A stretch of 52,017 nt of DNA from a virus. The translations under genes and the position numbers were made by a program. The notes under the pieces were generated by a model. It was not told where the DNA came from. It did not search any database and worked only from the letters and a program-made list of their open reading frames with translations. The stretch covers positions 1-52,017 of the IMG/VR virus record IMGVR_UViG_3300043429_001023; one strand, given 5' to 3'. This document shows, piece after piece, positions 1 to 52,017 of this stretch (position 1 is the stretch's first letter; each line of letters starts with the position of its first letter).

Positions 1-162
1 TTTTTCAACCATTGGATAAGCAGAGAAATACCCATCGTACGAAGAAACAGGTGGCATGAAATCATCATATCTTTTGGCCACCTTGTAACCCAACGTACAT
101 GCTATTTCCCATAAAACCGACCGTTTAGTAGACCCACCAAGGTGAGCGTGCAAATTTATCAT
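1..162 (-). CDS. Adenosine-deaminase-like protein, N-terminal part, cut by window edge
   Basis: The first 54 codons of a minus-strand gene are visible and run open off the left edge. The start at 162 follows an AAAGG ribosome-binding site. The N-terminus carries LHAHLGGS followed by a helix containing LWEIA. This resembles the start of adenosine/AMP deaminases, where an HxH pair in the first strand binds zinc, followed by a Leu-x-Gly-Ser segment. The next residues (P, SYD, YFSAYPMV) fit the usual 'x-x-F-x-x-F' helix of that family. The catalytic Glu, the later His and the Asp residues lie outside the window, so activity cannot be judged. Purine deamination would fit with the PurZ-like gene nearby. 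Confidence 0.5.
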   Translation of the reverse strand, partial: MINLHAHLGGSTKRSVLWEIACTLGYKVAKRYDDFMPPVSSYDGYFSAYPMVEK

Positions 163-195
163 ATGTCGCCTTTCTCGGGATTTAGTCAAAATACG

Positions 196-220
196 AAAAA
201 GCCCCAGGTTTCCCTGGGGC
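196..220 (-). terminator. Rho-independent terminator of the HNH gene
   Basis: A perfect 8-bp GC-rich stem (201-208 with 213-220) with a 4-nt loop is followed on the minus strand by five T. It lies just after the HNH stop codon. Confidence 0.85.
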
Positions 221-233
221 TCTTATCAGGCCG

Positions 234-1106
234 CTATACCGCCAGGCCAAAAAATTTTTTGGCCGCACATACGTCGTATACACCAGATTTGTCACTGTTC
301 TCTTCCCACCACATCGGCCTCAGGTTGGTATGGTGGTTAAGGATAACCACAAAACACTGAAACTCTTCGTCACTACCGGCTAAGTCCTGCGCCGCTTTGA
401 TTGGGATAATATGGTCAAGCACCCACTTACCAATGCCATGTCCGTAATTTTCCAGAGACATACCATCGGCAAAAAGCAGAGTAACATATACCAACAACTC
501 AGGCATAGTACAGCCTAGAATATTATGCGTTTTAGCTGGTTTAGAGGAAGACCACATGGTGGAACGTTTAAAGGATTGTTTTACAAGACATCGGACGTTT
601 TTTGCAAACCGAAAGTTGGAGTCATTGGCTAATCTGGCTCTCTGGTATTCGGCATCACATTCGGCCTTTCTGTCGCGGTTCAACGTTCTATATTCTTTAG
701 ACTTCTTGTTTATGGTGTCTTTATTTTTGGTATAGTAGTCTGCATGTTTAGCCTTAAGCTCATCCTTCTTTAACTGCCACCTCTTTTTATTGGCAGCAGC
801 TATGGCTTCTTTATTGTTCTTTCTCCACTCGGCCCTATCTTTTTTACACTTTTCGATGTTGTCTAGGTATCTAACACGGTTACGAGCCGAAACAACCTCT
901 TTGTTGGCGGTTGCATACTCCTTAACTCGTGCCTTAATGTGTTCTCGGTTGGTCAGATATTTGTTTTTGGAATACGTTTTTGTACACGCCTGCTCCCAAC
1001 TTCCCTCCCATGTGATGCCCTTGGCAGCAGTCTCCTTCTTGTTGAAGGCCTTAGGAGCTACCAACTTGCCATCGATGTAAACACTTTCAGTAAATTCTTC
1101 AGACAT
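234..1106 (-). CDS. HNH homing endonuclease (paralogue 1)
   Basis: A 290-residue protein. The N-terminal part has a GxTWEGSWEQAC motif, the middle is a long Lys/Asn/Glu-rich helical region (about residues 45-170), and the C-terminal HNH nuclease core has WVLDHIIPI and LNHHTNLRPMWW. Two relatives lie at 22700-23335 and 47785-48575, and all three share the N-terminal WEGSWE-type motif and the HNH core. The gene stands directly downstream of the major capsid gene, behind a strong terminator, as free-standing phage homing endonucleases often do beside conserved genes. It should cut a cognate allele and spread by repair. It is intact and apparently independently transcribed. Its target is unknown. 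Confidence 0.85.
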   Translation of the reverse strand: MSEEFTESVYIDGKLVAPKAFNKKETAAKGITWEGSWEQACTKTYSKNKYLTNREHIKARVKEYATANKEVVSARNRVRYLDNIEKCKKDRAEWRKNNKEAIAAANKKRWQLKKDELKAKHADYYTKNKDTINKKSKEYRTLNRDRKAECDAEYQRARLANDSNFRFAKNVRCLVKQSFKRSTMWSSSKPAKTHNILGCTMPELLVYVTLLFADGMSLENYGHGIGKWVLDHIIPIKAAQDLAGSDEEFQCFVVILNHHTNLRPMWWEENSDKSGVYDVCAAKKFFGLAV

Positions 1107-1139
1107 CTTCTCACCTCTTTCGTGGGATTGTTTGTTTAG

Positions 1140-1171
1140 AACGGCACGAGGTTACAAGCTCTCGTGCCGTT
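1140..1171. other. 11-bp inverted repeat before the HNH gene
   Basis: A perfect 11-bp inverted repeat (1140-1150 with 1161-1171) with a 10-nt loop sits between the capsid terminator and the HNH start. It has no T tract, so it may be a leader RNA structure rather than a terminator. Confidence 0.5.
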
Positions 1172-1186
1172 CGCTTATACTTATAA

Positions 1187-1218
1187 AAAATCGCCCCGGA
1201 TTTCTCCGGGGCGATTTT
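1187..1218 (-). terminator. Strong terminator after the major capsid gene
   Basis: A perfect 14-bp stem (1187-1200 with 1205-1218) with a 4-nt loop, T-rich on both flanks. It ends the head-gene transcription unit downstream of the capsid stop codon. Confidence 0.9.
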
Positions 1219-1235
1219 ATTCTACGAGCCGTCAA

Positions 1236-2573
1236 CTAGCCAAAGACGGGAAATGCGGGGACACTGCGTGGCTGATTGCTCGCGTCGACACCACTGGGGA
1301 TGGCAACAGTGGGGTAAGTCTTGGACGCGGAGCTGAAATTAACTCTAATTATACGATAGTAGTTGTGCGCACCGAGCAGGTGACGGCTGACGCCGTAACG
1401 GGTCATCAGACCGACGCGGGGCATGAAGTCATCTTCACCCTGAGTGCGGCTGATCATGAGGGGGATGTAGGGGCAGTAGATGATGCCCGAGTCCCACTCT
1501 TCGGTACCACGGTAGCCGACCAGGACGTAATCGCTTGTGGCGAAGGTGTCGCGATAGACCGTGAGGCGACCGTCGAGCTGACCGACCTTCGACAGACCGG
1601 TTTCCTGGCTGGCGATGGTGTTCTTGACGGGGAAGTACTGGAACTGGTCCAGGGTCTGGAGGGCGGCCACAACGGTGGGGCTGCAGACGATGAAGTTACC
1701 GGCACCGCGACGGGTGGCGATGGCGATCGAGTTGGCTTCTACCAGGATCTGGTAGTAGAGGGTGACGAAGATTTCAGCCATCCAGCGGCCATCGGAGGTA
1801 CTAGGAGCCCAGCTGCTGACGTTGCCGGCCTTGAGGGCGGTGGCAATCATACGGCCGATAATTTCACGGTCGATTTCAGCCTGGATTTGGTAGGCCATCA
1901 TGCCGACCATTTCGGAGTCGATGTCGAGCGAGTGGACATTGGCGATGTCCTGCTGGATTTCGAGGGTCCAGGTGGCTTTCAGCTTGCGGGTACCGGCACG
2001 GATGGTTTCCGATTCGATCGAGATGTCCATCTCAGGGATGGTGTAGTTGGTGGCACTGGGGTAGTGAGTCCAGTCCTGACCAACGACTTCAGCACCGGAG
2101 GTGAGCATGCTCTGACCGCCGTCGTAGTTGTCGGAACCGCCGTTGGCAGAGGTACCATAGGCGTTGGTGCCGGCACCGGTGTAGCGGGGGTCGATCAAGT
2201 TGTAGCCAGCTTCGTCACCAGCGGTGATGTTGCCGATCGAGTTGGTGAAGCGGTAGCGCATGGCGAAGGCCAGGCCAACCGGGCCGGACATGGGGAGGAC
2301 GCCGACGAGTTCGTTGGCAATCAGCTCGGGGAAGACGCGACGAATCATTGGGACGGTGACTTTCAGGTAGTTGGCCATACCCGGCTGGGTGGTGGTCATG
2401 TTTTCCTTGAAGTACTTCATCTGGTTGTTCATCAGAAGAGCGGTGTTCTCGCGGAGGGCTTTGCCTTTGACGGGCTTGGAACCGGCGTCGAGCATTCCTT
2501 TCCAGGATTCGACAATAGCACGACGCTTAGCAGCGTTTCCGACGTGTTCTTTGGGGAGGGCGAGGTTTGACAT
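1236..2573 (-). CDS. 23: Major capsid protein (gp23-like)
   Basis: A 445-residue protein in the position of T4 gene 23, the last gene of the series portal, protease, scaffold, capsid. The start chosen at 2573 (MSNLALP) has GGAG 8 nt upstream; an upstream in-frame extension to 2654 overlaps the scaffold gene and lacks a good site. The chain has T4-type features such as FPELIANELVGVLPMSGPVG and later RTQGEDDFMPRVGLMTRYG. An LRE at residues 40-42, followed by N, fits the Leu/Ile-x-Glu rule of T4 prohead proteases, so the mature chain may begin about residue 43; that is inference. It forms the capsid hexamers. The codons are more G/C-rich at third positions than the neighbours, as expected for a very highly expressed gene. 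Confidence 0.93.
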   Translation of the reverse strand: MSNLALPKEHVGNAAKRRAIVESWKGMLDAGSKPVKGKALRENTALLMNNQMKYFKENMTTTQPGMANYLKVTVPMIRRVFPELIANELVGVLPMSGPVGLAFAMRYRFTNSIGNITAGDEAGYNLIDPRYTGAGTNAYGTSANGGSDNYDGGQSMLTSGAEVVGQDWTHYPSATNYTIPEMDISIESETIRAGTRKLKATWTLEIQQDIANVHSLDIDSEMVGMMAYQIQAEIDREIIGRMIATALKAGNVSSWAPSTSDGRWMAEIFVTLYYQILVEANSIAIATRRGAGNFIVCSPTVVAALQTLDQFQYFPVKNTIASQETGLSKVGQLDGRLTVYRDTFATSDYVLVGYRGTEEWDSGIIYCPYIPLMISRTQGEDDFMPRVGLMTRYGVSRHLLGAHNYYRIIRVNFSSASKTYPTVAIPSGVDASNQPRSVPAFPVFG

Positions 2574-2607
2574 GATATGATCTCCAGTGTGTTGGTGGGA
2601 CGATGGA

Positions 2608-3468
2608 TTAGCCGTTGGCCGAGTCCATGTGATTGAACGATTCTTTGAACTCAAGTTTCAGTGCATCGTCGGAATCAAAGTTTTCGTTGATGACCGAACG
2701 ATTTTGGTCCTGCTTGCGCAGAGCCGATGCCTTTTCCAAAATGACTTTCCGGTCAGCAGCACTCGGGCCAGCAACGGGGGCTTTTTGTGCGGTTGATTCG
2801 GTGATCACTTTGGCGGCTTTGCCAGCACTGGCCGATTCTTTGAGAACCTGCTTGAGAGCACTGGGGAGATTTTTGGTGATGAACTCGGCGTTCTTACCGT
2901 TGAATTTCTCAGCGAGAATAGCTTTCTGTTCAGTGGTGCAACCAACGGTTGCTTTTTTGAATGCCATGCCGGCTTCGTATTGGCCGAGTTTCTTGCGCAG
3001 GGCAAGGTTTTCTTCGGTGACGAGGTTGGCTTGAGCCTTGACCTGGTTGGACTCGTTGACAGCCTTTTTGATGGCGGCGCGGGCAAGCTGGTCTTTACTG
3101 GCTTCGTTGACGGTGAGTCTTTCAACGATAACGTTGACTAGTTCACTGTTGAAACGGGCGTCAGCCTGCTCAACGATGACGGCTTCGGTGACGGTTTTGT
3201 TGAGGTAGGCCTGGATGAAGTCCTGCATACCTTCGGTGAGAGCAACCTTGAACTCAGAAGAGTCTTTGATTACCGAGTCACTGACGTTGCGGTGAAGGTG
3301 TTCACAGAGTGACATGAAGGCGACTTTGGCGCGAGCTTTGCAAGCCTTATAGCTCTCAATCTTGATGTCGCGGAGTTTGGCGGTAACTGCTTCATTGAAG
3401 GCGGTAACCAGCTGGGCCTGCATTTCAGCGGGGAGATTGCTTGACTCAACGATTTTCTTGATACTCAT
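2608..3468 (-). CDS. Prohead core scaffold protein (gp22-like)
   Basis: A 286-residue, helix-rich, charged protein between the protease and capsid genes, the position of T4 gene 22. It is rich in Ala, Lys, Glu and Gln, with long predicted coiled segments, and ends in an acidic/aromatic tail (EFKESFNHMD). There is no enzymatic motif. The internal core protein directs capsid assembly and is normally degraded by the prohead protease during maturation. An AAAGG site precedes the ATG at 3468, and a TAATAAATAAC late-promoter-like element lies about 27 nt upstream. The call rests on gene order, length and composition rather than on clear residue identity. Confidence 0.75.
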   Translation of the reverse strand: MSIKKIVESSNLPAEMQAQLVTAFNEAVTAKLRDIKIESYKACKARAKVAFMSLCEHLHRNVSDSVIKDSSEFKVALTEGMQDFIQAYLNKTVTEAVIVEQADARFNSELVNVIVERLTVNEASKDQLARAAIKKAVNESNQVKAQANLVTEENLALRKKLGQYEAGMAFKKATVGCTTEQKAILAEKFNGKNAEFITKNLPSALKQVLKESASAGKAAKVITESTAQKAPVAGPSAADRKVILEKASALRKQDQNRSVINENFDSDDALKLEFKESFNHMDSANG

Positions 3469-3494
3469 GGTGTATTGACCTTTCTGTGTACGGG

Positions 3495-3505
3495 GTTATT
3501 TATTA
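3495..3505 (-). promoter_or_regulatory. Putative late promoter before scaffold gene
   Basis: TAATAAATAAC on the minus strand, 27 nt before the scaffold ATG and overlapping the preceding stop codon. It resembles the T4 late promoter TATAAATA, and a gp55-like sigma gene is present. Confidence 0.45.
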
Positions 3506-3682
3506 TTTCGTGGCCGGGGTCTGATCAACAAACGACTTGCGTTTGGCTTCGACTTTATTGGAAATGGCTTCGTCAATTGCCGATTTGGCCGCTTCCTGTA
3601 AAGTGATGCGAGCAGACATTTTGTCGCCAGAAAGGTACTCTTTTACGCACTGTGTAACTTTGGATTTGTCGATGGTAATCAT
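3503..3682 (-). CDS. Small prohead core-like protein, 59 residues
   Basis: A 59-codon minus-strand gene starting ATG at 3682 (MITIDKSKVTQCVKEY) and ending at TAA 3503-3505. A GAGGG lies about 8 nt before the start. It fills the gap between the 361-residue gene and the scaffold gene without overlap. It is mostly charged and helical, ending SFVDQTPATK. In T4 the small core genes 67 and 68 lie between portal and protease, so a minor core role is possible by position only. No motif is recognised. Confidence 0.65.
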   Translation of the reverse strand: MITIDKSKVTQCVKEYLSGDKMSARITLQEAAKSAIDEAISNKVEAKRKSFVDQTPATK

Positions 3683-3750
3683 GAGCGGTATCCCTCAATG
3701 GGTTGGTTCTCTGTTATTTAACAGCACAATAACTTATTATCAAATGTGAG

Positions 3751-4836
3751 TTAGCCATGAGTCCCTACATCGCCACTAAAAGACAGTTTAACCGATCTAG
3801 GGTGATAATGCTTCTCTTTGTTGTACGAATATGAGTCAAGTTGGTGCCTACCTGACATAGCAGTAGTGCTAGCAAGTGTGTAGTTGATTATCATATACCC
3901 GTCCGCAGTCGTGGTTATGATGGATGGGTGGACAAATGGGGAGAACATATTAACTACCAACCGGTTGAAGTAGTGAAATGATCCATCGCCAACACCATCG
4001 TAGTCGTTATCATCCATAATATCGGATAGACCGCCAAACGCCGCTATGTACTTCCGATTCACACGCTTATTCTTGAAATTCAGTATATCTGAAACCGGCA
4101 CCACCATTGTCACAAGATGGCAGTAAGACGACATGACTCTTTTCAGTGCTATAACCTCGTCCGCAGTATACCCAAGACCAAAGTTGAAAAACTCTGGCCC
4201 AATAATAGCTCTCTTTATGTCGTTATCTGCTACGAATGCCTCGACACCAGATATGTCCTTTGGATCAAACATCGAGATATTGACATTACAACTCTGTGGT
4301 TTTGTTCGCCCGTCATATGATATTGCTGCGATACTAGACCCGCAGCACCTACACAACTCTACCGGTGGAAGCGTCCGGCATAACCAGGAGGCAATGCCGG
4401 CAGATGAAAGCTCAGCACTACCACTAAACACAGCCGGAGCGGATCTTCTGTCCATTTGCTTTACCAGTGATTTTAACACTGACGGCTTTGGTCTGAAGCA
4501 TTTGGTATCCGCACACCCTTCGGTGGTTTTCTTTGCCATTGGGTTTGTGGTATATGACGCCAGAACCTTGCTGGTTTGATCAAACAACGGTTGGTACACT
4601 CTATTTTTTGGCTCCGAATCATAGAATTTGTGACATCTTGGTGATGTTACTAAAATGTCGTTGGCCAACCTGGCGGAGAAGAAATTAGACACACAGCCAA
4701 CATCAAGAAACCCGCATCCGGTAGTATGGTATTCAGACATATCGTTTGAAGACAGATTCGCCGCTATTCCTTTCGTCATAGCGGCGAACAGTCCAGAGTC
4801 TAATTCGGTGTCGAATATACCCTGGTATAATGCCAT
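3751..4836 (-). CDS. Unknown 361-residue protein in the head-gene cluster
   Basis: Function not recognised. The ATG at 4836 overlaps the protease stop by one base (TAATG), so it is translationally coupled to the protease. The chain has a scattered set of cysteines, including a CRCCGSS cluster near residue 165, and a C-terminal half rich in Tyr, Asn and Asp that looks like a beta-rich structural domain. There is no signal peptide or membrane segment. Its place between protease and scaffold suggests a head-assembly or virion protein. T4 has no gene of this size at this point. Confidence 0.85.
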   Translation of the reverse strand: MALYQGIFDTELDSGLFAAMTKGIAANLSSNDMSEYHTTGCGFLDVGCVSNFFSARLANDILVTSPRCHKFYDSEPKNRVYQPLFDQTSKVLASYTTNPMAKKTTEGCADTKCFRPKPSVLKSLVKQMDRRSAPAVFSGSAELSSAGIASWLCRTLPPVELCRCCGSSIAAISYDGRTKPQSCNVNISMFDPKDISGVEAFVADNDIKRAIIGPEFFNFGLGYTADEVIALKRVMSSYCHLVTMVVPVSDILNFKNKRVNRKYIAAFGGLSDIMDDNDYDGVGDGSFHYFNRLVVNMFSPFVHPSIITTTADGYMIINYTLASTTAMSGRHQLDSYSYNKEKHYHPRSVKLSFSGDVGTHG

Positions 4837-5549
4837 TATTTGATCCTGCCGGTCTTCAAACCAATAAGGAATTCGTTCATGGCTTTGAAGGTGCTTTCGT
4901 GTTGAGCTGTCTGGCGAACAGGTCTGTTGTTCAGTGATTTGGCCATATGGTCGTAAGCCGATTCCACTATAACACCGCCCTTACCAATGACCCATTCTTT
5001 ATGGCAAAGAACGTTTTCAACGAAGGTACCAGGAGCCGACGGGTCGTGCACCATGTCATTGCAGATGTAGTAGAAATTCCTGACTGTTGGAACGGCGGTT
5101 GACTCGTCTAGCTCTCCAAGAGCACGACTTGAGGTACCGATTTTCACACCATCCACCATCAGGCCGGCAAGAACCCTACCAGTGGGAGTTGAGCTTAGAA
5201 CTTTTGAGGTGCCGACTGCGATGTTACCAGCCATTTCAAGCTTGACACAGATGTGACATGCTTCTTTCAGATTGACATTTGGTGCCTCAGGGTGTTCAAG
5301 CTCACCAACCGATCTGTTATCACGGATCATTTTTTGGTAACGGTCAACTTCCGAGATACCTTCGTCTAAAAGGTATTGTCTTCCGTTGCGGTTCTTGGTC
5401 TCGAAGACCATGTACGGTCCCGAGTACGTGATGCTCTTGTATGAGGTGAGAGAACCCTGGCTGTCACGTTCTACACCTTCTTGTATAACCTTGAAATTAC
5501 CGAAGTGTTCTTGGGTTTGTGCGTCCCTAATAAGTTTTAGTCCTGACAT
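4836..5549 (-). CDS. 21: Prohead core protease (gp21-like)
   Basis: A 237-residue serine protease of the T4 gp21 type, which trims scaffold and capsid proteins at Leu/Ile-x-Glu sites inside the prohead. Visible motifs are NRNGRQYL near residue 53, GELEHP (the catalytic His region) near residue 82, and GTSSRALG (the nucleophile Ser) near residue 138. The length is close to T4 gp21 (212). It lies directly after the portal gene and is coupled to the following unknown gene. The start at 5549 lies 26 nt after the portal stop. Confidence 0.9.
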   Translation of the reverse strand: MSGLKLIRDAQTQEHFGNFKVIQEGVERDSQGSLTSYKSITYSGPYMVFETKNRNGRQYLLDEGISEVDRYQKMIRDNRSVGELEHPEAPNVNLKEACHICVKLEMAGNIAVGTSKVLSSTPTGRVLAGLMVDGVKIGTSSRALGELDESTAVPTVRNFYYICNDMVHDPSAPGTFVENVLCHKEWVIGKGGVIVESAYDHMAKSLNNRPVRQTAQHESTFKAMNEFLIGLKTGRIK

Positions 5550-5575
5550 ACCGTTCTCCGTGGATGATAATATAC

Positions 5576-7339
5576 TTAAGATGGGATAGGAGGAACATCA
5601 CCAGGTAGTGGCTCTTCTGCCGCTCCCATTGCTCCGTCTTCTGGCATAGCATCAGCCATCGAAGCCAAATCCATCTCAGCAGGGACGTCTTCGGCTGGTA
5701 GCTCACCACCAGGTCCACCGCCACCAAAGTCAACAGGGGCTCCACCGCCACCAGTAGTACCACCAGCAGCGTCAGCCGCGCCAGCACCTTTGGCTAGGGC
5801 TCGTTTTTTGTAGGTGTCGTTCTCTTCAATTTCTTCGGCAGTCATCTTGAGAACTCTTCTAGCAAGCCATTCTTTGTGGAGGTATTCGTCTTCTTTGAAC
5901 TTGGAATATGTGTCAACTCGGAGGTTAAGGATTTCCATTTCAAGGAATTCTTTGTAGTGTGAGGCATCGGTGAAGGTAACGGCCATATCTTCTTCAGAAA
6001 GACCATACTGGTCCCACATTCCACACAGGATTAGGTCGGTAATGAAGCCTTTATAAAGGCTGGTACCAAACCCTTCTTTAATACGGCCTGTCATGCGGGA
6101 GAATTTGATTTCATCGCGCTGAGTTTCCATACCAGATTGCTGGGTTGGGCCGCCGCCTTTACCGGTTAGGTCTCTACCGGTAGGAACCTTCATTGCCTTA
6201 TAGAACAAACGCGAAAAATACTCGATATCTTCAATTTCACCCAGGTTCTTACCACCTTGTAGGGTGTCGACCTTGGTATTTGAGTTGCCATTTCGTGCGG
6301 CAAACCAGTAATCTTCCGACATTGAAATCGGGTTATATTGCTGGTTAATCTGTCCGGTTTTGGGGTCGTAGACCTTTTTTGACTGGTACTGCGACATCTG
6401 AGCTTTGATGTATTCCTCACCACGGGTTTTGGACATATCACCAATGTCAATAGTGAAGATTCTACGTTCCGGAGCGCGGACGATGCGGTAGATGACCGAA
6501 GCATCCTCCATGAGGTTTAGTTGACGCCAAACCTTCATGGCACGGTGGATGAACGGAACTTGCGTTTCAAAGCCTTCAGTCCAAATACCAGAACCAACGT
6601 ATACTACTTGTTCAGGTAGCATAGGAACGTCAACCCCAGATTTTCCGTGATAGCAGAATCCAACAATGTTGTCAACGTCCTCTTCATCACGTACCACAAT
6701 CACATTTTCCGGCATCATTCTTTTAACGCCGATAATTCCACGTCTAGGGTCTGACGGATCGGTAACCAACTCCCAACAGATTTCAGCATCAACCAAGAAA
6801 CTACGGTAATACCCCCAGCCGCGTTCCTGGAACTTGAACAGGTTAACAAACCGGTTGAATCTGGCTTCAAGGTTGGCAACCATATTCTGGTTCAACCTGA
6901 TGTTATTGCTGAGAATCTCAAGTTTAGCCGGACGTCTGTCCGGACCAGGTTGGTGGCACGCATCACAGATATCGTCTAGAACGTCCCCCACCTTCATGTC
7001 CATACCCATTTGACGCCAAGTCATCAGGTTGCCTGGTTTGTTATGGTTGCCGGCAGAGTAGTTTACGAAGCTGAAATAAATGTTGTTGTCGCCGTACATG
7101 AACGTGGTGGCGGCGTTACCTGGTCTACCAAGAGCTGTACGAGCCGATGTTGAGTTTCTCATCACCTCACGCATGGAAGCTTCTTGTTTATCGGCCACTC
7201 GCCCGAACACCTTTAGGATGGCGGACCCGAATCTGTCCACTACACCACCTGAACGTCTAGACCCAAAGGCGTTGCTTAGTGCCAACTGTTGTGGTCTATA
7301 TCCGGTATTTCCACTTACGAATTCGTTACTGTTGGCCAT
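5576..7339 (-). CDS. 20: Portal vertex protein (gp20-like)
   Basis: A 587-residue portal protein; T4 gp20 has 524. The T4-type signature region EDASVIYRIVRAPERRIF is present near residue 283, followed by GEIEDIEYF and KVPTGRDL. The dodecameric portal sits at one capsid vertex, initiates assembly and passes DNA. The C-terminal 60-70 residues (after about 520) are an unusual Gly/Pro/Ala/Glu-rich low-complexity tail absent from T4 and probably flexible. The gene starts the minus-strand head operon and is divergent from the plus-strand gp4-like gene 51 nt away. Confidence 0.93.
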   Translation of the reverse strand: MANSNEFVSGNTGYRPQQLALSNAFGSRRSGGVVDRFGSAILKVFGRVADKQEASMREVMRNSTSARTALGRPGNAATTFMYGDNNIYFSFVNYSAGNHNKPGNLMTWRQMGMDMKVGDVLDDICDACHQPGPDRRPAKLEILSNNIRLNQNMVANLEARFNRFVNLFKFQERGWGYYRSFLVDAEICWELVTDPSDPRRGIIGVKRMMPENVIVVRDEEDVDNIVGFCYHGKSGVDVPMLPEQVVYVGSGIWTEGFETQVPFIHRAMKVWRQLNLMEDASVIYRIVRAPERRIFTIDIGDMSKTRGEEYIKAQMSQYQSKKVYDPKTGQINQQYNPISMSEDYWFAARNGNSNTKVDTLQGGKNLGEIEDIEYFSRLFYKAMKVPTGRDLTGKGGGPTQQSGMETQRDEIKFSRMTGRIKEGFGTSLYKGFITDLILCGMWDQYGLSEEDMAVTFTDASHYKEFLEMEILNLRVDTYSKFKEDEYLHKEWLARRVLKMTAEEIEENDTYKKRALAKGAGAADAAGGTTGGGGAPVDFGGGGPGGELPAEDVPAEMDLASMADAMPEDGAMGAAEEPLPGDVPPIPS

Positions 7340-7389
7340 AGTACTTCCACCTTGTGTAAATCTGATAACATAATTACGGGAGATTAGAC

Positions 7390-7890
7390 ATGGCGTTACC
7401 CACCCCGACCAACAAATCGGTTATGTATAAACCGATGAACCCACAAAAGTATAACGGGCCACAACCAATAAAGTTGAAGTCAAAGTTAGAATTGCGGTTT
7501 GCAATTTATTGCGATAAAGAACCAGGTGTTACCGAGTGGTCGTATGAATCGGTGATGGTACCATACGACAGCCCCGTTGATAGTATGAGGCACCAATACT
7601 ACCCAGACTTCCTGGTATCGGTAACACCTGGAAACGGAAACCCTTCATACAAGGCCCTAATCGAGGTAAAGCCAGCAGAAATGATCCCAAGCGAGGCTAC
7701 CTTCAAAAAGGCAAACACCAGAAAGAACCCGGTTGTTCGCGAAAGGATGATACAAGAACTTTATATCAACGGAGCTAAATTCCAAGCCGCCGAAAAGTAT
7801 TGCTCAGACCGTGGGTGGAAATTCATTTTGGCCACAGAGGACACGTTGCTACAAAGAGGGATGTCGACAAAACTAACTAAGCGCAGATAA
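7390..7890 (+). CDS. Head completion nuclease-like protein (gp4-like)
   Basis: A 166-residue protein with the T4 gp4 pattern: NPQKYNGPQPIKLKSKLELRF at the N-terminus, then RHQYYPDFLV near residue 77 and ALIEVKP near residue 96. The spacing of E, D and E-x-K matches a TnsA/PD-(D/E)xK-type nuclease fold. In T4 gp4 acts after packaging to complete the head before tail joining. The gene lies alone on the plus strand, divergent from the portal operon, and is followed immediately by a strong terminator. Confidence 0.85.
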   Translation: MALPTPTNKSVMYKPMNPQKYNGPQPIKLKSKLELRFAIYCDKEPGVTEWSYESVMVPYDSPVDSMRHQYYPDFLVSVTPGNGNPSYKALIEVKPAEMIPSEATFKKANTRKNPVVRERMIQELYINGAKFQAAEKYCSDRGWKFILATEDTLLQRGMSTKLTKRR

Positions 7891-7894
7891 GAAA

Positions 7895-7919
7895 AGGCCC
7901 GGTTCAGTGAACCGGGCCT
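7895..7919. terminator. Bidirectional terminator between convergent genes
   Basis: A perfect 11-bp stem (7895-7905 with 7909-7919) and 3-nt loop lies between the plus-strand gp4-like gene and the minus-strand kinase gene, with A/T tracts on both sides. Confidence 0.88.
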
Positions 7920-7923
7920 AGTT

Positions 7924-8523
7924 TTACTTCGATGATTTCGGAGAGATTGCCATCGACCAGTCAATCAGATGTGATATCCGGTGAAGTGGTCTCATTTTAT
8001 CTTCACAGTCTGAGGTGTCGATGCTGGTGATATCATACCCTCTCCTACCGATGGCAATGAGAACATCGGCGAACTGTTTGGTTTCAACACCAAGCCTGGC
8101 GTATGACAGGTCGTCAATCTTCTGACCACCATTTCTGAGTGTCAGTCGTCTAACAACATCTGGCAGTGAGCAGTTCAGCCATACAAATTGTTTCATCACC
8201 CCGTCAGTATTCAGGCTAGCAAGGTATTCAACCTGTTCCACCGATCTGGGGAAACCATCAAACACAGTCACCGAAGGTTGATGGTCGTATGAGTACTCTT
8301 TGTCTAGTTTAGACTTTACCAGGTCTCTGACGAAACTTTCGGAAATGGCTGGAGTCACCGGATTTTTGTCAGCAACAAAGGCGTCAACGCCGAACTTAGC
8401 CCTACACTGCTGGCCAATACTGACAACAGACACGTTGGTAGACGAGTATTTGTTGCCAATGTAATTCAGCATTGTAGTTTTACCAGCCCCCGCAGGGGCC
8501 AGTAGGAAGATAGCTGTCTTCAT
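7924..8523 (-). CDS. Nucleoside monophosphate kinase-like P-loop protein
   Basis: A 199-residue protein of the adenylate kinase-like fold. It has a Walker A loop APAGAGKTT at residues 10-17 and an FDGFPRS motif near residue 89, which in adenylate kinases binds the nucleotide monophosphate. A basic lid-like stretch follows (VVRRLTLRNGG). Its ATG overlaps the stop of the PurZ-like gene (TGATG), so the two are translationally coupled. The pairing suggests that it phosphorylates the product of that enzyme or another dNMP; this is inferred from context. Confidence 0.8.
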   Translation of the reverse strand: MKTAIFLLAPAGAGKTTMLNYIGNKYSSTNVSVVSIGQQCRAKFGVDAFVADKNPVTPAISESFVRDLVKSKLDKEYSYDHQPSVTVFDGFPRSVEQVEYLASLNTDGVMKQFVWLNCSLPDVVRRLTLRNGGQKIDDLSYARLGVETKQFADVLIAIGRRGYDITSIDTSDCEDKMRPLHRISHLIDWSMAISPKSSK

Positions 8524-9764
8524 CAGTTGTATCTCATCTCGACCACAACCCGGTCATCAGTAAGCTTGCCAGTACCAAGAACCAAGGCAGCTACGCGGGT
8601 AGATGTACTGGCGTTGAGACGGTTCATGATTGGCGAGACGACGTTTTCACCAAGCCAACCAGACGTTTGTTGTGACAGTTTATCCGGGGTGCGTATTCCT
8701 GCCACGGATGCGTCAATGTAGTTGACAAAGTTGACTGAGATGAAGATGTTATGGCCGGTATCGTTGGCTTTAATGGCATCAATGAGGTTCTTACGGCTAA
8801 ACGAGAATACCCGTCTAGGTAGTTTGGTGAGAGTAGTGACCTCACGGATTGGGGCACCGGCCATTTCTGACACCTGCTCCCAAGACAGTTCCTCTTGGTC
8901 GTCATAGCAACCACCTGAGTCGCCTTTAACGATGGTTCTCTCACCTTCGGGTAGGGCCTCGTATTCGGCATACGTCAGCACCTTACCATCGGCAGACAGG
9001 TATTTGTTACTGTTGACCCGGATAGGCAAGGTACGGAAGTTGATGACAACGTTGCCGGCATACTTCGGCGGCAGCATGCAGTCATCCAGGGCGGCGGCGA
9101 CGGTGCAGTTGCGGCTGGTCGTCTTGGGGTAGAACTTGGTGAACAGTGATAGCTGGTATCCCTGGGCGATTTCGCACATACCCGATTCACCTTCGTCAAG
9201 ACGAGCTGAAATCTCTTTGGCGGTGTCACACAAGAATGGGCGAAGCTCGACGATATCCTTGGCTAGAACGACATCATCGCGGCGTAGCATGCGGCGAGCT
9301 CTGGCGGCACCAACACCATGGAGGGTGGAACCAAGGCGGAGGTTGGCCGAGTCTTGCTTGAGTTTGGCATTGCCGTCGAAGTCATGTGTACCCTTCTCGT
9401 AGTCGATATCCTTGGGTTGGACGATGGCAACCATCGGGTCGATACCGAGCTTGAACGGGGTTACATTGTATTTCTTGATTTCACCCAGAAGAGCGTCGAG
9501 TTCTTGGACGCATCCAGGAGCTAGGAATTGCTTGCTGTACTCACCAGTGTGGGTGACACAGGACAGGGCTTGGTATACATGCTCGACGCCGTCATCACCA
9601 ATCACAGTGTGAGCAGCGTTGCTCATGAAGGTATTGACGGTGAAGGTGGTATGCTTGCTGCGGAATTTGCTCCACAGGAAGGCACCGATGGAACCTTTGC
9701 CGCTGCTGCCGGCACCTCCATCCATAATGAAGGTGAGTTTGCCCGGTACGAAGATATCTTTCAT
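8523..9764 (-). CDS. purZ: Adenylosuccinate synthetase superfamily protein, PurZ-like
   Basis: A 413-residue member of the PurA family, which joins aspartate to a purine monophosphate using a nucleotide triphosphate. The N-terminal loop reads GGAGSSGKGS (residues 16-25). In bacterial PurA this is GDEGKGK with a catalytic Asp, and here the Asp position is Ser20. Phage PurZ enzymes, which act on dGMP on the way to 2-aminoadenine (Z) DNA, have Ser or Gly there. His52 in SNAAHT matches PurA His41. GSTLHGVGAARARRM, AQGYQ and YPKTTSRNCTVAA follow in PurA order. The guanine-specificity TKLD of PurA is replaced near residue 349 by NYID. PurZ identity is inferred; an IMP-using phage PurA remains possible. 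Confidence 0.78.
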   Translation of the reverse strand: MKDIFVPGKLTFIMDGGAGSSGKGSIGAFLWSKFRSKHTTFTVNTFMSNAAHTVIGDDGVEHVYQALSCVTHTGEYSKQFLAPGCVQELDALLGEIKKYNVTPFKLGIDPMVAIVQPKDIDYEKGTHDFDGNAKLKQDSANLRLGSTLHGVGAARARRMLRRDDVVLAKDIVELRPFLCDTAKEISARLDEGESGMCEIAQGYQLSLFTKFYPKTTSRNCTVAAALDDCMLPPKYAGNVVINFRTLPIRVNSNKYLSADGKVLTYAEYEALPEGERTIVKGDSGGCYDDQEELSWEQVSEMAGAPIREVTTLTKLPRRVFSFSRKNLIDAIKANDTGHNIFISVNFVNYIDASVAGIRTPDKLSQQTSGWLGENVVSPIMNRLNASTSTRVAALVLGTGKLTDDRVVVEMRYN

Positions 9765-9824
9765 TACACGATCCTTTGTTTGGTGGTGAGTATTTTACGT
9801 TAACCCGATTCTTATGTTTTGTCA

Positions 9825-9867
9825 ATCAACAACCCCGAAGGTGTTGTTTTCCTTCGGGGTTGTTGAT
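9825..9867. terminator. Long hairpin terminator
   Basis: A perfect 17-bp stem (9825-9841 with 9851-9867) with a 9-nt loop separates the purZ unit from the two small genes upstream. It probably terminates the minus-strand small-gene transcript. Confidence 0.85.
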
Positions 9868-9907
9868 CATGAACAGGTTTTCAAGTGGGTTTCAGGGCAC
9901 CAAGGAG

Positions 9908-10150
9908 TTATCTCGACTCGATTCCACTACCAGACCAGGGGCCAAGTAACCATGCGGCGTAGTATCGGATCGGCCAACTGTTGGTTACCTCGCCCCTGGA
10001 CCTTGGCGACGGTACTGTTTCGTGAACCGAGCTGTTCTCGGCTTCGGTGGGACTACCACCATTCTCGCTGTTCTTGGCCAACCAGTGTCCGGTTATCAAA
10101 CCAACTGTCGCGAGTATCATTGCCAGAGCAAATAGTAGTTTTACTTCCAT
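9908..10150 (-). CDS. Small membrane-anchored or secreted protein, 80 residues
   Basis: Function not recognised. After MEVK comes a hydrophobic segment of about 18 residues (LLFALAMILATVGLITG), typical of a membrane anchor or signal sequence. A polar, Ser/Glu-rich linker and a short aromatic tail follow. The start overlaps the end of the preceding 56-residue gene by ten bases, so the two are coupled. A role at the host envelope is possible. There is no lipobox Cys. Confidence 0.65.
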   Translation of the reverse strand: MEVKLLFALAMILATVGLITGHWLAKNSENGGSPTEAENSSVHETVPSPRSRGEVTNSWPIRYYAAWLLGPWSGSGIESR

Positions 10151-10311
10151 ACTTTGGCGGTCTTGGCGTCGACGTCGACTTCCACCATCCCGAAACCACA
10201 GTTGAGAAGGGTGTATGCAGCAGAGGCCTCATCAGGACCAAGACGTTTTGAAACGGTGGCCTCAACTTCTCCGTTTACACCAATGATGGCAATGTTAAAA
10301 TCGACTTTCAT
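10141..10311 (-). CDS. Small protein of unknown function, 56 residues
   Basis: A short minus-strand gene starting ATG at 10311 (MKVDFNIAIIGVNGEVEATV) with GGAG 8 nt upstream, ending TAA at 10141-10143. It is predicted beta-rich, with an acidic repeat VEVDVDAKTAKVWK at the end. It precedes and overlaps the 80-residue membrane protein gene, and lies just after tRNA-Pro on the same strand. Function not recognised. Confidence 0.7.
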   Translation of the reverse strand: MKVDFNIAIIGVNGEVEATVSKRLGPDEASAAYTLLNCGFGMVEVDVDAKTAKVWK

Positions 10312-10341
10312 TCTTTTCTCCTAACTGGTTGGTTGAGTAAT

Positions 10342-10416
10342 TGGTCAGTCTGGAGGATCTCGAAACCTCAATCTCCAAGTCCCAAACTTGGCGCCCTGCC
10401 TTTAGGCCACAGACTG
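10342..10416 (-). tRNA. tRNA-Pro (UGG)
   Basis: A 75-nt cloverleaf with CCA encoded. Acceptor CAGTCTG pairs with CAGACTG, and the first base C is usual for bacterial tRNA-Pro. Anticodon stem CCAAG/CTTGG encloses loop TTTGGGA. Confidence 0.9.
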
Positions 10417-10468
10417 CTATGTTGTAAACGTAATTTATCTAAAATAATGGTTCAAGTTAAATAAAGAC

Positions 10469-10502
10469 GGACCACGAACGAGGCTCAATCCGTTCGTGGT
10501 CC
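10469..10502. terminator. Hairpin terminator at the strand switch
   Basis: A 12-bp perfect stem (10469-10480 with 10491-10502) and 10-nt loop sits between the minus-strand tRNA-Pro unit and the plus-strand endonuclease gene. It covers an alternative GTG start at 10496, which argues for the downstream start of that gene. Confidence 0.8.
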
Positions 10503-10534
10503 TAACCAACATACAACAACTCGTGAGGTTGCCA

Positions 10535-11425
10535 GTGGCTAAAAATAACTTACCAAGAGTCAGATATACCAAGAACGCATGTAAAACATGCGGTGAGATT
10601 GGTAGGGTAAAACATTCTAGCAAAAGGTGTGAACGGTGTGTTCCGGTAAAGGCGAAGGTTGCTATTAACTTAGACCGTGCCGGATGGGCAGAGTGGCAAA
10701 AGTTACATGACTCTGGTATACCATCGGTTATTGTAAACTCAACTCTTGGCACATCAATGCACTTCTCAAATATTGCTGCCAAAGCTGGGTTAATTGTCAA
10801 GAAGTCAAGATCGGAGGCAGCTAAGGTTATGATAGAAAGAAACCCAGAAATGAACGTTTTTCGTCGGATGGGAAAGACATTAAAATCTGGACCTTCTTAC
10901 CCACAACGGTTAGCCCATGCCTGGTTCACCAAACTTGGTGAACCGTTTGAGCATGAAAAACCTTTTGGTCGGTTTAACGCCGACTTCTACCTGCCCGGTA
11001 GAAAGTTAATAGTAGAAATAGACGGTGATATATGGCATTCATCCGAAAAGGACAAGGCGTATGATGAAAACAGAGATCGTGAAATACTATCAAGATTCGG
11101 TGTGGAGGTAACTGAAATAAAGAGGGTTAGAGTTAAAGGTTTGGTGTTATCTTTGAACAGTATTTTTAATACCAACATATATGTTGATGGTGACCCAGGA
11201 GAACCACCAAAGAAGAAAAAGAAAGAAAAGAAAGGTCAGTATAGACCACCATTAAAATACACAAAAGAATTTTTGGTTGGTGTTATTATCAAGCACGGTA
11301 ACTTTACAAAAGCCGGGGTTGAACTTGGGGTATCCGCTAATGCGGTTAAAAAGCATTTAGTAAAACACGGTATTTGTTATACCATCAACAGCGCAAACCA
11401 CGGTAACGAGGTTACCGTGGTCTGA
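10535..11425 (+). CDS. EDxHD (Vsr-like) homing endonuclease
   Basis: A 296-residue protein starting GTG at 10535 with GAGG 6 nt upstream. The N-terminus has a small zinc ribbon (CKTCGE and CERC). The central nuclease has FNADFYLPGRKLIVEIDGD followed by IWH, the E-D-x-H-D pattern of Vsr-related homing endonucleases such as I-Bth0305I. A lysine-rich linker and a C-terminal helix-turn-helix (KAGVELGVSANAVKKHL) probably bind DNA. It is on the plus strand inside a minus-strand tRNA array, the sign of an inserted mobile gene. A hairpin overlaps its last codons. Confidence 0.82.
   Translation: MAKNNLPRVRYTKNACKTCGEIGRVKHSSKRCERCVPVKAKVAINLDRAGWAEWQKLHDSGIPSVIVNSTLGTSMHFSNIAAKAGLIVKKSRSEAAKVMIERNPEMNVFRRMGKTLKSGPSYPQRLAHAWFTKLGEPFEHEKPFGRFNADFYLPGRKLIVEIDGDIWHSSEKDKAYDENRDREILSRFGVEVTEIKRVRVKGLVLSLNSIFNTNIYVDGDPGEPPKKKKKEKKGQYRPPLKYTKEFLVGVIIKHGNFTKAGVELGVSANAVKKHLVKHGICYTINSANHGNEVTVV
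11398..11420. terminator. Hairpin at the end of the EDxHD gene
   Basis: A 10-bp perfect stem (11398-11407 with 11411-11420) with a 3-nt loop overlaps the last codons. The T tract is weak. Confidence 0.55.
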
Positions 11426-11432
11426 CTTAAAA

Positions 11433-11507
11433 TGGCGGGCTGGGCTGGAATTGAACCAACGTCAGAAGTTTTGGAGACTCCGATTCTACCACTGAAATAC
11501 CAACCCG
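11433..11507 (-). tRNA. tRNA-Trp (CCA)
   Basis: 75 nt with encoded CCA. Acceptor CGGGTTG pairs with CAGCCCG; the anticodon loop is CTCCAAA and the T-loop TTCAATT. Confidence 0.92.
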
Positions 11508-11523
11508 TTTTCTTATCGAAAGT

Positions 11524-12012
11524 TTACTTCGATTCGATTACCACTGCAAGTTTAACCACCGGAATAGCATGGAATTTGAGGTTGTCGGTATTGACCACAA
11601 GAAGATACTCGCCTGTAGCCATAACATCACGGCATACTACAACATGTACGTCTCCAATACTTGCTGTAAAGGTGGCATGCATAGACTCACCCAAACAGAA
11701 CTCAGACTCGGACTCAACTGTATCAAACATCACTTGCATTAAAGCGTACCAGGTTGGTGATGCGATAAGCAACGGTGATTTGAAGTGTTTGACGGATTCT
11801 ATAATATGCGGTTTAATCAACCCAACGTTGATACTGATTACCGGCCCAGTACAGACATGGACACCTTCGGTGCGATATTTGGCAATCAGCTCAGAAATCA
11901 CCGCAGATTGAGAATCGGCGAGATAAATGTTTTCATACTCACCACACTCCGCTTTAGCATGGTTAATGAGTGGGTGGTTGAGTATTTTCTGAATTTTGCT
12001 GTTTATGTTCAT
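11524..12012 (-). CDS. Unknown protein, 162 residues
   Basis: Function not recognised. A compact alpha/beta-looking protein with alternating hydrophobic strands (VHVCTGPVISINVGLI, LLIASPTWYALMQVM, DVHVVVCRDVMA) and no clear catalytic motif or membrane segment. It starts 4 nt after the stop of the 229-residue gene upstream, so the two form an operon with the small zinc-ribbon gene. It is followed by tRNA-Trp on the same strand. Confidence 0.75.
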   Translation of the reverse strand: MNINSKIQKILNHPLINHAKAECGEYENIYLADSQSAVISELIAKYRTEGVHVCTGPVISINVGLIKPHIIESVKHFKSPLLIASPTWYALMQVMFDTVESESEFCLGESMHATFTASIGDVHVVVCRDVMATGEYLLVVNTDNLKFHAIPVVKLAVVIESK

Positions 12013-12016
12013 AGTA

Positions 12017-12706
12017 TTACCCCAGGTAAATGAATTTGGTGTTGATATCAGCCTTCAAAACAGTTTCAGCAAAACGGTGTATTGTTGCCGGAGTGTCAGA
12101 TGAATAACTATAATCATCAACAAATACCCGTTTAACCGGTTCGTTGAAAGACCTTTTGGTGTTGCATCCAACCAAAATTGTGGCTCTGCATCCACGGTCT
12201 TTCATATCTTTGGCACAAGCGGTTTTACGGCAAATAACTACATCACTTTCATTAGCAATGTTGGCGATCAGTGTGCTATGGCCAACCTGTCTACCACCGT
12301 TGAAAAACACCGAGTTGAGACCAAAAATATCAAATAACGGTCCATGGCCATCCATAATACGACGGGTGGATGACTCATGGTTGGCCTGAATAGCCAGTAG
12401 TATTGCCTTTTGGGCGGTAGTTGGGACACTAATGGTGGGACCAAACCCTAATTTGACGTGGTTGAACTTCATGGTTTCTAAGCCGCACAAACCAAGCTCA
12501 TACGCCTTATTCGACCACTCTTTTCGGGTGGCAATAACTCCGCCAATCTCGACCAGGTCTCTATCAGTATACTCTGCTGGTTTGTTGATATCTCTGACAT
12601 GCTGTAAAACGTTTACCTTTTCTTTACAGCAACCACATTTAAGACGCAACCATGGGCTGCGTTTCTTTGTCCCAAGGAAGGTGGTAAGCTTGATTGGAAA
12701 TGGCAT
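12017..12706 (-). CDS. P-loop-like protein with altered Walker A, 229 residues
   Basis: The N-terminus has a CGCC cluster near residue 25, possibly binding metal. The segment FNGGRQVGHSTLIANIA near residue 136 looks like the GxRQxGKST Walker A of phage terminases and helicases, but His replaces the invariant Lys. A VFVDDYS near residue 195 resembles Walker B. This suggests an ATPase fold that has lost or changed ATP hydrolysis. It is short (229 residues) and lacks later helicase motifs. AGAGGA precedes the ATG. Operon with the 68-residue zinc-ribbon gene upstream and the 162-residue gene downstream. Confidence 0.7.
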   Translation of the reverse strand: MPFPIKLTTFLGTKKRSPWLRLKCGCCKEKVNVLQHVRDINKPAEYTDRDLVEIGGVIATRKEWSNKAYELGLCGLETMKFNHVKLGFGPTISVPTTAQKAILLAIQANHESSTRRIMDGHGPLFDIFGLNSVFFNGGRQVGHSTLIANIANESDVVICRKTACAKDMKDRGCRATILVGCNTKRSFNEPVKRVFVDDYSYSSDTPATIHRFAETVLKADINTKFIYLG

Positions 12707-12708
12707 GG

Positions 12709-12915
12709 TTATTCCTCTTCGTGGTTGTCGTATTGGTATCTCAAATCCCTAACAGGCAACGGCATGCAGTCGTCTGGTTCGAACCATCCTGACTGCCCTG
12801 ACGACGGTGTTGCCGTCTTGTTCAAGCATGGAACACTACACCATCCGCATTGGTTGCATCCCCAGGCAGTGCAATCACTCCATGTGTTGTCGGAACGGCA
12901 ATTTGGACACGACAT
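12709..12915 (-). CDS. Small zinc-ribbon protein, 68 residues
   Basis: Cysteine-rich N-terminus with CPNC followed by CNQCGWC, six Cys in the first 30 residues plus more nearby, fitting one treble-clef or ribbon zinc site. The C-terminal half is acidic. GGAG stands 8 nt before the ATG. It is the first gene of a three-gene minus-strand unit. Function not recognised; such proteins often bind nucleic acid or RNA polymerase. Confidence 0.7.
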   Translation of the reverse strand: MSCPNCRSDNTWSDCTAWGCNQCGWCSVPCLNKTATPSSGQSGWFEPDDCMPLPVRDLRYQYDNHEEE

Positions 12916-12935
12916 TGGCTATCTCCTGTAAAAGT

Positions 12936-13023
12936 TGGAAACCCACGGAGGAATTGAACCTCTTGTCTCCTTCCGCCTAGTTTTGTGACGACGGATTAGA
13001 AGTCCGTTGGCGGGGCGCAGGTC
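12936..13023 (-). tRNA. tRNA-Arg(UCU)-like element lacking a D-arm
   Basis: Encoded CCA, T-arm AGAGG-TTCAATT-CCTCC, acceptor GACCTGC with GTGGGTT (three wobble pairs), and a perfect anticodon hairpin ACGGA-CTTCTAA-TCCGT. Only 9 nt lie between acceptor and anticodon stem where a D-arm needs about 18, and 27 nt stand in the variable region. It may be a damaged tRNA: the stop codon of the GIY-YIG gene ends 12 nt upstream. Confidence 0.5.
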
Positions 13024-13034
13024 TCATTCCAATA

Positions 13035-13877
13035 TTACCGGCTACGTAGATGGCTGTCAAGTTTTATCCACTTTCGTATGCAGTTATCTGAAACCCCATA
13101 TTTTCTACCAACAGCTAAAAATGAACTACCAACCAAATCGTCTTTTAGCTGCTCTACTGACGGCCTATTAACTTTTCTAGAACATATCATCGAGCAAAAA
13201 CGTTCTTGCCCGGTTATGAGTTTGCTGCCACATCTACAGCAGTATCTAGCAACCACTTTATTCTCAGCGACAATACCAAGTCTTTTCCTGTACATCGAGA
13301 TAGTAAACCCGGTGGTGTCATGTTTCTCTATTAGTTGTTTATGCGTAAGCACTCCTGCTTTAACATCATCCGCCAACTGCTGGTTGAAGTGTTTGATTTT
13401 ATTAACATTGCCAGACTTTTTACACATTTCCAACAACTTCTCTCTCGGGACTGATGCCGTTGCCCTTTTAGCCGAGGCACTTCTTTGCTCTGGTGTCCGA
13501 GAGGCCGCAGCCTTCTTAGACCGCTCGCTGGCTAACTCAGCCGATGGCCTAGTAATGTCCTTGTTTGTGTAATGTCCTTTACTAAAGTTCCATTCCGACA
13601 TCCCATGGTCCCAATATTGTTGTATCCAGAATTCCTCCGCCTCGTCTAGTTCTTTCTGCGACTGGTAGTGATCAAACAATATTAATTTGGGACACCTCTC
13701 TCTTAGCTTTACCAGGCCGTCTCTTTTTCTGATGTTAGTAACTATTACACCGCTTCCCCAGTACCCGATATCCTCGGCTGGAGGCTTCTTACTGGACCTC
13801 TGACCAAGATATGTGCATCCAGTGACAGAATCACGGATGAGATAAAGATAAAAATAGCGTTTGGTAAGTACTTCCAT
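13035..13877 (-). CDS. GIY-YIG homing endonuclease
   Basis: A 280-residue protein. The N-terminal nuclease has YLYLIRD (the GIY-equivalent strand), YLGQRSSKKP and YWGSGV, then helix EAEEFWIQQYWDHG with the catalytic Glu region. The middle is Lys/Ala/Ser-rich. The C-terminal part has a zinc finger (CCRCGSK and FCSMICSRK) and a helix-turn-helix (KYGVSDNCIRKWIK) for site recognition. It lies between tRNA-Gly and the aberrant tRNA-Arg-like element on the same strand, and may have inserted in the tRNA array. It appears intact. Confidence 0.85.
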   Translation of the reverse strand: MEVLTKRYFYLYLIRDSVTGCTYLGQRSSKKPPAEDIGYWGSGVIVTNIRKRDGLVKLRERCPKLILFDHYQSQKELDEAEEFWIQQYWDHGMSEWNFSKGHYTNKDITRPSAELASERSKKAAASRTPEQRSASAKRATASVPREKLLEMCKKSGNVNKIKHFNQQLADDVKAGVLTHKQLIEKHDTTGFTISMYRKRLGIVAENKVVARYCCRCGSKLITGQERFCSMICSRKVNRPSVEQLKDDLVGSSFLAVGRKYGVSDNCIRKWIKLDSHLRSR

Positions 13878-13909
13878 ACCAGTGTGCTCCTTAGGTTAGC
13901 TGGTTACGA

Positions 13910-13935
13910 CGCTGTGGCGGTGAGATGCCACAGCG
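13910..13935. other. Hairpin upstream of the GIY-YIG gene
   Basis: Perfect 9-bp stem (13910-13918 with 13927-13935), 8-nt loop. First of three consecutive hairpins between tRNA-Gly and the endonuclease gene. Confidence 0.6.
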
Positions 13936-13961
13936 TCATCCATATTTACCACACACACGAA

Positions 13962-13989
13962 GAAGGCAGCAACCATGGTTGCTGCCTTC
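13962..13989. terminator. Hairpin, probable terminator after tRNA-Gly
   Basis: Perfect 13-bp stem (13962-13974 with 13977-13989) around a 2-nt centre. The T tract is poor, so RNA stabilisation or processing is also possible. Confidence 0.6.
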
Positions 13990-14021
13990 CAAACTCTACT
14001 CGTGTATCAAGTTATAAAGAA

Positions 14022-14044
14022 ACGGCGGACACCATGTCCGCCGT
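14022..14044. other. Hairpin after tRNA-Gly
   Basis: Perfect 9-bp stem (14022-14030 with 14036-14044), 5-nt loop, 26 nt downstream of tRNA-Gly on the minus strand. Confidence 0.55.
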
Positions 14045-14069
14045 AACCCCACAGACACCACATCTGTTA

Positions 14070-14145
14070 TGGAGCGCACGGCGAGGTTCGAACTCGCGAC
14101 AGGATGATTGGAAGTCATCCGCTCTACCAACTGAGCTACGTGCGC
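14070..14145 (-). tRNA. tRNA-Gly (UCC)
   Basis: 76-nt cloverleaf with CCA. Acceptor GCGCACG/CGTGCGC, D-arm GCTCAGTTGGTAGAGC, anticodon loop CTTCCAA, T-arm GCGAG-TTCGAAC-CTCGC. Confidence 0.95.
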
Positions 14146-14344
14146 AAATTAATTGGTGATTAAACGAGCCGTTGGGGTTGGTCGCCCTAATTCTCAACAT
14201 TTAACCACCAAAATGGCTCAAACACCTGGATTTCACCAGGAACCGTCCCTTCGCAGGCCGTTTTATTCCGAAAGGGTAGAAAGCTTTAGGTGCGCACCCT
14301 CGGCAGACGTCTTTCGTACTTTAAACTATGTTCGAGTTATCAGC
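14146..14344. other. Non-coding stretch between RNA genes
   Basis: About 200 nt without a credible reading frame. On the minus strand, 14218-14224 can pair with 14329-14335 (7 bp with one wobble), with CCA at 14214-14216 and a small 5-bp hairpin at 14225-14240. The hairpin loop is 6 nt and not a T-loop consensus, so a tRNA call is not justified. It may be a decayed tRNA or spacer. Confidence 0.4.
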
Positions 14345-14421
14345 TGGTGCCGGGGCTCGGATTTGCACCGAGTTTGGGAGTGTCCAATGTTATCGCCAGT
14401 AAACTAGTATACTACCCCGGC
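14345..14421 (-). tRNA. tRNA-like element with non-canonical core
   Basis: 77 nt with CCA, a perfect 7-bp acceptor GCCGGGG/CCCCGGC and a perfect 5-bp T stem CTCGG/CCGAG. The T-loop is TGCAAAT, with G where pseudouridine 55 is usual. The central 42 nt do not form a normal D-arm and 7-nt anticodon loop; the best anticodon-like stem is TTGG/CCAA around a 6-nt loop. The amino acid cannot be assigned. Confidence 0.5.
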
Positions 14422-14428
14422 TGAAAAA

Positions 14429-14547
14429 GTCCCGATCTCTCACGCTTTTACACCCTATTAGCGTTTGACCTTCGGGCAGGCCGGATAAAACCTCTGTTGA
14501 GTGTGAGGAGTTGCCACCGCGTTGTTGGGTGGCGTGATATCCGGGAC
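14429..14547 (-). ncRNA. Candidate structured RNA between tRNA-like element and tmRNA
   Basis: Three nested helices close a region of about 119 nt: 14429-14434 with 14542-14547 (6 bp), 14440-14445 with 14532-14537 (6 bp), and 14451-14455 with 14527-14531 (5 bp). No coding frame is present. The orientation is assumed from the neighbouring RNAs. It does not match any RNA family I recognise and could be part of tmRNA precursor processing. Confidence 0.4.
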
Positions 14548-14563
14548 ACCAATGTTCTTAAAA

Positions 14564-14959
14564 TGGTGGACCTGAGGGGAGTCGAACCCCTGTCCGTGTG
14601 AAAATCATAACCGACTTCGTTACAAGCTTGGCCACATGTTCTTCTTGGAGGGTTGCCGCCATGCGACTTAGCGGAATTCTCCGCCTCAGCTTCCCTTGCA
14701 GCTCTCCGAGCCGGCCTAATCCTAGGAGGGGTTCTCTACCCGAGGAGGGGATCTTCACCTTAACCCAGGTGAGGGAAGCATCAGCTTTTACGTGTCAGCG
14801 GGCGGAACTAGATGTACAGTTCGGGCGGCTGTGCCGATTAGGCTACGTTTTGCAACAGACTTTCGTCAATTACTTGTTTGGTCAATTTTTACGAGGCCAT
14901 TGACCAACCTCGGCTTGCGATCAGGAACTCATCTCACACGTCGAAACCATGGCAGGCCC
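14564..14959 (-). ncRNA. ssrA: tmRNA (ssrA)
   Basis: 396 nt, minus strand. The 5' end GGGCCTG pairs with CAGGTCC before A-CCA, and its third pair is G-U, the alanyl-tRNA synthetase identity element. The 5' domain has GGTTTCGACG, as in bacterial tmRNA, and GGCCTCGTAAAAA precedes the tag as in E. coli. A tag frame GTA ATT GAC GAA ... ends in TAA at 14838-14840, giving VIDESLLQNVA. The 3' domain has T-arm GGGG-TTCGACT-CCCC. It would rescue ribosomes stalled on cut or stop-less mRNA. The tag does not end in the usual LAA degron. Confidence 0.93.
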
Positions 14960-15191
14960 TAATGTGTTTCACTTTACAGCTGGCAACCAGGTTTGTCAAG
15001 TCGCTTTTCATACTCGGCAAGCTGCTCTTCGGTTGGCCAGCGGTGTTTATCTCATACTCGGTTATGCACCGGATAGCCTGCTGGTCCAGATCATCGGTAA
15101 CGGCACTACGAATCACTTGGATTAGGCTTGGCGGTCTCTCGTTATGGCGAATCAACTGTGAGCGGCGAAATCTGGTTGAAAAGTTACTCAT
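14934..15191 (-). CDS. Unknown protein, 85 residues, overlapping tmRNA 5' end
   Basis: Function not recognised. The ATG at 15191 has AGGA about 8 nt upstream and overlaps the stop of the 86-residue gene (ATGA), so it is coupled to it. The protein is basic at the N-terminus (SNFSTRFRRSQLIRHNERPP) and mixed helical after. The final eight codons and the stop run into the first 26 nt of the tmRNA on the same strand, so the mRNA and tmRNA are probably made from one transcript and separated by processing. Confidence 0.65.
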   Translation of the reverse strand: MSNFSTRFRRSQLIRHNERPPSLIQVIRSAVTDDLDQQAIRCITEYEINTAGQPKSSLPSMKSDLTNLVASCKVKHIRACHGFDV

Positions 15192-15448
15192 TTTAGATCC
15201 TTTGGTATGTTTGGTGCAAATATTTTACTTGGCCCAGTAGTATTAACACCGGTGTATCCCAGTAATTTGTAGCCGTTAGGGCTGTCTTTTACAAGTGGGA
15301 TATATGGAGAATAAACAATACAAGGACCTTCTTCAAAGGTCCTACGTCTGCTGTTTCTCATGGCATGGAAAGAACTAGCAATTTTGTTAAGCTGTTCTAT
15401 GGTGATGTATCCGTCCTGGTAATCCTTGATGGCTTGTTCTTCGTTCAT
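15188..15448 (-). CDS. Unknown protein, 86 residues
   Basis: Function not recognised. Starts MNEEQAIKDYQDGYITIEQL at 15448; the first half is helical and acidic, the second half has VYSPYIPLVKD and a Gly/Pro-rich end. It shares a 4-nt ATGA overlap with the 85-residue gene downstream. A 9-bp hairpin (15457-15465 with 15475-15483) separates it from the methyltransferase gene upstream. Confidence 0.7.
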   Translation of the reverse strand: MNEEQAIKDYQDGYITIEQLNKIASSFHAMRNSRRRTFEEGPCIVYSPYIPLVKDSPNGYKLLGYTGVNTTGPSKIFAPNIPKDLK

Positions 15449-15456
15449 ATACGCCT

Positions 15457-15483
15457 CTTGCCGTTGGTTTCCCGAACGGCAAG
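15457..15483. terminator. Hairpin between methyltransferase and 86-residue gene
   Basis: Perfect 9-bp stem with a 9-nt loop directly after the methyltransferase stop on the minus strand. The T tract is short. Confidence 0.55.
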
Positions 15484-15505
15484 ATATTTTAAGCTGTTTA
15501 ATAAT

Positions 15506-16207
15506 TCAAGTGCGGCGGCGTCGGCGTGGTGGCTCTGGTTCAGCAAAAATTCGTTCCTCTGCTGGCAGTTCAACACCGTCGTTAGCGGCCAGTATCACGG
15601 TAAACCCATTACCCACCTTAAGATCACGGTCATCGATGTGGAGAATTTTGAACCCGAAGTGATTGCACATCTCGGCAAAGTTCTTAGATGTCCACACCGT
15701 CCAGTGGCCATATAGGTTGTTGTGGTTGAACGGCAGCGAGTGATAATCAGCGTCAAAATTTTTATGGTTCTTATCCATGGCCTGTTCAATGGTAATGTCA
15801 CCATTGTTTATAGCAATAAGCTTTTCAACTGTGGTCAGCTTTCTAGGTGAGTCAAAAGTCCTTTCTTTATGCGGAACGATCATGAATACATACTTGTTTG
15901 AGACTCGAATCCATTCCTTTATTGCCTTCACCGGGTTGAAGAAATGCTCGATACAGTGGCTGTTGATGACAAAGTCATATGCGTTGTCGTGGAACGGAAG
16001 CGAATCACCAAGTGAGACAACGTCCACCGGCATGTATGAACCACACATTTCGACCTGTTGCTGCTTGTAGAAATCGACTTCCTTGGTATAGTCGATATTG
16101 ATGGTGTTTACCCCAGATCCAAATGTGTTATGGGCTGACCCACCTATCTCAACCCCCTTTAATCCTTTGAGCACTCGGTTGGCAATGGGGCATGGTGGGA
16201 AAATCAT
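15506..16207 (-). CDS. SAM-dependent class I methyltransferase
   Basis: A 233-residue protein of the methyltransferase-11 type. GVEIGGSAHN near residue 19 is the SAM-binding motif I, NTINIDYT gives the acidic motif II, and LPFHDNAYDFVINSHCIEHF near residue 70 matches the post-motif (usually 'lPF-d-sfD-v-hvleH'). The C-terminus ends in a run of arginines. Its ATG overlaps the acetyltransferase stop by 4 nt. The substrate is unknown; such enzymes paired with acetyltransferases often modify sugars or small molecules. It has no DNA-methyltransferase DPPY motif. Confidence 0.82.
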   Translation of the reverse strand: MIFPPCPIANRVLKGLKGVEIGGSAHNTFGSGVNTINIDYTKEVDFYKQQQVEMCGSYMPVDVVSLGDSLPFHDNAYDFVINSHCIEHFFNPVKAIKEWIRVSNKYVFMIVPHKERTFDSPRKLTTVEKLIAINNGDITIEQAMDKNHKNFDADYHSLPFNHNNLYGHWTVWTSKNFAEMCNHFGFKILHIDDRDLKVGNGFTVILAANDGVELPAEERIFAEPEPPRRRRRT

Positions 16208-16755
16208 GGGTGATTCCTTTGGACAAATGTTTTGGCGTCGGACAGAAGAAACGGTATTTCTGATTTAATGCGGTCCATCGGCCAGTCCCACCATTTAATG
16301 AGCATCATTTTATCAACAATATCTTTGCTGAAACGCTTCTTGACCACCTTTGCTGGGTTACCACAGACAATTGAATAAGGGCTTTGAATACTCTTCCTGA
16401 GAACTGTGCCGGCACCGATAATACAGCCATCAGGGATTGTGACGCCAGAAAGAATCAGAACATCGTGGCCGATCCACACATCGTTACCAATAGTGACATC
16501 ACCATTACTGAATCTGTGGGTGTTTTCAGTCTGGCCGGTGAAAAACTCATCGAAAGGGAATGTTGTAGCTAGTTTGTAGTTGTGCTCTCCGGCCATCAAA
16601 ATTTCAACTTTATCGGATATTGAGCAGAACTTGCCAATTTTAAGCTTACCGCTTTCTTTCAAGTTGGCGAATTTTACCGTCGGTATACCGTATGTACCAT
16701 CTCCAACCGATGAACCCATTATTGATTTGACAATTGACTTAGTAGATTCGTACAC
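16204..16755 (-). CDS. Left-handed beta-helix acetyltransferase
   Basis: A 183-residue hexapeptide-repeat protein. The repeats FANLKESGKLKIGKFCSIS, then VTIGNDVWIGHDVLILSGV and IPDGCIIGAGTVL, are followed by IVCGNPAKVVKKRF. This is the usual end of the xenobiotic/CatB-type O-acetyltransferase family, which transfers acetyl from acetyl-CoA to a hydroxyl. The His in HNYK near residue 58 and the insertion after it match the active-site loop of that group. Coupled to the methyltransferase gene. The target could be host or virion polysaccharide or an antibiotic-like compound. Confidence 0.88.
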   Translation of the reverse strand: MYESTKSIVKSIMGSSVGDGTYGIPTVKFANLKESGKLKIGKFCSISDKVEILMAGEHNYKLATTFPFDEFFTGQTENTHRFSNGDVTIGNDVWIGHDVLILSGVTIPDGCIIGAGTVLRKSIQSPYSIVCGNPAKVVKKRFSKDIVDKMMLIKWWDWPMDRIKSEIPFLLSDAKTFVQRNHP

Positions 16756-16791
16756 AAGACACCTCCATCATTTAACGTACCTACAGAAAAA

Positions 16792-16842
16792 CGGTAAACA
16801 TCATATGGTTCCGTTTTGCCTTTCCCCATATGATGTTTACCG
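16792..16842. terminator. Long inverted repeat between tRNA and acetyltransferase
   Basis: Perfect 17-bp stem (16792-16808 with 16826-16842) with a 17-nt loop, just downstream of tRNA-Met on the minus strand. It has no clear T tract; terminator or processing structure. Confidence 0.6.
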
Positions 16843-16848
16843 CTTAGC

Positions 16849-16925
16849 TGGTGGGCTCGGTGGGATTTGAACCCACGACCAAGAGATTATGAGACTCCTG
16901 CTACTGACCGCTGAGCTACGAGCCC
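16849..16925 (-). tRNA. tRNA-Met or tRNA-Ile2 (CAU), copy 1
   Basis: 77 nt with CCA. Acceptor GGGCTCG/CGAGCCC, anticodon GGAGT-CTCATAA-TCTCT. The G1-C72 pair excludes an initiator. A lysidine-modified Ile2 tRNA cannot be excluded. Confidence 0.9.
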
Positions 16926-16997
16926 TAGGTGAATCCACCACTGTGCGCGGGGTGCTGTTCCGCTGTGTGACCTTTAGTTTTGGCACAGTGATGAAAG

Positions 16998-17071
16998 TGG
17001 TGGGCAGTCGGAGAATCGAACTCCAGATAAGGAGGTGTAAACTCCCAGGTTTGCCACTAGCCTAACCGCCC
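16998..17071 (-). tRNA. tRNA-Val (UAC)
   Basis: 74 nt with CCA. Acceptor GGGCGGT/ACTGCCC, anticodon GGGAG-TTTACAC-CTCCT, T-loop TTCGATT. Confidence 0.9.
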
Positions 17072-17108
17072 ATAACAAATTTTATTGTTTGGGCGAATCT
17101 TTTTCAAG

Positions 17109-17651
17109 TTACTGAGTTACGATCCAGTCGTTGGCAAAGAGATCACCCTGGCTAGGTGCCCAGCCGGAAACATAAACGTTCTGCGAATTCCATAAGTCAA
17201 GGTGGGGAGCGATCTCCATTGCATCAAGACCACGGGCTTCAAGAAATTCCTTTGTAATCACGGTGCCGGCGCGGAGAAGATGGGCGGGAACCTTATATTC
17301 ACCAGCCTTCATCACGAATTGATCTTTTCCGTTCCATCCGGAACGAGCAATAATCTTACCGTTTTTCACAGCAGCGAGGGCATCAGAGAACGACATACCG
17401 CTGCCGGTTTCGTTGTATGTCAGTGCAAAGATATCCGGTTTGCACGGATAGAATTCGCCCTTTACTCCCTTGATGATGTAGTCACCCTGGGTAGCCATCA
17501 TCTCGCCTTCAAGTGTGATGATGCCAAGGCAATTGCCGCACGGTTCATGCTTCCAGTTGCCGTCGCCGACAAACGCTTGAACTTCGTGGAGGTTGTTGCC
17601 ATCCCAGATAACGGCTTGGATGGTGACGGGCTTCTTGGTGTAACTTTTCAT
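17109..17651 (-). CDS. Two-domain phage protein with Tad2-like (anti-Thoeris) C-terminus
   Basis: 180 residues. Residues 1-82 contain GDYIIKGVKGEFYPCKPDIF, a short domain frequent in phage proteins of unknown role. Residues 85-180 match the DUF2829/Tad2 pattern: MSFSDALAAVKNGKIIARSG then WNGK, and a C-terminal W-x-x-S-Q-x-D-x-x-x-x-D-W (WAPSQGDLFANDW). Tad2 proteins bind cyclic ADP-ribose-type signals and block Thoeris defence. The joining of the two domains is visible in one uninterrupted frame. AAGGAAG precedes the ATG. The anti-Thoeris role is inferred from family. Confidence 0.78.
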   Translation of the reverse strand: MKSYTKKPVTIQAVIWDGNNLHEVQAFVGDGNWKHEPCGNCLGIITLEGEMMATQGDYIIKGVKGEFYPCKPDIFALTYNETGSGMSFSDALAAVKNGKIIARSGWNGKDQFVMKAGEYKVPAHLLRAGTVITKEFLEARGLDAMEIAPHLDLWNSQNVYVSGWAPSQGDLFANDWIVTQ

Positions 17652-18700
17652 TTTGCTTCCTTGTTTTCTGTGTCAGATTGTTTCTTCTTATTTCTTAGGT
17701 CAAGAGCTTCCTCTCTAGCTTTATCTTTGGCTTCATCCTTGATGTTTGTAACAGCCATGTGGATAGTCTCGTTAATGTCACGGTTTTTATGAATCTTGAC
17801 CAAAATGGTATCTTCCGGGTGGTCTAAACCGCTATTCCATACGCAAGAACTCAGTTTATCATAGCTGGCTTTTGCCATAACTCTACCAATAACCGGAATT
17901 ATAATTTTTGGTACACCACCAACGATATCGGTAAGTTGCTTAATATCGTATTCTGTTTCTGCCGGATTAGTTGGATGCAACGCTTCCCACATGCACACCA
18001 TAAATGTTGAATCGATATCTGGTAAGTTTTTGCCATACCCTTTAGCAACTTGGTTAAGCAGTGGCCGCCACTTTTCCTTCAGGTGGGTCAGCTGGGCATA
18101 ATCGTAGTTTACCTTTACCGACATGTTGATGAAATCGTTTTCTATCTGACTGTACTGCTTTCTGAGACCAAATGCGTTGGTGGTACTACCCATAGGCTGA
18201 ACGTTGATGATGTCTTCGGCATTTATGGTGAGGTCGAAGCCCTTTAAGTTTGGATCCATCATGTCGCAATATCTGATGCCGACAGTACCACGGGCAAACA
18301 GCAGTTGGTAAATGGCCACTTCTTCCAGTTTAGACAAGAAACTGATAACTTCAAGTATGGAATCAGATTTAAAGGATTTGGCTAAGGCGACTTTGCCGTC
18401 AATGGCAGCTATCGGAGCAATCATTGGCCAGCATTTTTTGAGGGACGGAACAAGAAGACGAATCAGAGTGGCTGCAGGTTCACCCTGCAGTATACCAAAG
18501 TTAGGCAATTTTGGTTTAAAGTCTGACGCCATCATGAAAGGGGATTTCTCGTAGAAGTCTTCTCGGTCCTTGTCTGAGGTGAACGGTTTGAAGTCACCTT
18601 CTTCTGGGGCCTCAGCATCAGGATCGATGCCGGCATGGGCAAAAAATGCATCATCCAGGTTCATACCTGCGGCCTTCTCGTGAGCTTGTCTGTTTGTCAT
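17648..18700 (-). CDS. Unknown protein, 350 residues
   Basis: Function not recognised. The N-terminal 60 residues are acidic and likely disordered (DPDAEAPEEGDF). The middle is helical and hydrophobic without a true membrane segment. The C-terminal 40 residues are strongly charged (DKAREEALDLRNKKKQSD). The stop overlaps the ATG of the Tad2-like gene by 4 nt, so they are coupled. Size, acidic start and lack of enzymatic motifs leave virion or host-interaction roles open. Confidence 0.8.
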   Translation of the reverse strand: MTNRQAHEKAAGMNLDDAFFAHAGIDPDAEAPEEGDFKPFTSDKDREDFYEKSPFMMASDFKPKLPNFGILQGEPAATLIRLLVPSLKKCWPMIAPIAAIDGKVALAKSFKSDSILEVISFLSKLEEVAIYQLLFARGTVGIRYCDMMDPNLKGFDLTINAEDIINVQPMGSTTNAFGLRKQYSQIENDFINMSVKVNYDYAQLTHLKEKWRPLLNQVAKGYGKNLPDIDSTFMVCMWEALHPTNPAETEYDIKQLTDIVGGVPKIIIPVIGRVMAKASYDKLSSCVWNSGLDHPEDTILVKIHKNRDINETIHMAVTNIKDEAKDKAREEALDLRNKKKQSDTENKEAK

Positions 18701-18712
18701 GTTGTATCGTCC

Positions 18713-19006
18713 TTAAAGTAGGTTGTATTTGCGCAACAGCTGACGGTCGGTAGACGTCAGTTCAGCGAGTGGTTTTTTGGTCAATTCAACAGCAATGTTT
18801 TTCTCAACCCGGGCTTTTGCTTCCGCCATTTCACGGGCTTCATCTTCCTTCCTGTGGTTATTCCACCAACGGTCTAGCTGCGGGTTTGTGCCGAAGTCAA
18901 AACCATGCGCAGCCAGGATGCGGCAGGTTGAACACAGCAACTCCCTCATCTCGTTGTGTTCGCGTTCGCGTTCGTATTCGGCTTGTCCGCCGTCGCTACA
19001 AGGCAT
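18713..19006 (-). CDS. Small phage protein of the MPCSDGG type, 97 residues
   Basis: Starts MPCSDGGQAEYEREREHNEM, a beginning seen in a common family of small phage proteins of unknown function. A Cys pair (LLCSTCRIL) and a Trp-rich segment (LDRWWNNHRKED) follow, then a helical, charged C-terminus. 12 nt separate it from the 350-residue gene downstream. A GGAG lies close before the start. Confidence 0.78.
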   Translation of the reverse strand: MPCSDGGQAEYEREREHNEMRELLCSTCRILAAHGFDFGTNPQLDRWWNNHRKEDEAREMAEAKARVEKNIAVELTKKPLAELTSTDRQLLRKYNLL

Positions 19007-19036
19007 ATTGGTTCTCCTGTTGGTTGGTATACGGTA

Positions 19037-19070
19037 ACGCGGTAGCTGCTATTGTGCAACTACCGCGTTC
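19037..19070. terminator. Hairpin between small genes
   Basis: Perfect 10-bp stem (19037-19046 with 19061-19070) with a 14-nt loop, right after the stop of the 78-residue gene on the minus strand. Confidence 0.6.
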
Positions 19071-19071
19071 T

Positions 19072-19308
19072 TTAGGTGGCCCAACCGGTTGACTTGTTGT
19101 CACGTCTTTTTGGGCAGTGGGTATCGTCCCCGGTCTGCTCCATCCATTTTGCAATTCTACGATGGATCCGCGTCGCGTCCTTCTTGTAATCACATTTGCT
19201 ACCAGGTGAGACAATAATACAGACATTATACTCGCGGTATTTTCTTTTATCGCGTGGCTGTTTAGTCCAGCCGTCCAATCTCTCAGCTCTCTTCCATAAC
19301 TTGGCCAT
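19072..19308 (-). CDS. Small basic protein, 78 residues
   Basis: Rich in Lys and Arg (MAKLWKRAERLDGWTKQPRD; RIHRRIAKWMEQ), with two or three Cys. Function not recognised; nucleic-acid binding is plausible from charge. AAGGA lies 9 nt before the ATG at 19308. It is flanked by a terminator hairpin downstream and tRNA-Thr upstream. Confidence 0.65.
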   Translation of the reverse strand: MAKLWKRAERLDGWTKQPRDKRKYREYNVCIIVSPGSKCDYKKDATRIHRRIAKWMEQTGDDTHCPKRRDNKSTGWAT

Positions 19309-19371
19309 GATAGTGGTCCTTCAGGGTTGACCTAAAGCTGTTTCATGGTATACCTCCGGTTGGTTTAAAAG

Positions 19372-19447
19372 TGGAGCCTCCTGTCGGGGTTGAACCGACG
19401 ACCTGACGCTTACAAGGCGACTGCTCGTACCGCTGAGCTAAGGAGGC
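19372..19447 (-). tRNA. tRNA-Thr (UGU)
   Basis: 76 nt with CCA. Acceptor GCCTCCT/AGGAGGC, anticodon GTCGC-CTTGTAA-GCGTC, T-arm GTCGG-TTCAACC-CCGAC. Confidence 0.93.
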
Positions 19448-19453
19448 GAAAAG

Positions 19454-19528
19454 ACTCGGGAGCTGGATTTGAACCAGCGATCTTCAGCTTATGAGGCTGA
19501 TATGTTAACCAGACTACACTATCCCGAA
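19454..19528 (-). tRNA. tRNA with CAU anticodon, copy 2, no encoded CCA
   Basis: Acceptor TTCGGGA/TCCCGAG, anticodon TCAGC-CTCATAA-GCTGA, T-arm GCTGG-TTCAAAT-CCAGC. Unlike most of the others, CCA is not encoded (CTT follows the discriminator). Met or lysidine-type Ile2. Confidence 0.85.
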
Positions 19529-19533
19529 TTAAA

Positions 19534-20274
19534 TTATTTCCAGTCAGAAGCAACGATACCGAATTCAATAACCCGTTTTCTGACTGTCTGGTCTGATACC
19601 GAGTTGGCTCTGCCAACACCAGACATTCCACCACAGGACGACAGCATCATAGTTAACTCTTCTTTTGTTGGATTAAAAATCCTCTTGGTTTTTTGATTAG
19701 CATTTTTACATTCTACACACGTTTTAGATGACGGTTTTTTCTTAACACCACCGCATTGGCATTTATATCTTTCACTAAACGAATCACAATACTCTTTGTT
19801 GTTTCTGATGCTAGAGTGCGTTGGTGTGCATGCGTGACAATTTGGGCACATAAACCTTAAGTTTTCCAACCGATGGTCGTGTCTGTTGCCATTTACATGG
19901 TCCATCTGTAAAGACATTTTGTTGCCCATCCACAACGGGCCAATCCCACAACCAGAGCAAGTGTATGGTTTAACTCTCATCAACCTCTTTTTTACTATGT
20001 GTCTACCAATATTGTGGTTTATGGAAAAAACCACATCTTGTGATATAGCCACCTTGCTGGTTAACGTTTTAGCGTTTGTAGAGATGTGCTTTAAAGACCT
20101 GGCTTTTAACCCGTCAATATCGATACCGTATGTGGCCACTATACGTTTAAACCATCTTAGTTTGCTTGAGTTGCTGCGCCGATCATCCCCAAGAAGAGTG
20201 CCAACTACCTGCAGATATGTGTTGGAAGAAGCCACGGCGGATACAATTTCTTCTCTACTAACTTGTCTTGACAT
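19534..20274 (-). CDS. HNH endonuclease with C-terminal DNA-binding region
   Basis: 246 residues. The HNH core is CSGCGIGPLWMGNK, then LQMDHVNGNRHDHRLENLR and FMCPNCHACTPTH, a zinc-supported HNH of the phage homing type, unrelated in detail to the WVIDHIIPI family elsewhere in the window. A second Cys set (CQCGG and CVEC) follows, then a helix-turn-helix-like end (SVSDQTVRKRVIEFG). The stop lies 5 nt before tRNA-Met copy 2, and a truncated tRNA sits upstream. GAGGAGAG precedes the ATG and a CTAAATATC element lies 26 nt upstream. Confidence 0.83.
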   Translation of the reverse strand: MSRQVSREEIVSAVASSNTYLQVVGTLLGDDRRSNSSKLRWFKRIVATYGIDIDGLKARSLKHISTNAKTLTSKVAISQDVVFSINHNIGRHIVKKRLMRVKPYTCSGCGIGPLWMGNKMSLQMDHVNGNRHDHRLENLRFMCPNCHACTPTHSSIRNNKEYCDSFSERYKCQCGGVKKKPSSKTCVECKNANQKTKRIFNPTKEELTMMLSSCGGMSGVGRANSVSDQTVRKRVIEFGIVASDWK

Positions 20275-20299
20275 TTTTTGCTCTCCTCGAATTGGTAAC

Positions 20300-20308
20300 G
20301 ATATTTAG
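20300..20308 (-). promoter_or_regulatory. Putative late promoter before HNH gene
   Basis: CTAAATATC on the minus strand, 26 nt before the HNH ATG; identical to the element before the 823-residue gene. Confidence 0.4.
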
Positions 20309-20321
20309 TAGCAACGTGCGT

Positions 20322-20366
20322 TGTCAATTCGACAGACTGGTGCCTAAGCCACTCGGCCAAGGGGAC
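20322..20366 (-). pseudogene. Truncated tRNA, 5' half only
   Basis: The minus strand reads GTCCCCT, then D-arm GCCGAGTGGCTTAGGC, then CCAGT-CTGTCGA, the 5' half of a tRNA. No matching 3' acceptor (AGGGGAC) or T-arm follows. The HNH gene begins about 48 nt downstream, so insertion or recombination probably removed the 3' half. Confidence 0.6.
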
Positions 20367-20375
20367 AGAAAACTG

Positions 20376-20753
20376 TTATGGCAGATTAACAACTGAAACG
20401 TCAATAATTTGTAGATTAGAAATAACCATATTATCTACATGGCCGATACCACGAATTCCAAATTTCAGGTTATCCAGCCCGATTTCTTTAACCAGTCCTT
20501 CGAAAAGTGCACCCTGTTCAAGGTTCGGCACGGTTTTGATGTCAGCGTACAACGTAGTGCCGTCGTGTGAAAGTTTATATAGGTGCGATGTATCCTGTAA
20601 GCTGACACTATCTCCGTTATTGCCGATATTACCAGGTGTGAATTTCTCCGACAATTCTCTGGCTTCAATAGCCTTATCGACCACTTCTTTGGTGTAGATA
20701 TACCCAGCTGAGGTGGGAACACCAAAATCGAGAACTTTTACCTTGAATTCCAT
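20376..20753 (-). CDS. Prohead-protease-fold-like protein lacking catalytic residues
   Basis: 125 residues. The order of segments resembles the gp21-like protease of this window: an SAGYIYTKEVVDKAI start like NGRQYLLDEG, a central LYADIKT strand, and LKFGIRGIGHVD where the protease has VKIGTSSRALGELD. The nucleophile Ser and the catalytic HP motif are absent. It may be a non-catalytic structural relative. The match is by eye and weak in identity. It is 2 nt from the gene upstream (operon). Otherwise unknown. Confidence 0.7.
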   Translation of the reverse strand: MEFKVKVLDFGVPTSAGYIYTKEVVDKAIEARELSEKFTPGNIGNNGDSVSLQDTSHLYKLSHDGTTLYADIKTVPNLEQGALFEGLVKEIGLDNLKFGIRGIGHVDNMVISNLQIIDVSVVNLP

Positions 20754-20755
20754 GG

Positions 20756-20953
20756 TTATGCCACCTTGAAGGTTTCGTTTTTGAGTCGGCTGTTCAGAAT
20801 TCGTCTGACGTACCGATGTTCTTTCTTGATGTCTCTGGCTCTGGCCCGTTTTGAGCGGTTGCTGCGATAGGTGTCATTGGGCCAGGTGTCGTGACCAGGG
20901 CAACACCCAGTGATGTTATGGCCTTGCTGAAAAGTAAAGATTTCGCGTTTCAT
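20756..20953 (-). CDS. Small basic phage protein with CCPGHDTWP motif
   Basis: 65 residues with GCCPGHDTWPND followed by YRSNRSKRARARDIKKEHR. This combination is a recognisable conserved small phage protein of unknown function. Very basic, so nucleic-acid or ribosome binding is likely. It lies between tRNA-Phe upstream and the 125-residue gene, with 2 nt between the genes. Confidence 0.75.
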   Translation of the reverse strand: MKREIFTFQQGHNITGCCPGHDTWPNDTYRSNRSKRARARDIKKEHRYVRRILNSRLKNETFKVA

Positions 20954-20969
20954 TCTATCTCTCCGAAGT

Positions 20970-21045
20970 TGGTGTCAAGGATTGGGTTTGAACCAATGAC
21001 CTGCAGGGTTTCAATCTGCCGCTCTACCAGCTGAGCTACCGAGAC
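20970..21045 (-). tRNA. tRNA-Phe (GAA)
   Basis: 76 nt with CCA. Anticodon loop TTGAAAC, T-arm ATTGG-TTCAAAC-CCAAT, D-arm GCTCAGCTGGTAGAGC. The acceptor GTCTCGG/CCTTGAC has two mismatches at pairs 4-5, so function is slightly uncertain. Confidence 0.8.
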
Positions 21046-21060
21046 GTTTGTTGTTGAAAA

Positions 21061-21137
21061 TGGTGCGTCGGGAGGGACTCGAACCCTCAACCATCCGGTT
21101 AAAAGCCGGGAGCTCTAGCCAGTTGAGCTACCGACGC
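21061..21137 (-). tRNA. tRNA-Lys (UUU)
   Basis: 77 nt with CCA. Acceptor GCGTCGG/CCGACGC, anticodon CCCGG-CTTTTAA-CCGGA, T-arm GAGGG-TTCGAGT-CCCTC. Confidence 0.95.
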
Positions 21138-21146
21138 ACAGTAAAT

Positions 21147-21231
21147 TGGTGATGCGGGAGGGACTTGAACCCCCAAGCTCCGGAGAGCGTCAGATTTACA
21201 GTCTGATTCCTTACCATTAGGATACCGCATC
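21147..21231 (-). tRNA. tRNA-Tyr (GUA)
   Basis: 85 nt with CCA and the long variable arm of class II tRNA. Acceptor GATGCGG/CCGCATC, anticodon TCAGA-CTGTAAA-TCTGA. Confidence 0.94.
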
Positions 21232-21275
21232 ATCAAATCAACCCTGGAAAGATCTTCTCCCCAACACTGATTTGA

Positions 21276-21350
21276 TGGCTGGTATTCCTGGCATCGAACC
21301 AGGCTCACACGAGTTAACAGCTCGGCCGCACACCTTGTGCGTTAATACCA
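21276..21350 (-). tRNA. tRNA-Asn (GUU)
   Basis: About 75 nt with CCA. Acceptor TGGTATT/AATACCA, anticodon loop CTGTTAA, T-arm CCTGG-TTCGATG-CCAGG. Confidence 0.88.
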
Positions 21351-21423
21351 GTCTCAAAAATGTTCCCGGTCCTTAAGGCTGTGCACCGCCTCTTAGTTTT
21401 GCCAACCTCGTTTTGAAGTTGGT

Positions 21424-21562
21424 GCCGCCAGCGTCCGGGGAAGCTGTTTCTTGCCGAGGCCTAGGACCAAGAAGGCAAGTTACGGGAGTTTCAATGTTCT
21501 TAACAGCGGAGTTTGAAGGATTCGAAGTAAGTACCCCAAATCAAACCCGCTCCGGAGGCAGC
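21424..21562 (+). promoter_or_regulatory. Structured leader before the EDxHD gene
   Basis: Two hairpins precede the start codon: 21450-21455 with 21474-21479 (6 bp), and 21505-21516 with 21541-21551 (11 bp with one bulged A, 24-nt loop). The second ends just before the GGAGG ribosome site at 21553-21557 and could control translation. Orientation is inferred from the gene. Confidence 0.4.
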
Positions 21563-22204
21563 ATGCCGCACTTCTTAGATGTCAAAGGACCAAACCGAAC
21601 CTATAAAGTCATATGCGATCAATGTGGCACCGAATGTTTTAAAAGTTTAAAAAACTCAAACAAGGCTAAGAAATGTGATAAAGCGTTTTGCTCAATGAAA
21701 TGCACCTGGTTATCACGACGTTCGTTTACTATTAATCCATGTCCGGAGTGTGGTGTTGACGTAAAAGTGATGGCCCACGAAACCACAAATCGGTTTTGTT
21801 CGATTTCATGCGGAACAAGGTATAATAACAAACACAAGAAACATGGTACAACAAAAAGCAAGTTAGAGGTGTTTCTTGAAACCACTTTACTGATCAGATA
21901 CCCATCTTTGGAATTTCACTTCAATCGCAAAGACGCCATCGAATCGGAATTAGATATCTTCATTCCATCACTTAAGGTGGGAATAGAACTGAACGGCATC
22001 TTCCATTTCGAACCGATCTACGGAAAAGAAAAACTTGATAGTATTTTAAAGAACGATCAGAATAAGTTCCTGGAGTGCCAAAAACGCGGGATTTCTCTTT
22101 GCGTGATTGACACCTCTCATCAGAAACAATTCTCGGCGAAATCATCCGCCGTTTTCGTTGACATCATTTGCTCAATTATCGACAAAATGTTGGCGGAGAG
22201 CTGA
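21563..22204 (+). CDS. EDxHD/Vsr-like homing endonuclease with zinc fingers
   Basis: 213 residues from the ATG at 21563, chosen because GGAGG lies 5 nt upstream; the open frame runs further back but crosses hairpins. The N-terminal half has Cys pairs (CDQCGTEC, FCSMKC, CPECG, FCSISCG) for zinc. The nuclease half has ESELDIFIPSLKVGIELNG then IFHF, and KNDQNKFLECQKRGI, the E-D-x-H-D arrangement of Vsr-type enzymes. It is on the plus strand in a minus-strand tRNA array. Its last 14 nt overlap the 3' end of tRNA-Ser in antisense. Confidence 0.8.
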   Translation: MPHFLDVKGPNRTYKVICDQCGTECFKSLKNSNKAKKCDKAFCSMKCTWLSRRSFTINPCPECGVDVKVMAHETTNRFCSISCGTRYNNKHKKHGTTKSKLEVFLETTLLIRYPSLEFHFNRKDAIESELDIFIPSLKVGIELNGIFHFEPIYGKEKLDSILKNDQNKFLECQKRGISLCVIDTSHQKQFSAKSSAVFVDIICSIIDKMLAES

Positions 22205-22280
22205 GGTAACGATCCCCATCCGATCCCTCGGACCCTCAGTTTTCAAGACTGTGACACCCACCATGAGTGCGTAACCCTCC
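22191..22280 (-). tRNA. tRNA-Ser (UGA)
   Basis: 90 nt with GCCA end and class II variable arm (TCCG-AGGGAT-CGGA). Acceptor GGAGGGT/GCTCTCC pairs with two wobbles; anticodon loop CTTGAAA. T-stem TGGGG/CCTCA is sound, but the T-loop ATCGTTA departs from consensus. Confidence 0.85.
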
Positions 22281-22320
22281 GCTGCATCTCTCAAATTCCT
22301 TTCATTTCCTTTAAAACTTT

Positions 22321-22350
22321 TTGGCTCCTACCGTTTCCGGGAGGAGCCAA
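22321..22350. terminator. Hairpin upstream of tRNA-Ser
   Basis: Perfect 9-bp stem (22321-22329 with 22342-22350) with a 12-nt loop, T-rich on the minus-strand exit side. It probably ends the tRNA-Leu transcript. Confidence 0.7.
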
Positions 22351-22514
22351 ATGGTGACTTTCTCTGATCCGGATTTTATGTCGTGACGTTAAAGCTATTG
22401 CAATACGAATAGCAGACGCCACTTGATGTGGAGTTTTGCTTATTCTGTGACTGCTTGTTTGACATTGCTGATTCCGGTTTGTTCATGCTTTATTTAGTAC
22501 AACTTTATCGATTT

Positions 22515-22598
22515 TGGTACACTAGAGGGGACTTGAACCCCTACGCCTTTCGGCAGCAGCTTCTAAGACTGCCGTGGCTGCCATTTCACCACCAGTGC
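22515..22598 (-). tRNA. tRNA-Leu (UAG)
   Basis: 84 nt with CCA, class II. Acceptor GCACTGG/CTAGTGT (two wobbles), anticodon GCAGT-CTTAGAA-GCTGC, T-arm AGGGG-TTCAAGT-CCCCT. Confidence 0.9.
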
Positions 22599-22699
22599 CT
22601 CTAAAAATTGGTGCCTTCTACTGGACTTCTGCCGAGGGCGTGGCGCGTTATCTCCAGCGGCGCTATTTTAAATAATAAAAACCAAACGGGGCACACACG

Positions 22700-23335
22700 A
22701 TGCACAACGAAAAACCGGTACTACCAATTAGAATGAAAAAATCCAGAGTTGTTGCCAAAGGCGTTGTATGGGAGGGTAGTTGGGAGCAGGCATGCGACAG
22801 AGAGTATAGAATAAAAAACAAAGAAAGGAACAACCAGAGACAAAAAGATTGGTGTAGTAAAAACAAAGACAAGAAAAAAGTGCTTAACCAAAACTATAAA
22901 AAGAACAACAAAGAAAAGATCGCCGAGGCAACGGCCATGAGGAAAGCATCAAACCACAAGTTCAGGTTTATATGTAGGATGCGATCGTTAATTCTTGACA
23001 CATTCAAAAGATCGCTGATATGGAACTCAAAGAAAGATGCCAGGACTCATAACATCATTGGTTGTACGACACCGGAGTTTCTCACATACATTGTAGCACA
23101 GTTCACTGGCGGAATGACTTTAGAAAATTACGGACGAGGTCAAGGTAAGTGGTGTCTTGATCATGTTATTCCAATCGCTGCCGCAGATGATTTTGCTACT
23201 TCAGAAGAGCACCACTGCCAGTTGGTTGTAAAGTTGAATCACCACACAAACCTGAGACCTTTGTGGTGGGAAGAGAACGAGGTGAAATCCGGAAGGTACG
23301 ATAAGGAAGGGGCTAAAAGGTATCTTGGTATTTGA
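22700..23335 (+). CDS. HNH homing endonuclease (paralogue 2)
   Basis: 211 residues, the short relative of the genes at 234-1106 and 47785-48575. It keeps the N-terminal GVVWEGSWEQAC, a Lys/Asn-rich middle, and the C-terminal core WCLDHVIPI then LNHHTNLRPLWWEEN, ending in KRYLGI. The central repeat-like helix is about 80 residues shorter than in paralogue 1. It is on the plus strand at the end of the tRNA array, next to tRNA-Leu. The ribosome site is weak (GGGG 10 nt upstream). Confidence 0.85.
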   Translation: MHNEKPVLPIRMKKSRVVAKGVVWEGSWEQACDREYRIKNKERNNQRQKDWCSKNKDKKKVLNQNYKKNNKEKIAEATAMRKASNHKFRFICRMRSLILDTFKRSLIWNSKKDARTHNIIGCTTPEFLTYIVAQFTGGMTLENYGRGQGKWCLDHVIPIAAADDFATSEEHHCQLVVKLNHHTNLRPLWWEENEVKSGRYDKEGAKRYLGI

Positions 23336-23488
23336 GCCGATCCAGATTGTGGGTGTCGCGGTGCTCGGATGCTTCACCATCTCCGAAGAGCTTCCAGATA
23401 AAGAGCTTGGTTGCCGACTTGCCGAGGAGATTAACTGTTTTAAAGTTCGTACTTTACTTTACAACAACTTTAAACGTTTGTCAAGTTG

Positions 23489-24220
23489 TTAGAAGAAGTT
23501 TGACAAGAAGTTTTTCTTTTTCTCTGGAGAAATCTGGGGAGTGGCCGCTTGCGGCTTTCCGATCTTACTTTCTAACTGGGCAATCTTCTGGGTGAGGGCG
23601 ACCATAGTGTCGTTGGCGGTGGAGCTGCTTTGTTTCTGGATGCTATCAACACGTTGACGTAGGTTGGTAACCAGGTTGGACAGGTCTTCGGCGCGTTTTT
23701 CAGAAATTTTTGCGCGTTCAACTACACCGATTAAGTCATCAGCCAACGAACTGAGGATAGCCACGTTTTTATCGATTACTTCGGCCAGGGCCTCGATACT
23801 TCCGGTTCCGTTTGATGTATCAATATTTTCAACTTCTTGGTCCAGTTCATCAATTTCGGCCGGGAGATACTCGATATCATGCTCGTTGGCGTCGATGGTG
23901 CCAACGTCATCCATACCCTCTTTTATAATAACGGATTCTTTTTTCAGCTCAGCCAACTCTTTTTTGGTGAGTTTTCTCGAACCATCATCAGGGGCTGGTT
24001 CACGAGCAACCGCTTCTTCCTGGGCCGCTTTTTCGTTGTCGTTGACAAACTTATTCACCTTGGCAGCACCGGCTAAACCTAGACCAACCCCACCAACTAC
24101 TGCTGCGGTTTTTGCTCCTCGTTTGACTTTATCCCAAACCTTCCCCTCCTCGATGATTTGCGCATCGAACATATTTTGGAACTTGTCAAACTCGTTGTCA
24201 AATGCGTCGGTGCGGGCCAT
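23489..24220 (-). CDS. Unknown coiled-coil protein, probable internal head or virion protein
   Basis: 243 residues. The N-terminus FDNEFDKFQNMF followed by IIEEGKVWDKVK resembles that of the 198-residue protein at 27946-28542. A Gly/Ala-rich hydrophobic stretch (AVVGGVGLGLAGAAK) follows about residue 40. Residues 130-225 are heptad-rich coiled coil. It ends KKKNFLSNFF. An IEE-G at residues 23-26 fits the Leu/Ile-x-Glu cleavage rule of prohead proteases (inference). A CTAAATACC late-type element lies 20 nt before the ATG. Confidence 0.78.
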   Translation of the reverse strand: MARTDAFDNEFDKFQNMFDAQIIEEGKVWDKVKRGAKTAAVVGGVGLGLAGAAKVNKFVNDNEKAAQEEAVAREPAPDDGSRKLTKKELAELKKESVIIKEGMDDVGTIDANEHDIEYLPAEIDELDQEVENIDTSNGTGSIEALAEVIDKNVAILSSLADDLIGVVERAKISEKRAEDLSNLVTNLRQRVDSIQKQSSSTANDTMVALTQKIAQLESKIGKPQAATPQISPEKKKNFLSNFF

Positions 24221-24239
24221 AGTAATTCTCCTGTGATAT

Positions 24240-24248
24240 GGTATTTAG
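24240..24248 (-). promoter_or_regulatory. Putative late promoter before 243-residue gene
   Basis: CTAAATACC on the minus strand, 20 nt before the ATG at 24220. Confidence 0.45.
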
Positions 24249-24283
24249 GCGCACTAAATCCGTGTAGACATTGGAGGCACGGT

Positions 24284-24502
24284 ATGATTAGATTCCTGTA
24301 TCGAAAAGTCGAAAGAAATAACATGTCAAAGCTTATCTTCGATGGTGAAAAGGTTAGCAATTATAACATCGAGCAATCGATACTGGCTATCCTAAACACA
24401 GATGATGCCGTCGTTACTATCGCCGGGTTCAAACGTAAACGATACACCCTACCCAATGGTAGGGCAGGGTGTAGTATCACGGTGAAGTACTGGGTTGCTT
24501 AG
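24284..24502 (+). CDS. Small unknown protein, 72 residues
   Basis: Start at 24284 (MIRFLYRKVERNN) chosen for the GGAGG 8 nt upstream; a later ATG at 24323 (MSKLIFDGEKV) is possible but has no good site. A compact alpha/beta protein ending GRAGCSITVKYWVA. Function not recognised. It is a lone plus-strand gene, divergent from the 243-residue gene and convergent with the 81-residue gene, overlapping its end by 4 nt. Confidence 0.65.
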   Translation: MIRFLYRKVERNNMSKLIFDGEKVSNYNIEQSILAILNTDDAVVTIAGFKRKRYTLPNGRAGCSITVKYWVA

Positions 24503-24744
24503 ATGTCTTCGGTGATATACATGTACCTGACACCATCCCTCTTCATAATTTCGCGAATCGCATCATATAACCAGTCGTTGTATAGTGTATCCGGTTCTAC
24601 GGATATTGCCGTTTTTATACTTTCTGGATAAATGTGGTTCTTAAACGCACGGTTTTCAACCTCAGCGTATGATTTTCCGGTAGTTTCACACACCTCCCTT
24701 AAGAGGTTACCAATTTCACAGCTGGTAGTATAGTTGACACTCAT
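24499..24744 (-). CDS. Small unknown protein, 81 residues
   Basis: A helical, acidic protein (MSVNYTTSCEIGNLLREVCE; DWLYDAIREIMKRDG). It follows the 399-residue gene by 9 nt, with GAGGA upstream of the ATG, so it is in the same transcript. Function not recognised. Confidence 0.7.
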   Translation of the reverse strand: MSVNYTTSCEIGNLLREVCETTGKSYAEVENRAFKNHIYPESIKTAISVEPDTLYNDWLYDAIREIMKRDGVRYMYITEDI

Positions 24745-24753
24745 GTCATGTCC

Positions 24754-25953
24754 TCAGTTGTAAGCGTTGAACGATTTGCCATCGTTGGCAATAGCCGGCA
24801 TCCCTTTGGTGTTGCTGCTCGGTTCCTTGGTCCCGCATTTGCCATACGCTTTAGAGGCGATGTTGCCAACCCCGGCACCATAACGGCCTGCAGCAGTTCC
24901 GGGACGACCACAGCTGATACCGCGACTAACCTTGAACTCCATCATCTTCTTAACTTCGTCGCGGATTACATCGAGACCAACTGCATCGCGTTTTCTGAAT
25001 GATGGTTTGGCCTTAGAAATAGCTTCCTGGAATTCGGCCTCGGTAGCCGGAATAACTGGTACCTTGTAGTTGATACATGCGGCGGTGTTGGCAAATTCAG
25101 CAGAATCGGCGGGTAGACCAACAGCCTCGGCAACCTGACCGACAATTCCGGTCCACCAGGTGTTGAACAGGGCGGTGATACCCTCTCCATCAAGTTGGTT
25201 GGTTTCGGCTTGGCGGCATTTGACCGAGAATGCCATCATGGCCTTAGACAGGACAGTAGACACTTCGTCGCATCGGGTGGTGGTTGATTCGTCTTCCAGC
25301 TTATTGTCAGCGACAATTTTCTCAGCCAACCAAATTTCAAACGCAGCATCGTCGTTGTAAGGTGAGGTGGGATATGACAAGCGGCGATACGCTACCACAT
25401 CGGCATTTTCAGCTCCGAGGCTGATTGCCTCTTCAAGAAATTCGTTGTATTTGGCCTGGTTGGCGTCTTCTTTCATCTTCTGCCATCTGGCCGAGATCAG
25501 CACCATACCACCAACAGCTTTGTTTTTCCATTTTGTATCCAACCACATGAGGAAAGAACCAGTTTCGGGGTCATAACCCTTGTCACGCAGGAACCATTCG
25601 ACAAATTTTGATTCTCGGACGGATTTGATTTGATCCATCTCACCATCAACATATTCGATAACGGGGTGAATATCAAAATCGTCATGGATTGCTGCAATTT
25701 CGTTGCCGAAGCAGTCGAACTCAGGGTTTTCTTTATCGGGCATGAAATCGGCAATAGCTGCCCTAGTTTCTTTTTCCCACTTGGCAAACAGGTCTTTAAA
25801 CGAAACTTTTGCGATTGGGCTACCTTTGTTAGCCAAAGCCCACTCGGGTGAACCAGAGGTGAAAGCGGTAATGGCCTCTTTAATCAGCCATGTTCTGGCG
25901 GTGCCAAATTCGTATTCGGTCCAGATAGCGTCGTTAGAGATGTTGAATTTCAT
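24754..25953 (-). CDS. Unknown protein, 399 residues
   Basis: Function not recognised. The N-terminal half is rich in Trp and acidic residues (AIWTEYEFGTARTWLIKEA; FVEWFLRDKGYDPETGSFL), with mixed alpha/beta character. The C-terminal 60 residues are Gly/Ser/Lys-rich (CGRPGTAAGRYGAGVGNIA) and probably disordered. No nucleotide-binding or membrane motif is visible. It lies in the region of likely virion proteins and is followed by the 81-residue gene in the same direction. Confidence 0.8.
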   Translation of the reverse strand: MKFNISNDAIWTEYEFGTARTWLIKEAITAFTSGSPEWALANKGSPIAKVSFKDLFAKWEKETRAAIADFMPDKENPEFDCFGNEIAAIHDDFDIHPVIEYVDGEMDQIKSVRESKFVEWFLRDKGYDPETGSFLMWLDTKWKNKAVGGMVLISARWQKMKEDANQAKYNEFLEEAISLGAENADVVAYRRLSYPTSPYNDDAAFEIWLAEKIVADNKLEDESTTTRCDEVSTVLSKAMMAFSVKCRQAETNQLDGEGITALFNTWWTGIVGQVAEAVGLPADSAEFANTAACINYKVPVIPATEAEFQEAISKAKPSFRKRDAVGLDVIRDEVKKMMEFKVSRGISCGRPGTAAGRYGAGVGNIASKAYGKCGTKEPSSNTKGMPAIANDGKSFNAYN

Positions 25954-26063
25954 GGCGGTGGCTCCGTATTCGTGTTCTTAATCGACGCCAACAAGCTGCT
26001 GGCCGTCTTGTTTCAATTTACACTGCGATTTGAACTCTTACAAGATTCTCACACAAAAGCTTG

Positions 26064-26219
26064 TCAAGTTCTGCTACGCTTCGTCGTTACTCTCACCGGT
26101 TCGTCATACAGGTGGTAAACTCCAGCCGAACGTTCGTTGGTCACCCATTTTGGAACGTAGTCGCACGGTTTTTGTGGTTTAGGCCTAATGGAAAACTTGG
26201 TACCACCGGCCTTTTTCAT
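26064..26219 (-). CDS. Small basic protein, 51 residues
   Basis: Starts MKKAGGTKFSIRPKPQKP at 26219, one base after the stop of the 2H phosphoesterase gene, so it is coupled. Highly basic, with Pro and Tyr; ends VTTKRSRT. The open frame extends upstream into the previous gene, but the coupled ATG is the likely start. Function not recognised. Confidence 0.6.
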   Translation of the reverse strand: MKKAGGTKFSIRPKPQKPCDYVPKWVTNERSAGVYHLYDEPVRVTTKRSRT

Positions 26220-26220
26220 G

Positions 26221-27132
26221 TTATCGAGCCGCCATATCAGCACCGGCGATATCAGCCAGGTCTGGTCCTTCTTCGTCCTCGGTAGCCCCATCAAGTCCCA
26301 TCTCAGCACTAACCGAGTCTGGGTTGGTCTGGTCAACAGGCAATACCACCTTATCCGGGTTCGTGAGGTAATGCTCGCTGTCGGTTCGGTTTAGGACGAT
26401 GAAACGTGGTCTGATGGATGTCTTCATTACAGTAGACATGAACAGGTTTAGAGCCCGCTTTTCTTCTGATTTGTTTCGGCCAACCAAAGCAACACCCCAA
26501 CACATGCGATCCTTCATGTAGTATGGAATCATTCTCTTTTCAGCGCTTTCACCGGCTTTGCCGATCCACCATTTTGAAACGGCGGCGTCTTTAAAATCGA
26601 CGCGTTTAACAGCCTTCGAGTTATTGAGTGACACAACAGTATCGTGTTTCTCTTCACCAAGTTTGCCACCTGTACGCATCACCAGACTAGGCGACATGAT
26701 GGTGAACTTACTAAACTTAACACCGTCTACAAAGTATTTGCCATACCCAGATTTTAGGTATGCAACGGTGATGTGCGGGCCATACTCAGCAAAGTCCCAC
26801 TTGGTGCCAGTCTGCTCACCGATTTTATCATGAATCTCTTCCAGTAAGGCCGACTTCACGTTGAATTTCAACACATCAAACTTTTCGTTCTCGAAGATTC
26901 CCATGCCGGTAACTTCAACCTCAACGGGGCCTCTTGACGAAGAAATAATGTCGGTGACGATCTTTATGTTTTCGGAGGTCTCTTCAACACCGTAATGTAC
27001 GGTGATGTGTGGCTCAGTCTCTAGGCCATACCCAGGTTCGTCGGTGTACAGGTGGGATTTGTGGATTTGTTTGAACAAATCTCTGATCTTATCGATCACT
27101 TTGTCTGAGTTGACTTCACAAAAAATAAACAT
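26221..27132 (-). CDS. 2H phosphoesterase-domain protein (LigT/Acb1-like)
   Basis: 303 residues. Two His-x-Thr motifs, PHITVHYG near residue 42 and PHITVAYL near residue 119, are about 77 residues apart. These are the catalytic pair of 2H phosphoesterases, which open 2'-5' or cyclic phosphodiester bonds. T4 Acb1 of this superfamily degrades CBASS cyclic nucleotides. The C-terminal 140 residues (after about 165) form an additional domain of unknown role ending in an acidic tail. The anti-defence role is inferred; RNA-end repair is an alternative. Confidence 0.8.
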   Translation of the reverse strand: MFIFCEVNSDKVIDKIRDLFKQIHKSHLYTDEPGYGLETEPHITVHYGVEETSENIKIVTDIISSSRGPVEVEVTGMGIFENEKFDVLKFNVKSALLEEIHDKIGEQTGTKWDFAEYGPHITVAYLKSGYGKYFVDGVKFSKFTIMSPSLVMRTGGKLGEEKHDTVVSLNNSKAVKRVDFKDAAVSKWWIGKAGESAEKRMIPYYMKDRMCWGVALVGRNKSEEKRALNLFMSTVMKTSIRPRFIVLNRTDSEHYLTNPDKVVLPVDQTNPDSVSAEMGLDGATEDEEGPDLADIAGADMAAR

Positions 27133-27168
27133 GTTACCACCGGCGTTATATCATACTTATGGAACTTT

Positions 27169-27178
27169 AATAAATACC
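27169..27178 (+). promoter_or_regulatory. Putative late promoter, plus strand
   Basis: AATAAATACC, 17 nt before the ATG at 27195. Confidence 0.4.
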
Positions 27179-27194
27179 CGAGAGGGACAACACA

Positions 27195-27464
27195 ATGCGA
27201 AACATACTGGTTAAAGTGCACTCCGGTGGAAAACTGGAAATCTCAGACAACGGTAAGATCAGTACGGTCGACGTAACGGAAGAGTTAACAGCCAAACTGG
27301 CTAGTATCAATGATGCCGTTGGCAAGTCGTGCGCAATACGCGATTTTGTCATGGACCACATGGGGGCTAAAAAGGGCGAAGTCAACATCATTGTTGTCGA
27401 AGGCACCACCCCAAATCAAAAAATCATTCAAGAGTTTACCAAGCAATTTGAGTACGGGGGATAA
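27195..27464 (+). CDS. Small unknown protein, 89 residues
   Basis: Starts MRNILVKVHSGGKLEISDNG after GAGAGGGA. A probable alpha/beta fold with strands VKVHSG and NIIVVEGTT and a helix between. It lies one base before the 142-residue gene in a plus-strand pair that stands against surrounding minus-strand genes. Function not recognised. Confidence 0.72.
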   Translation: MRNILVKVHSGGKLEISDNGKISTVDVTEELTAKLASINDAVGKSCAIRDFVMDHMGAKKGEVNIIVVEGTTPNQKIIQEFTKQFEYGG

Positions 27465-27465
27465 C

Positions 27466-27894
27466 ATGAGAGACGAAATCAACGAATTTGGCGGTCACTT
27501 TGACCGGATGCTTTCCGGCAAGGTGGTTACTGAGTCGGCCATGAAGCAATTTGTCCAGGCTCTTGGTGGACAGGAAAGAGCGATTGCTGATAGTACCGTG
27601 GCCCAAGAGTTGCAAGATCAACTCACCAAAGAACTAACCAAGATGATTGACGGTTTTGTCATCTCAAGCAAAACCCAAATTGACTCAATGGTGTCGGCTG
27701 TCGAGTCTGCCGACACCAACGAAACCGCCGAGTCATCAAAAAATCTTAGACGGGCTTTCGGTGCTCTGGTAACCACCTCCGACGGTCAGTCGGTAGCCGT
27801 GGCCGAACGAAAAGCCAAAACCACAGCAGCTAGTATCCTTCGTGGTATTGTAAACGCATCACTCGATGACGTGTCTGCTAGATACAGCGGCTGA
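27466..27894 (+). CDS. Unknown helical protein, 142 residues
   Basis: Start at 27466 (MRDEINEFGGHFDRMLSGKV), one base after the stop of the 89-residue gene; the longer upstream frame overlaps that gene and is rejected. Almost wholly helical, rich in Ala, Ser, Thr and Gln. The N-terminal FGGHFDRML, followed by VVTES, resembles the starts of the 198- and 243-residue proteins, so it may belong to the same set of head-directed proteins. Followed by a strong terminator. Confidence 0.75.
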   Translation: MRDEINEFGGHFDRMLSGKVVTESAMKQFVQALGGQERAIADSTVAQELQDQLTKELTKMIDGFVISSKTQIDSMVSAVESADTNETAESSKNLRRAFGALVTTSDGQSVAVAERKAKTTAASILRGIVNASLDDVSARYSG

Positions 27895-27913
27895 TAAACC
27901 AAACATCGGCATG

Positions 27914-27943
27914 AAAAACCCCGGTAGCAATACCGGGGTTTTT
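27914..27943. terminator. Bidirectional terminator
   Basis: Perfect 13-bp stem (27914-27926 with 27931-27943) with a 4-nt loop and A/T tracts on both arms, between convergent genes. Confidence 0.92.
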
Positions 27944-27945
27944 CG

Positions 27946-28542
27946 TTACTTGCGAAGTTTACGCGACTCTGTTGCCACTGTTTGTGCGGCACCACCAACC
28001 CCGGCTGGGGCGGCGGCTGGGGCGGCTGGGGCGGCTTGGGCGGCTTGGGCGGCTGGGGCGGCGGCTGGGGCGGCTTGGGCGGCGGCTGGGGCTGACTTAG
28101 CTAGGGCGGCGTCCAGGAACCTACCGGTGGCGTCTATGATATGTGCTTTGATTTTTTCGTGTCTTTCGCTGGCAGTAGTTTTACCGGTCAGTTTATCATC
28201 CTCAGCCGATGCAACAATGAATGCCTGTACAGATTTTAGGTACTCACTAAAGTTGCTTCCGGCTTTGGTGTATGCATCACGAGCGGAGTTAACTTTTTGG
28301 GTTGAGGCCTTTAAGGCAGCGGCCTTTTCGCTGGCAGCCTTGCTGTCCTGGAATCCTTGCTTAACGTTGGCAGCGGTAGAGGCAATTTTCTGCCCAGTAT
28401 CGCTTTGTTTGACTGCGTTCGATATTCCAGACCCGGCAGCCTTGATGGTATCCCAAATACCCTCGTTGTGGATAGTGCCTTCATTGAGCATCTTGCTGAA
28501 TTGCTCTTCAAAAACACCCACTTCTTCGTTGAACTGTGACAT
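27946..28542 (-). CDS. Unknown protein with Ala/Pro repeat, probable internal head protein
   Basis: 198 residues. N-terminus FEEQFSKML and then IHNEGIWDTIK resembles the 243-residue protein at 23489-24220. The middle is Ala/Lys-rich helix. Residues about 152-185 are an Ala-Pro-Ala-Gln repeat encoded by GC-rich DNA at 28005-28092. It ends SRKLRK. Its start overlaps the stop of the zinc-ribbon gene by one base. No enzymatic motif; a packaged or structural protein is likely. Confidence 0.75.
   Translation of the reverse strand: MSQFNEEVGVFEEQFSKMLNEGTIHNEGIWDTIKAAGSGISNAVKQSDTGQKIASTAANVKQGFQDSKAASEKAAALKASTQKVNSARDAYTKAGSNFSEYLKSVQAFIVASAEDDKLTGKTTASERHEKIKAHIIDATGRFLDAALAKSAPAAAQAAPAAAPAAQAAQAAPAAPAAAPAGVGGAAQTVATESRKLRK
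28005..28092 (-). repeat. GC-rich tandem repeat encoding Ala/Pro/Gln
   Basis: Repeated units of the GGCGGCTGGGGC / GGCGGCTTGGGC type (plus-strand reading) inside the 198-residue gene. Translated on the minus strand as Ala-Pro-Ala and Ala-Gln-Ala. It is prone to length variation. Confidence 0.8.
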
Positions 28543-29144
28543 TATTTTTTATCTCCTTTAAGAGGTTCATTTTTTCCAGATTTCGTTCCGTTGACCAGGT
28601 CGCCTTCCCAGTTTAATGGTGTAGACGTTTTCATAAGCACTTTACCGGAACCGGAACAATGGCCACAAGGGTTTAAACCACGTTTACCGGAGCCGGAGCA
28701 GTAACCACAACGGATAGGACCTTCTCCGTTTGTACCTTTGTTCCTTACCCCGGATGCTTTGTTTTCTGGGCGGTAATCCTTCTCGAAGTATTCCACAAAT
28801 GTTGATCCGTAGAACGATTCCTTCTTGATTCTGGCCTTTTCCAACGGCCCAACCTTCATTTTGCGACGCGGACCTCCGTCAAAGGTATTGCCGGGAGCCC
28901 CATCCATGTCTGGGTCAAGAACCTCATCATTATGTGGGGCAATACATTTGGTTTCAACCGTACCCTTTGGTAGGCACGAGTTGGCCTGGGCGGTTTTTTG
29001 TTTGATCGCCTGCGGAACGGCATCTTTACTTTTAACCGGCCCTGATTCGTCAGATATTGGGGCAGCGATCTTTGGTTCACGAACCTTAGACCTGCTGTTG
29101 AACGCTTCTTGGATCAGTTCAAAATCGTCGTCGTCACCAAACAT
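28542..29144 (-). CDS. Protein with DnaJ-type CxxCxGxG zinc motif
   Basis: 200 residues. Near residue 155 come CGYCSGSG and CGHCSGSG in tandem, the CxxCxGxG repeats of DnaJ-like zinc domains, giving one four-Cys zinc site. The rest is charged and probably disordered. The N-terminus is acidic, MFGDDDDFELIQEAF, and IQE-A fits a prohead protease cleavage site (inference). There is no J-domain HPD. It is upstream of and coupled to the Ala/Pro repeat gene. Role unknown; possibly a virion protein. Confidence 0.75.
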   Translation of the reverse strand: MFGDDDDFELIQEAFNSRSKVREPKIAAPISDESGPVKSKDAVPQAIKQKTAQANSCLPKGTVETKCIAPHNDEVLDPDMDGAPGNTFDGGPRRKMKVGPLEKARIKKESFYGSTFVEYFEKDYRPENKASGVRNKGTNGEGPIRCGYCSGSGKRGLNPCGHCSGSGKVLMKTSTPLNWEGDLVNGTKSGKNEPLKGDKK

Positions 29145-29164
29145 AATAAATCTCCAGTTGTGTA

Positions 29165-29174
29165 GTTATTTATG
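29165..29174 (-). promoter_or_regulatory. Putative late promoter before zinc-motif gene
   Basis: CATAAATAAC on the minus strand, 21 nt before the ATG at 29144. Confidence 0.42.
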
Positions 29175-30900
29175 GTCGTGGTGTTTTATCGGCGAAGTTT
29201 TGTTTTGACCGGTGTAGTGTATTCTTGCCATACTCGTTTTTCTTGGCCCAGTTGGCATATGAACCTTTAAGCATGTCACGGGCCGAACCTTTTTTACCAA
29301 TTAAACCGGCAAACGCGTCAGCGCCTTTGGCAACTTTGTCGGCCAGACTGCCGTACCATGTGCCAAGTGGGTTATCATAGCCTTCTTCACCTGATAAATG
29401 CTTTTTCACGTTTGAGAATTTCTTCTCTCTGTCTGATTCGTATTTGTCCTTTTCGGCCGATCTTACGATTTCTTTGTCATAGTCTGAGCCATCGGATAGG
29501 TTATCCATATCGCCGCAGATCTTTCTTAACCTGGCAGCGTCTGGGCCGGCATAGATAACGGCATCTCCTCTTCGTTTTCTAGCAGAAACTTCTCTACGCA
29601 GGGCAGCTCTGGTGTATTGGTCGGTGGCAGACGCCATCTGTCTACCTTTACTGTCATTGCTGATTTCGCTTCCATATGAAACCACCCAAATGGCGGCGTT
29701 ATTGCCGCCGATGTCAGGTAGAAGTTTAAACACCTCTACCGGGTTCCTGGCCTTCTCGCCAAAGGTTGATAAGAAACCTGACGCCATAATCACTTTACCG
29801 GTTTTTTCAAGCAAAGTTAGCATAGCAGATGGGACGCTTTTATGGCTGCAAACGATGGTAGTTTTGAACCACTTTGGTTCGACTAGCCCGGTCATCGATG
29901 AATCTCCGCCAACCGAGTAGGCATGCATGTCGTCAAACTCAGACTGTACCATGTTGGCCAGAGCACCCTGGTTTACGGCGTCACTTAAACCTGGTAGATA
30001 TGTGTCAGCCAGATGAAGGTTCTTCATCTTGGTTCTAGCCAGACCAGCAAGTAAACCCATTGAAATACTTTGCTGGTGCATACTTTTCTTTTCATATGAG
30101 TCGGCCAGCATCTTGCTGATTATTGCAACGGCGGACAAAACGACAGTCTGGTATTCCTTGATATACTCGTTTTGGTCCATACCCTTGCCGGCATATTTTT
30201 GGTTGAATATTTCCAGAGCTACCTTTTCGGTTTGCTTAGTGATGTTTTCAACCCAGTTTTTGAAATAGCCGGTTTTGTTGGCTTGCGCCTCTGGTGCTCC
30301 TTTATGTAACTCTATAATACCCTTAGAGCCGGCCAAAATGCGTGATACCCCATGGTATTCCATTTGGTTATTCATCATTGAAGCAATATACGGTTTTGAT
30401 GACGGGGCCATCAAGTTGTTAATCACGTTCTGGTAGTCGGTGGTAATGTCTGCTGATTCAAACAGCATATTGATAGACGATTTCTCAACCGATTCTTTGA
30501 ACTGAGCAATAGCATCGCTTACTCGGTAGTCAAACTCTGGGTCAACCGACCACATCAGTCTAATAAGGAAGACATCACTGTCTGACGGTTTTCTCTTGGG
30601 GTCGGATAGCCAACCAGAGCTAGAGATGTCTACCAATCCCTGGTATTCCTCAAGCCTGGTTGATGAGTTGGCTGAGTTTCTAGCGTTAAACGACGCCTCT
30701 GCCACCACACCAAGTAGGCTGTCGGAGCCAACCCACATCAATTTTGACTGATCAATGACAACGCCACCGGACTCGGAAACCACGAACATTCCGTCTGACA
30801 CATATCCACGAATACCACGGTCAAACACGGCGTCTACCTCGGCACAAACTGATTGGTCCAGGTGGTCGTATTTTTCGCTCAAAAGCCATGAAAGTTTCAT
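29170..30900 (-). CDS. Unknown large protein, 576 residues
   Basis: Function not recognised. The N-terminal half is mixed alpha/beta (VVIDQSKLMWVGSDSLLGVV), the middle long and helical (EKVALEIFNQKYAG; AVAIISKMLADS). A segment from about residue 365 has strands TTIVCSHKSVPSAML and AIWVVSYGSEI that look like a Rossmann-type or nuclease-type core. The C-terminal 120 residues are very basic and low complexity. One base separates it from the 823-residue gene upstream. Its size and late-type context suggest a virion component. Confidence 0.82.
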   Translation of the reverse strand: MKLSWLLSEKYDHLDQSVCAEVDAVFDRGIRGYVSDGMFVVSESGGVVIDQSKLMWVGSDSLLGVVAEASFNARNSANSSTRLEEYQGLVDISSSGWLSDPKRKPSDSDVFLIRLMWSVDPEFDYRVSDAIAQFKESVEKSSINMLFESADITTDYQNVINNLMAPSSKPYIASMMNNQMEYHGVSRILAGSKGIIELHKGAPEAQANKTGYFKNWVENITKQTEKVALEIFNQKYAGKGMDQNEYIKEYQTVVLSAVAIISKMLADSYEKKSMHQQSISMGLLAGLARTKMKNLHLADTYLPGLSDAVNQGALANMVQSEFDDMHAYSVGGDSSMTGLVEPKWFKTTIVCSHKSVPSAMLTLLEKTGKVIMASGFLSTFGEKARNPVEVFKLLPDIGGNNAAIWVVSYGSEISNDSKGRQMASATDQYTRAALRREVSARKRRGDAVIYAGPDAARLRKICGDMDNLSDGSDYDKEIVRSAEKDKYESDREKKFSNVKKHLSGEEGYDNPLGTWYGSLADKVAKGADAFAGLIGKKGSARDMLKGSYANWAKKNEYGKNTLHRSKQNFADKTPRP

Positions 30901-30901
30901 G

Positions 30902-33373
30902 TTAGAACCCCAGTTGGTTTAGTAATGCCAGCGCTTTGTTTTCACTGGGGCGTTGTTTCTTGCCACGGTTACTGTCGTTGGCGACCACAGCATGTGTTGC
31001 CCTGCCACCGGTAAACTCGTTTGTTTGGTCGTGCGTTCTAGCCAGCTTGAGCGAAGCGGTGACATTCTTGGCGTTCTCAAATCTCTCAGCATAAACGCCC
31101 GATCCCTTAATCAGGTCAACACCTTTTTGGCCGTAACCAACGGAGACAATGTTTCTGACCACCGACGTGTCGATACCGGTTTTACTTTTAGCCTCGGCCT
31201 CGTAACCCTTAATCGCGTTAACGATGTCGTTGATATACTCGTACTGTTCAACAAGGGCCGATAACCTGTCGGTACCTAGATTTGTTGCCGTCTCGACTAA
31301 ACAGGCCTCTCTTACCTGGTTCACTAAGTTAGCTGTTGATGTCTGCATATCGGAGGCGACTTTAACAAACGACTCGGCCCATGGTATGATTACGTCGTGG
31401 ATATATTTGCTGCGGGTGGCAACGTCTTCCGGCTTAGCGTTGGTTTTCTCCGGGGCTTTAGAATATCTATCGATGCCAACTGCATCGTTTAGTGTAGATA
31501 GCCTTTCGTACATTTCGACAACGGTATGAGTGACAGTCTTGTCATATGACGATGAAACTGTTGATTTACTCATCGGCACGTCGTGTACACCCTGATCAGG
31601 TTGGTTGGTCCCACCAATATCTCTACGCTGGTTGCGAATACTAACCATCCCGGCGTCGGCGAGGTGTATTTTAGTTTCAACCAGGCTGGCCGCTTCACTA
31701 AACCCAGATCGGTTCAAAACCGAAACAACGTTGTTCAGACCTCGCATGGCATCGCTGTAGCTGCTATTTGACGATGATAGATCTTCCAGCACTTTCAACA
31801 CGTTAGTTGAGGCTTTATCGCCCTTAGGCGACTCTGAGTATTTTAGTATTGAACCAACCAGCTTTGACTGTGTGTTTAACAGCATTGGGATATCTTCAAG
31901 GTATGGTTCAATCTTGCTGACTGCCCCAGCAATATCGCCGATCTTTCTGGCGTCGGTGTCGTTGATTTCGTTTTTGGTTTCCTCAGCAATATTCTTCAAC
32001 TCCTCCGACATTTTAGTAAGGGTGATATCTGGACCAAGAGCACCCATTGATGCTGAACCGTATTGCAATTTGTCTTTGTCAACCATCTTGTACCCGTTGA
32101 CGCTGGATACCGAGTTTACATGCTGGTCGGTGCTGGCCATGACAATAACGATGGCCGGGTTTAGTTTTGTAACGGCATCGGCCATAGCCTTAGAAACTTC
32201 ACTCCCCTGCTGTTCCGGCTTACGTGAAACCGAGCCGCCGATGACGTTTGTAAACACAGGAAGAGGCCCAGATAAATCAGCGTCTGGGAATTTCAACTTG
32301 ATAAGTTTTTGAGTTTGTTGGTTAGTGTTGACAAACGGATCGGAAACAATTGATAACACACTCATATCATGGATTTTATCAGAGCTTTCTGGGACGACAG
32401 CCGATAGCATAGCTATCGTTTCGTCGATTTGCTTGTTATTTGAGATAGTGCTATCGATTAACGATAACGACATATTTGACGTAACACCGGAGAATCCAGT
32501 TTTATTAGCCAGGAAGTCGTTATGGTGGTTGGCCACATGCACACGGATAAAATGCTGGGATTTTTTTAGGTATCCAATTACAGCGTTGTCCACCTCCGGG
32601 TTTTGGCCATCTAAAGCGGCTTGTAGCTTGTCGGCAAAAACAGAACGACCACCGGTAGGTAAGTCACAGATTGAAGACACAATCCGGTTTACGTCGTTAT
32701 CTGATTCTATAGCCTTGTATATGTCAGCTGGGTTTCTGGTGCCAGATTTGATAGACGCCTCGTGTAGTTTTAGTACAGTAGAGATTTTATACAAAGCGGT
32801 AATTGCTATTTCAACAGCTTTTTTCTGAATACCATCGGTGTCGTCTTTAACGAAGTACATGGCATTGCATCTTTTAGCCAAACCGGCCAGATCAGCAGCA
32901 ACTACCGACAGAATACGGCTGTTACCATCTGGTTGGGCACCAATGTCTATGTCTGCTTCAACATCGGTATATACCGGGATGTTTTTGAAGATAAGAACAT
33001 CACAATCGACTTTGTTGTTATCTTTTTGGGCCAATCTTTTTGGGCCGAGAAGAACCACTTTATAGTTATTGCTTAGACGGGCGGCAACCGAGATGTTAAA
33101 ATATGGGCTACTATCTGGACCGTTTTTGACTTTAAAGGTGGAGCCAACCACGTTGGCCACGGAGGCAAGCTCTGACTCAGTAATAGGGGTATCCGAGTAG
33201 GCAACAACTCTAAAGGGAATGTTTTTGTTCTTTTTGGCCCGTTCAAGCATTTCGGCAGCAATACTGCTGGATTCTGGGCCAACGTCTGCCAGATCATCTA
33301 CAGTTTTTTCCTTCGGGTCCTCAAAGGCTTCGCCAAACTGTTTAACACCAACGTAGTACAAAAGGCTTTTCAT
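30902..33373 (-). CDS. Unknown large protein, 823 residues
   Basis: Function not recognised. A largely helical protein with heptad-like stretches, many Asp, Ser and Val residues, no Cys-rich motif and no nucleotide-binding loop. The N-terminal 140 residues look alpha/beta (PFRVVAYSDTPITESELASV; YKVVLLGPKRL). The C-terminus is basic (GKKQRPSENKALALLNQLGF). It is expressed with the 576-residue gene (one base between) and preceded by a CTAAATATC late-type promoter 24 nt before the ATG. A structural or internal head role is likely by context. Confidence 0.82.
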   Translation of the reverse strand: MKSLLYYVGVKQFGEAFEDPKEKTVDDLADVGPESSSIAAEMLERAKKNKNIPFRVVAYSDTPITESELASVANVVGSTFKVKNGPDSSPYFNISVAARLSNNYKVVLLGPKRLAQKDNNKVDCDVLIFKNIPVYTDVEADIDIGAQPDGNSRILSVVAADLAGLAKRCNAMYFVKDDTDGIQKKAVEIAITALYKISTVLKLHEASIKSGTRNPADIYKAIESDNDVNRIVSSICDLPTGGRSVFADKLQAALDGQNPEVDNAVIGYLKKSQHFIRVHVANHHNDFLANKTGFSGVTSNMSLSLIDSTISNNKQIDETIAMLSAVVPESSDKIHDMSVLSIVSDPFVNTNQQTQKLIKLKFPDADLSGPLPVFTNVIGGSVSRKPEQQGSEVSKAMADAVTKLNPAIVIVMASTDQHVNSVSSVNGYKMVDKDKLQYGSASMGALGPDITLTKMSEELKNIAEETKNEINDTDARKIGDIAGAVSKIEPYLEDIPMLLNTQSKLVGSILKYSESPKGDKASTNVLKVLEDLSSSNSSYSDAMRGLNNVVSVLNRSGFSEAASLVETKIHLADAGMVSIRNQRRDIGGTNQPDQGVHDVPMSKSTVSSSYDKTVTHTVVEMYERLSTLNDAVGIDRYSKAPEKTNAKPEDVATRSKYIHDVIIPWAESFVKVASDMQTSTANLVNQVREACLVETATNLGTDRLSALVEQYEYINDIVNAIKGYEAEAKSKTGIDTSVVRNIVSVGYGQKGVDLIKGSGVYAERFENAKNVTASLKLARTHDQTNEFTGGRATHAVVANDSNRGKKQRPSENKALALLNQLGF

Positions 33374-33396
33374 GTGTTATTCCATGGTTGTCGAAT

Positions 33397-33405
33397 GATA
33401 TTTAG
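33397..33405 (-). promoter_or_regulatory. Putative late promoter before 823-residue gene
   Basis: CTAAATATC on the minus strand, 24 nt before the ATG at 33373. Confidence 0.45.
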
Positions 33406-33422
33406 TCGAGTATGGATATACA

Positions 33423-33450
33423 AAAGACCGCCCCTTTCGGGGCGGTCTTT
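33423..33450 (-). terminator. Strong terminator after the acidic protein gene
   Basis: Perfect 12-bp stem (33423-33434 with 33439-33450) with loop TTTC, between the 309-residue gene and the promoter of the 823-residue gene. Confidence 0.92.
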
Positions 33451-33465
33451 CGAGGCAGAGTTGTA

Positions 33466-34395
33466 TTACTTCTTGGCAGGGGCCTTTTGTTTAGCGGCAG
33501 CGTTTCTAAACGAGCCGTCAAAACTCTCGTCAAACAGCTTCGAAGCCTGAGCCATGAAGCCTTCACGTGTCACCAGTTTTGAGGGGAGAGCGTCGAGAAG
33601 TTTGACACCACTCTTTTCGAATGAGTCCTGCTCGTCGTCAACCGGAGCGGTGACTTTGGTGTGTTTGGTGGCAGTGGATTGTGATTCAGCTGGGCCACCG
33701 GTGCCACCGGCTTTACCAACAGCCTTTTGGCCTTTATCGGCCAATTTGGTTTCCTTGCCGGCAGGAACATCTTTGGTAGCATGCTTAGCAGCAGTGCCGA
33801 ATTTCTCGGCGGGGCCGCCAGTGGTACCGGTCTGGGTGGGGGTACCCGCAGTAACCTTTGGAGCTGACTTGAGATTTTTTAGAGCTCCGTCAACCTTGGT
33901 AGCACCGGTGTCACCGCCTTCTTTACTGGCAGCGGCAACATAGCTTTCGAAGTACTTGTCGTAATCGACCGATTCGCCGAATGGTTTGTTTTCGTCTTCT
34001 TCGTCGTCGTTGCCTTCGCCTTCGTCGCCTTCATCGCCTTCACCTTCGTCGCTACCTTCGTCGCCGAAGTCATCGCCGCCGAATTCGCCGCCAAGGGCTT
34101 CCATACCACCATCGCCTTCACCGCCATCGGTGAGTTCGCCGAGGTCGTTGTCACCTTCGGTTGATAGGTCGGTCTCTTCGTCACCAAGACCGACCAGACC
34201 TTTCAGGCTTTCGAACTCGGATTCCAGGTTTTCGACGGCACTTTTGATTTGGTCGAGTTTGGCCGAGTCGTTTTCTTCGTCCAGGCCTTCGGCGTCTTCC
34301 ATACCAAACTCTTCGCCTTCATCGCCGCCTTCATCGCCGAGGTTGAATTCGTCGCCGAGGGTTTCGTCATCAAATTGGTCTTCTTTGCCAGCCAT
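33466..34395 (-). CDS. Very acidic low-complexity protein, 309 residues
   Basis: Residues 1-150 are dominated by Glu, Asp and Gly (EGDEGDEGEGNDDEEDENKP); residues 150-260 by Gly, Thr, Lys and Ala; the C-terminus is basic with FDESFDGSF. No fold is recognisable. Acidic, repetitive proteins of this type are known among phage core and scaffold proteins and DNA mimics, but no function can be assigned. It has its own putative promoter (34434-34443) and terminator, so it is probably made in quantity late in infection. Confidence 0.82.
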   Translation of the reverse strand: MAGKEDQFDDETLGDEFNLGDEGGDEGEEFGMEDAEGLDEENDSAKLDQIKSAVENLESEFESLKGLVGLGDEETDLSTEGDNDLGELTDGGEGDGGMEALGGEFGGDDFGDEGSDEGEGDEGDEGEGNDDEEDENKPFGESVDYDKYFESYVAAASKEGGDTGATKVDGALKNLKSAPKVTAGTPTQTGTTGGPAEKFGTAAKHATKDVPAGKETKLADKGQKAVGKAGGTGGPAESQSTATKHTKVTAPVDDEQDSFEKSGVKLLDALPSKLVTREGFMAQASKLFDESFDGSFRNAAAKQKAPAKK

Positions 34396-34433
34396 ATGCG
34401 TTTCTCCGGTTAAATGTGTGACACTTGTCGATG

Positions 34434-34443
34434 AATATTTAGG
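34434..34443 (-). promoter_or_regulatory. Putative late promoter before acidic protein gene
   Basis: CCTAAATATT on the minus strand, about 40 nt before the ATG at 34395. Confidence 0.4.
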
Positions 34444-34460
34444 TTAGAAGTACCGATATG

Positions 34461-35918
34461 TTAATTCACAAAACCATTAACCATATCGAAAGTAGTTTGT
34501 ATGATCCTAAACCCTTCCTCTTCATAGGTGTTGATTCTCTTGGATTTGTGCCGTTTACTATACTTCTTATCCGTGAATAAATCGATAATGCGTACCGGTT
34601 TGTCAGTGACCTTGCTTAGATGACGCCGTAATCCACGGCCGATTGACTGGATCATTTTAATATCGCCGGCAGGCTGCTCATAGAACATAATAGTATGCAG
34701 GTTTTTGATGCTTATACCTGTAGAATACTTCTGGTATGTGGCTATGAACGAAACCCCATCAGATTTTTCAAGAATTTCTTTGAATATTTCGTTGTCACCT
34801 GCACTGGTATTTTCACCATGTATAAAGGTATAACCGGTATTTTGCTGTAATACTCGACCGGCAGAAACGTTCTGAACCAAAATCAACGAGTTACGTTTGA
34901 AAGATTCCTCACGTTTAATAATGGCTACTGCCTGTGACATATACAGCGGGTCACCAGACACAGCAGCACGTTCTAGGTTGTGATCTGGGTACTCTTCTAG
35001 AGACTTGGTTTCACAATCAACAATAATCACAGTACACCCAGGCAAGAACCCCTCCGCCTGCAGGTCCTTAGTGTCTTTTCGGTAGATGATTGGGCCGTTA
35101 TTACCAAACACACAGTGTAGCGTATATTTGTCTTTCGGCATTGAACCGGTAAACCCGTACACGGCTACCGGGCTAACATCGGCCATTATGGCATCAACAG
35201 TATCACTACCAGACCCGTGACATTCATCGTTGTAAATCACCGTGAGGTTGGCCGCAAAGTGGGCCTTCATATTGTCATTTAAAGCCAGTGAAGCCCTAGT
35301 AGTGATCAGTATCGGCATCATCGGCATCCAACTTTTAGCATCAGCATACCAAATACCAACTTTGCGCCTGTCAATACCATATACCCTGGTCAGATCGTCG
35401 CAGAATTGCTCAACCAGGTCCTGTGTTGGCACCAAGACCACGTGGTACTTCCAAAGAGGTTTATCACGAAGAAGGTGGGTAATAATATACCCTATAGTTG
35501 CCGACTTGCCAGAGGCGGTTGGAAGTTTAATGACACCTCTCAGCTTTTTCATAGCCGCAATGGCCGATTCGCGTTGATAATATAGTGGGGTAATGCCTGG
35601 TAGAATGTTATCGTCGAAAACGCATCCTGGGTTGCTACCACCTTTATACAGTATAATGGCTTTGTGGTCCATTGTGGCAGTGACATTGAACAGGTGGTGG
35701 ACCGCCGTGTACACGGCCTCCAACAGCCCGTACCTGAAATCTCCGTGTTTAGAGATTACTGACCGCATACCGTCAGACAGACCCAATACAAACGATTTGT
35801 TCATGAATGCCGATGGGTCACGCCACGAAAGGCTTTCGGTGAGTTTGGTTAGCTGGGCATCAGTAAGGCCGACAATTTTGAACCGGTTCTTGCCGATATC
35901 CACAATATTGACCGACAT
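34461..35918 (-). CDS. uvsW: UvsW-like superfamily 2 helicase
   Basis: 485 residues (T4 UvsW 503). Walker A LPTASGKSA near residue 132, the DEAD-box variant YNDECHG near residue 230, motif III GFTGS near residue 257, and motif VI QSIGRGLRR near residue 430. The N-terminal 110 residues correspond to the T4 UvsW DNA-binding domain. UvsW unwinds branched and R-loop structures and links origin- to recombination-dependent replication. Its ATG overlaps the stop of the UvsY-like gene upstream by one base. Confidence 0.9.
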   Translation of the reverse strand: MSVNIVDIGKNRFKIVGLTDAQLTKLTESLSWRDPSAFMNKSFVLGLSDGMRSVISKHGDFRYGLLEAVYTAVHHLFNVTATMDHKAIILYKGGSNPGCVFDDNILPGITPLYYQRESAIAAMKKLRGVIKLPTASGKSATIGYIITHLLRDKPLWKYHVVLVPTQDLVEQFCDDLTRVYGIDRRKVGIWYADAKSWMPMMPILITTRASLALNDNMKAHFAANLTVIYNDECHGSGSDTVDAIMADVSPVAVYGFTGSMPKDKYTLHCVFGNNGPIIYRKDTKDLQAEGFLPGCTVIIVDCETKSLEEYPDHNLERAAVSGDPLYMSQAVAIIKREESFKRNSLILVQNVSAGRVLQQNTGYTFIHGENTSAGDNEIFKEILEKSDGVSFIATYQKYSTGISIKNLHTIMFYEQPAGDIKMIQSIGRGLRRHLSKVTDKPVRIIDLFTDKKYSKRHKSKRINTYEEEGFRIIQTTFDMVNGFVN

Positions 35919-36388
35919 TAGCTTTCTTCCTTTTCTAACATACTGCGTATGCTGTTAAACACGAATCGTTGCGATTTATGTAGGTCAACAACCTCTTCGA
36001 TGTACGTGATATACATTTTCCGCATTTCAACATCATGCTCGGCTAACTGGACATCCATGTCGTGGTCAATAGCAAATTTGGTTTCCTTCTCCATTGATGA
36101 AGGAATGCGAGAGGTACCACGAATACGAAGTTCAGTCTGATTACGGATAGTACGGGCTTTAGCCATTGCGGCTTTAAGTCCCATCTGCTCAGTAATCAGA
36201 AGTGAAATGTAGAAGTGGTGACGTACCCCACTAGCGAACAGCTTCTCCAGGAAGTTTTCACGACTCAGTGTAACGTCCTTCAGTACCTGTTCACCAACTT
36301 TCCTGCGAAGTACCAGATATCTCATGGTGATAGCTGCGAACGGGTCACCATCTGTTGTAGGGTCAGCTGATGTGAATTGTTCGGTCAT
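35918..36388 (-). CDS. UvsY-like recombination mediator (tentative)
   Basis: 156 residues, helical, with a pattern comparable to T4 UvsY (137 residues): a basic central helix, then KETKFAIDHDMDVQLAEHDV, and a C-terminal helix ending SQRFVFNSIRSMLEKEES like UvsY's final 'F-x-I-k-h-I-q-d-M'. In T4, uvsY lies close to uvsW as here. UvsY loads UvsX on gp32-coated single-stranded DNA. Identity is weak, so the name is inferred mainly from context. First gene of the leftward unit from the divergent control region. Confidence 0.55.
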   Translation of the reverse strand: MTEQFTSADPTTDGDPFAAITMRYLVLRRKVGEQVLKDVTLSRENFLEKLFASGVRHHFYISLLITEQMGLKAAMAKARTIRNQTELRIRGTSRIPSSMEKETKFAIDHDMDVQLAEHDVEMRKMYITYIEEVVDLHKSQRFVFNSIRSMLEKEES

Positions 36389-36702
36389 GTTTGTCTCCAG
36401 TTAGTACGAAAGGTACGATCAGTACTGCCAAGTGTCAAGTATGTGCTTTTTCGTTCAACCTTCTTTCTGTTCACCACCGGAGGTGGCCGAAGGCCGCTTT
36501 AAAGTCGTTGTTTATAAAAACGAAGTTTTATAAACCACTTGTAAGGTATGTGCTTGAGCGTGAAAAACCGTCTTTCCGATATGTGCTTGATATGCGCTTT
36601 CTATCTGTATGTGCTTGCCAGTTGTGTTATTCTGGTTGGCATGTGCTTGACTTGTCGGTATGTGCTTGTTGGTTTTTCTTTAATTCAACCCGGAGAGACA
36701 CG
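36389..36702. promoter_or_regulatory. Divergent control region with repeats
   Basis: 314 nt between the minus-strand UvsY-like gene and the plus-strand 504-residue gene. Contains seven TATGTGCTTG-type repeats (listed separately) and a 10-bp inverted repeat (36510-36519 with 36526-36535) holding TATAAAA. An open plus-strand frame crosses it, but the repeats and the well-placed CGGAGAGA site before 36703 argue that it is non-coding. Likely holds promoters for both directions, and possibly a replication origin. Confidence 0.6.
36440..36668 (+). repeat. Seven TATGTGCTTG-like repeats
   Basis: Copies begin at 36440 (TATGTGCTT followed by T), 36547, 36580, 36591 (TATGCGCTTT), 36608, 36640 (CATGTGCTTG) and 36659, all in the same direction. 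The core TGCTT matches the core of the T4 MotA box of middle promoters. Some copies are followed about 11-13 nt later by TAnnnT-like hexamers. Function is inferred. Confidence 0.75.
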
Positions 36703-38217
36703 ATGTCCGTTCATTATATCAAGTTGGTAATTGACCTGGTTAAAATGCCAGACCGCAAGGCGGTGATCCAGCGGTTTATTGGTATTCATAATGCTGACGG
36801 TGTCATCCTGTCTAAGGTTGGTGGTTCAGTTCGTGCGATCTTCGTGGCCGGCCCTTTTGAAAGTAAAAAGTCGGCACTGACTCATGACAAAGCAGTGAAA
36901 TCTGCCTGTGAATCTTTGATTGCTCACTACGGCGGCAAGGTGGCCAGTGCTAGTGCCGTGGCTGGTGCTGATTATATGTATAACTCAGTTCAGTTCAACG
37001 ACCGAAAGCTTGAGTGTGGTGGGTATGCTGTTAATCTTAGGAAAATTCTTGAAAAACGAGCAGAAACTGAAATAGCAAAAGGTTCTACGGAGCCTAAACC
37101 TCCTAGGGCGTACAAAATTTTCGACCAGTCACTTAGTCAGCCAGTGCATCTAGACGATCGTGGCTGGAAGGCGAAGTATGGGGCAAACGATTACACCTCG
37201 GCTATGCAATATGTTGGGTATGTGTCCAGAATAATAACCGATGGTCCACACGTGGATAAATGGGAGTCTTTTGGCTCCGGTGTGACAGTAAAGATTATGC
37301 AGATGTTCCCACAGCTCAGGTATGGCAGAAGGAACGAGGTTGAAGATCTTGTATACCAGTGGATGTCAAAATTCATTAAGATGCCGAAAAGCAAGGAAGG
37401 TTTTAGACGCAAACCGGCCAGTAAGGCATCTACAGTGTGGGCGTCGAATGAAGAAAAATTCATGGCAATATTGGCTGACTGCGTGGTAATCGGAGCGTCA
37501 GAACACAACGGCACCCCGGTTTTTGCTATTACTGGGTTTGGTAAACACCCGTTGCACCGTGGCATGGGCAATCGTATAGTCCACCACGCCCAAAACAGCC
37601 ATGGTTTAACATCGGCCAGATATTATCCAGCAGCCAGGGTTAGAGTATGCTGCCATTTAGTCAGCATGGAGTTGATCAAGCTGGCCCACCATGACCGGGT
37701 ATATACCGATCAGGCTAGAATAAAGGTGACACCGTTCACCCCTCCAAAACGAAAAAATCCGATGAATACAAAATCGGTACCAAAAAAGATTTCTGCGGTA
37801 GAACGCCTTTCGGTCGCGAACGCGAGGCCCTCCGCAGTCAACGAGAACGACGGTTCTCGTGAGCCACAGCCCCGTCGGTGTGATACTAATGCAAAAGGAC
37901 TTGCCTTGGAGAATACCGAGCAATGTGGCGGCTTCGTTGATTTGAACCAGCATCATGTATTCGAAGACATTGTGTTTGTTGACTTCAACGAATCGGCGGC
38001 AAACCAAGGTCTGGGCTACCGTGTAGACATTTGTTCAGACCACATTACGAAAAATCCCGAAAGTTACGAATCAGACTTAAAGTCACCAGTTGCTGTCGTG
38101 GATCGGCAGAACGCGATCATTGGTCCTTGGGCATACGCTGGCACAAGGATGCTAATAAACAAGCGAGAGTTGATAAACGAATCACAGTCTGAGGCGATGC
38201 GTAGACGTAAGAAATAA
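36703..38217 (+). CDS. Unknown protein, 504 residues
   Basis: Start at 36703 (MSVHYIKLVIDLVKMPDRKA) with CGGAGAGA 5-12 nt upstream. Function not recognised. The N-terminal domain (to about residue 130) is alpha/beta. The middle has aromatic and basic segments (MQMFPQLRYGRRNEVEDLV; YQWMSKFIKMPKSKEGFRRK). The C-terminal 150 residues are Pro/Lys/Asn-rich with an acidic patch. It is the first gene of the rightward replication unit, so an early or middle role (replication or host takeover) is more likely than a structural one. Confidence 0.8.
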   Translation: MSVHYIKLVIDLVKMPDRKAVIQRFIGIHNADGVILSKVGGSVRAIFVAGPFESKKSALTHDKAVKSACESLIAHYGGKVASASAVAGADYMYNSVQFNDRKLECGGYAVNLRKILEKRAETEIAKGSTEPKPPRAYKIFDQSLSQPVHLDDRGWKAKYGANDYTSAMQYVGYVSRIITDGPHVDKWESFGSGVTVKIMQMFPQLRYGRRNEVEDLVYQWMSKFIKMPKSKEGFRRKPASKASTVWASNEEKFMAILADCVVIGASEHNGTPVFAITGFGKHPLHRGMGNRIVHHAQNSHGLTSARYYPAARVRVCCHLVSMELIKLAHHDRVYTDQARIKVTPFTPPKRKNPMNTKSVPKKISAVERLSVANARPSAVNENDGSREPQPRRCDTNAKGLALENTEQCGGFVDLNQHHVFEDIVFVDFNESAANQGLGYRVDICSDHITKNPESYESDLKSPVAVVDRQNAIIGPWAYAGTRMLINKRELINESQSEAMRRRKK

Positions 38218-38246
38218 TAGCCTAAAAATACTTGTAAGTCTATTCG

Positions 38247-38276
38247 GGCTGGTGTACTGTTTAGTTTTCACCGGCC
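38247..38276 (+). terminator. Weak hairpin after 504-residue gene
   Basis: 8-bp stem with one G-U pair (38247-38254 with 38269-38276) between the 504-residue gene and the sigma gene. No T tract. Confidence 0.35.
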
Positions 38277-38300
38277 AAGAAAAATATCAACGGAGCAAGC

Positions 38301-39020
38301 ATGAACACAACGCCGATTTCGATAATGGTTTTTCTTAGACAATATAAACAGTACTTCGACCGACCAAAAATACCAACTGAGTATTTCAGTGACAAATACA
38401 CATTCAAAGCCACCGAAACCAGGTTTGCTGAGGCTGTTCCTTTGCACATTACCACCGAGACAACTGAGGAAGGTGACTTTTTCATCGATCCGGTAAGCGG
38501 TAAACGTCGCAAAGTGAACAAAAATAAGTCAATATACCTTGACAACAGCGTTCTTCAACGTCTGATGGAACTATACCATAACACAAGAGTGTTGGTTGAG
38601 GTGACCATTTCAGACAAGGATGGCAACATAGTTTATACTGGTATATATAACCAGTATACCATGTCTGATGAGTTGGCTACTGCGTTCTACCTCATCTCGA
38701 AAAAGGTCGGTACGTCCAGTTGCTTCCGTGGGTATAGTTCAAATGATGATATGGTGAGCGAGGCTTTCGCTTTCTTAGCCAAATCAGCCTGGCGATATAA
38801 AGTCGGTAACGAAGCCAAGTCAGCCAACCCATTCGGATACTTCACCAAGCTGGCGCACCAAACCTTCAGAACATACCTTGCTAAAGAGAATAAGAAAACT
38901 GCCGGTCTAGAAAATTACCGTAATGAGAAATACCCGGAGTTGATCGATAACCAGTTAGACGGGTGTTCCATCAAACCGGCAGCCGCCATGCAATACTCGA
39001 ATGACAGCAACGAAGATTGA
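38301..39020 (+). CDS. 55: gp55-like late sigma factor
   Basis: 239 residues (T4 gp55 185). The region TAFYLISKKVGTSSCFRGYS, then DDMVSEAFAFLAKSAWRY and NPFGYFTKLAHQTFRTYLAKE, matches the sigma region 2-like part of T4 gp55, which binds core RNA polymerase and opens late promoters. The first 110 residues are an extra N-terminal part not in T4. CGGAG lies 6 nt before the ATG. A TAAATA-type element occurs upstream of several genes in the window as a likely target. Confidence 0.85.
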   Translation: MNTTPISIMVFLRQYKQYFDRPKIPTEYFSDKYTFKATETRFAEAVPLHITTETTEEGDFFIDPVSGKRRKVNKNKSIYLDNSVLQRLMELYHNTRVLVEVTISDKDGNIVYTGIYNQYTMSDELATAFYLISKKVGTSSCFRGYSSNDDMVSEAFAFLAKSAWRYKVGNEAKSANPFGYFTKLAHQTFRTYLAKENKKTAGLENYRNEKYPELIDNQLDGCSIKPAAAMQYSNDSNED

Positions 39021-39067
39021 CTTTGGTTTATCCTGGCACTAACTTAAACCATAACCAGGAGAACCAA

Positions 39068-39535
39068 ATGCCAGTCATTGTCAGAGAAGGCGACCTTATC
39101 GAATATATTGGTCGCGGGTATATGATCTGCCACCAGTGTAACCTGGTTTCCCGTAGTGTTGCCGGCCTAGCCGCATACATCTATAAGAACTTTCCAAAGT
39201 CAAACGTCCGTGGTGTTCAGGAGTACGGACAGGAACGCTTCGGCACCAACGACATTGTTAAAGTTGGTGGTGGGGCGGTAGCTAACTTATACTCCCAAAT
39301 TTACCCTGGGCCTACCGATAGCAACGGGTACACACATCGGTACAACAAATTTTGGAGTTGTCTTGAAGCTTTGCCGGCCCAGTGCGAAAAACTCAAAATC
39401 ACTAAAATCGCCTTCCCAAAAAATATTGGGTGTGGCCTGGCCGGTGGCGATTGGCATGACTACAGTAAAATGATAAACGACTTCGCTGAGGCTAATCCGC
39501 ATCTTACTGTGGTCATTGTGGATCGTGGGTACTGA
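39068..39535 (+). CDS. Macro-domain protein (ADP-ribose binding)
   Basis: 155 residues from the ATG at 39068, with CAGGAG 8 nt upstream; an upstream in-frame ATG at 39017 lacks a site. VREGDLIEYIGRGYMICHQC is the first strand and loop of macro domains, followed by GVQEYG, VANLYSQ and IAFPKNIGCGLAGGDW, the 'FP-x-I-x-c-G-x-a-G-g-x-w' ligand loop. Macro domains bind or hydrolyse ADP-ribose, ADP-ribose-1''-phosphate or O-acetyl-ADP-ribose. It lies between the sigma factor and the nuclease fusion. A role in reversing ADP-ribosylation or NAD-based defence is inferred. Confidence 0.87.
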   Translation: MPVIVREGDLIEYIGRGYMICHQCNLVSRSVAGLAAYIYKNFPKSNVRGVQEYGQERFGTNDIVKVGGGAVANLYSQIYPGPTDSNGYTHRYNKFWSCLEALPAQCEKLKITKIAFPKNIGCGLAGGDWHDYSKMINDFAEANPHLTVVIVDRGY

Positions 39536-39537
39536 TT

Positions 39538-42444
39538 ATGCCTAAACCAGTTGCCGTCGTCGCCAGCGACCTTCATTTTGGCGTTTACAAATCGGCCGAT
39601 TATTTTGCTAATATCCAGCGGACTTGGGCTACTTGGGTACGTGACCAAATGGTTGCTCTTGGGTGTACCAAGTTGATTCTGGGCGGAGACACATTTGAGG
39701 ACAACAATAGTGTCCACCTGAAAACTATGTCTCTAGCCAAAGATATCTTCGACGACACCTGGGGCAACTTTGAGGTTGAGGTGTTGGCAGGCAACCACGA
39801 TGTACACGGTAAAGGTAGTAACGACGTACACTCAACAGTAATGCTAGACGACGGTATGCGCGTCAAGGTGTATAACGAGCCGACCGTAATAGATGTCGGA
39901 AACCTCAAAGTCTTGATGCTACCATGGGATGGCAAATTATCAGACGATAAAGTTAGGGCATATGCTAGTACCGGCATTGATGTATGTGTATGTCACGCTG
40001 CCGTCCGTGGTTTTGAAGTTCGTAAAGGTGTGCCGTGTGATGGTGCCGTAACGGTTGATCCGTTCATGACCAGCTTCAAACGCACTCTGTCCGGCCATTT
40101 TCATATGCCATCAGACCGTGGCACCTTCAGCTACATCGGATCTCCATACCAGATTACCATGAATGACATTGGTGATAATAAGCGTCTTTTGGTCCTTATG
40201 GATGACTGTTCGGTTGTCGAGATTATCAACAACATCAGCCCAAAATTTGTTGTGGTTAAGGCTAGCGAAGCTATCATGAACCTACCGTCTTTGATGGGTA
40301 ATCACGTTAGAGTGATCAACGACCTAGATCGTGAATCATACCAAAAAGTACATGACGTAATGTCAAAAACCGCAGTAACCATCGCCGATAAAAAAGACAC
40401 GGTTTCTGTTGGCCAAATGGCAATTTCTTTGGATATTGACACATCATCAAAGAGGCGTGCTGCCGAGATCATAGCAGATTACGTGAAATCAGCTAAAATA
40501 CCGTCCACTATTGACCCGGTGGTTTTAATCGACAAATATATCAGACCTTTGTCAAAAGCCTCCACAAAGTATGAACCCGGCCGTATCAACATGGAGGAAA
40601 TATCGATTACGAATTTCTTGTCTGTTGGTTCGGAAGAGGTGAAGGTAAGCTACGGCAACTCCGGCATTACAATGATTTTCGGAAAGAACCTGGATAGCGA
40701 ACAGGTCAGATCAAACGGAAGTGGTAAAACGGCTATTTTCGTTGACGCCCCAATATTTCTATTAACTGGATCGGCCATGAAAGAGGTGGCCAAGAAGGAA
40801 TCACTTTCACACGATGGCAACCAGGGAACCACTGTGGTTCAAGGTGTGTTCTCGAAGAACGGCGTCAGGTACAAGATTAGAAGAACACTGTCTCCTAACT
40901 CGGTTGAGCTCAGTACAGAGGTTGGTGGAAAATGGGTGGCGTTTGAAATGGGTGTAGCCCAGACAAACGCCGAAATCACCAATATCGTCGGGTGGTCAAA
41001 AGAGGTCTTACAGTCGTTGATTATCATCAACATCAAACGGATGAAGGCGTTCACTAACTCAAGCTCTGATACCAAACGCGGTATGTGGGAAGCGGTATTA
41101 CGCCTTGACGAGTATACCGCCATGAAGGACGCCATTAAAGTCCTAATGAACGACCGAGATAATGGTGTTATCAATAGATTGGCCGCTTTGAAAACAAAAC
41201 TTGATGGGGTACGAAAGTACATTGCCAACCAGAAAACCACCATCAATGATCTCGTAGTGGCCTCTACTAAGGCTGTTCAACCGCTAATCGACTCTCTTGA
41301 GCATAAGCATAAAGAACTTGAATTGTTAGAGATGTCCTTTGACCAGTCCGCATATGAGGCTCTGGTAATCAAACGGATGAACAATACCAAATTAATAGAA
41401 AAGGCGACTGCCCAGTTACACCATTTCCGAAATCTGGCCACCAACGCCGACGTTGAGATTAAAAGCGCCAATAACCTATTACAAGCTGGTAAAAACGATA
41501 TGGCCAAATTCCTGGCCAACACATCTTCGGCTATTTGTGGGCACTGCCTATCGCCTGTAGACAAATCGCATGTCGATAGTGTTAAAGCCGGCTTTGAATC
41601 GAAAATTGCTGACCTTGAGGTAAACGTGACGGTTGTGGTTAAAAAGAAAGATGCCCCAGCCAAGGCCATCTCTATTATTGAGACGCAAATCGCGGCAATC
41701 AACGCAGACGAACGGGCTTTGTCTGCCGGCCAAGACGAAATGGCTACCATCAAACGTAGTATAGATGCTGTGAAACGCGATATCGCTACCACCGAGGCCA
41801 ATATTGAACAGATGAAGCGTAATAATAACTATACTGGAATTATCAAGAAGACCACTGAGGCCCTTGATAAAATGGTGGCCGACGAATTTGCTATGACCAA
41901 CGAACAAGCGGAGCTTAACACTGATAAGATGTATTACGAGGTGTGTAACGATATTCTATCGGATACCGGCGTCCGGAATTATATCATCGGTAAAACCTTG
42001 CCGGCAGTACAAGATATGATCAACCGATATCTACACCACATGGGAGCTGCCACCACCACAGGCGGCATCTCGGCCAAGTTCGAAAGTATGGGCGATATCC
42101 AGGTCACAAAGGTTGGTAAACCGACGTTCGAGATCAATAACATGAGTGAAGGTGAACGCCTCACCTTTGATTGGGCTGTGATGCTGGCCTTCATACAACT
42201 ATCGATAGCCTCTGGAACGGTACAAACCAACTTCATCGTGCTGGATGAGGCCTTGGATACCAGCGTTGACTCGGTGGGCCTTTCAAATTTCATCAAGATC
42301 ATGCGGGAAATCCTCGACCAAAACTCAATCAACGCCTTTATCACATCACATAATGAAAACGTGTTTGCCAACAGCGAACTTGGTTTCGTGAGACGAGCTG
42401 TGGTAACAAAACACAAAAACGCGTCCACGTTAGAACAGTACTAG
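39538..42444 (+). CDS. 47-46: Single-chain Mre11-Rad50 fusion (gp47 joined to gp46)
   Basis: 968 residues in one frame. Residues 1 to about 330 are the Mre11/SbcD/gp47 nuclease with all five phosphoesterase motifs: SDLHFG, LGGDTFED, AGNHDVHG, VCHAAV and SGHFHMP. From about residue 350 comes a complete Rad50/SbcC/gp46 ATPase: Walker A RSNGSGKTA near 392-400, coiled coils around a zinc hook CGHC at 667-670, signature MSEGERLTF and Walker B FIVLDEALD. T4 encodes these as two proteins of 339 and 560 residues. The complex resects DNA ends for recombination-dependent replication. No ribosome site is seen at the join. Confidence 0.94.
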   Translation: MPKPVAVVASDLHFGVYKSADYFANIQRTWATWVRDQMVALGCTKLILGGDTFEDNNSVHLKTMSLAKDIFDDTWGNFEVEVLAGNHDVHGKGSNDVHSTVMLDDGMRVKVYNEPTVIDVGNLKVLMLPWDGKLSDDKVRAYASTGIDVCVCHAAVRGFEVRKGVPCDGAVTVDPFMTSFKRTLSGHFHMPSDRGTFSYIGSPYQITMNDIGDNKRLLVLMDDCSVVEIINNISPKFVVVKASEAIMNLPSLMGNHVRVINDLDRESYQKVHDVMSKTAVTIADKKDTVSVGQMAISLDIDTSSKRRAAEIIADYVKSAKIPSTIDPVVLIDKYIRPLSKASTKYEPGRINMEEISITNFLSVGSEEVKVSYGNSGITMIFGKNLDSEQVRSNGSGKTAIFVDAPIFLLTGSAMKEVAKKESLSHDGNQGTTVVQGVFSKNGVRYKIRRTLSPNSVELSTEVGGKWVAFEMGVAQTNAEITNIVGWSKEVLQSLIIINIKRMKAFTNSSSDTKRGMWEAVLRLDEYTAMKDAIKVLMNDRDNGVINRLAALKTKLDGVRKYIANQKTTINDLVVASTKAVQPLIDSLEHKHKELELLEMSFDQSAYEALVIKRMNNTKLIEKATAQLHHFRNLATNADVEIKSANNLLQAGKNDMAKFLANTSSAICGHCLSPVDKSHVDSVKAGFESKIADLEVNVTVVVKKKDAPAKAISIIETQIAAINADERALSAGQDEMATIKRSIDAVKRDIATTEANIEQMKRNNNYTGIIKKTTEALDKMVADEFAMTNEQAELNTDKMYYEVCNDILSDTGVRNYIIGKTLPAVQDMINRYLHHMGAATTTGGISAKFESMGDIQVTKVGKPTFEINNMSEGERLTFDWAVMLAFIQLSIASGTVQTNFIVLDEALDTSVDSVGLSNFIKIMREILDQNSINAFITSHNENVFANSELGFVRRAVVTKHKNASTLEQY

Positions 42445-42480
42445 TTTGAATACATAAACAAACCGTCAATAGGACATACC

Positions 42481-43662
42481 ATGAACATCAGTGATCACGC
42501 CGGTGCGATGCACAGGGCGCATACTACCAGACCTGAAGTAAGAGCGTACCGTGGCGTAAACTTCGTATCCGACTACACCGGCTGCGGCGTGTGGAGAATG
42601 ATTTGGCCTTCTTTGGTCTTGTCTACAACATACCCTAACTGGAAAGAAGGCCACCCGGCTTTTCACATCGAAAACCTGTCAACCGTGGTGTATGACCAAA
42701 CCACATTCTTCAATGGTGTCAGAGTGGTGCGGGTTCAGCGCCCTTCTACCGATGCTCAATGCCACTACCTGAGAGAGGTCTTACTGCCTTTATCAAAACG
42801 TTTGGGTTTCACTGTTACGGTGGACTACGATGACTGGCTGCTTGGTATTCCGCTGTTCAACCAGGCACACAAAGCCTATGACGCCAAAACCCTGAATAAT
42901 ATTGCCTCAGTGATTAGGAACATCGAGTTCATCACCGTTTCCACCTCATACATGAAATTCATGATGAATAAGAAACTTGGTACTCCACTCGACAAAATCC
43001 TTGTCCTCCCCAACCGGATGCCAAAATTCCTATTTGACCGCCACGAGGTCAAACACATTGAGAAACGCGGCAGCAGGAAAATGAAGGTGCTGTGGACCGG
43101 TTCGTCTTCGCACGTCAACGTGATGGACCCGTCTGGTGCCGATGATGTTGTTCTGCTGAGAAAACTGATTGAAAAATATAACACCTCGGTAGATTGGCAT
43201 ATTATTGGTTTGAGCAAATCAGTGGCTGTTGGTAAACTAGGGTTCCCCGATTTTATCAATTTCCATGACTGGGTAGATGTCCATACCTATATTAGCCTGA
43301 TTCGCAATGTGTCACCAGACCTGGCTATCATTCCACTTCTTGACTGTGATTTCAATAAGGCCAAGTCTAATATCAAGCTTCTTGAGTTTGGTGCTATGGG
43401 TATACCATGTACCCTACAGGAGCTTGAACCGTATAAGTTCTCAACGTCGAAGTTCACCAATTTCGAATCGCTTGTCGAGCAGTTCGAGACCCTGTCTAAG
43501 AATCCTGAGTACCGGTCATATATTATCAGCGAGAATAAGGCGTTCATCAATGACAACCACTTCTGGCTTGAAGACCCAGTATCTCTTGAACAGTACAAGA
43601 GATTCTACTCTGGTGATATTGCTAGGATGTGTAAAGAAAAATTGAACGAGACCATCGCTTAA
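42481..43662 (+). CDS. GT-B type glycosyltransferase (family 4-like)
   Basis: 393 residues. The N-terminal domain has VDYDDWLLGIP near residue 117. The C-terminal Rossmann domain has KVLWTGSSSH near residue 201, VDWHIIGLS, and the donor-binding motif KAKSNIKLLEFGAMGIP near residue 297, typical of GT4-type enzymes using an activated sugar. It lies between the recombination nuclease and DNA polymerase genes, where T4-type phages can carry DNA-glucosylating enzymes, but it is not recognisably T4 alpha- or beta-glucosyltransferase. Substrate unknown: DNA base, lipopolysaccharide or protein. Confidence 0.85.
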   Translation: MNISDHAGAMHRAHTTRPEVRAYRGVNFVSDYTGCGVWRMIWPSLVLSTTYPNWKEGHPAFHIENLSTVVYDQTTFFNGVRVVRVQRPSTDAQCHYLREVLLPLSKRLGFTVTVDYDDWLLGIPLFNQAHKAYDAKTLNNIASVIRNIEFITVSTSYMKFMMNKKLGTPLDKILVLPNRMPKFLFDRHEVKHIEKRGSRKMKVLWTGSSSHVNVMDPSGADDVVLLRKLIEKYNTSVDWHIIGLSKSVAVGKLGFPDFINFHDWVDVHTYISLIRNVSPDLAIIPLLDCDFNKAKSNIKLLEFGAMGIPCTLQELEPYKFSTSKFTNFESLVEQFETLSKNPEYRSYIISENKAFINDNHFWLEDPVSLEQYKRFYSGDIARMCKEKLNETIA

Positions 43663-43673
43663 CGGTTGAAAAA

Positions 43674-43702
43674 AACCCCAAAACGAGTTAAGTTTTGGGG
43701 TT
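43674..43702 (+). terminator. Terminator between glycosyltransferase and polymerase genes
   Basis: Perfect 11-bp stem (43674-43684 with 43692-43702) with a 7-nt loop, A-rich before. The polymerase gene therefore probably has its own promoter or read-through control. Confidence 0.75.
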
Positions 43703-43720
43703 AACAATGTCAGGAGCAGT

Positions 43721-46567
43721 ATGGCCGAAGTAACCTATCTTGATGCCTGGTTTGACCATAGGGCCGGCAATATACACCTTTGGACACAGGATTTAAACAC
43801 CCGCGAAGACGGGTATCAGGTAATTCCTTACTCACCATGTAACTATGTGGTATCTGACTCACCGAAAGCGAAGTTTGTTGATATTCGTGGCCGAAAAATG
43901 GAAAAGCGTGAGTACGCCACAAACAAAGAGGCTGTATCTCATTGCTCCCAAAATGTGCACCGCACCGCTGGGTACTTCTCCCCGACTCAGCAGTGGATGA
44001 TGTCGCATGAAGGCCTGCTGAACTACCAAGACCACAAAAATTTCGGGTCACCACAGTTCAGGTCGTGTTTCATAGATATTGAGACATACTGCAATAACCA
44101 AGGTGGGTTTTCTAAACCAGAAAACCCAGAGGGGTTTATCGGCTCGATCGGGTGTTGGAACAACCAAGATCGCAAATACACCATTTTCGCCCTAAACGCC
44201 GGAATGACTTCGGAGTGGAAGTCGGTGATGATGTCCCCAACCAAGGAACTCATCATTTATAAATCTGAAGCGGTGATGCTGCAGGATTTCATCAGATACT
44301 TCAGAAAATGCAAATTCAACTCTATAGTCGGGTTTAACTCGCGTCGGTTCGATATCACATATATTATCAACCGGATCAAAATCATTTTTGGTGAGGATCA
44401 CCGGTACGTCAGCGCCCTCAGCCCGATCAGAAAGGTGTCGTGGCAGGAGTGGAACGAAACCTACCGCATACCTGGCGTGGTTCAGCATGATTACCAGGAA
44501 ATGTACCTGAAATTCACGATGGGTGATGTGGAAGAAACCAACCTAGCCCACATCTGTATGATCGAGTTTGGTGAAACCAAACATGAAAGCGTCTACCCGA
44601 TGCATTGTATGGACAGGAATGGTGTTGTTACCGACTATCCAAAGTGGATGGCTATGATCAAATACCAGATACAGGATGTGTACCTGGTTATCAAACTGGA
44701 CGAGGTTAAGAGATTTATACGCTTAGGATCGTCAATCTACACACGTGGTATGGCGGAACCAGAGGCGATTTACAGCACCATACCATACGTCGACGGGGCC
44801 ATGGCCTGTGCAATTCTCAAAAAGGGAATGATTCCTCCGTCATATAAGAAATGGGACGATAACGAAGACCAGCCCGAGCACAAGAAATACGTTGGTGCGT
44901 TGACTCTGGATCCTAAACCAGGCCGAAAAGGCTGGGCGTTAATGTATGACGCCAAATCAATGTATCCTTCGGCTATGCGTCAGGTTAATATTAGCCCGGA
45001 AACCAAAGTGTTGGCTATCTCTGGTGACCTGGAAACCAAACGCCGTATTGCCGAGGTAACAAGACCGTATTTCGATGTGTCAAAGACGAACCTTGCCGAA
45101 CCGATAAAAATCAGGATGGTGAACCGTGACGGAACCGAAACCGAGCATGACAGCACAGTTGGTAATCTTAGAGAGTTTGCCAGGGTTAAGAAACTCACCA
45201 TTTCTGGCAGTGGCACATACTACACCTCCGAGAAGAAAGGGGTTATACCAGAAATTCTTGAGGGGTGGTTCAACGAGCGTATCCAATACCAAAATACCCA
45301 TACTGCGTTGGTGGCCAGGCAAAACGCCGGAGAGCAAGGGCTAGCCGACGAGATTGAATGGTACGAAATCTTAAGCAACGCCATAAAAATTCTTCTTAAC
45401 TCGGTATACGGCGCGGTCGGTTCCAAGCACAGCGGTTACTACGATATTGACAATGCCATCTCAACCACGATGACTGCCCAAAACATTCTGCGTGCGGCTA
45501 TGTGGTTTGCTGATGACTGGGTTAGAGACAAACTAAACATGGTAAAGTCTACTACAACCCAATATGAAATTACCAACACCAAATATCCGGTAAACATCAA
45601 CTACGGCGATACTGACTCCATTGCCGTTGATATGGCCAAAGTAGTAGCAAAATACGGTACGGTAGACCATCAGGTTATTCTGCCGAGACTTGAGGCGGAC
45701 GGTGCCGAGCTTGGTAAACACCTAAGCGCCGGGTTCAAACCATGGGCCAAAGACCATCTAAACTCTGACGCTACCGGAATCATCAAATTCGCTCTTGAAA
45801 TCATATCGGACACCACGATTATGATCAAGGCTAAGAAATACGTGATGCGCGTCATTAAGGACGACAAAGGCCGAGTATTCATCGGAAAGAACAAATTGAA
45901 GGTAAAGGGCCTTGAAATCGTTACTGCTACCACCCCGTATAAGGTGAAACCGGTACTGAAAGACATGTTAATTGACATTGTAAACGGTGACTATAAGGTG
46001 TGCGTTGATAACATCAAACTGGCTCGTGAGAAGTTTAAGTCAATGTCATACCAAGAGATGGCTAAACCGTCTGGCATCCGTGGGCTAAAGAAGTGGGATA
46101 AAACTACCAATCTTCCAAACGATATAAATGCTCCGGTAGAAGTTGGTAACATACGATGGGAAAACCGCTGCCCATACCATGTCAAAGCTGCCTTAATTTA
46201 CAACTACCGCACAAGAAACATGCAGTCTACATACAAACAGATTGTTGACGGCAACAAGATTAAATTGATATACCTGAAACCAAACTCCCACAAGTTTAAT
46301 GTCATGGCGTTTGAGTCTGAGTTCCCAACCGAACTTGGGTACCAGGTTGACGTAGATATGCAGCTTGAGAAGGTATTGATGTCAATGCCACGCAGATTCT
46401 TCTCGGTTCTAGGATGGCCCTTCCCGCAGATGAGGGTGGAAGACCTAATGGGTATATTTGAAAGTTTCGGTGTTGAAAGTGCTGCAGTATACGAACCAGT
46501 TGACGAACCGGATGATGAGGATTATGATCATCAGGATACCGGCGAAGAATGCGCCTCGTACATCTAA
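43721..46567 (+). CDS. 43: Family B DNA polymerase (gp43-like)
   Basis: 948 residues (T4 gp43 898). Proofreading exonuclease motifs: Exo I CFIDIET (Asp119, Glu121), Exo II FNSRRFDITYI and Exo III YQIQD. Polymerase motifs: A DAKSMYPSAM (Asp410), B KILLNSVYGAVG and C YGDTDSI (Asp630, Asp632), then KAKKYVM. Both active sites look intact. The C-terminus ends in an acidic tail (DEPDDEDYDH). AGGAG precedes the ATG. It replicates the phage genome with the helicase and UvsX genes that follow. Confidence 0.97.
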   Translation: MAEVTYLDAWFDHRAGNIHLWTQDLNTREDGYQVIPYSPCNYVVSDSPKAKFVDIRGRKMEKREYATNKEAVSHCSQNVHRTAGYFSPTQQWMMSHEGLLNYQDHKNFGSPQFRSCFIDIETYCNNQGGFSKPENPEGFIGSIGCWNNQDRKYTIFALNAGMTSEWKSVMMSPTKELIIYKSEAVMLQDFIRYFRKCKFNSIVGFNSRRFDITYIINRIKIIFGEDHRYVSALSPIRKVSWQEWNETYRIPGVVQHDYQEMYLKFTMGDVEETNLAHICMIEFGETKHESVYPMHCMDRNGVVTDYPKWMAMIKYQIQDVYLVIKLDEVKRFIRLGSSIYTRGMAEPEAIYSTIPYVDGAMACAILKKGMIPPSYKKWDDNEDQPEHKKYVGALTLDPKPGRKGWALMYDAKSMYPSAMRQVNISPETKVLAISGDLETKRRIAEVTRPYFDVSKTNLAEPIKIRMVNRDGTETEHDSTVGNLREFARVKKLTISGSGTYYTSEKKGVIPEILEGWFNERIQYQNTHTALVARQNAGEQGLADEIEWYEILSNAIKILLNSVYGAVGSKHSGYYDIDNAISTTMTAQNILRAAMWFADDWVRDKLNMVKSTTTQYEITNTKYPVNINYGDTDSIAVDMAKVVAKYGTVDHQVILPRLEADGAELGKHLSAGFKPWAKDHLNSDATGIIKFALEIISDTTIMIKAKKYVMRVIKDDKGRVFIGKNKLKVKGLEIVTATTPYKVKPVLKDMLIDIVNGDYKVCVDNIKLAREKFKSMSYQEMAKPSGIRGLKKWDKTTNLPNDINAPVEVGNIRWENRCPYHVKAALIYNYRTRNMQSTYKQIVDGNKIKLIYLKPNSHKFNVMAFESEFPTELGYQVDVDMQLEKVLMSMPRRFFSVLGWPFPQMRVEDLMGIFESFGVESAAVYEPVDEPDDEDYDHQDTGEECASYI

Positions 46568-46585
46568 CAACAACAGGAATACACA

Positions 46586-47851
46586 ATGGCCAAGAAACCG
46601 ACGAAAGACAAAGAAGACGACAAGAATGATGGTATCCTCAAATACGAGGTAGACAACTCGGCCGCGTCAAAAGAACAAGGTGAGTTGGACCGTGTTAGAG
46701 AGTTTAACCTCCTAGGTGATATCGGATCACAACTTCTTATGGCTGCCCGCGAGGTTTGCGGGTTCTCGGACGTCATGTCATCTTCCGCCACCGGCAATAT
46801 CGAAGACTATGAGTATTGTGACACCGGAATTCCGGCCCTGAACATGCTGATTTCGGGCAGCTTCAAAAAAGGCCTTCCTCCGCGTATCTGTGGCCTCTCC
46901 GGTATCTCACAGTCCGGTAAGACCTACATCGGCCTCCGTGCCGCCGCCAGGGCTCAGAAAAAAGGCGTCTTGATCATCTTCTTCGATTCCGAAGGTTCGG
47001 TTACCCGCCAAACTATGGAAAAACACGGCATTGACGTCAGTAAAGTCATTTTCATTCCGGTTCACCGGGTGAATGCGTTTGGTGCTGCCGCAACCTTGAT
47101 GCTTGATAAACTGGAAGTTGCCAACTTTGTCCAATGTCCAATCACCAAGAAACTTCGACGCAAGCCTCGCGGTCAATATCAGCGTGTGATGTTCATTGTT
47201 GACTCACTCGGTATGATGTCCAACAAATCGGACGCCGCCTCCATTGTCAACGACACCAACACTGTCGGTCAGAAGGCTAAAGATATACGCGCTGTGTTCC
47301 GTGAACTATCAAACCGGATGGCCATCCATGGCATCTGTATGCTGTTCACTAACCACGTGTCAGAGTCGATGCCAAAACCCGGTCAGAGCTCGGCTCCGCA
47401 GATTATTTCAGGTGGTGGTAAAGGTCCTGAGTACTCGGCCACTGTGTTAATTCTCTTCAAATCACGTGCCCTTCGTGAAGACCAAGAAAAATCTACCAGT
47501 GATATCGTCGGCACCCAGATCACCGCCAAGTGTCTGAAGAACCGCATGGTGCCACCTCTAACCGAGATCGTCATTGACCTCAACTTTGAAGAGGGTGTTG
47601 ATGAATACTCTGGTTTGTTTGAACTTGGCGTTGAAGCCGGTCTGATTAAACAAAACGGGTCATGGTATTCATTCAACGATACCAAGGTACTTGGCAAGGC
47701 CGGCATTATGGCCCTTGGTGCTGACAAAATCTTCACATCGGAGTTCATGGACAAACTTGATGTTTGGGTCCAAAAAGAGTTTTGCTATCGTAGTGATGCA
47801 ATATCTAACGAAGTTGAGGTTGAAGACGTAGTTATCGAATCTGACAAGTAG
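46586..47851 (+). CDS. uvsX: UvsX-like RecA-family recombinase
   Basis: 421 residues (T4 UvsX 391). Walker A GISQSGKTYIG near residue 108-117, a catalytic-glutamate/Walker-type segment IIFFDSEGS near residue 131, Walker B MFIVDSLGM near residue 205, and an L2-like IISGGGKGPEYSATV near residue 272. It forms filaments on single-stranded DNA and drives strand exchange for recombination-dependent replication. The N-terminus has an extra Lys/Asp-rich stretch. Its last 67 nt are overlapped antisense by the frameshifted HNH gene. Confidence 0.93.
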   Translation: MAKKPTKDKEDDKNDGILKYEVDNSAASKEQGELDRVREFNLLGDIGSQLLMAAREVCGFSDVMSSSATGNIEDYEYCDTGIPALNMLISGSFKKGLPPRICGLSGISQSGKTYIGLRAAARAQKKGVLIIFFDSEGSVTRQTMEKHGIDVSKVIFIPVHRVNAFGAAATLMLDKLEVANFVQCPITKKLRRKPRGQYQRVMFIVDSLGMMSNKSDAASIVNDTNTVGQKAKDIRAVFRELSNRMAIHGICMLFTNHVSESMPKPGQSSAPQIISGGGKGPEYSATVLILFKSRALREDQEKSTSDIVGTQITAKCLKNRMVPPLTEIVIDLNFEEGVDEYSGLFELGVEAGLIKQNGSWYSFNDTKVLGKAGIMALGADKIFTSEFMDKLDVWVQKEFCYRSDAISNEVEVEDVVIESDK

Positions 47852-48575
47852 AGTTTAGCCTCATACACTTTGTAACAGTCAGATTTTTCAGCGTTATCTG
47901 TCCACCACATCGGCCTAAGGTTGGTGTGGTGGTTCAGTATTACTACCATGCGTTGGAATTCTTCATCTGAGTTGGCTAAGTCCTGCGCAGCTTTTATCGG
48001 TATAATGTGATCAATTACCCATTTACCAGGACCGCACCCATAGTTGTCTAAAGACATTCCTTCAGTAAACTGGCTGGTGATGTGAACTAAAAACTCCGGT
48101 AGTGTACAGCTAAGAATTTCATGTGTCCTTGCCGACTTAGAAGCATCAAACTTAGCAGAACGTTTAAACGATTGCAATACGTTGGCTCTGACCCTATGCA
48201 AGAATCTGTGTTTTGGGTCGGTTAGTCTGTATTTCTGGTAATCGGCGGCTTTTTTAGAGTAGTATAATTTATTTCTAAGTTTGCTTGCCCTTGATGAGGC
48301 TATAAATTTTGATGGGTTTTGTGGTATGATTTTCTCTTGCGTTCGTTAAAATGGTCTTTGTTTTCGCTATACTTCTTTTGTGAAACTGCTTTGTAATGGT
48401 CACGGTTGGCTGCATAATATTCAGATGCTTTTTTGATCATATACATCTTAGTGCAACGATGCTCCCAACTGCCATCCCATACCAGACCTTTTTTAATCTG
48501 TCTGTCTTTATGAAATCTTTTAGGAACAACCAACTTTCCATCAACATACACATCTTGTGTAGATAAACCAGACAT
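47785..48575 (-). pseudogene. HNH homing endonuclease (paralogue 3), split by a -1 frameshift
   Basis: Two frames make one protein like paralogues 1 and 2. Frame 1 (48575-48300) holds GLVWDGSWEHRC and ends KTHQNL-stop. The -1 frame continues without a stop through KLYYSKKAADYQKY to the HNH core WVIDHIIPI and LNHHTNLRPMWW, stopping at 47785. Joined, the product would be about 263 residues. The stop is preceded by A-AAT-TTA (48309-48303), a classical -1 slip heptamer, directly followed by TAG. Either a one-base deletion or programmed frameshifting explains it. It is antisense to the uvsX end. Confidence 0.8.
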
Positions 48576-48677
48576 TTTTCACCTCCAATGTGAATTATTG
48601 TTCAGGGTCCTGGCGAAGTTGACGGCTTACCAGGACCCGCCTATATTTAAGAAAACGAAGTCAAAGGATAATACCAA

Positions 48678-50108
48678 ATGTCAGTGAAGGGCTCTACAGT
48701 TGAGGATGCCGTAGTAGACATCGCCGACGGAAACATGGAAACAGCCATCCTATCCAGTCTGTTTAAGGATATGGAGTATGTGGCAATGTCTGCCGGAAGA
48801 ATCACTGAAGAGTCCTTCTCTCGCAAATCTGCCAGGGATTTGTTCAAGATAGTAAACAAGTTCAAGACCAAGTATCCTGGTACCAGTATTACCCCAGAGT
48901 TGTTGCTGAAGACGCCACACCTTGCTAGTGGAGATATTCGTTCTCTGCTTGAAGAGGTGGTTGCCTTCCCACCGGTACCAACACAATATATGCTGGATCA
49001 GACCAGCAGTTTTGTTCGCAGACATGCCATGCGAGATGCATTCATTACCTCGTATGATATGATTGAAGACCCGGACCGGTACCCCGAGATCGAGGCCAAG
49101 TTCAAGAAAGCTATGAGCATGTCGTCATTCGAGGATTTGGGTCTTGACTACTTCGAGGAGCAGTCCGTTCGTAAGCGTATGGAACGCCGAAAGACCTCGG
49201 CTATTGGCAACGTGCGTACGATGTTCACAGGAATCGATGACGCCCTGTTTGAGACAAACCGATCGGTAGCTGGTGGCACGCTGAACGTATTTGCCGGCGT
49301 GTCAAACATTGGTAAGTCGATTTGGCTTGGACAGTTAGCTAAGAATATCGCCGACCAGGGTAAGGTGGTGGTAATTTACTCTTTGGAGATGAACGAAGAC
49401 TCATATGCCAGCCGACTAGACGCCAACTACGCCAAGGTTAAGACAGATTCTATTTTGGCCCACGAGCAACATGTTACCGAGAGTGTTATCAACGCCGGTG
49501 TTGCTAGTGGCGGTAAGATCATTATCAAACAGGTACCAACCGGTACCGCTTCGTCATCCGACTTGATGACATATCTAAACTCATTAAAACTACGCGGTAT
49601 CGTCCCTGACGCGGTGTGTATCGACTACCTAAACCTGATGCGCCCCGCCCAAAAGGTATCATCATCAATCAGCATTTACGAACGAGTAAAGTATATCGCC
49701 GAAGAACTTCGCGCCGTCGCCATTTACTTCGATATCCCATTCTTCTCAGCCACTCAGCTTAACCGCACAGGTTACGGTTCCACCCCTTCAGCTCAGCAGA
49801 TTTCAGAATCAATGGGCCTAATGCACACCGTTGACCTTCTTATTGGCATTTACCAGAACAACGACGATAAGGCCGCAGGGGTAATGAGGTCAATTATCAT
49901 TAAAAACCGGTATGGGCCACGTGATCTGGCTATTGATTTTGATATCAATTATGACTACCTATCCATTACCAATAAAGTCGGGGAAACGTCTCAACGGGCT
50001 AACTCAGAAGATCTCAAACATGCCAAGCAGCTTATGGGCGAAATCCCGATGGATGATAAAGACGCCCCGGCTAGTGATGATATGGTTTCAAGTTTCCTTG
50101 GCGGTTGA
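48678..50108 (+). CDS. 41: Replicative DnaB-type helicase (gp41-like)
   Basis: 476 residues (T4 gp41 475). The N-terminal helical domain (to about 170) is followed by a RecA-type core: Walker A GVSNIGKS near residue 210, VVIYSLEMNEDSYASR (DnaB motif H1a/H2 region), Walker B AVCIDYLNLM near residue 315, and FSATQLNRTG near residue 357, the DnaB 'QLnR' motif. It forms the hexameric helicase unwinding DNA ahead of the polymerase. AAGGA precedes the ATG. Confidence 0.93.
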   Translation: MSVKGSTVEDAVVDIADGNMETAILSSLFKDMEYVAMSAGRITEESFSRKSARDLFKIVNKFKTKYPGTSITPELLLKTPHLASGDIRSLLEEVVAFPPVPTQYMLDQTSSFVRRHAMRDAFITSYDMIEDPDRYPEIEAKFKKAMSMSSFEDLGLDYFEEQSVRKRMERRKTSAIGNVRTMFTGIDDALFETNRSVAGGTLNVFAGVSNIGKSIWLGQLAKNIADQGKVVVIYSLEMNEDSYASRLDANYAKVKTDSILAHEQHVTESVINAGVASGGKIIIKQVPTGTASSSDLMTYLNSLKLRGIVPDAVCIDYLNLMRPAQKVSSSISIYERVKYIAEELRAVAIYFDIPFFSATQLNRTGYGSTPSAQQISESMGLMHTVDLLIGIYQNNDDKAAGVMRSIIIKNRYGPRDLAIDFDINYDYLSITNKVGETSQRANSEDLKHAKQLMGEIPMDDKDAPASDDMVSSFLGG

Positions 50109-50153
50109 CTCGTCAGCTATTTGGTATTACTTTCACAAAAACAGGAGAACATT

Positions 50154-50810
50154 ATGTCCGAATTAACCATCCGCCGCCAACCGAATTATGCTGTTCATGA
50201 AAACGAATCACGGGTTGTGCAGCTCAACACCAAAGATAAGCTAACCTCAGTAGCTAGAGCTCCCGGTGTTGACAAATGGATAGTTGGTAAAGAAGACACA
50301 CTTTTTCTGTCTACTTTCGGAGCATATGTAGCTGGCAGTGCCGCTGCGTGGACATGTGACACTACGTTTGAATATGACGATATTGATGTTTACTTCCCAG
50401 ATCACAAATCATTTTCCAATTTTGAGAAGGAGGCTAAGGCTGCTGGGTTTGAAAAGCATCCTTTGCATTACTGTAAAATGGTTGATACGGTATTTGGCCG
50501 AAAAATGATTCAAATCGCTTCAGACCCGTATTGGCATGTGATGCCAAAAATTTTGATCGAACATTTTGACTTCACCATTTGCATGTTTGCATTTGACCTG
50601 CACACTGGTGAGTTGTTCCACCACGCAGACGCCCCAGACCAGTTGAAAGCCCGTAAGTTGGTGATTCACTCGTTACCAAACCCTCTGATGTCGTGTTACC
50701 GTGGTATGCGGTACATATCAAGGGGGTTCACTATCGACCCAGACCAGGCTAAAGTTATGGCTAGAGCTGTGAAGGCTGAACGTGCCGCAAATATGGCAAT
50801 GGGGAAGTAA
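50154..50810 (+). CDS. Nucleotidyltransferase-fold-like protein, 218 residues
   Basis: Start at 50154 (MSELTIRRQPNYAVHENES) with AGGAG 6 nt upstream. FGAYVAGSAAAWTC followed by YDDIDVYF resembles the GG-S/G ... D-x-D catalytic strand-loop of the polymerase-beta-like nucleotidyltransferase fold. IEHFDFTICMFAFD provides a possible third acidic strand. Then CYRGMRYISRGFTID. Such phage proteins may add nucleotides to RNA ends or to proteins; the substrate is unknown. One base separates it from the next gene. Confidence 0.7.
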   Translation: MSELTIRRQPNYAVHENESRVVQLNTKDKLTSVARAPGVDKWIVGKEDTLFLSTFGAYVAGSAAAWTCDTTFEYDDIDVYFPDHKSFSNFEKEAKAAGFEKHPLHYCKMVDTVFGRKMIQIASDPYWHVMPKILIEHFDFTICMFAFDLHTGELFHHADAPDQLKARKLVIHSLPNPLMSCYRGMRYISRGFTIDPDQAKVMARAVKAERAANMAMGK

Positions 50811-50811
50811 C

Positions 50812-51756
50812 ATGGGACGCCAAAAACAAATCTTCACGAACCAGGATTTCCACAGCTGTGTATTCTGGAACGTGGCCAGACAGGTGTTTGGGGTAAACGC
50901 CCAACTTTCTCGCATGAAGGCCAAAGACCTGGTGACAGCTCTACAGGCAACCATCGCGAAAGTATACTCTGACAACGGCACCGATTATTACTTCGTTGGT
51001 CCAATCCCGGCGTATATCTACAACTCGATTCCTAAGTCGGTGCCTAACATTTTTGTTATTACCAATAAAAACTCACACCTTCCACCGGTACATCAAAACG
51101 TGTTTATCACCGATGATATTCCTGGCAAGTTGGTTGAACTTGGCCACTGTCCTGTTGATGCCAACACTGCCAGTCTTGTTGAAAAGTACAACAACGGTGG
51201 TCTGTCTACCCATGCCGCCATCTTCAGGAAATATTGGGCTGATGGGATGTGTGAAAAGTTGTCTATGGTAGACCAGCCCCTCAACCAGGAAGATCTGACA
51301 GCCAACCATAACATCGAATTTCTCCGCAAGAAGGAACTTGCTACTGCTGAGTTGTGGGTATCCATACAAAAGATAGCAGACAGAAATGTTGCTGTGGTAG
51401 TCAACATGGCGTCCCGGGACGAGGCATTTGTGAAAATGTTAGCCACATGCTCGGTGCCGGTTCCGCCTAGTCGAGTAATGTCAGTAACCATATCACCAGA
51501 CGGGTTGGTATTGATGCATTCCAGTGACCCGGCCACTAGTAAATTATACCACTACCTGGTATGTAGACAGTTTGGTAAATACTTCACTAACGGGCTTTTC
51601 ATCCGCGAGAACACCATCTACGGTATGTTTACCTCGGTCGATTTTGTAAATTCCTTCATGACATTTGCAACTTTCCATAAGTGTACTATAATGACCATCC
51701 AGGCAGAAGCACAAAAGGCACCGGTAAAGCAATGGAATCTCAGTGGCACCAGTTGA
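50812..51756 (+). CDS. Unknown protein, 314 residues
   Basis: Start at 50812 (MGRQKQIFTNQDFHSCVFWN) after GGGGAAG; longer upstream frames overlap the previous gene. Function not recognised. Several segments look alpha/beta (YYFVGPIPAYIYNSIP; NIFVITNKNS; AVVVNMASRDEAFVKM). No metal or nucleotide motif is clear. It is in the helicase-containing rightward unit and its end overlaps the next gene by 25 nt. Confidence 0.78.
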   Translation: MGRQKQIFTNQDFHSCVFWNVARQVFGVNAQLSRMKAKDLVTALQATIAKVYSDNGTDYYFVGPIPAYIYNSIPKSVPNIFVITNKNSHLPPVHQNVFITDDIPGKLVELGHCPVDANTASLVEKYNNGGLSTHAAIFRKYWADGMCEKLSMVDQPLNQEDLTANHNIEFLRKKELATAELWVSIQKIADRNVAVVVNMASRDEAFVKMLATCSVPVPPSRVMSVTISPDGLVLMHSSDPATSKLYHYLVCRQFGKYFTNGLFIRENTIYGMFTSVDFVNSFMTFATFHKCTIMTIQAEAQKAPVKQWNLSGTS

Positions 51757-52017
51757 CGGAATCAGAAATCACTGAGTTTCTAGATATTTCAGTTGGTACC
51801 ATTAACGAAGACGATCTGGTGATAGCCAGATCGTCTTTCCGTTATGAAGCAGATTACTGGCATGGGGTGGCTAGGGCTATTATCTCGGACCCGTACGTTT
51901 TTAGTAAAATTTCGGCCCTAACAAACAAACCGCCAAGAGTAATTCTTTCTTATTGCTACGGGATGTATCCAGATGACACCAAGATGCTTGATTTCATGAA
52001 AGAGGTTGATAAACAGG
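51732..52017 (+). CDS. Unknown protein, N-terminal 95 residues, cut by window edge
   Basis: An open frame from ATG 51732 (MESQWHQLTESEITEFLDIS) to the right edge, overlapping the previous gene by 25 nt in another frame. The visible part is acidic and helical, with a strand-like SYCYGMYPDDTK. Function not recognised; the rest lies beyond the window. Confidence 0.7.
   Translation, partial: MESQWHQLTESEITEFLDISVGTINEDDLVIARSSFRYEADYWHGVARAIISDPYVFSKISALTNKPPRVILSYCYGMYPDDTKMLDFMKEVDKQ

Follow-up and report, generated by a model that had tools for sequence, protein, structure and literature searches.

A single gene encoding fused homologues of Mre11 and Rad50 (gp47-gp46, or SbcD-SbcC) is present at positions 39538..42444, on the plus strand, of the viral sequence analysed here, a window of 52,017 nucleotides comprising IMG/VR record IMGVR_UViG_3300043429_001023; the assignment is based on the single frame, domain matches, motifs and a structural model. 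The favoured interpretation, at a probability of roughly 0.8, is that the gene arose by natural in-frame fusion of T4-type genes 47 and 46, and that its product is one 968-residue chain that would dimerise and conduct ATP-gated end resection. The open reading frame extends without interruption from the ATG at 39538 to the stop codon at 42444, specifying 968 amino acids, in agreement with an initial annotation made from the sequence alone. Comparison with PHROGs revealed an SbcD-like match (phrog_100, E 3.9e-52) to residues 7-327 and an SbcC-like match (phrog_77, E 2.9e-70) to residues 218-966, with Pfam AAA_23 matching residues 355-552 (E 2.4e-11). The Mre11/gp47-type nuclease domain, including the capping region and a C-terminal helix-loop-helix, was accordingly placed at residues 1-342 (39538..40563, plus strand) on the basis of phrog_100, the catalytic residues and the helices of the model, and the Rad50/gp46-type ABC ATPase, with its coiled coil and hook, at residues 349-968 (40582..42441, plus strand) on the basis of phrog_77, AAA_23, invariant motifs and the model. 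The joining of Mre11 and Rad50 in one frame of a T4-type virus is thus confirmed as real.

The catalytic apparatus of both subunits, claimed previously from motifs, was borne out by alignment. All eight catalytic residues of Pyrococcus furiosus Mre11 are retained, with D8, H10, D49 and N84 corresponding to D11, H13, D51 and N86 in the fused protein, and H85, H173, H206 and H208 to H87, H153, H187 and H189; these positions are invariant or nearly so across 29 Mre11-type relatives, and the metallophosphoesterase motifs D-x-H, GD, GNHD, H and GHxH were all identified. The Rad50 part comprises a Walker A motif (G394-T398), signature (S870-E873), Walker B (D903-E904), D-loop (D911) and H-switch (H938), together with a predicted CGHC zinc hook at residues 667-670 (41536..41547, plus strand), located by motif and alignment. 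Residues C667/C670, S870, D903-E904, D911 and H938 are invariant across the 35 Rad50-type relatives aligned. The P-loop region additionally carries an insertion of about nine residues, GKNLDSEQVRSNGSGKT, at residues 383-392 (window 40684-40713, plus strand); a similar form occurs in many metagenomic relatives, Bacillus phage BSP14 and XacN1, and is missing from T4-type gp46.

An AlphaFold2 model of the fused chain was generated from a 62-row alignment in which the two halves were anchored by three read-through bridge rows. The model has a mean pLDDT of 85 and a pTM of 0.54, and the latter value indicates that the relative placement of the domains is not reliable. Helices predicted at residues 308-318 and 327-342 close the Mre11 part, in the position of the Rad50-binding helix-loop-helix, while arms predicted at residues 524-661 and 676-806 on either side of the CGHC hook form a coiled coil that is short and T4-like. 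Foldseek searches returned several other fused viral proteins, matched from end to end, with the Rad50 part matching Rad50/SbcC/SMC heads.

The initial annotation had positioned the join near residues 330-350, with no internal ribosome site visible. The analysis located it at residues 343-351: the C-termini of gp47 proteins from relatives align near residue 345, and their gp46 proteins start near residues 350-352. Since the last Mre11 helix in the AlphaFold2 model ends at residue 342 and the first Rad50 strand starts at 349, the linker is predicted to comprise approximately six residues (343-348; 40564..40581, plus strand). Alignment with relatives identifies M352 (40591..40593, plus strand), which has no Shine-Dalgarno sequence upstream, as the residue at which the ancestral gp46 began. 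The occurrence of an ATG at exactly this position could feasibly permit internal initiation, yielding a free Rad50 subunit alongside the full-length chain and hence unequal stoichiometry. However, the 20 bases upstream of M352 pair with the anti-Shine-Dalgarno sequence at only -1.7 kcal/mol, weaker than the median for random sequence (-2.4 kcal/mol), and nearly all checked gene starts of the same phage pair at -3.3 to -7.0 kcal/mol. Translational coupling at M352 would, moreover, require a nearby stop codon and there is none in frame, such that internal initiation appears quite improbable. Cleavage of the linker after translation, to release two normal subunits, is regarded as very improbable indeed; a short linker may be accessible, and the phage encodes a head maturation protease (phrog_207), but the substrates of this protease in T4 are head proteins. 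A fixed 1:1 stoichiometry follows if the product is a single chain, as preferred here; the change in ATP gating suggested in the initial annotation would be a further, hypothetical consequence.

In Thermotoga maritima, the end of Mre11 and the start of Rad50 are separated by an estimated distance of about 28 Å, which a single chain preserving the native arrangement would span with 9-12 linker residues (PMC3175470), compared with which the approximately six residues between predicted elements in the window protein constitute a shorter linker. The modelled linker is tight and would be compatible with both cis and trans docking. A variant interpretation, rated as rather unlikely, is that an independent fusion in a deep T4-like lineage produced a linker too short for the arrangement of complexes built from separate chains, such that the helix-loop-helix would bind the coiled coil of the partner chain in a domain swap, with altered ATP gating.

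The fidelity of the assembly at the junction was examined by comparison with a second contig, IMGVR_UViG_3300047476_001526, which covers the window from position 34201 to its end and then continues for a further 1687 bases, indicating that it is a separate assembly, albeit one that may derive from the same sample or study. Across the 17,817 bases that the two sequences share, identity is 99.978% (4 substitutions, 0 gaps), and the fused frame contains no difference. A sequencing error hiding a stop or start near 40530-40600, which the initial annotation had raised as a concern, was not seen in this comparison. A TGA codon at 40572-40574 in frame +2 nonetheless sits directly after an AAA run at 40567-40569, and one added base in or near this run would place the TGA in frame, dividing the gene in two; homology alone therefore leaves room for a one-base assembly error. 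Such an error is exemplified by Listeria phage LMTA-57 (KJ591605), which was the best structural match in BFVD. Its 1009-residue "fusion" hinges on a single A missing at the gp47 stop codon, where an A5 run is shortened, as revealed by comparison with Listeria phage 20422-1, in which two genes occupy this region, and most of approximately 50 near relatives are likewise annotated with two genes. LMTA-57 was rejected as a true precedent on this basis; the protein annotated as "recombination exonuclease" is probably a sequencing error that now resides within structure databases. The possibility that the window genes are similarly separate, one base having been lost at the junction, is considered unlikely. 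The two contigs are identical at the frame, with no gaps over 17.8 kb, and when the viral collection was scanned for the junction sequence, with 0-3 bases allowed at the AAA run, only the second contig was returned. A separate gp46 starting at M352 would also lack a Shine-Dalgarno sequence, unlike nearly all checked starts, and whereas LMTA-57 reads through approximately 90 bases that include GGAGG, the window displays no sign of an intergenic remnant.

The natural fusion favoured here was then set against the organisation of related loci, 160 of which were retrieved in two scans of the viral collection built on two-sequence alignments. Both domains were identified in 144 of 172 loci, the one-frame state being confined to loci of the window's own virus. 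None of the 130 metagenomic loci that have both genes in the same orientation is fused, consistent with the statement in the initial annotation that T4 and most organisms encode the subunits separately. The two genes overlap or abut in 124 of these loci (88 overlap by four bases, 29 by one, and a few abut), and are separated by inserted sequence in the remaining 6. An overlapping gene pair is an obvious substrate for fusion, for which a single indel suffices. Since all sampled relatives are split, the fused state is derived here and, on sequence comparison, is local to the window's lineage among the related loci. Single-protein scans with the polymerase and UvsX found only the second contig, a search of the genome contig collection revealed no relatives, and a plasmid search gave only partial matches. 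Candidate XG4, initially a one-piece match, was rejected because a stop codon divides its two halves. Both halves of the window protein occupy long isolated branches in phylogenetic trees, and their exact placement is unsure.

The fusion is not a novel architecture, since Mre11/Rad50 fusions were described in 2011, when Yoshida, Claverie and Ogata reported Mimivirus R555 and twelve further sequences (PMC3175470). That set spans Mimivirus, bacteria, plasmids, eukaryotes and Bacillus phage 0305phi8-36; its distribution is sporadic, and the authors proposed viruses as the source, with operon genes having fused repeatedly in viruses (PMC3175470). The window protein has the arrangement by which those fusions were defined, a single frame whose N-terminal region resembles Mre11 and whose C-terminal region resembles Rad50, and shares with them the domain order and a short linker (PMC3175470). 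By its published description, however, R555 comprises 1351 residues, its coiled coil is long and two of its catalytic residues are altered, whereas the window protein retains all catalytic residues and has a short, T4-like coiled coil.

The search of phages for a similar architecture, as proposed in the initial annotation, revealed precedents in cultured phages, including XacN1 and the Tenacibaculum phages. ORF305 of Xanthomonas phage XacN1 (BBA65453.1; 3300 bases, 1099 residues), annotated as "recombination endonuclease subunit", resembles the window protein in being one chain, with Mre11 preceding Rad50, adjoined by a late sigma factor. The BLASTP alignment between the two crosses the junction at 22% identity (E 1e-20), leaving only a small gap, the linkers being of nearly equal length, and the P-loop insertion is present in both; XacN1 differs in being a jumbo phage and in having a longer coiled coil. 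The genes are split in jumbo-phage relatives of XacN1 (for example Xanthomonas phage XbC2 and 121Q-like phages). The window protein and XacN1 were apart in a concatenated tree, but their union was not rejected (AU p 0.175), and therefore one shared fusion or two separate fusions are both compatible with the data. Stenotrophomonas phage RAS14 (OP752703) has an annotated 897-residue frame running from mid-Mre11 through Rad50, matched in two pieces; it is related to XacN1 and likewise fused, with a possible frameshift, and was not counted as a complete fusion because the start of Mre11 is broken or unannotated. Tenacibaculum phages pT24/PTm1/PTm5 and Chryseobacterium phages MA9V-1/2 encode a fused metallophosphoesterase-ATPase of approximately 1310 residues (phrog_35725) which, like the window protein, is deposited as one gene with an N-terminal Metallophos domain and shows a full-length structural match. 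BLASTP detected no significant similarity between the window protein and the Tenacibaculum phage fusion; belonging to a different lineage, the Tenacibaculum/Chryseobacterium fusion most likely arose separately.

Among systems with separate subunits, T4-type gp47/gp46 of phage VR7 and of cyanophages share domain families, gene order and catalytic motifs with the window protein, and the cyanophage homologues likewise have gp55 upstream. They differ in being encoded by two genes, which a further small gene often separates, in having approximately 16-26% identity to the window protein and in having no P-loop insertion. Escherichia coli SbcCD and archaeal/eukaryotic Mre11-Rad50 have Rad50/SbcC heads that are alike by profile and fold, but consist of separate chains with much longer SbcC/Rad50 coiled coils.

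The genetic context is that of T4-type replication. Upstream of the fused gene are a gp55-like late sigma factor (38301..39020, plus strand; phrog_234, E 1.4e-14) and, between the two, a Macro-domain protein (about 39068-39535, plus strand; Pfam Macro, E 2e-5, phrog_335) with a possible ADP-ribose-related function. A glycosyltransferase (42481-43662; phrog_7162, E 3.6e-22) separates the fused gene from a gp43-like family-B DNA polymerase (43721..46567; phrog_262, E 2.5e-136), which is followed by a UvsX-like recombinase (46586..47851; phrog_97, E 2e-54) and a gp41/DnaB-like replicative helicase (48678..50108; phrog_19, E 3.9e-67), all on the plus strand. Encoded on the minus strand are a UvsW-like helicase, assigned at the family level as a DNA helicase (34461..35918; phrog_16, E 5.5e-45), and a weakly matching UvsY-like recombination mediator (35918..36388; phrog_231, E 8.4e-4). 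Homologues of portal, prohead protease (phrog_207) and major head proteins are also present in the window. Since gp47-gp46 similarly follow gp55 in cyanophages, Ochrobactrum phage OC and Rhizobium phage AF3, the fused gene occupies the place of the split pair in a T4-type recombination-dependent replication module. Megablast returned no match to the window and the polymerase has approximately 27% identity to database sequences; with database neighbours this distant, the virus represents a deep branch.

In T4, gp46/gp47 resect DNA ends for recombination-dependent replication. Within these families, the nuclease site lies in Mre11, which forms a dimer; the Rad50 heads come together on ATP, and the coiled coils are linked through the hook. 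Given neighbours that form a recombination-dependent replication module of the T4 type, ATP-gated DNA-end resection is the likely role of the fused protein. The fusion would have arisen when the adjacent genes 47 and 46 lost their short overlap or the stop that divided them. Two fused chains would then dimerise via their Mre11 domains, ATP-sandwiched Rad50 heads and zinc hooks to form the equivalent of M2R2. In this assembly, the Rad50 heads would control, by binding and hydrolysing ATP, whether DNA ends can reach the active site of Mre11. Resection of the phage DNA ends would then provide 3' single strands for recombination-dependent replication driven by UvsX and UvsY. Translation as a single chain, the dimeric form, the biochemical activity and the role in the phage are what we infer for this protein, with the resection role drawn by analogy with T4.

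The architecture, then, is already known, and the window protein adds another example as opposed to a new enzyme type; nothing established is overturned. It does support the repeated origin of such fusions from adjacent overlapping gene pairs, all sampled relatives here being split. A compact single chain in which no catalytic residue is missing and the coiled coil is short would also be a convenient construct for studies of ATP gating of Mre11, and is suited to asking whether a fixed 1:1 stoichiometry is tolerated.

Elsewhere in the window, two long adjoining minus-strand frames (29170-30900, 576 residues; 30902-33373, 823 residues) had no PHROG or Pfam match, and twelve tRNA genes are distributed across 12 kb (10342-22598, minus strand). 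A PurZ-like protein is encoded at 8523-9764 on the minus strand (phrog_1211; NCBIfam amino_Aden_PurZ, E 7.5e-43, 147 bits against a cut-off of 300), adjoined by a gene for an adenylate-kinase-like protein (7924-8523, minus strand), in a T4-like phage that also has a family-B polymerase. The pair could be a sign of 2-aminoadenine metabolism or of a modified genome.
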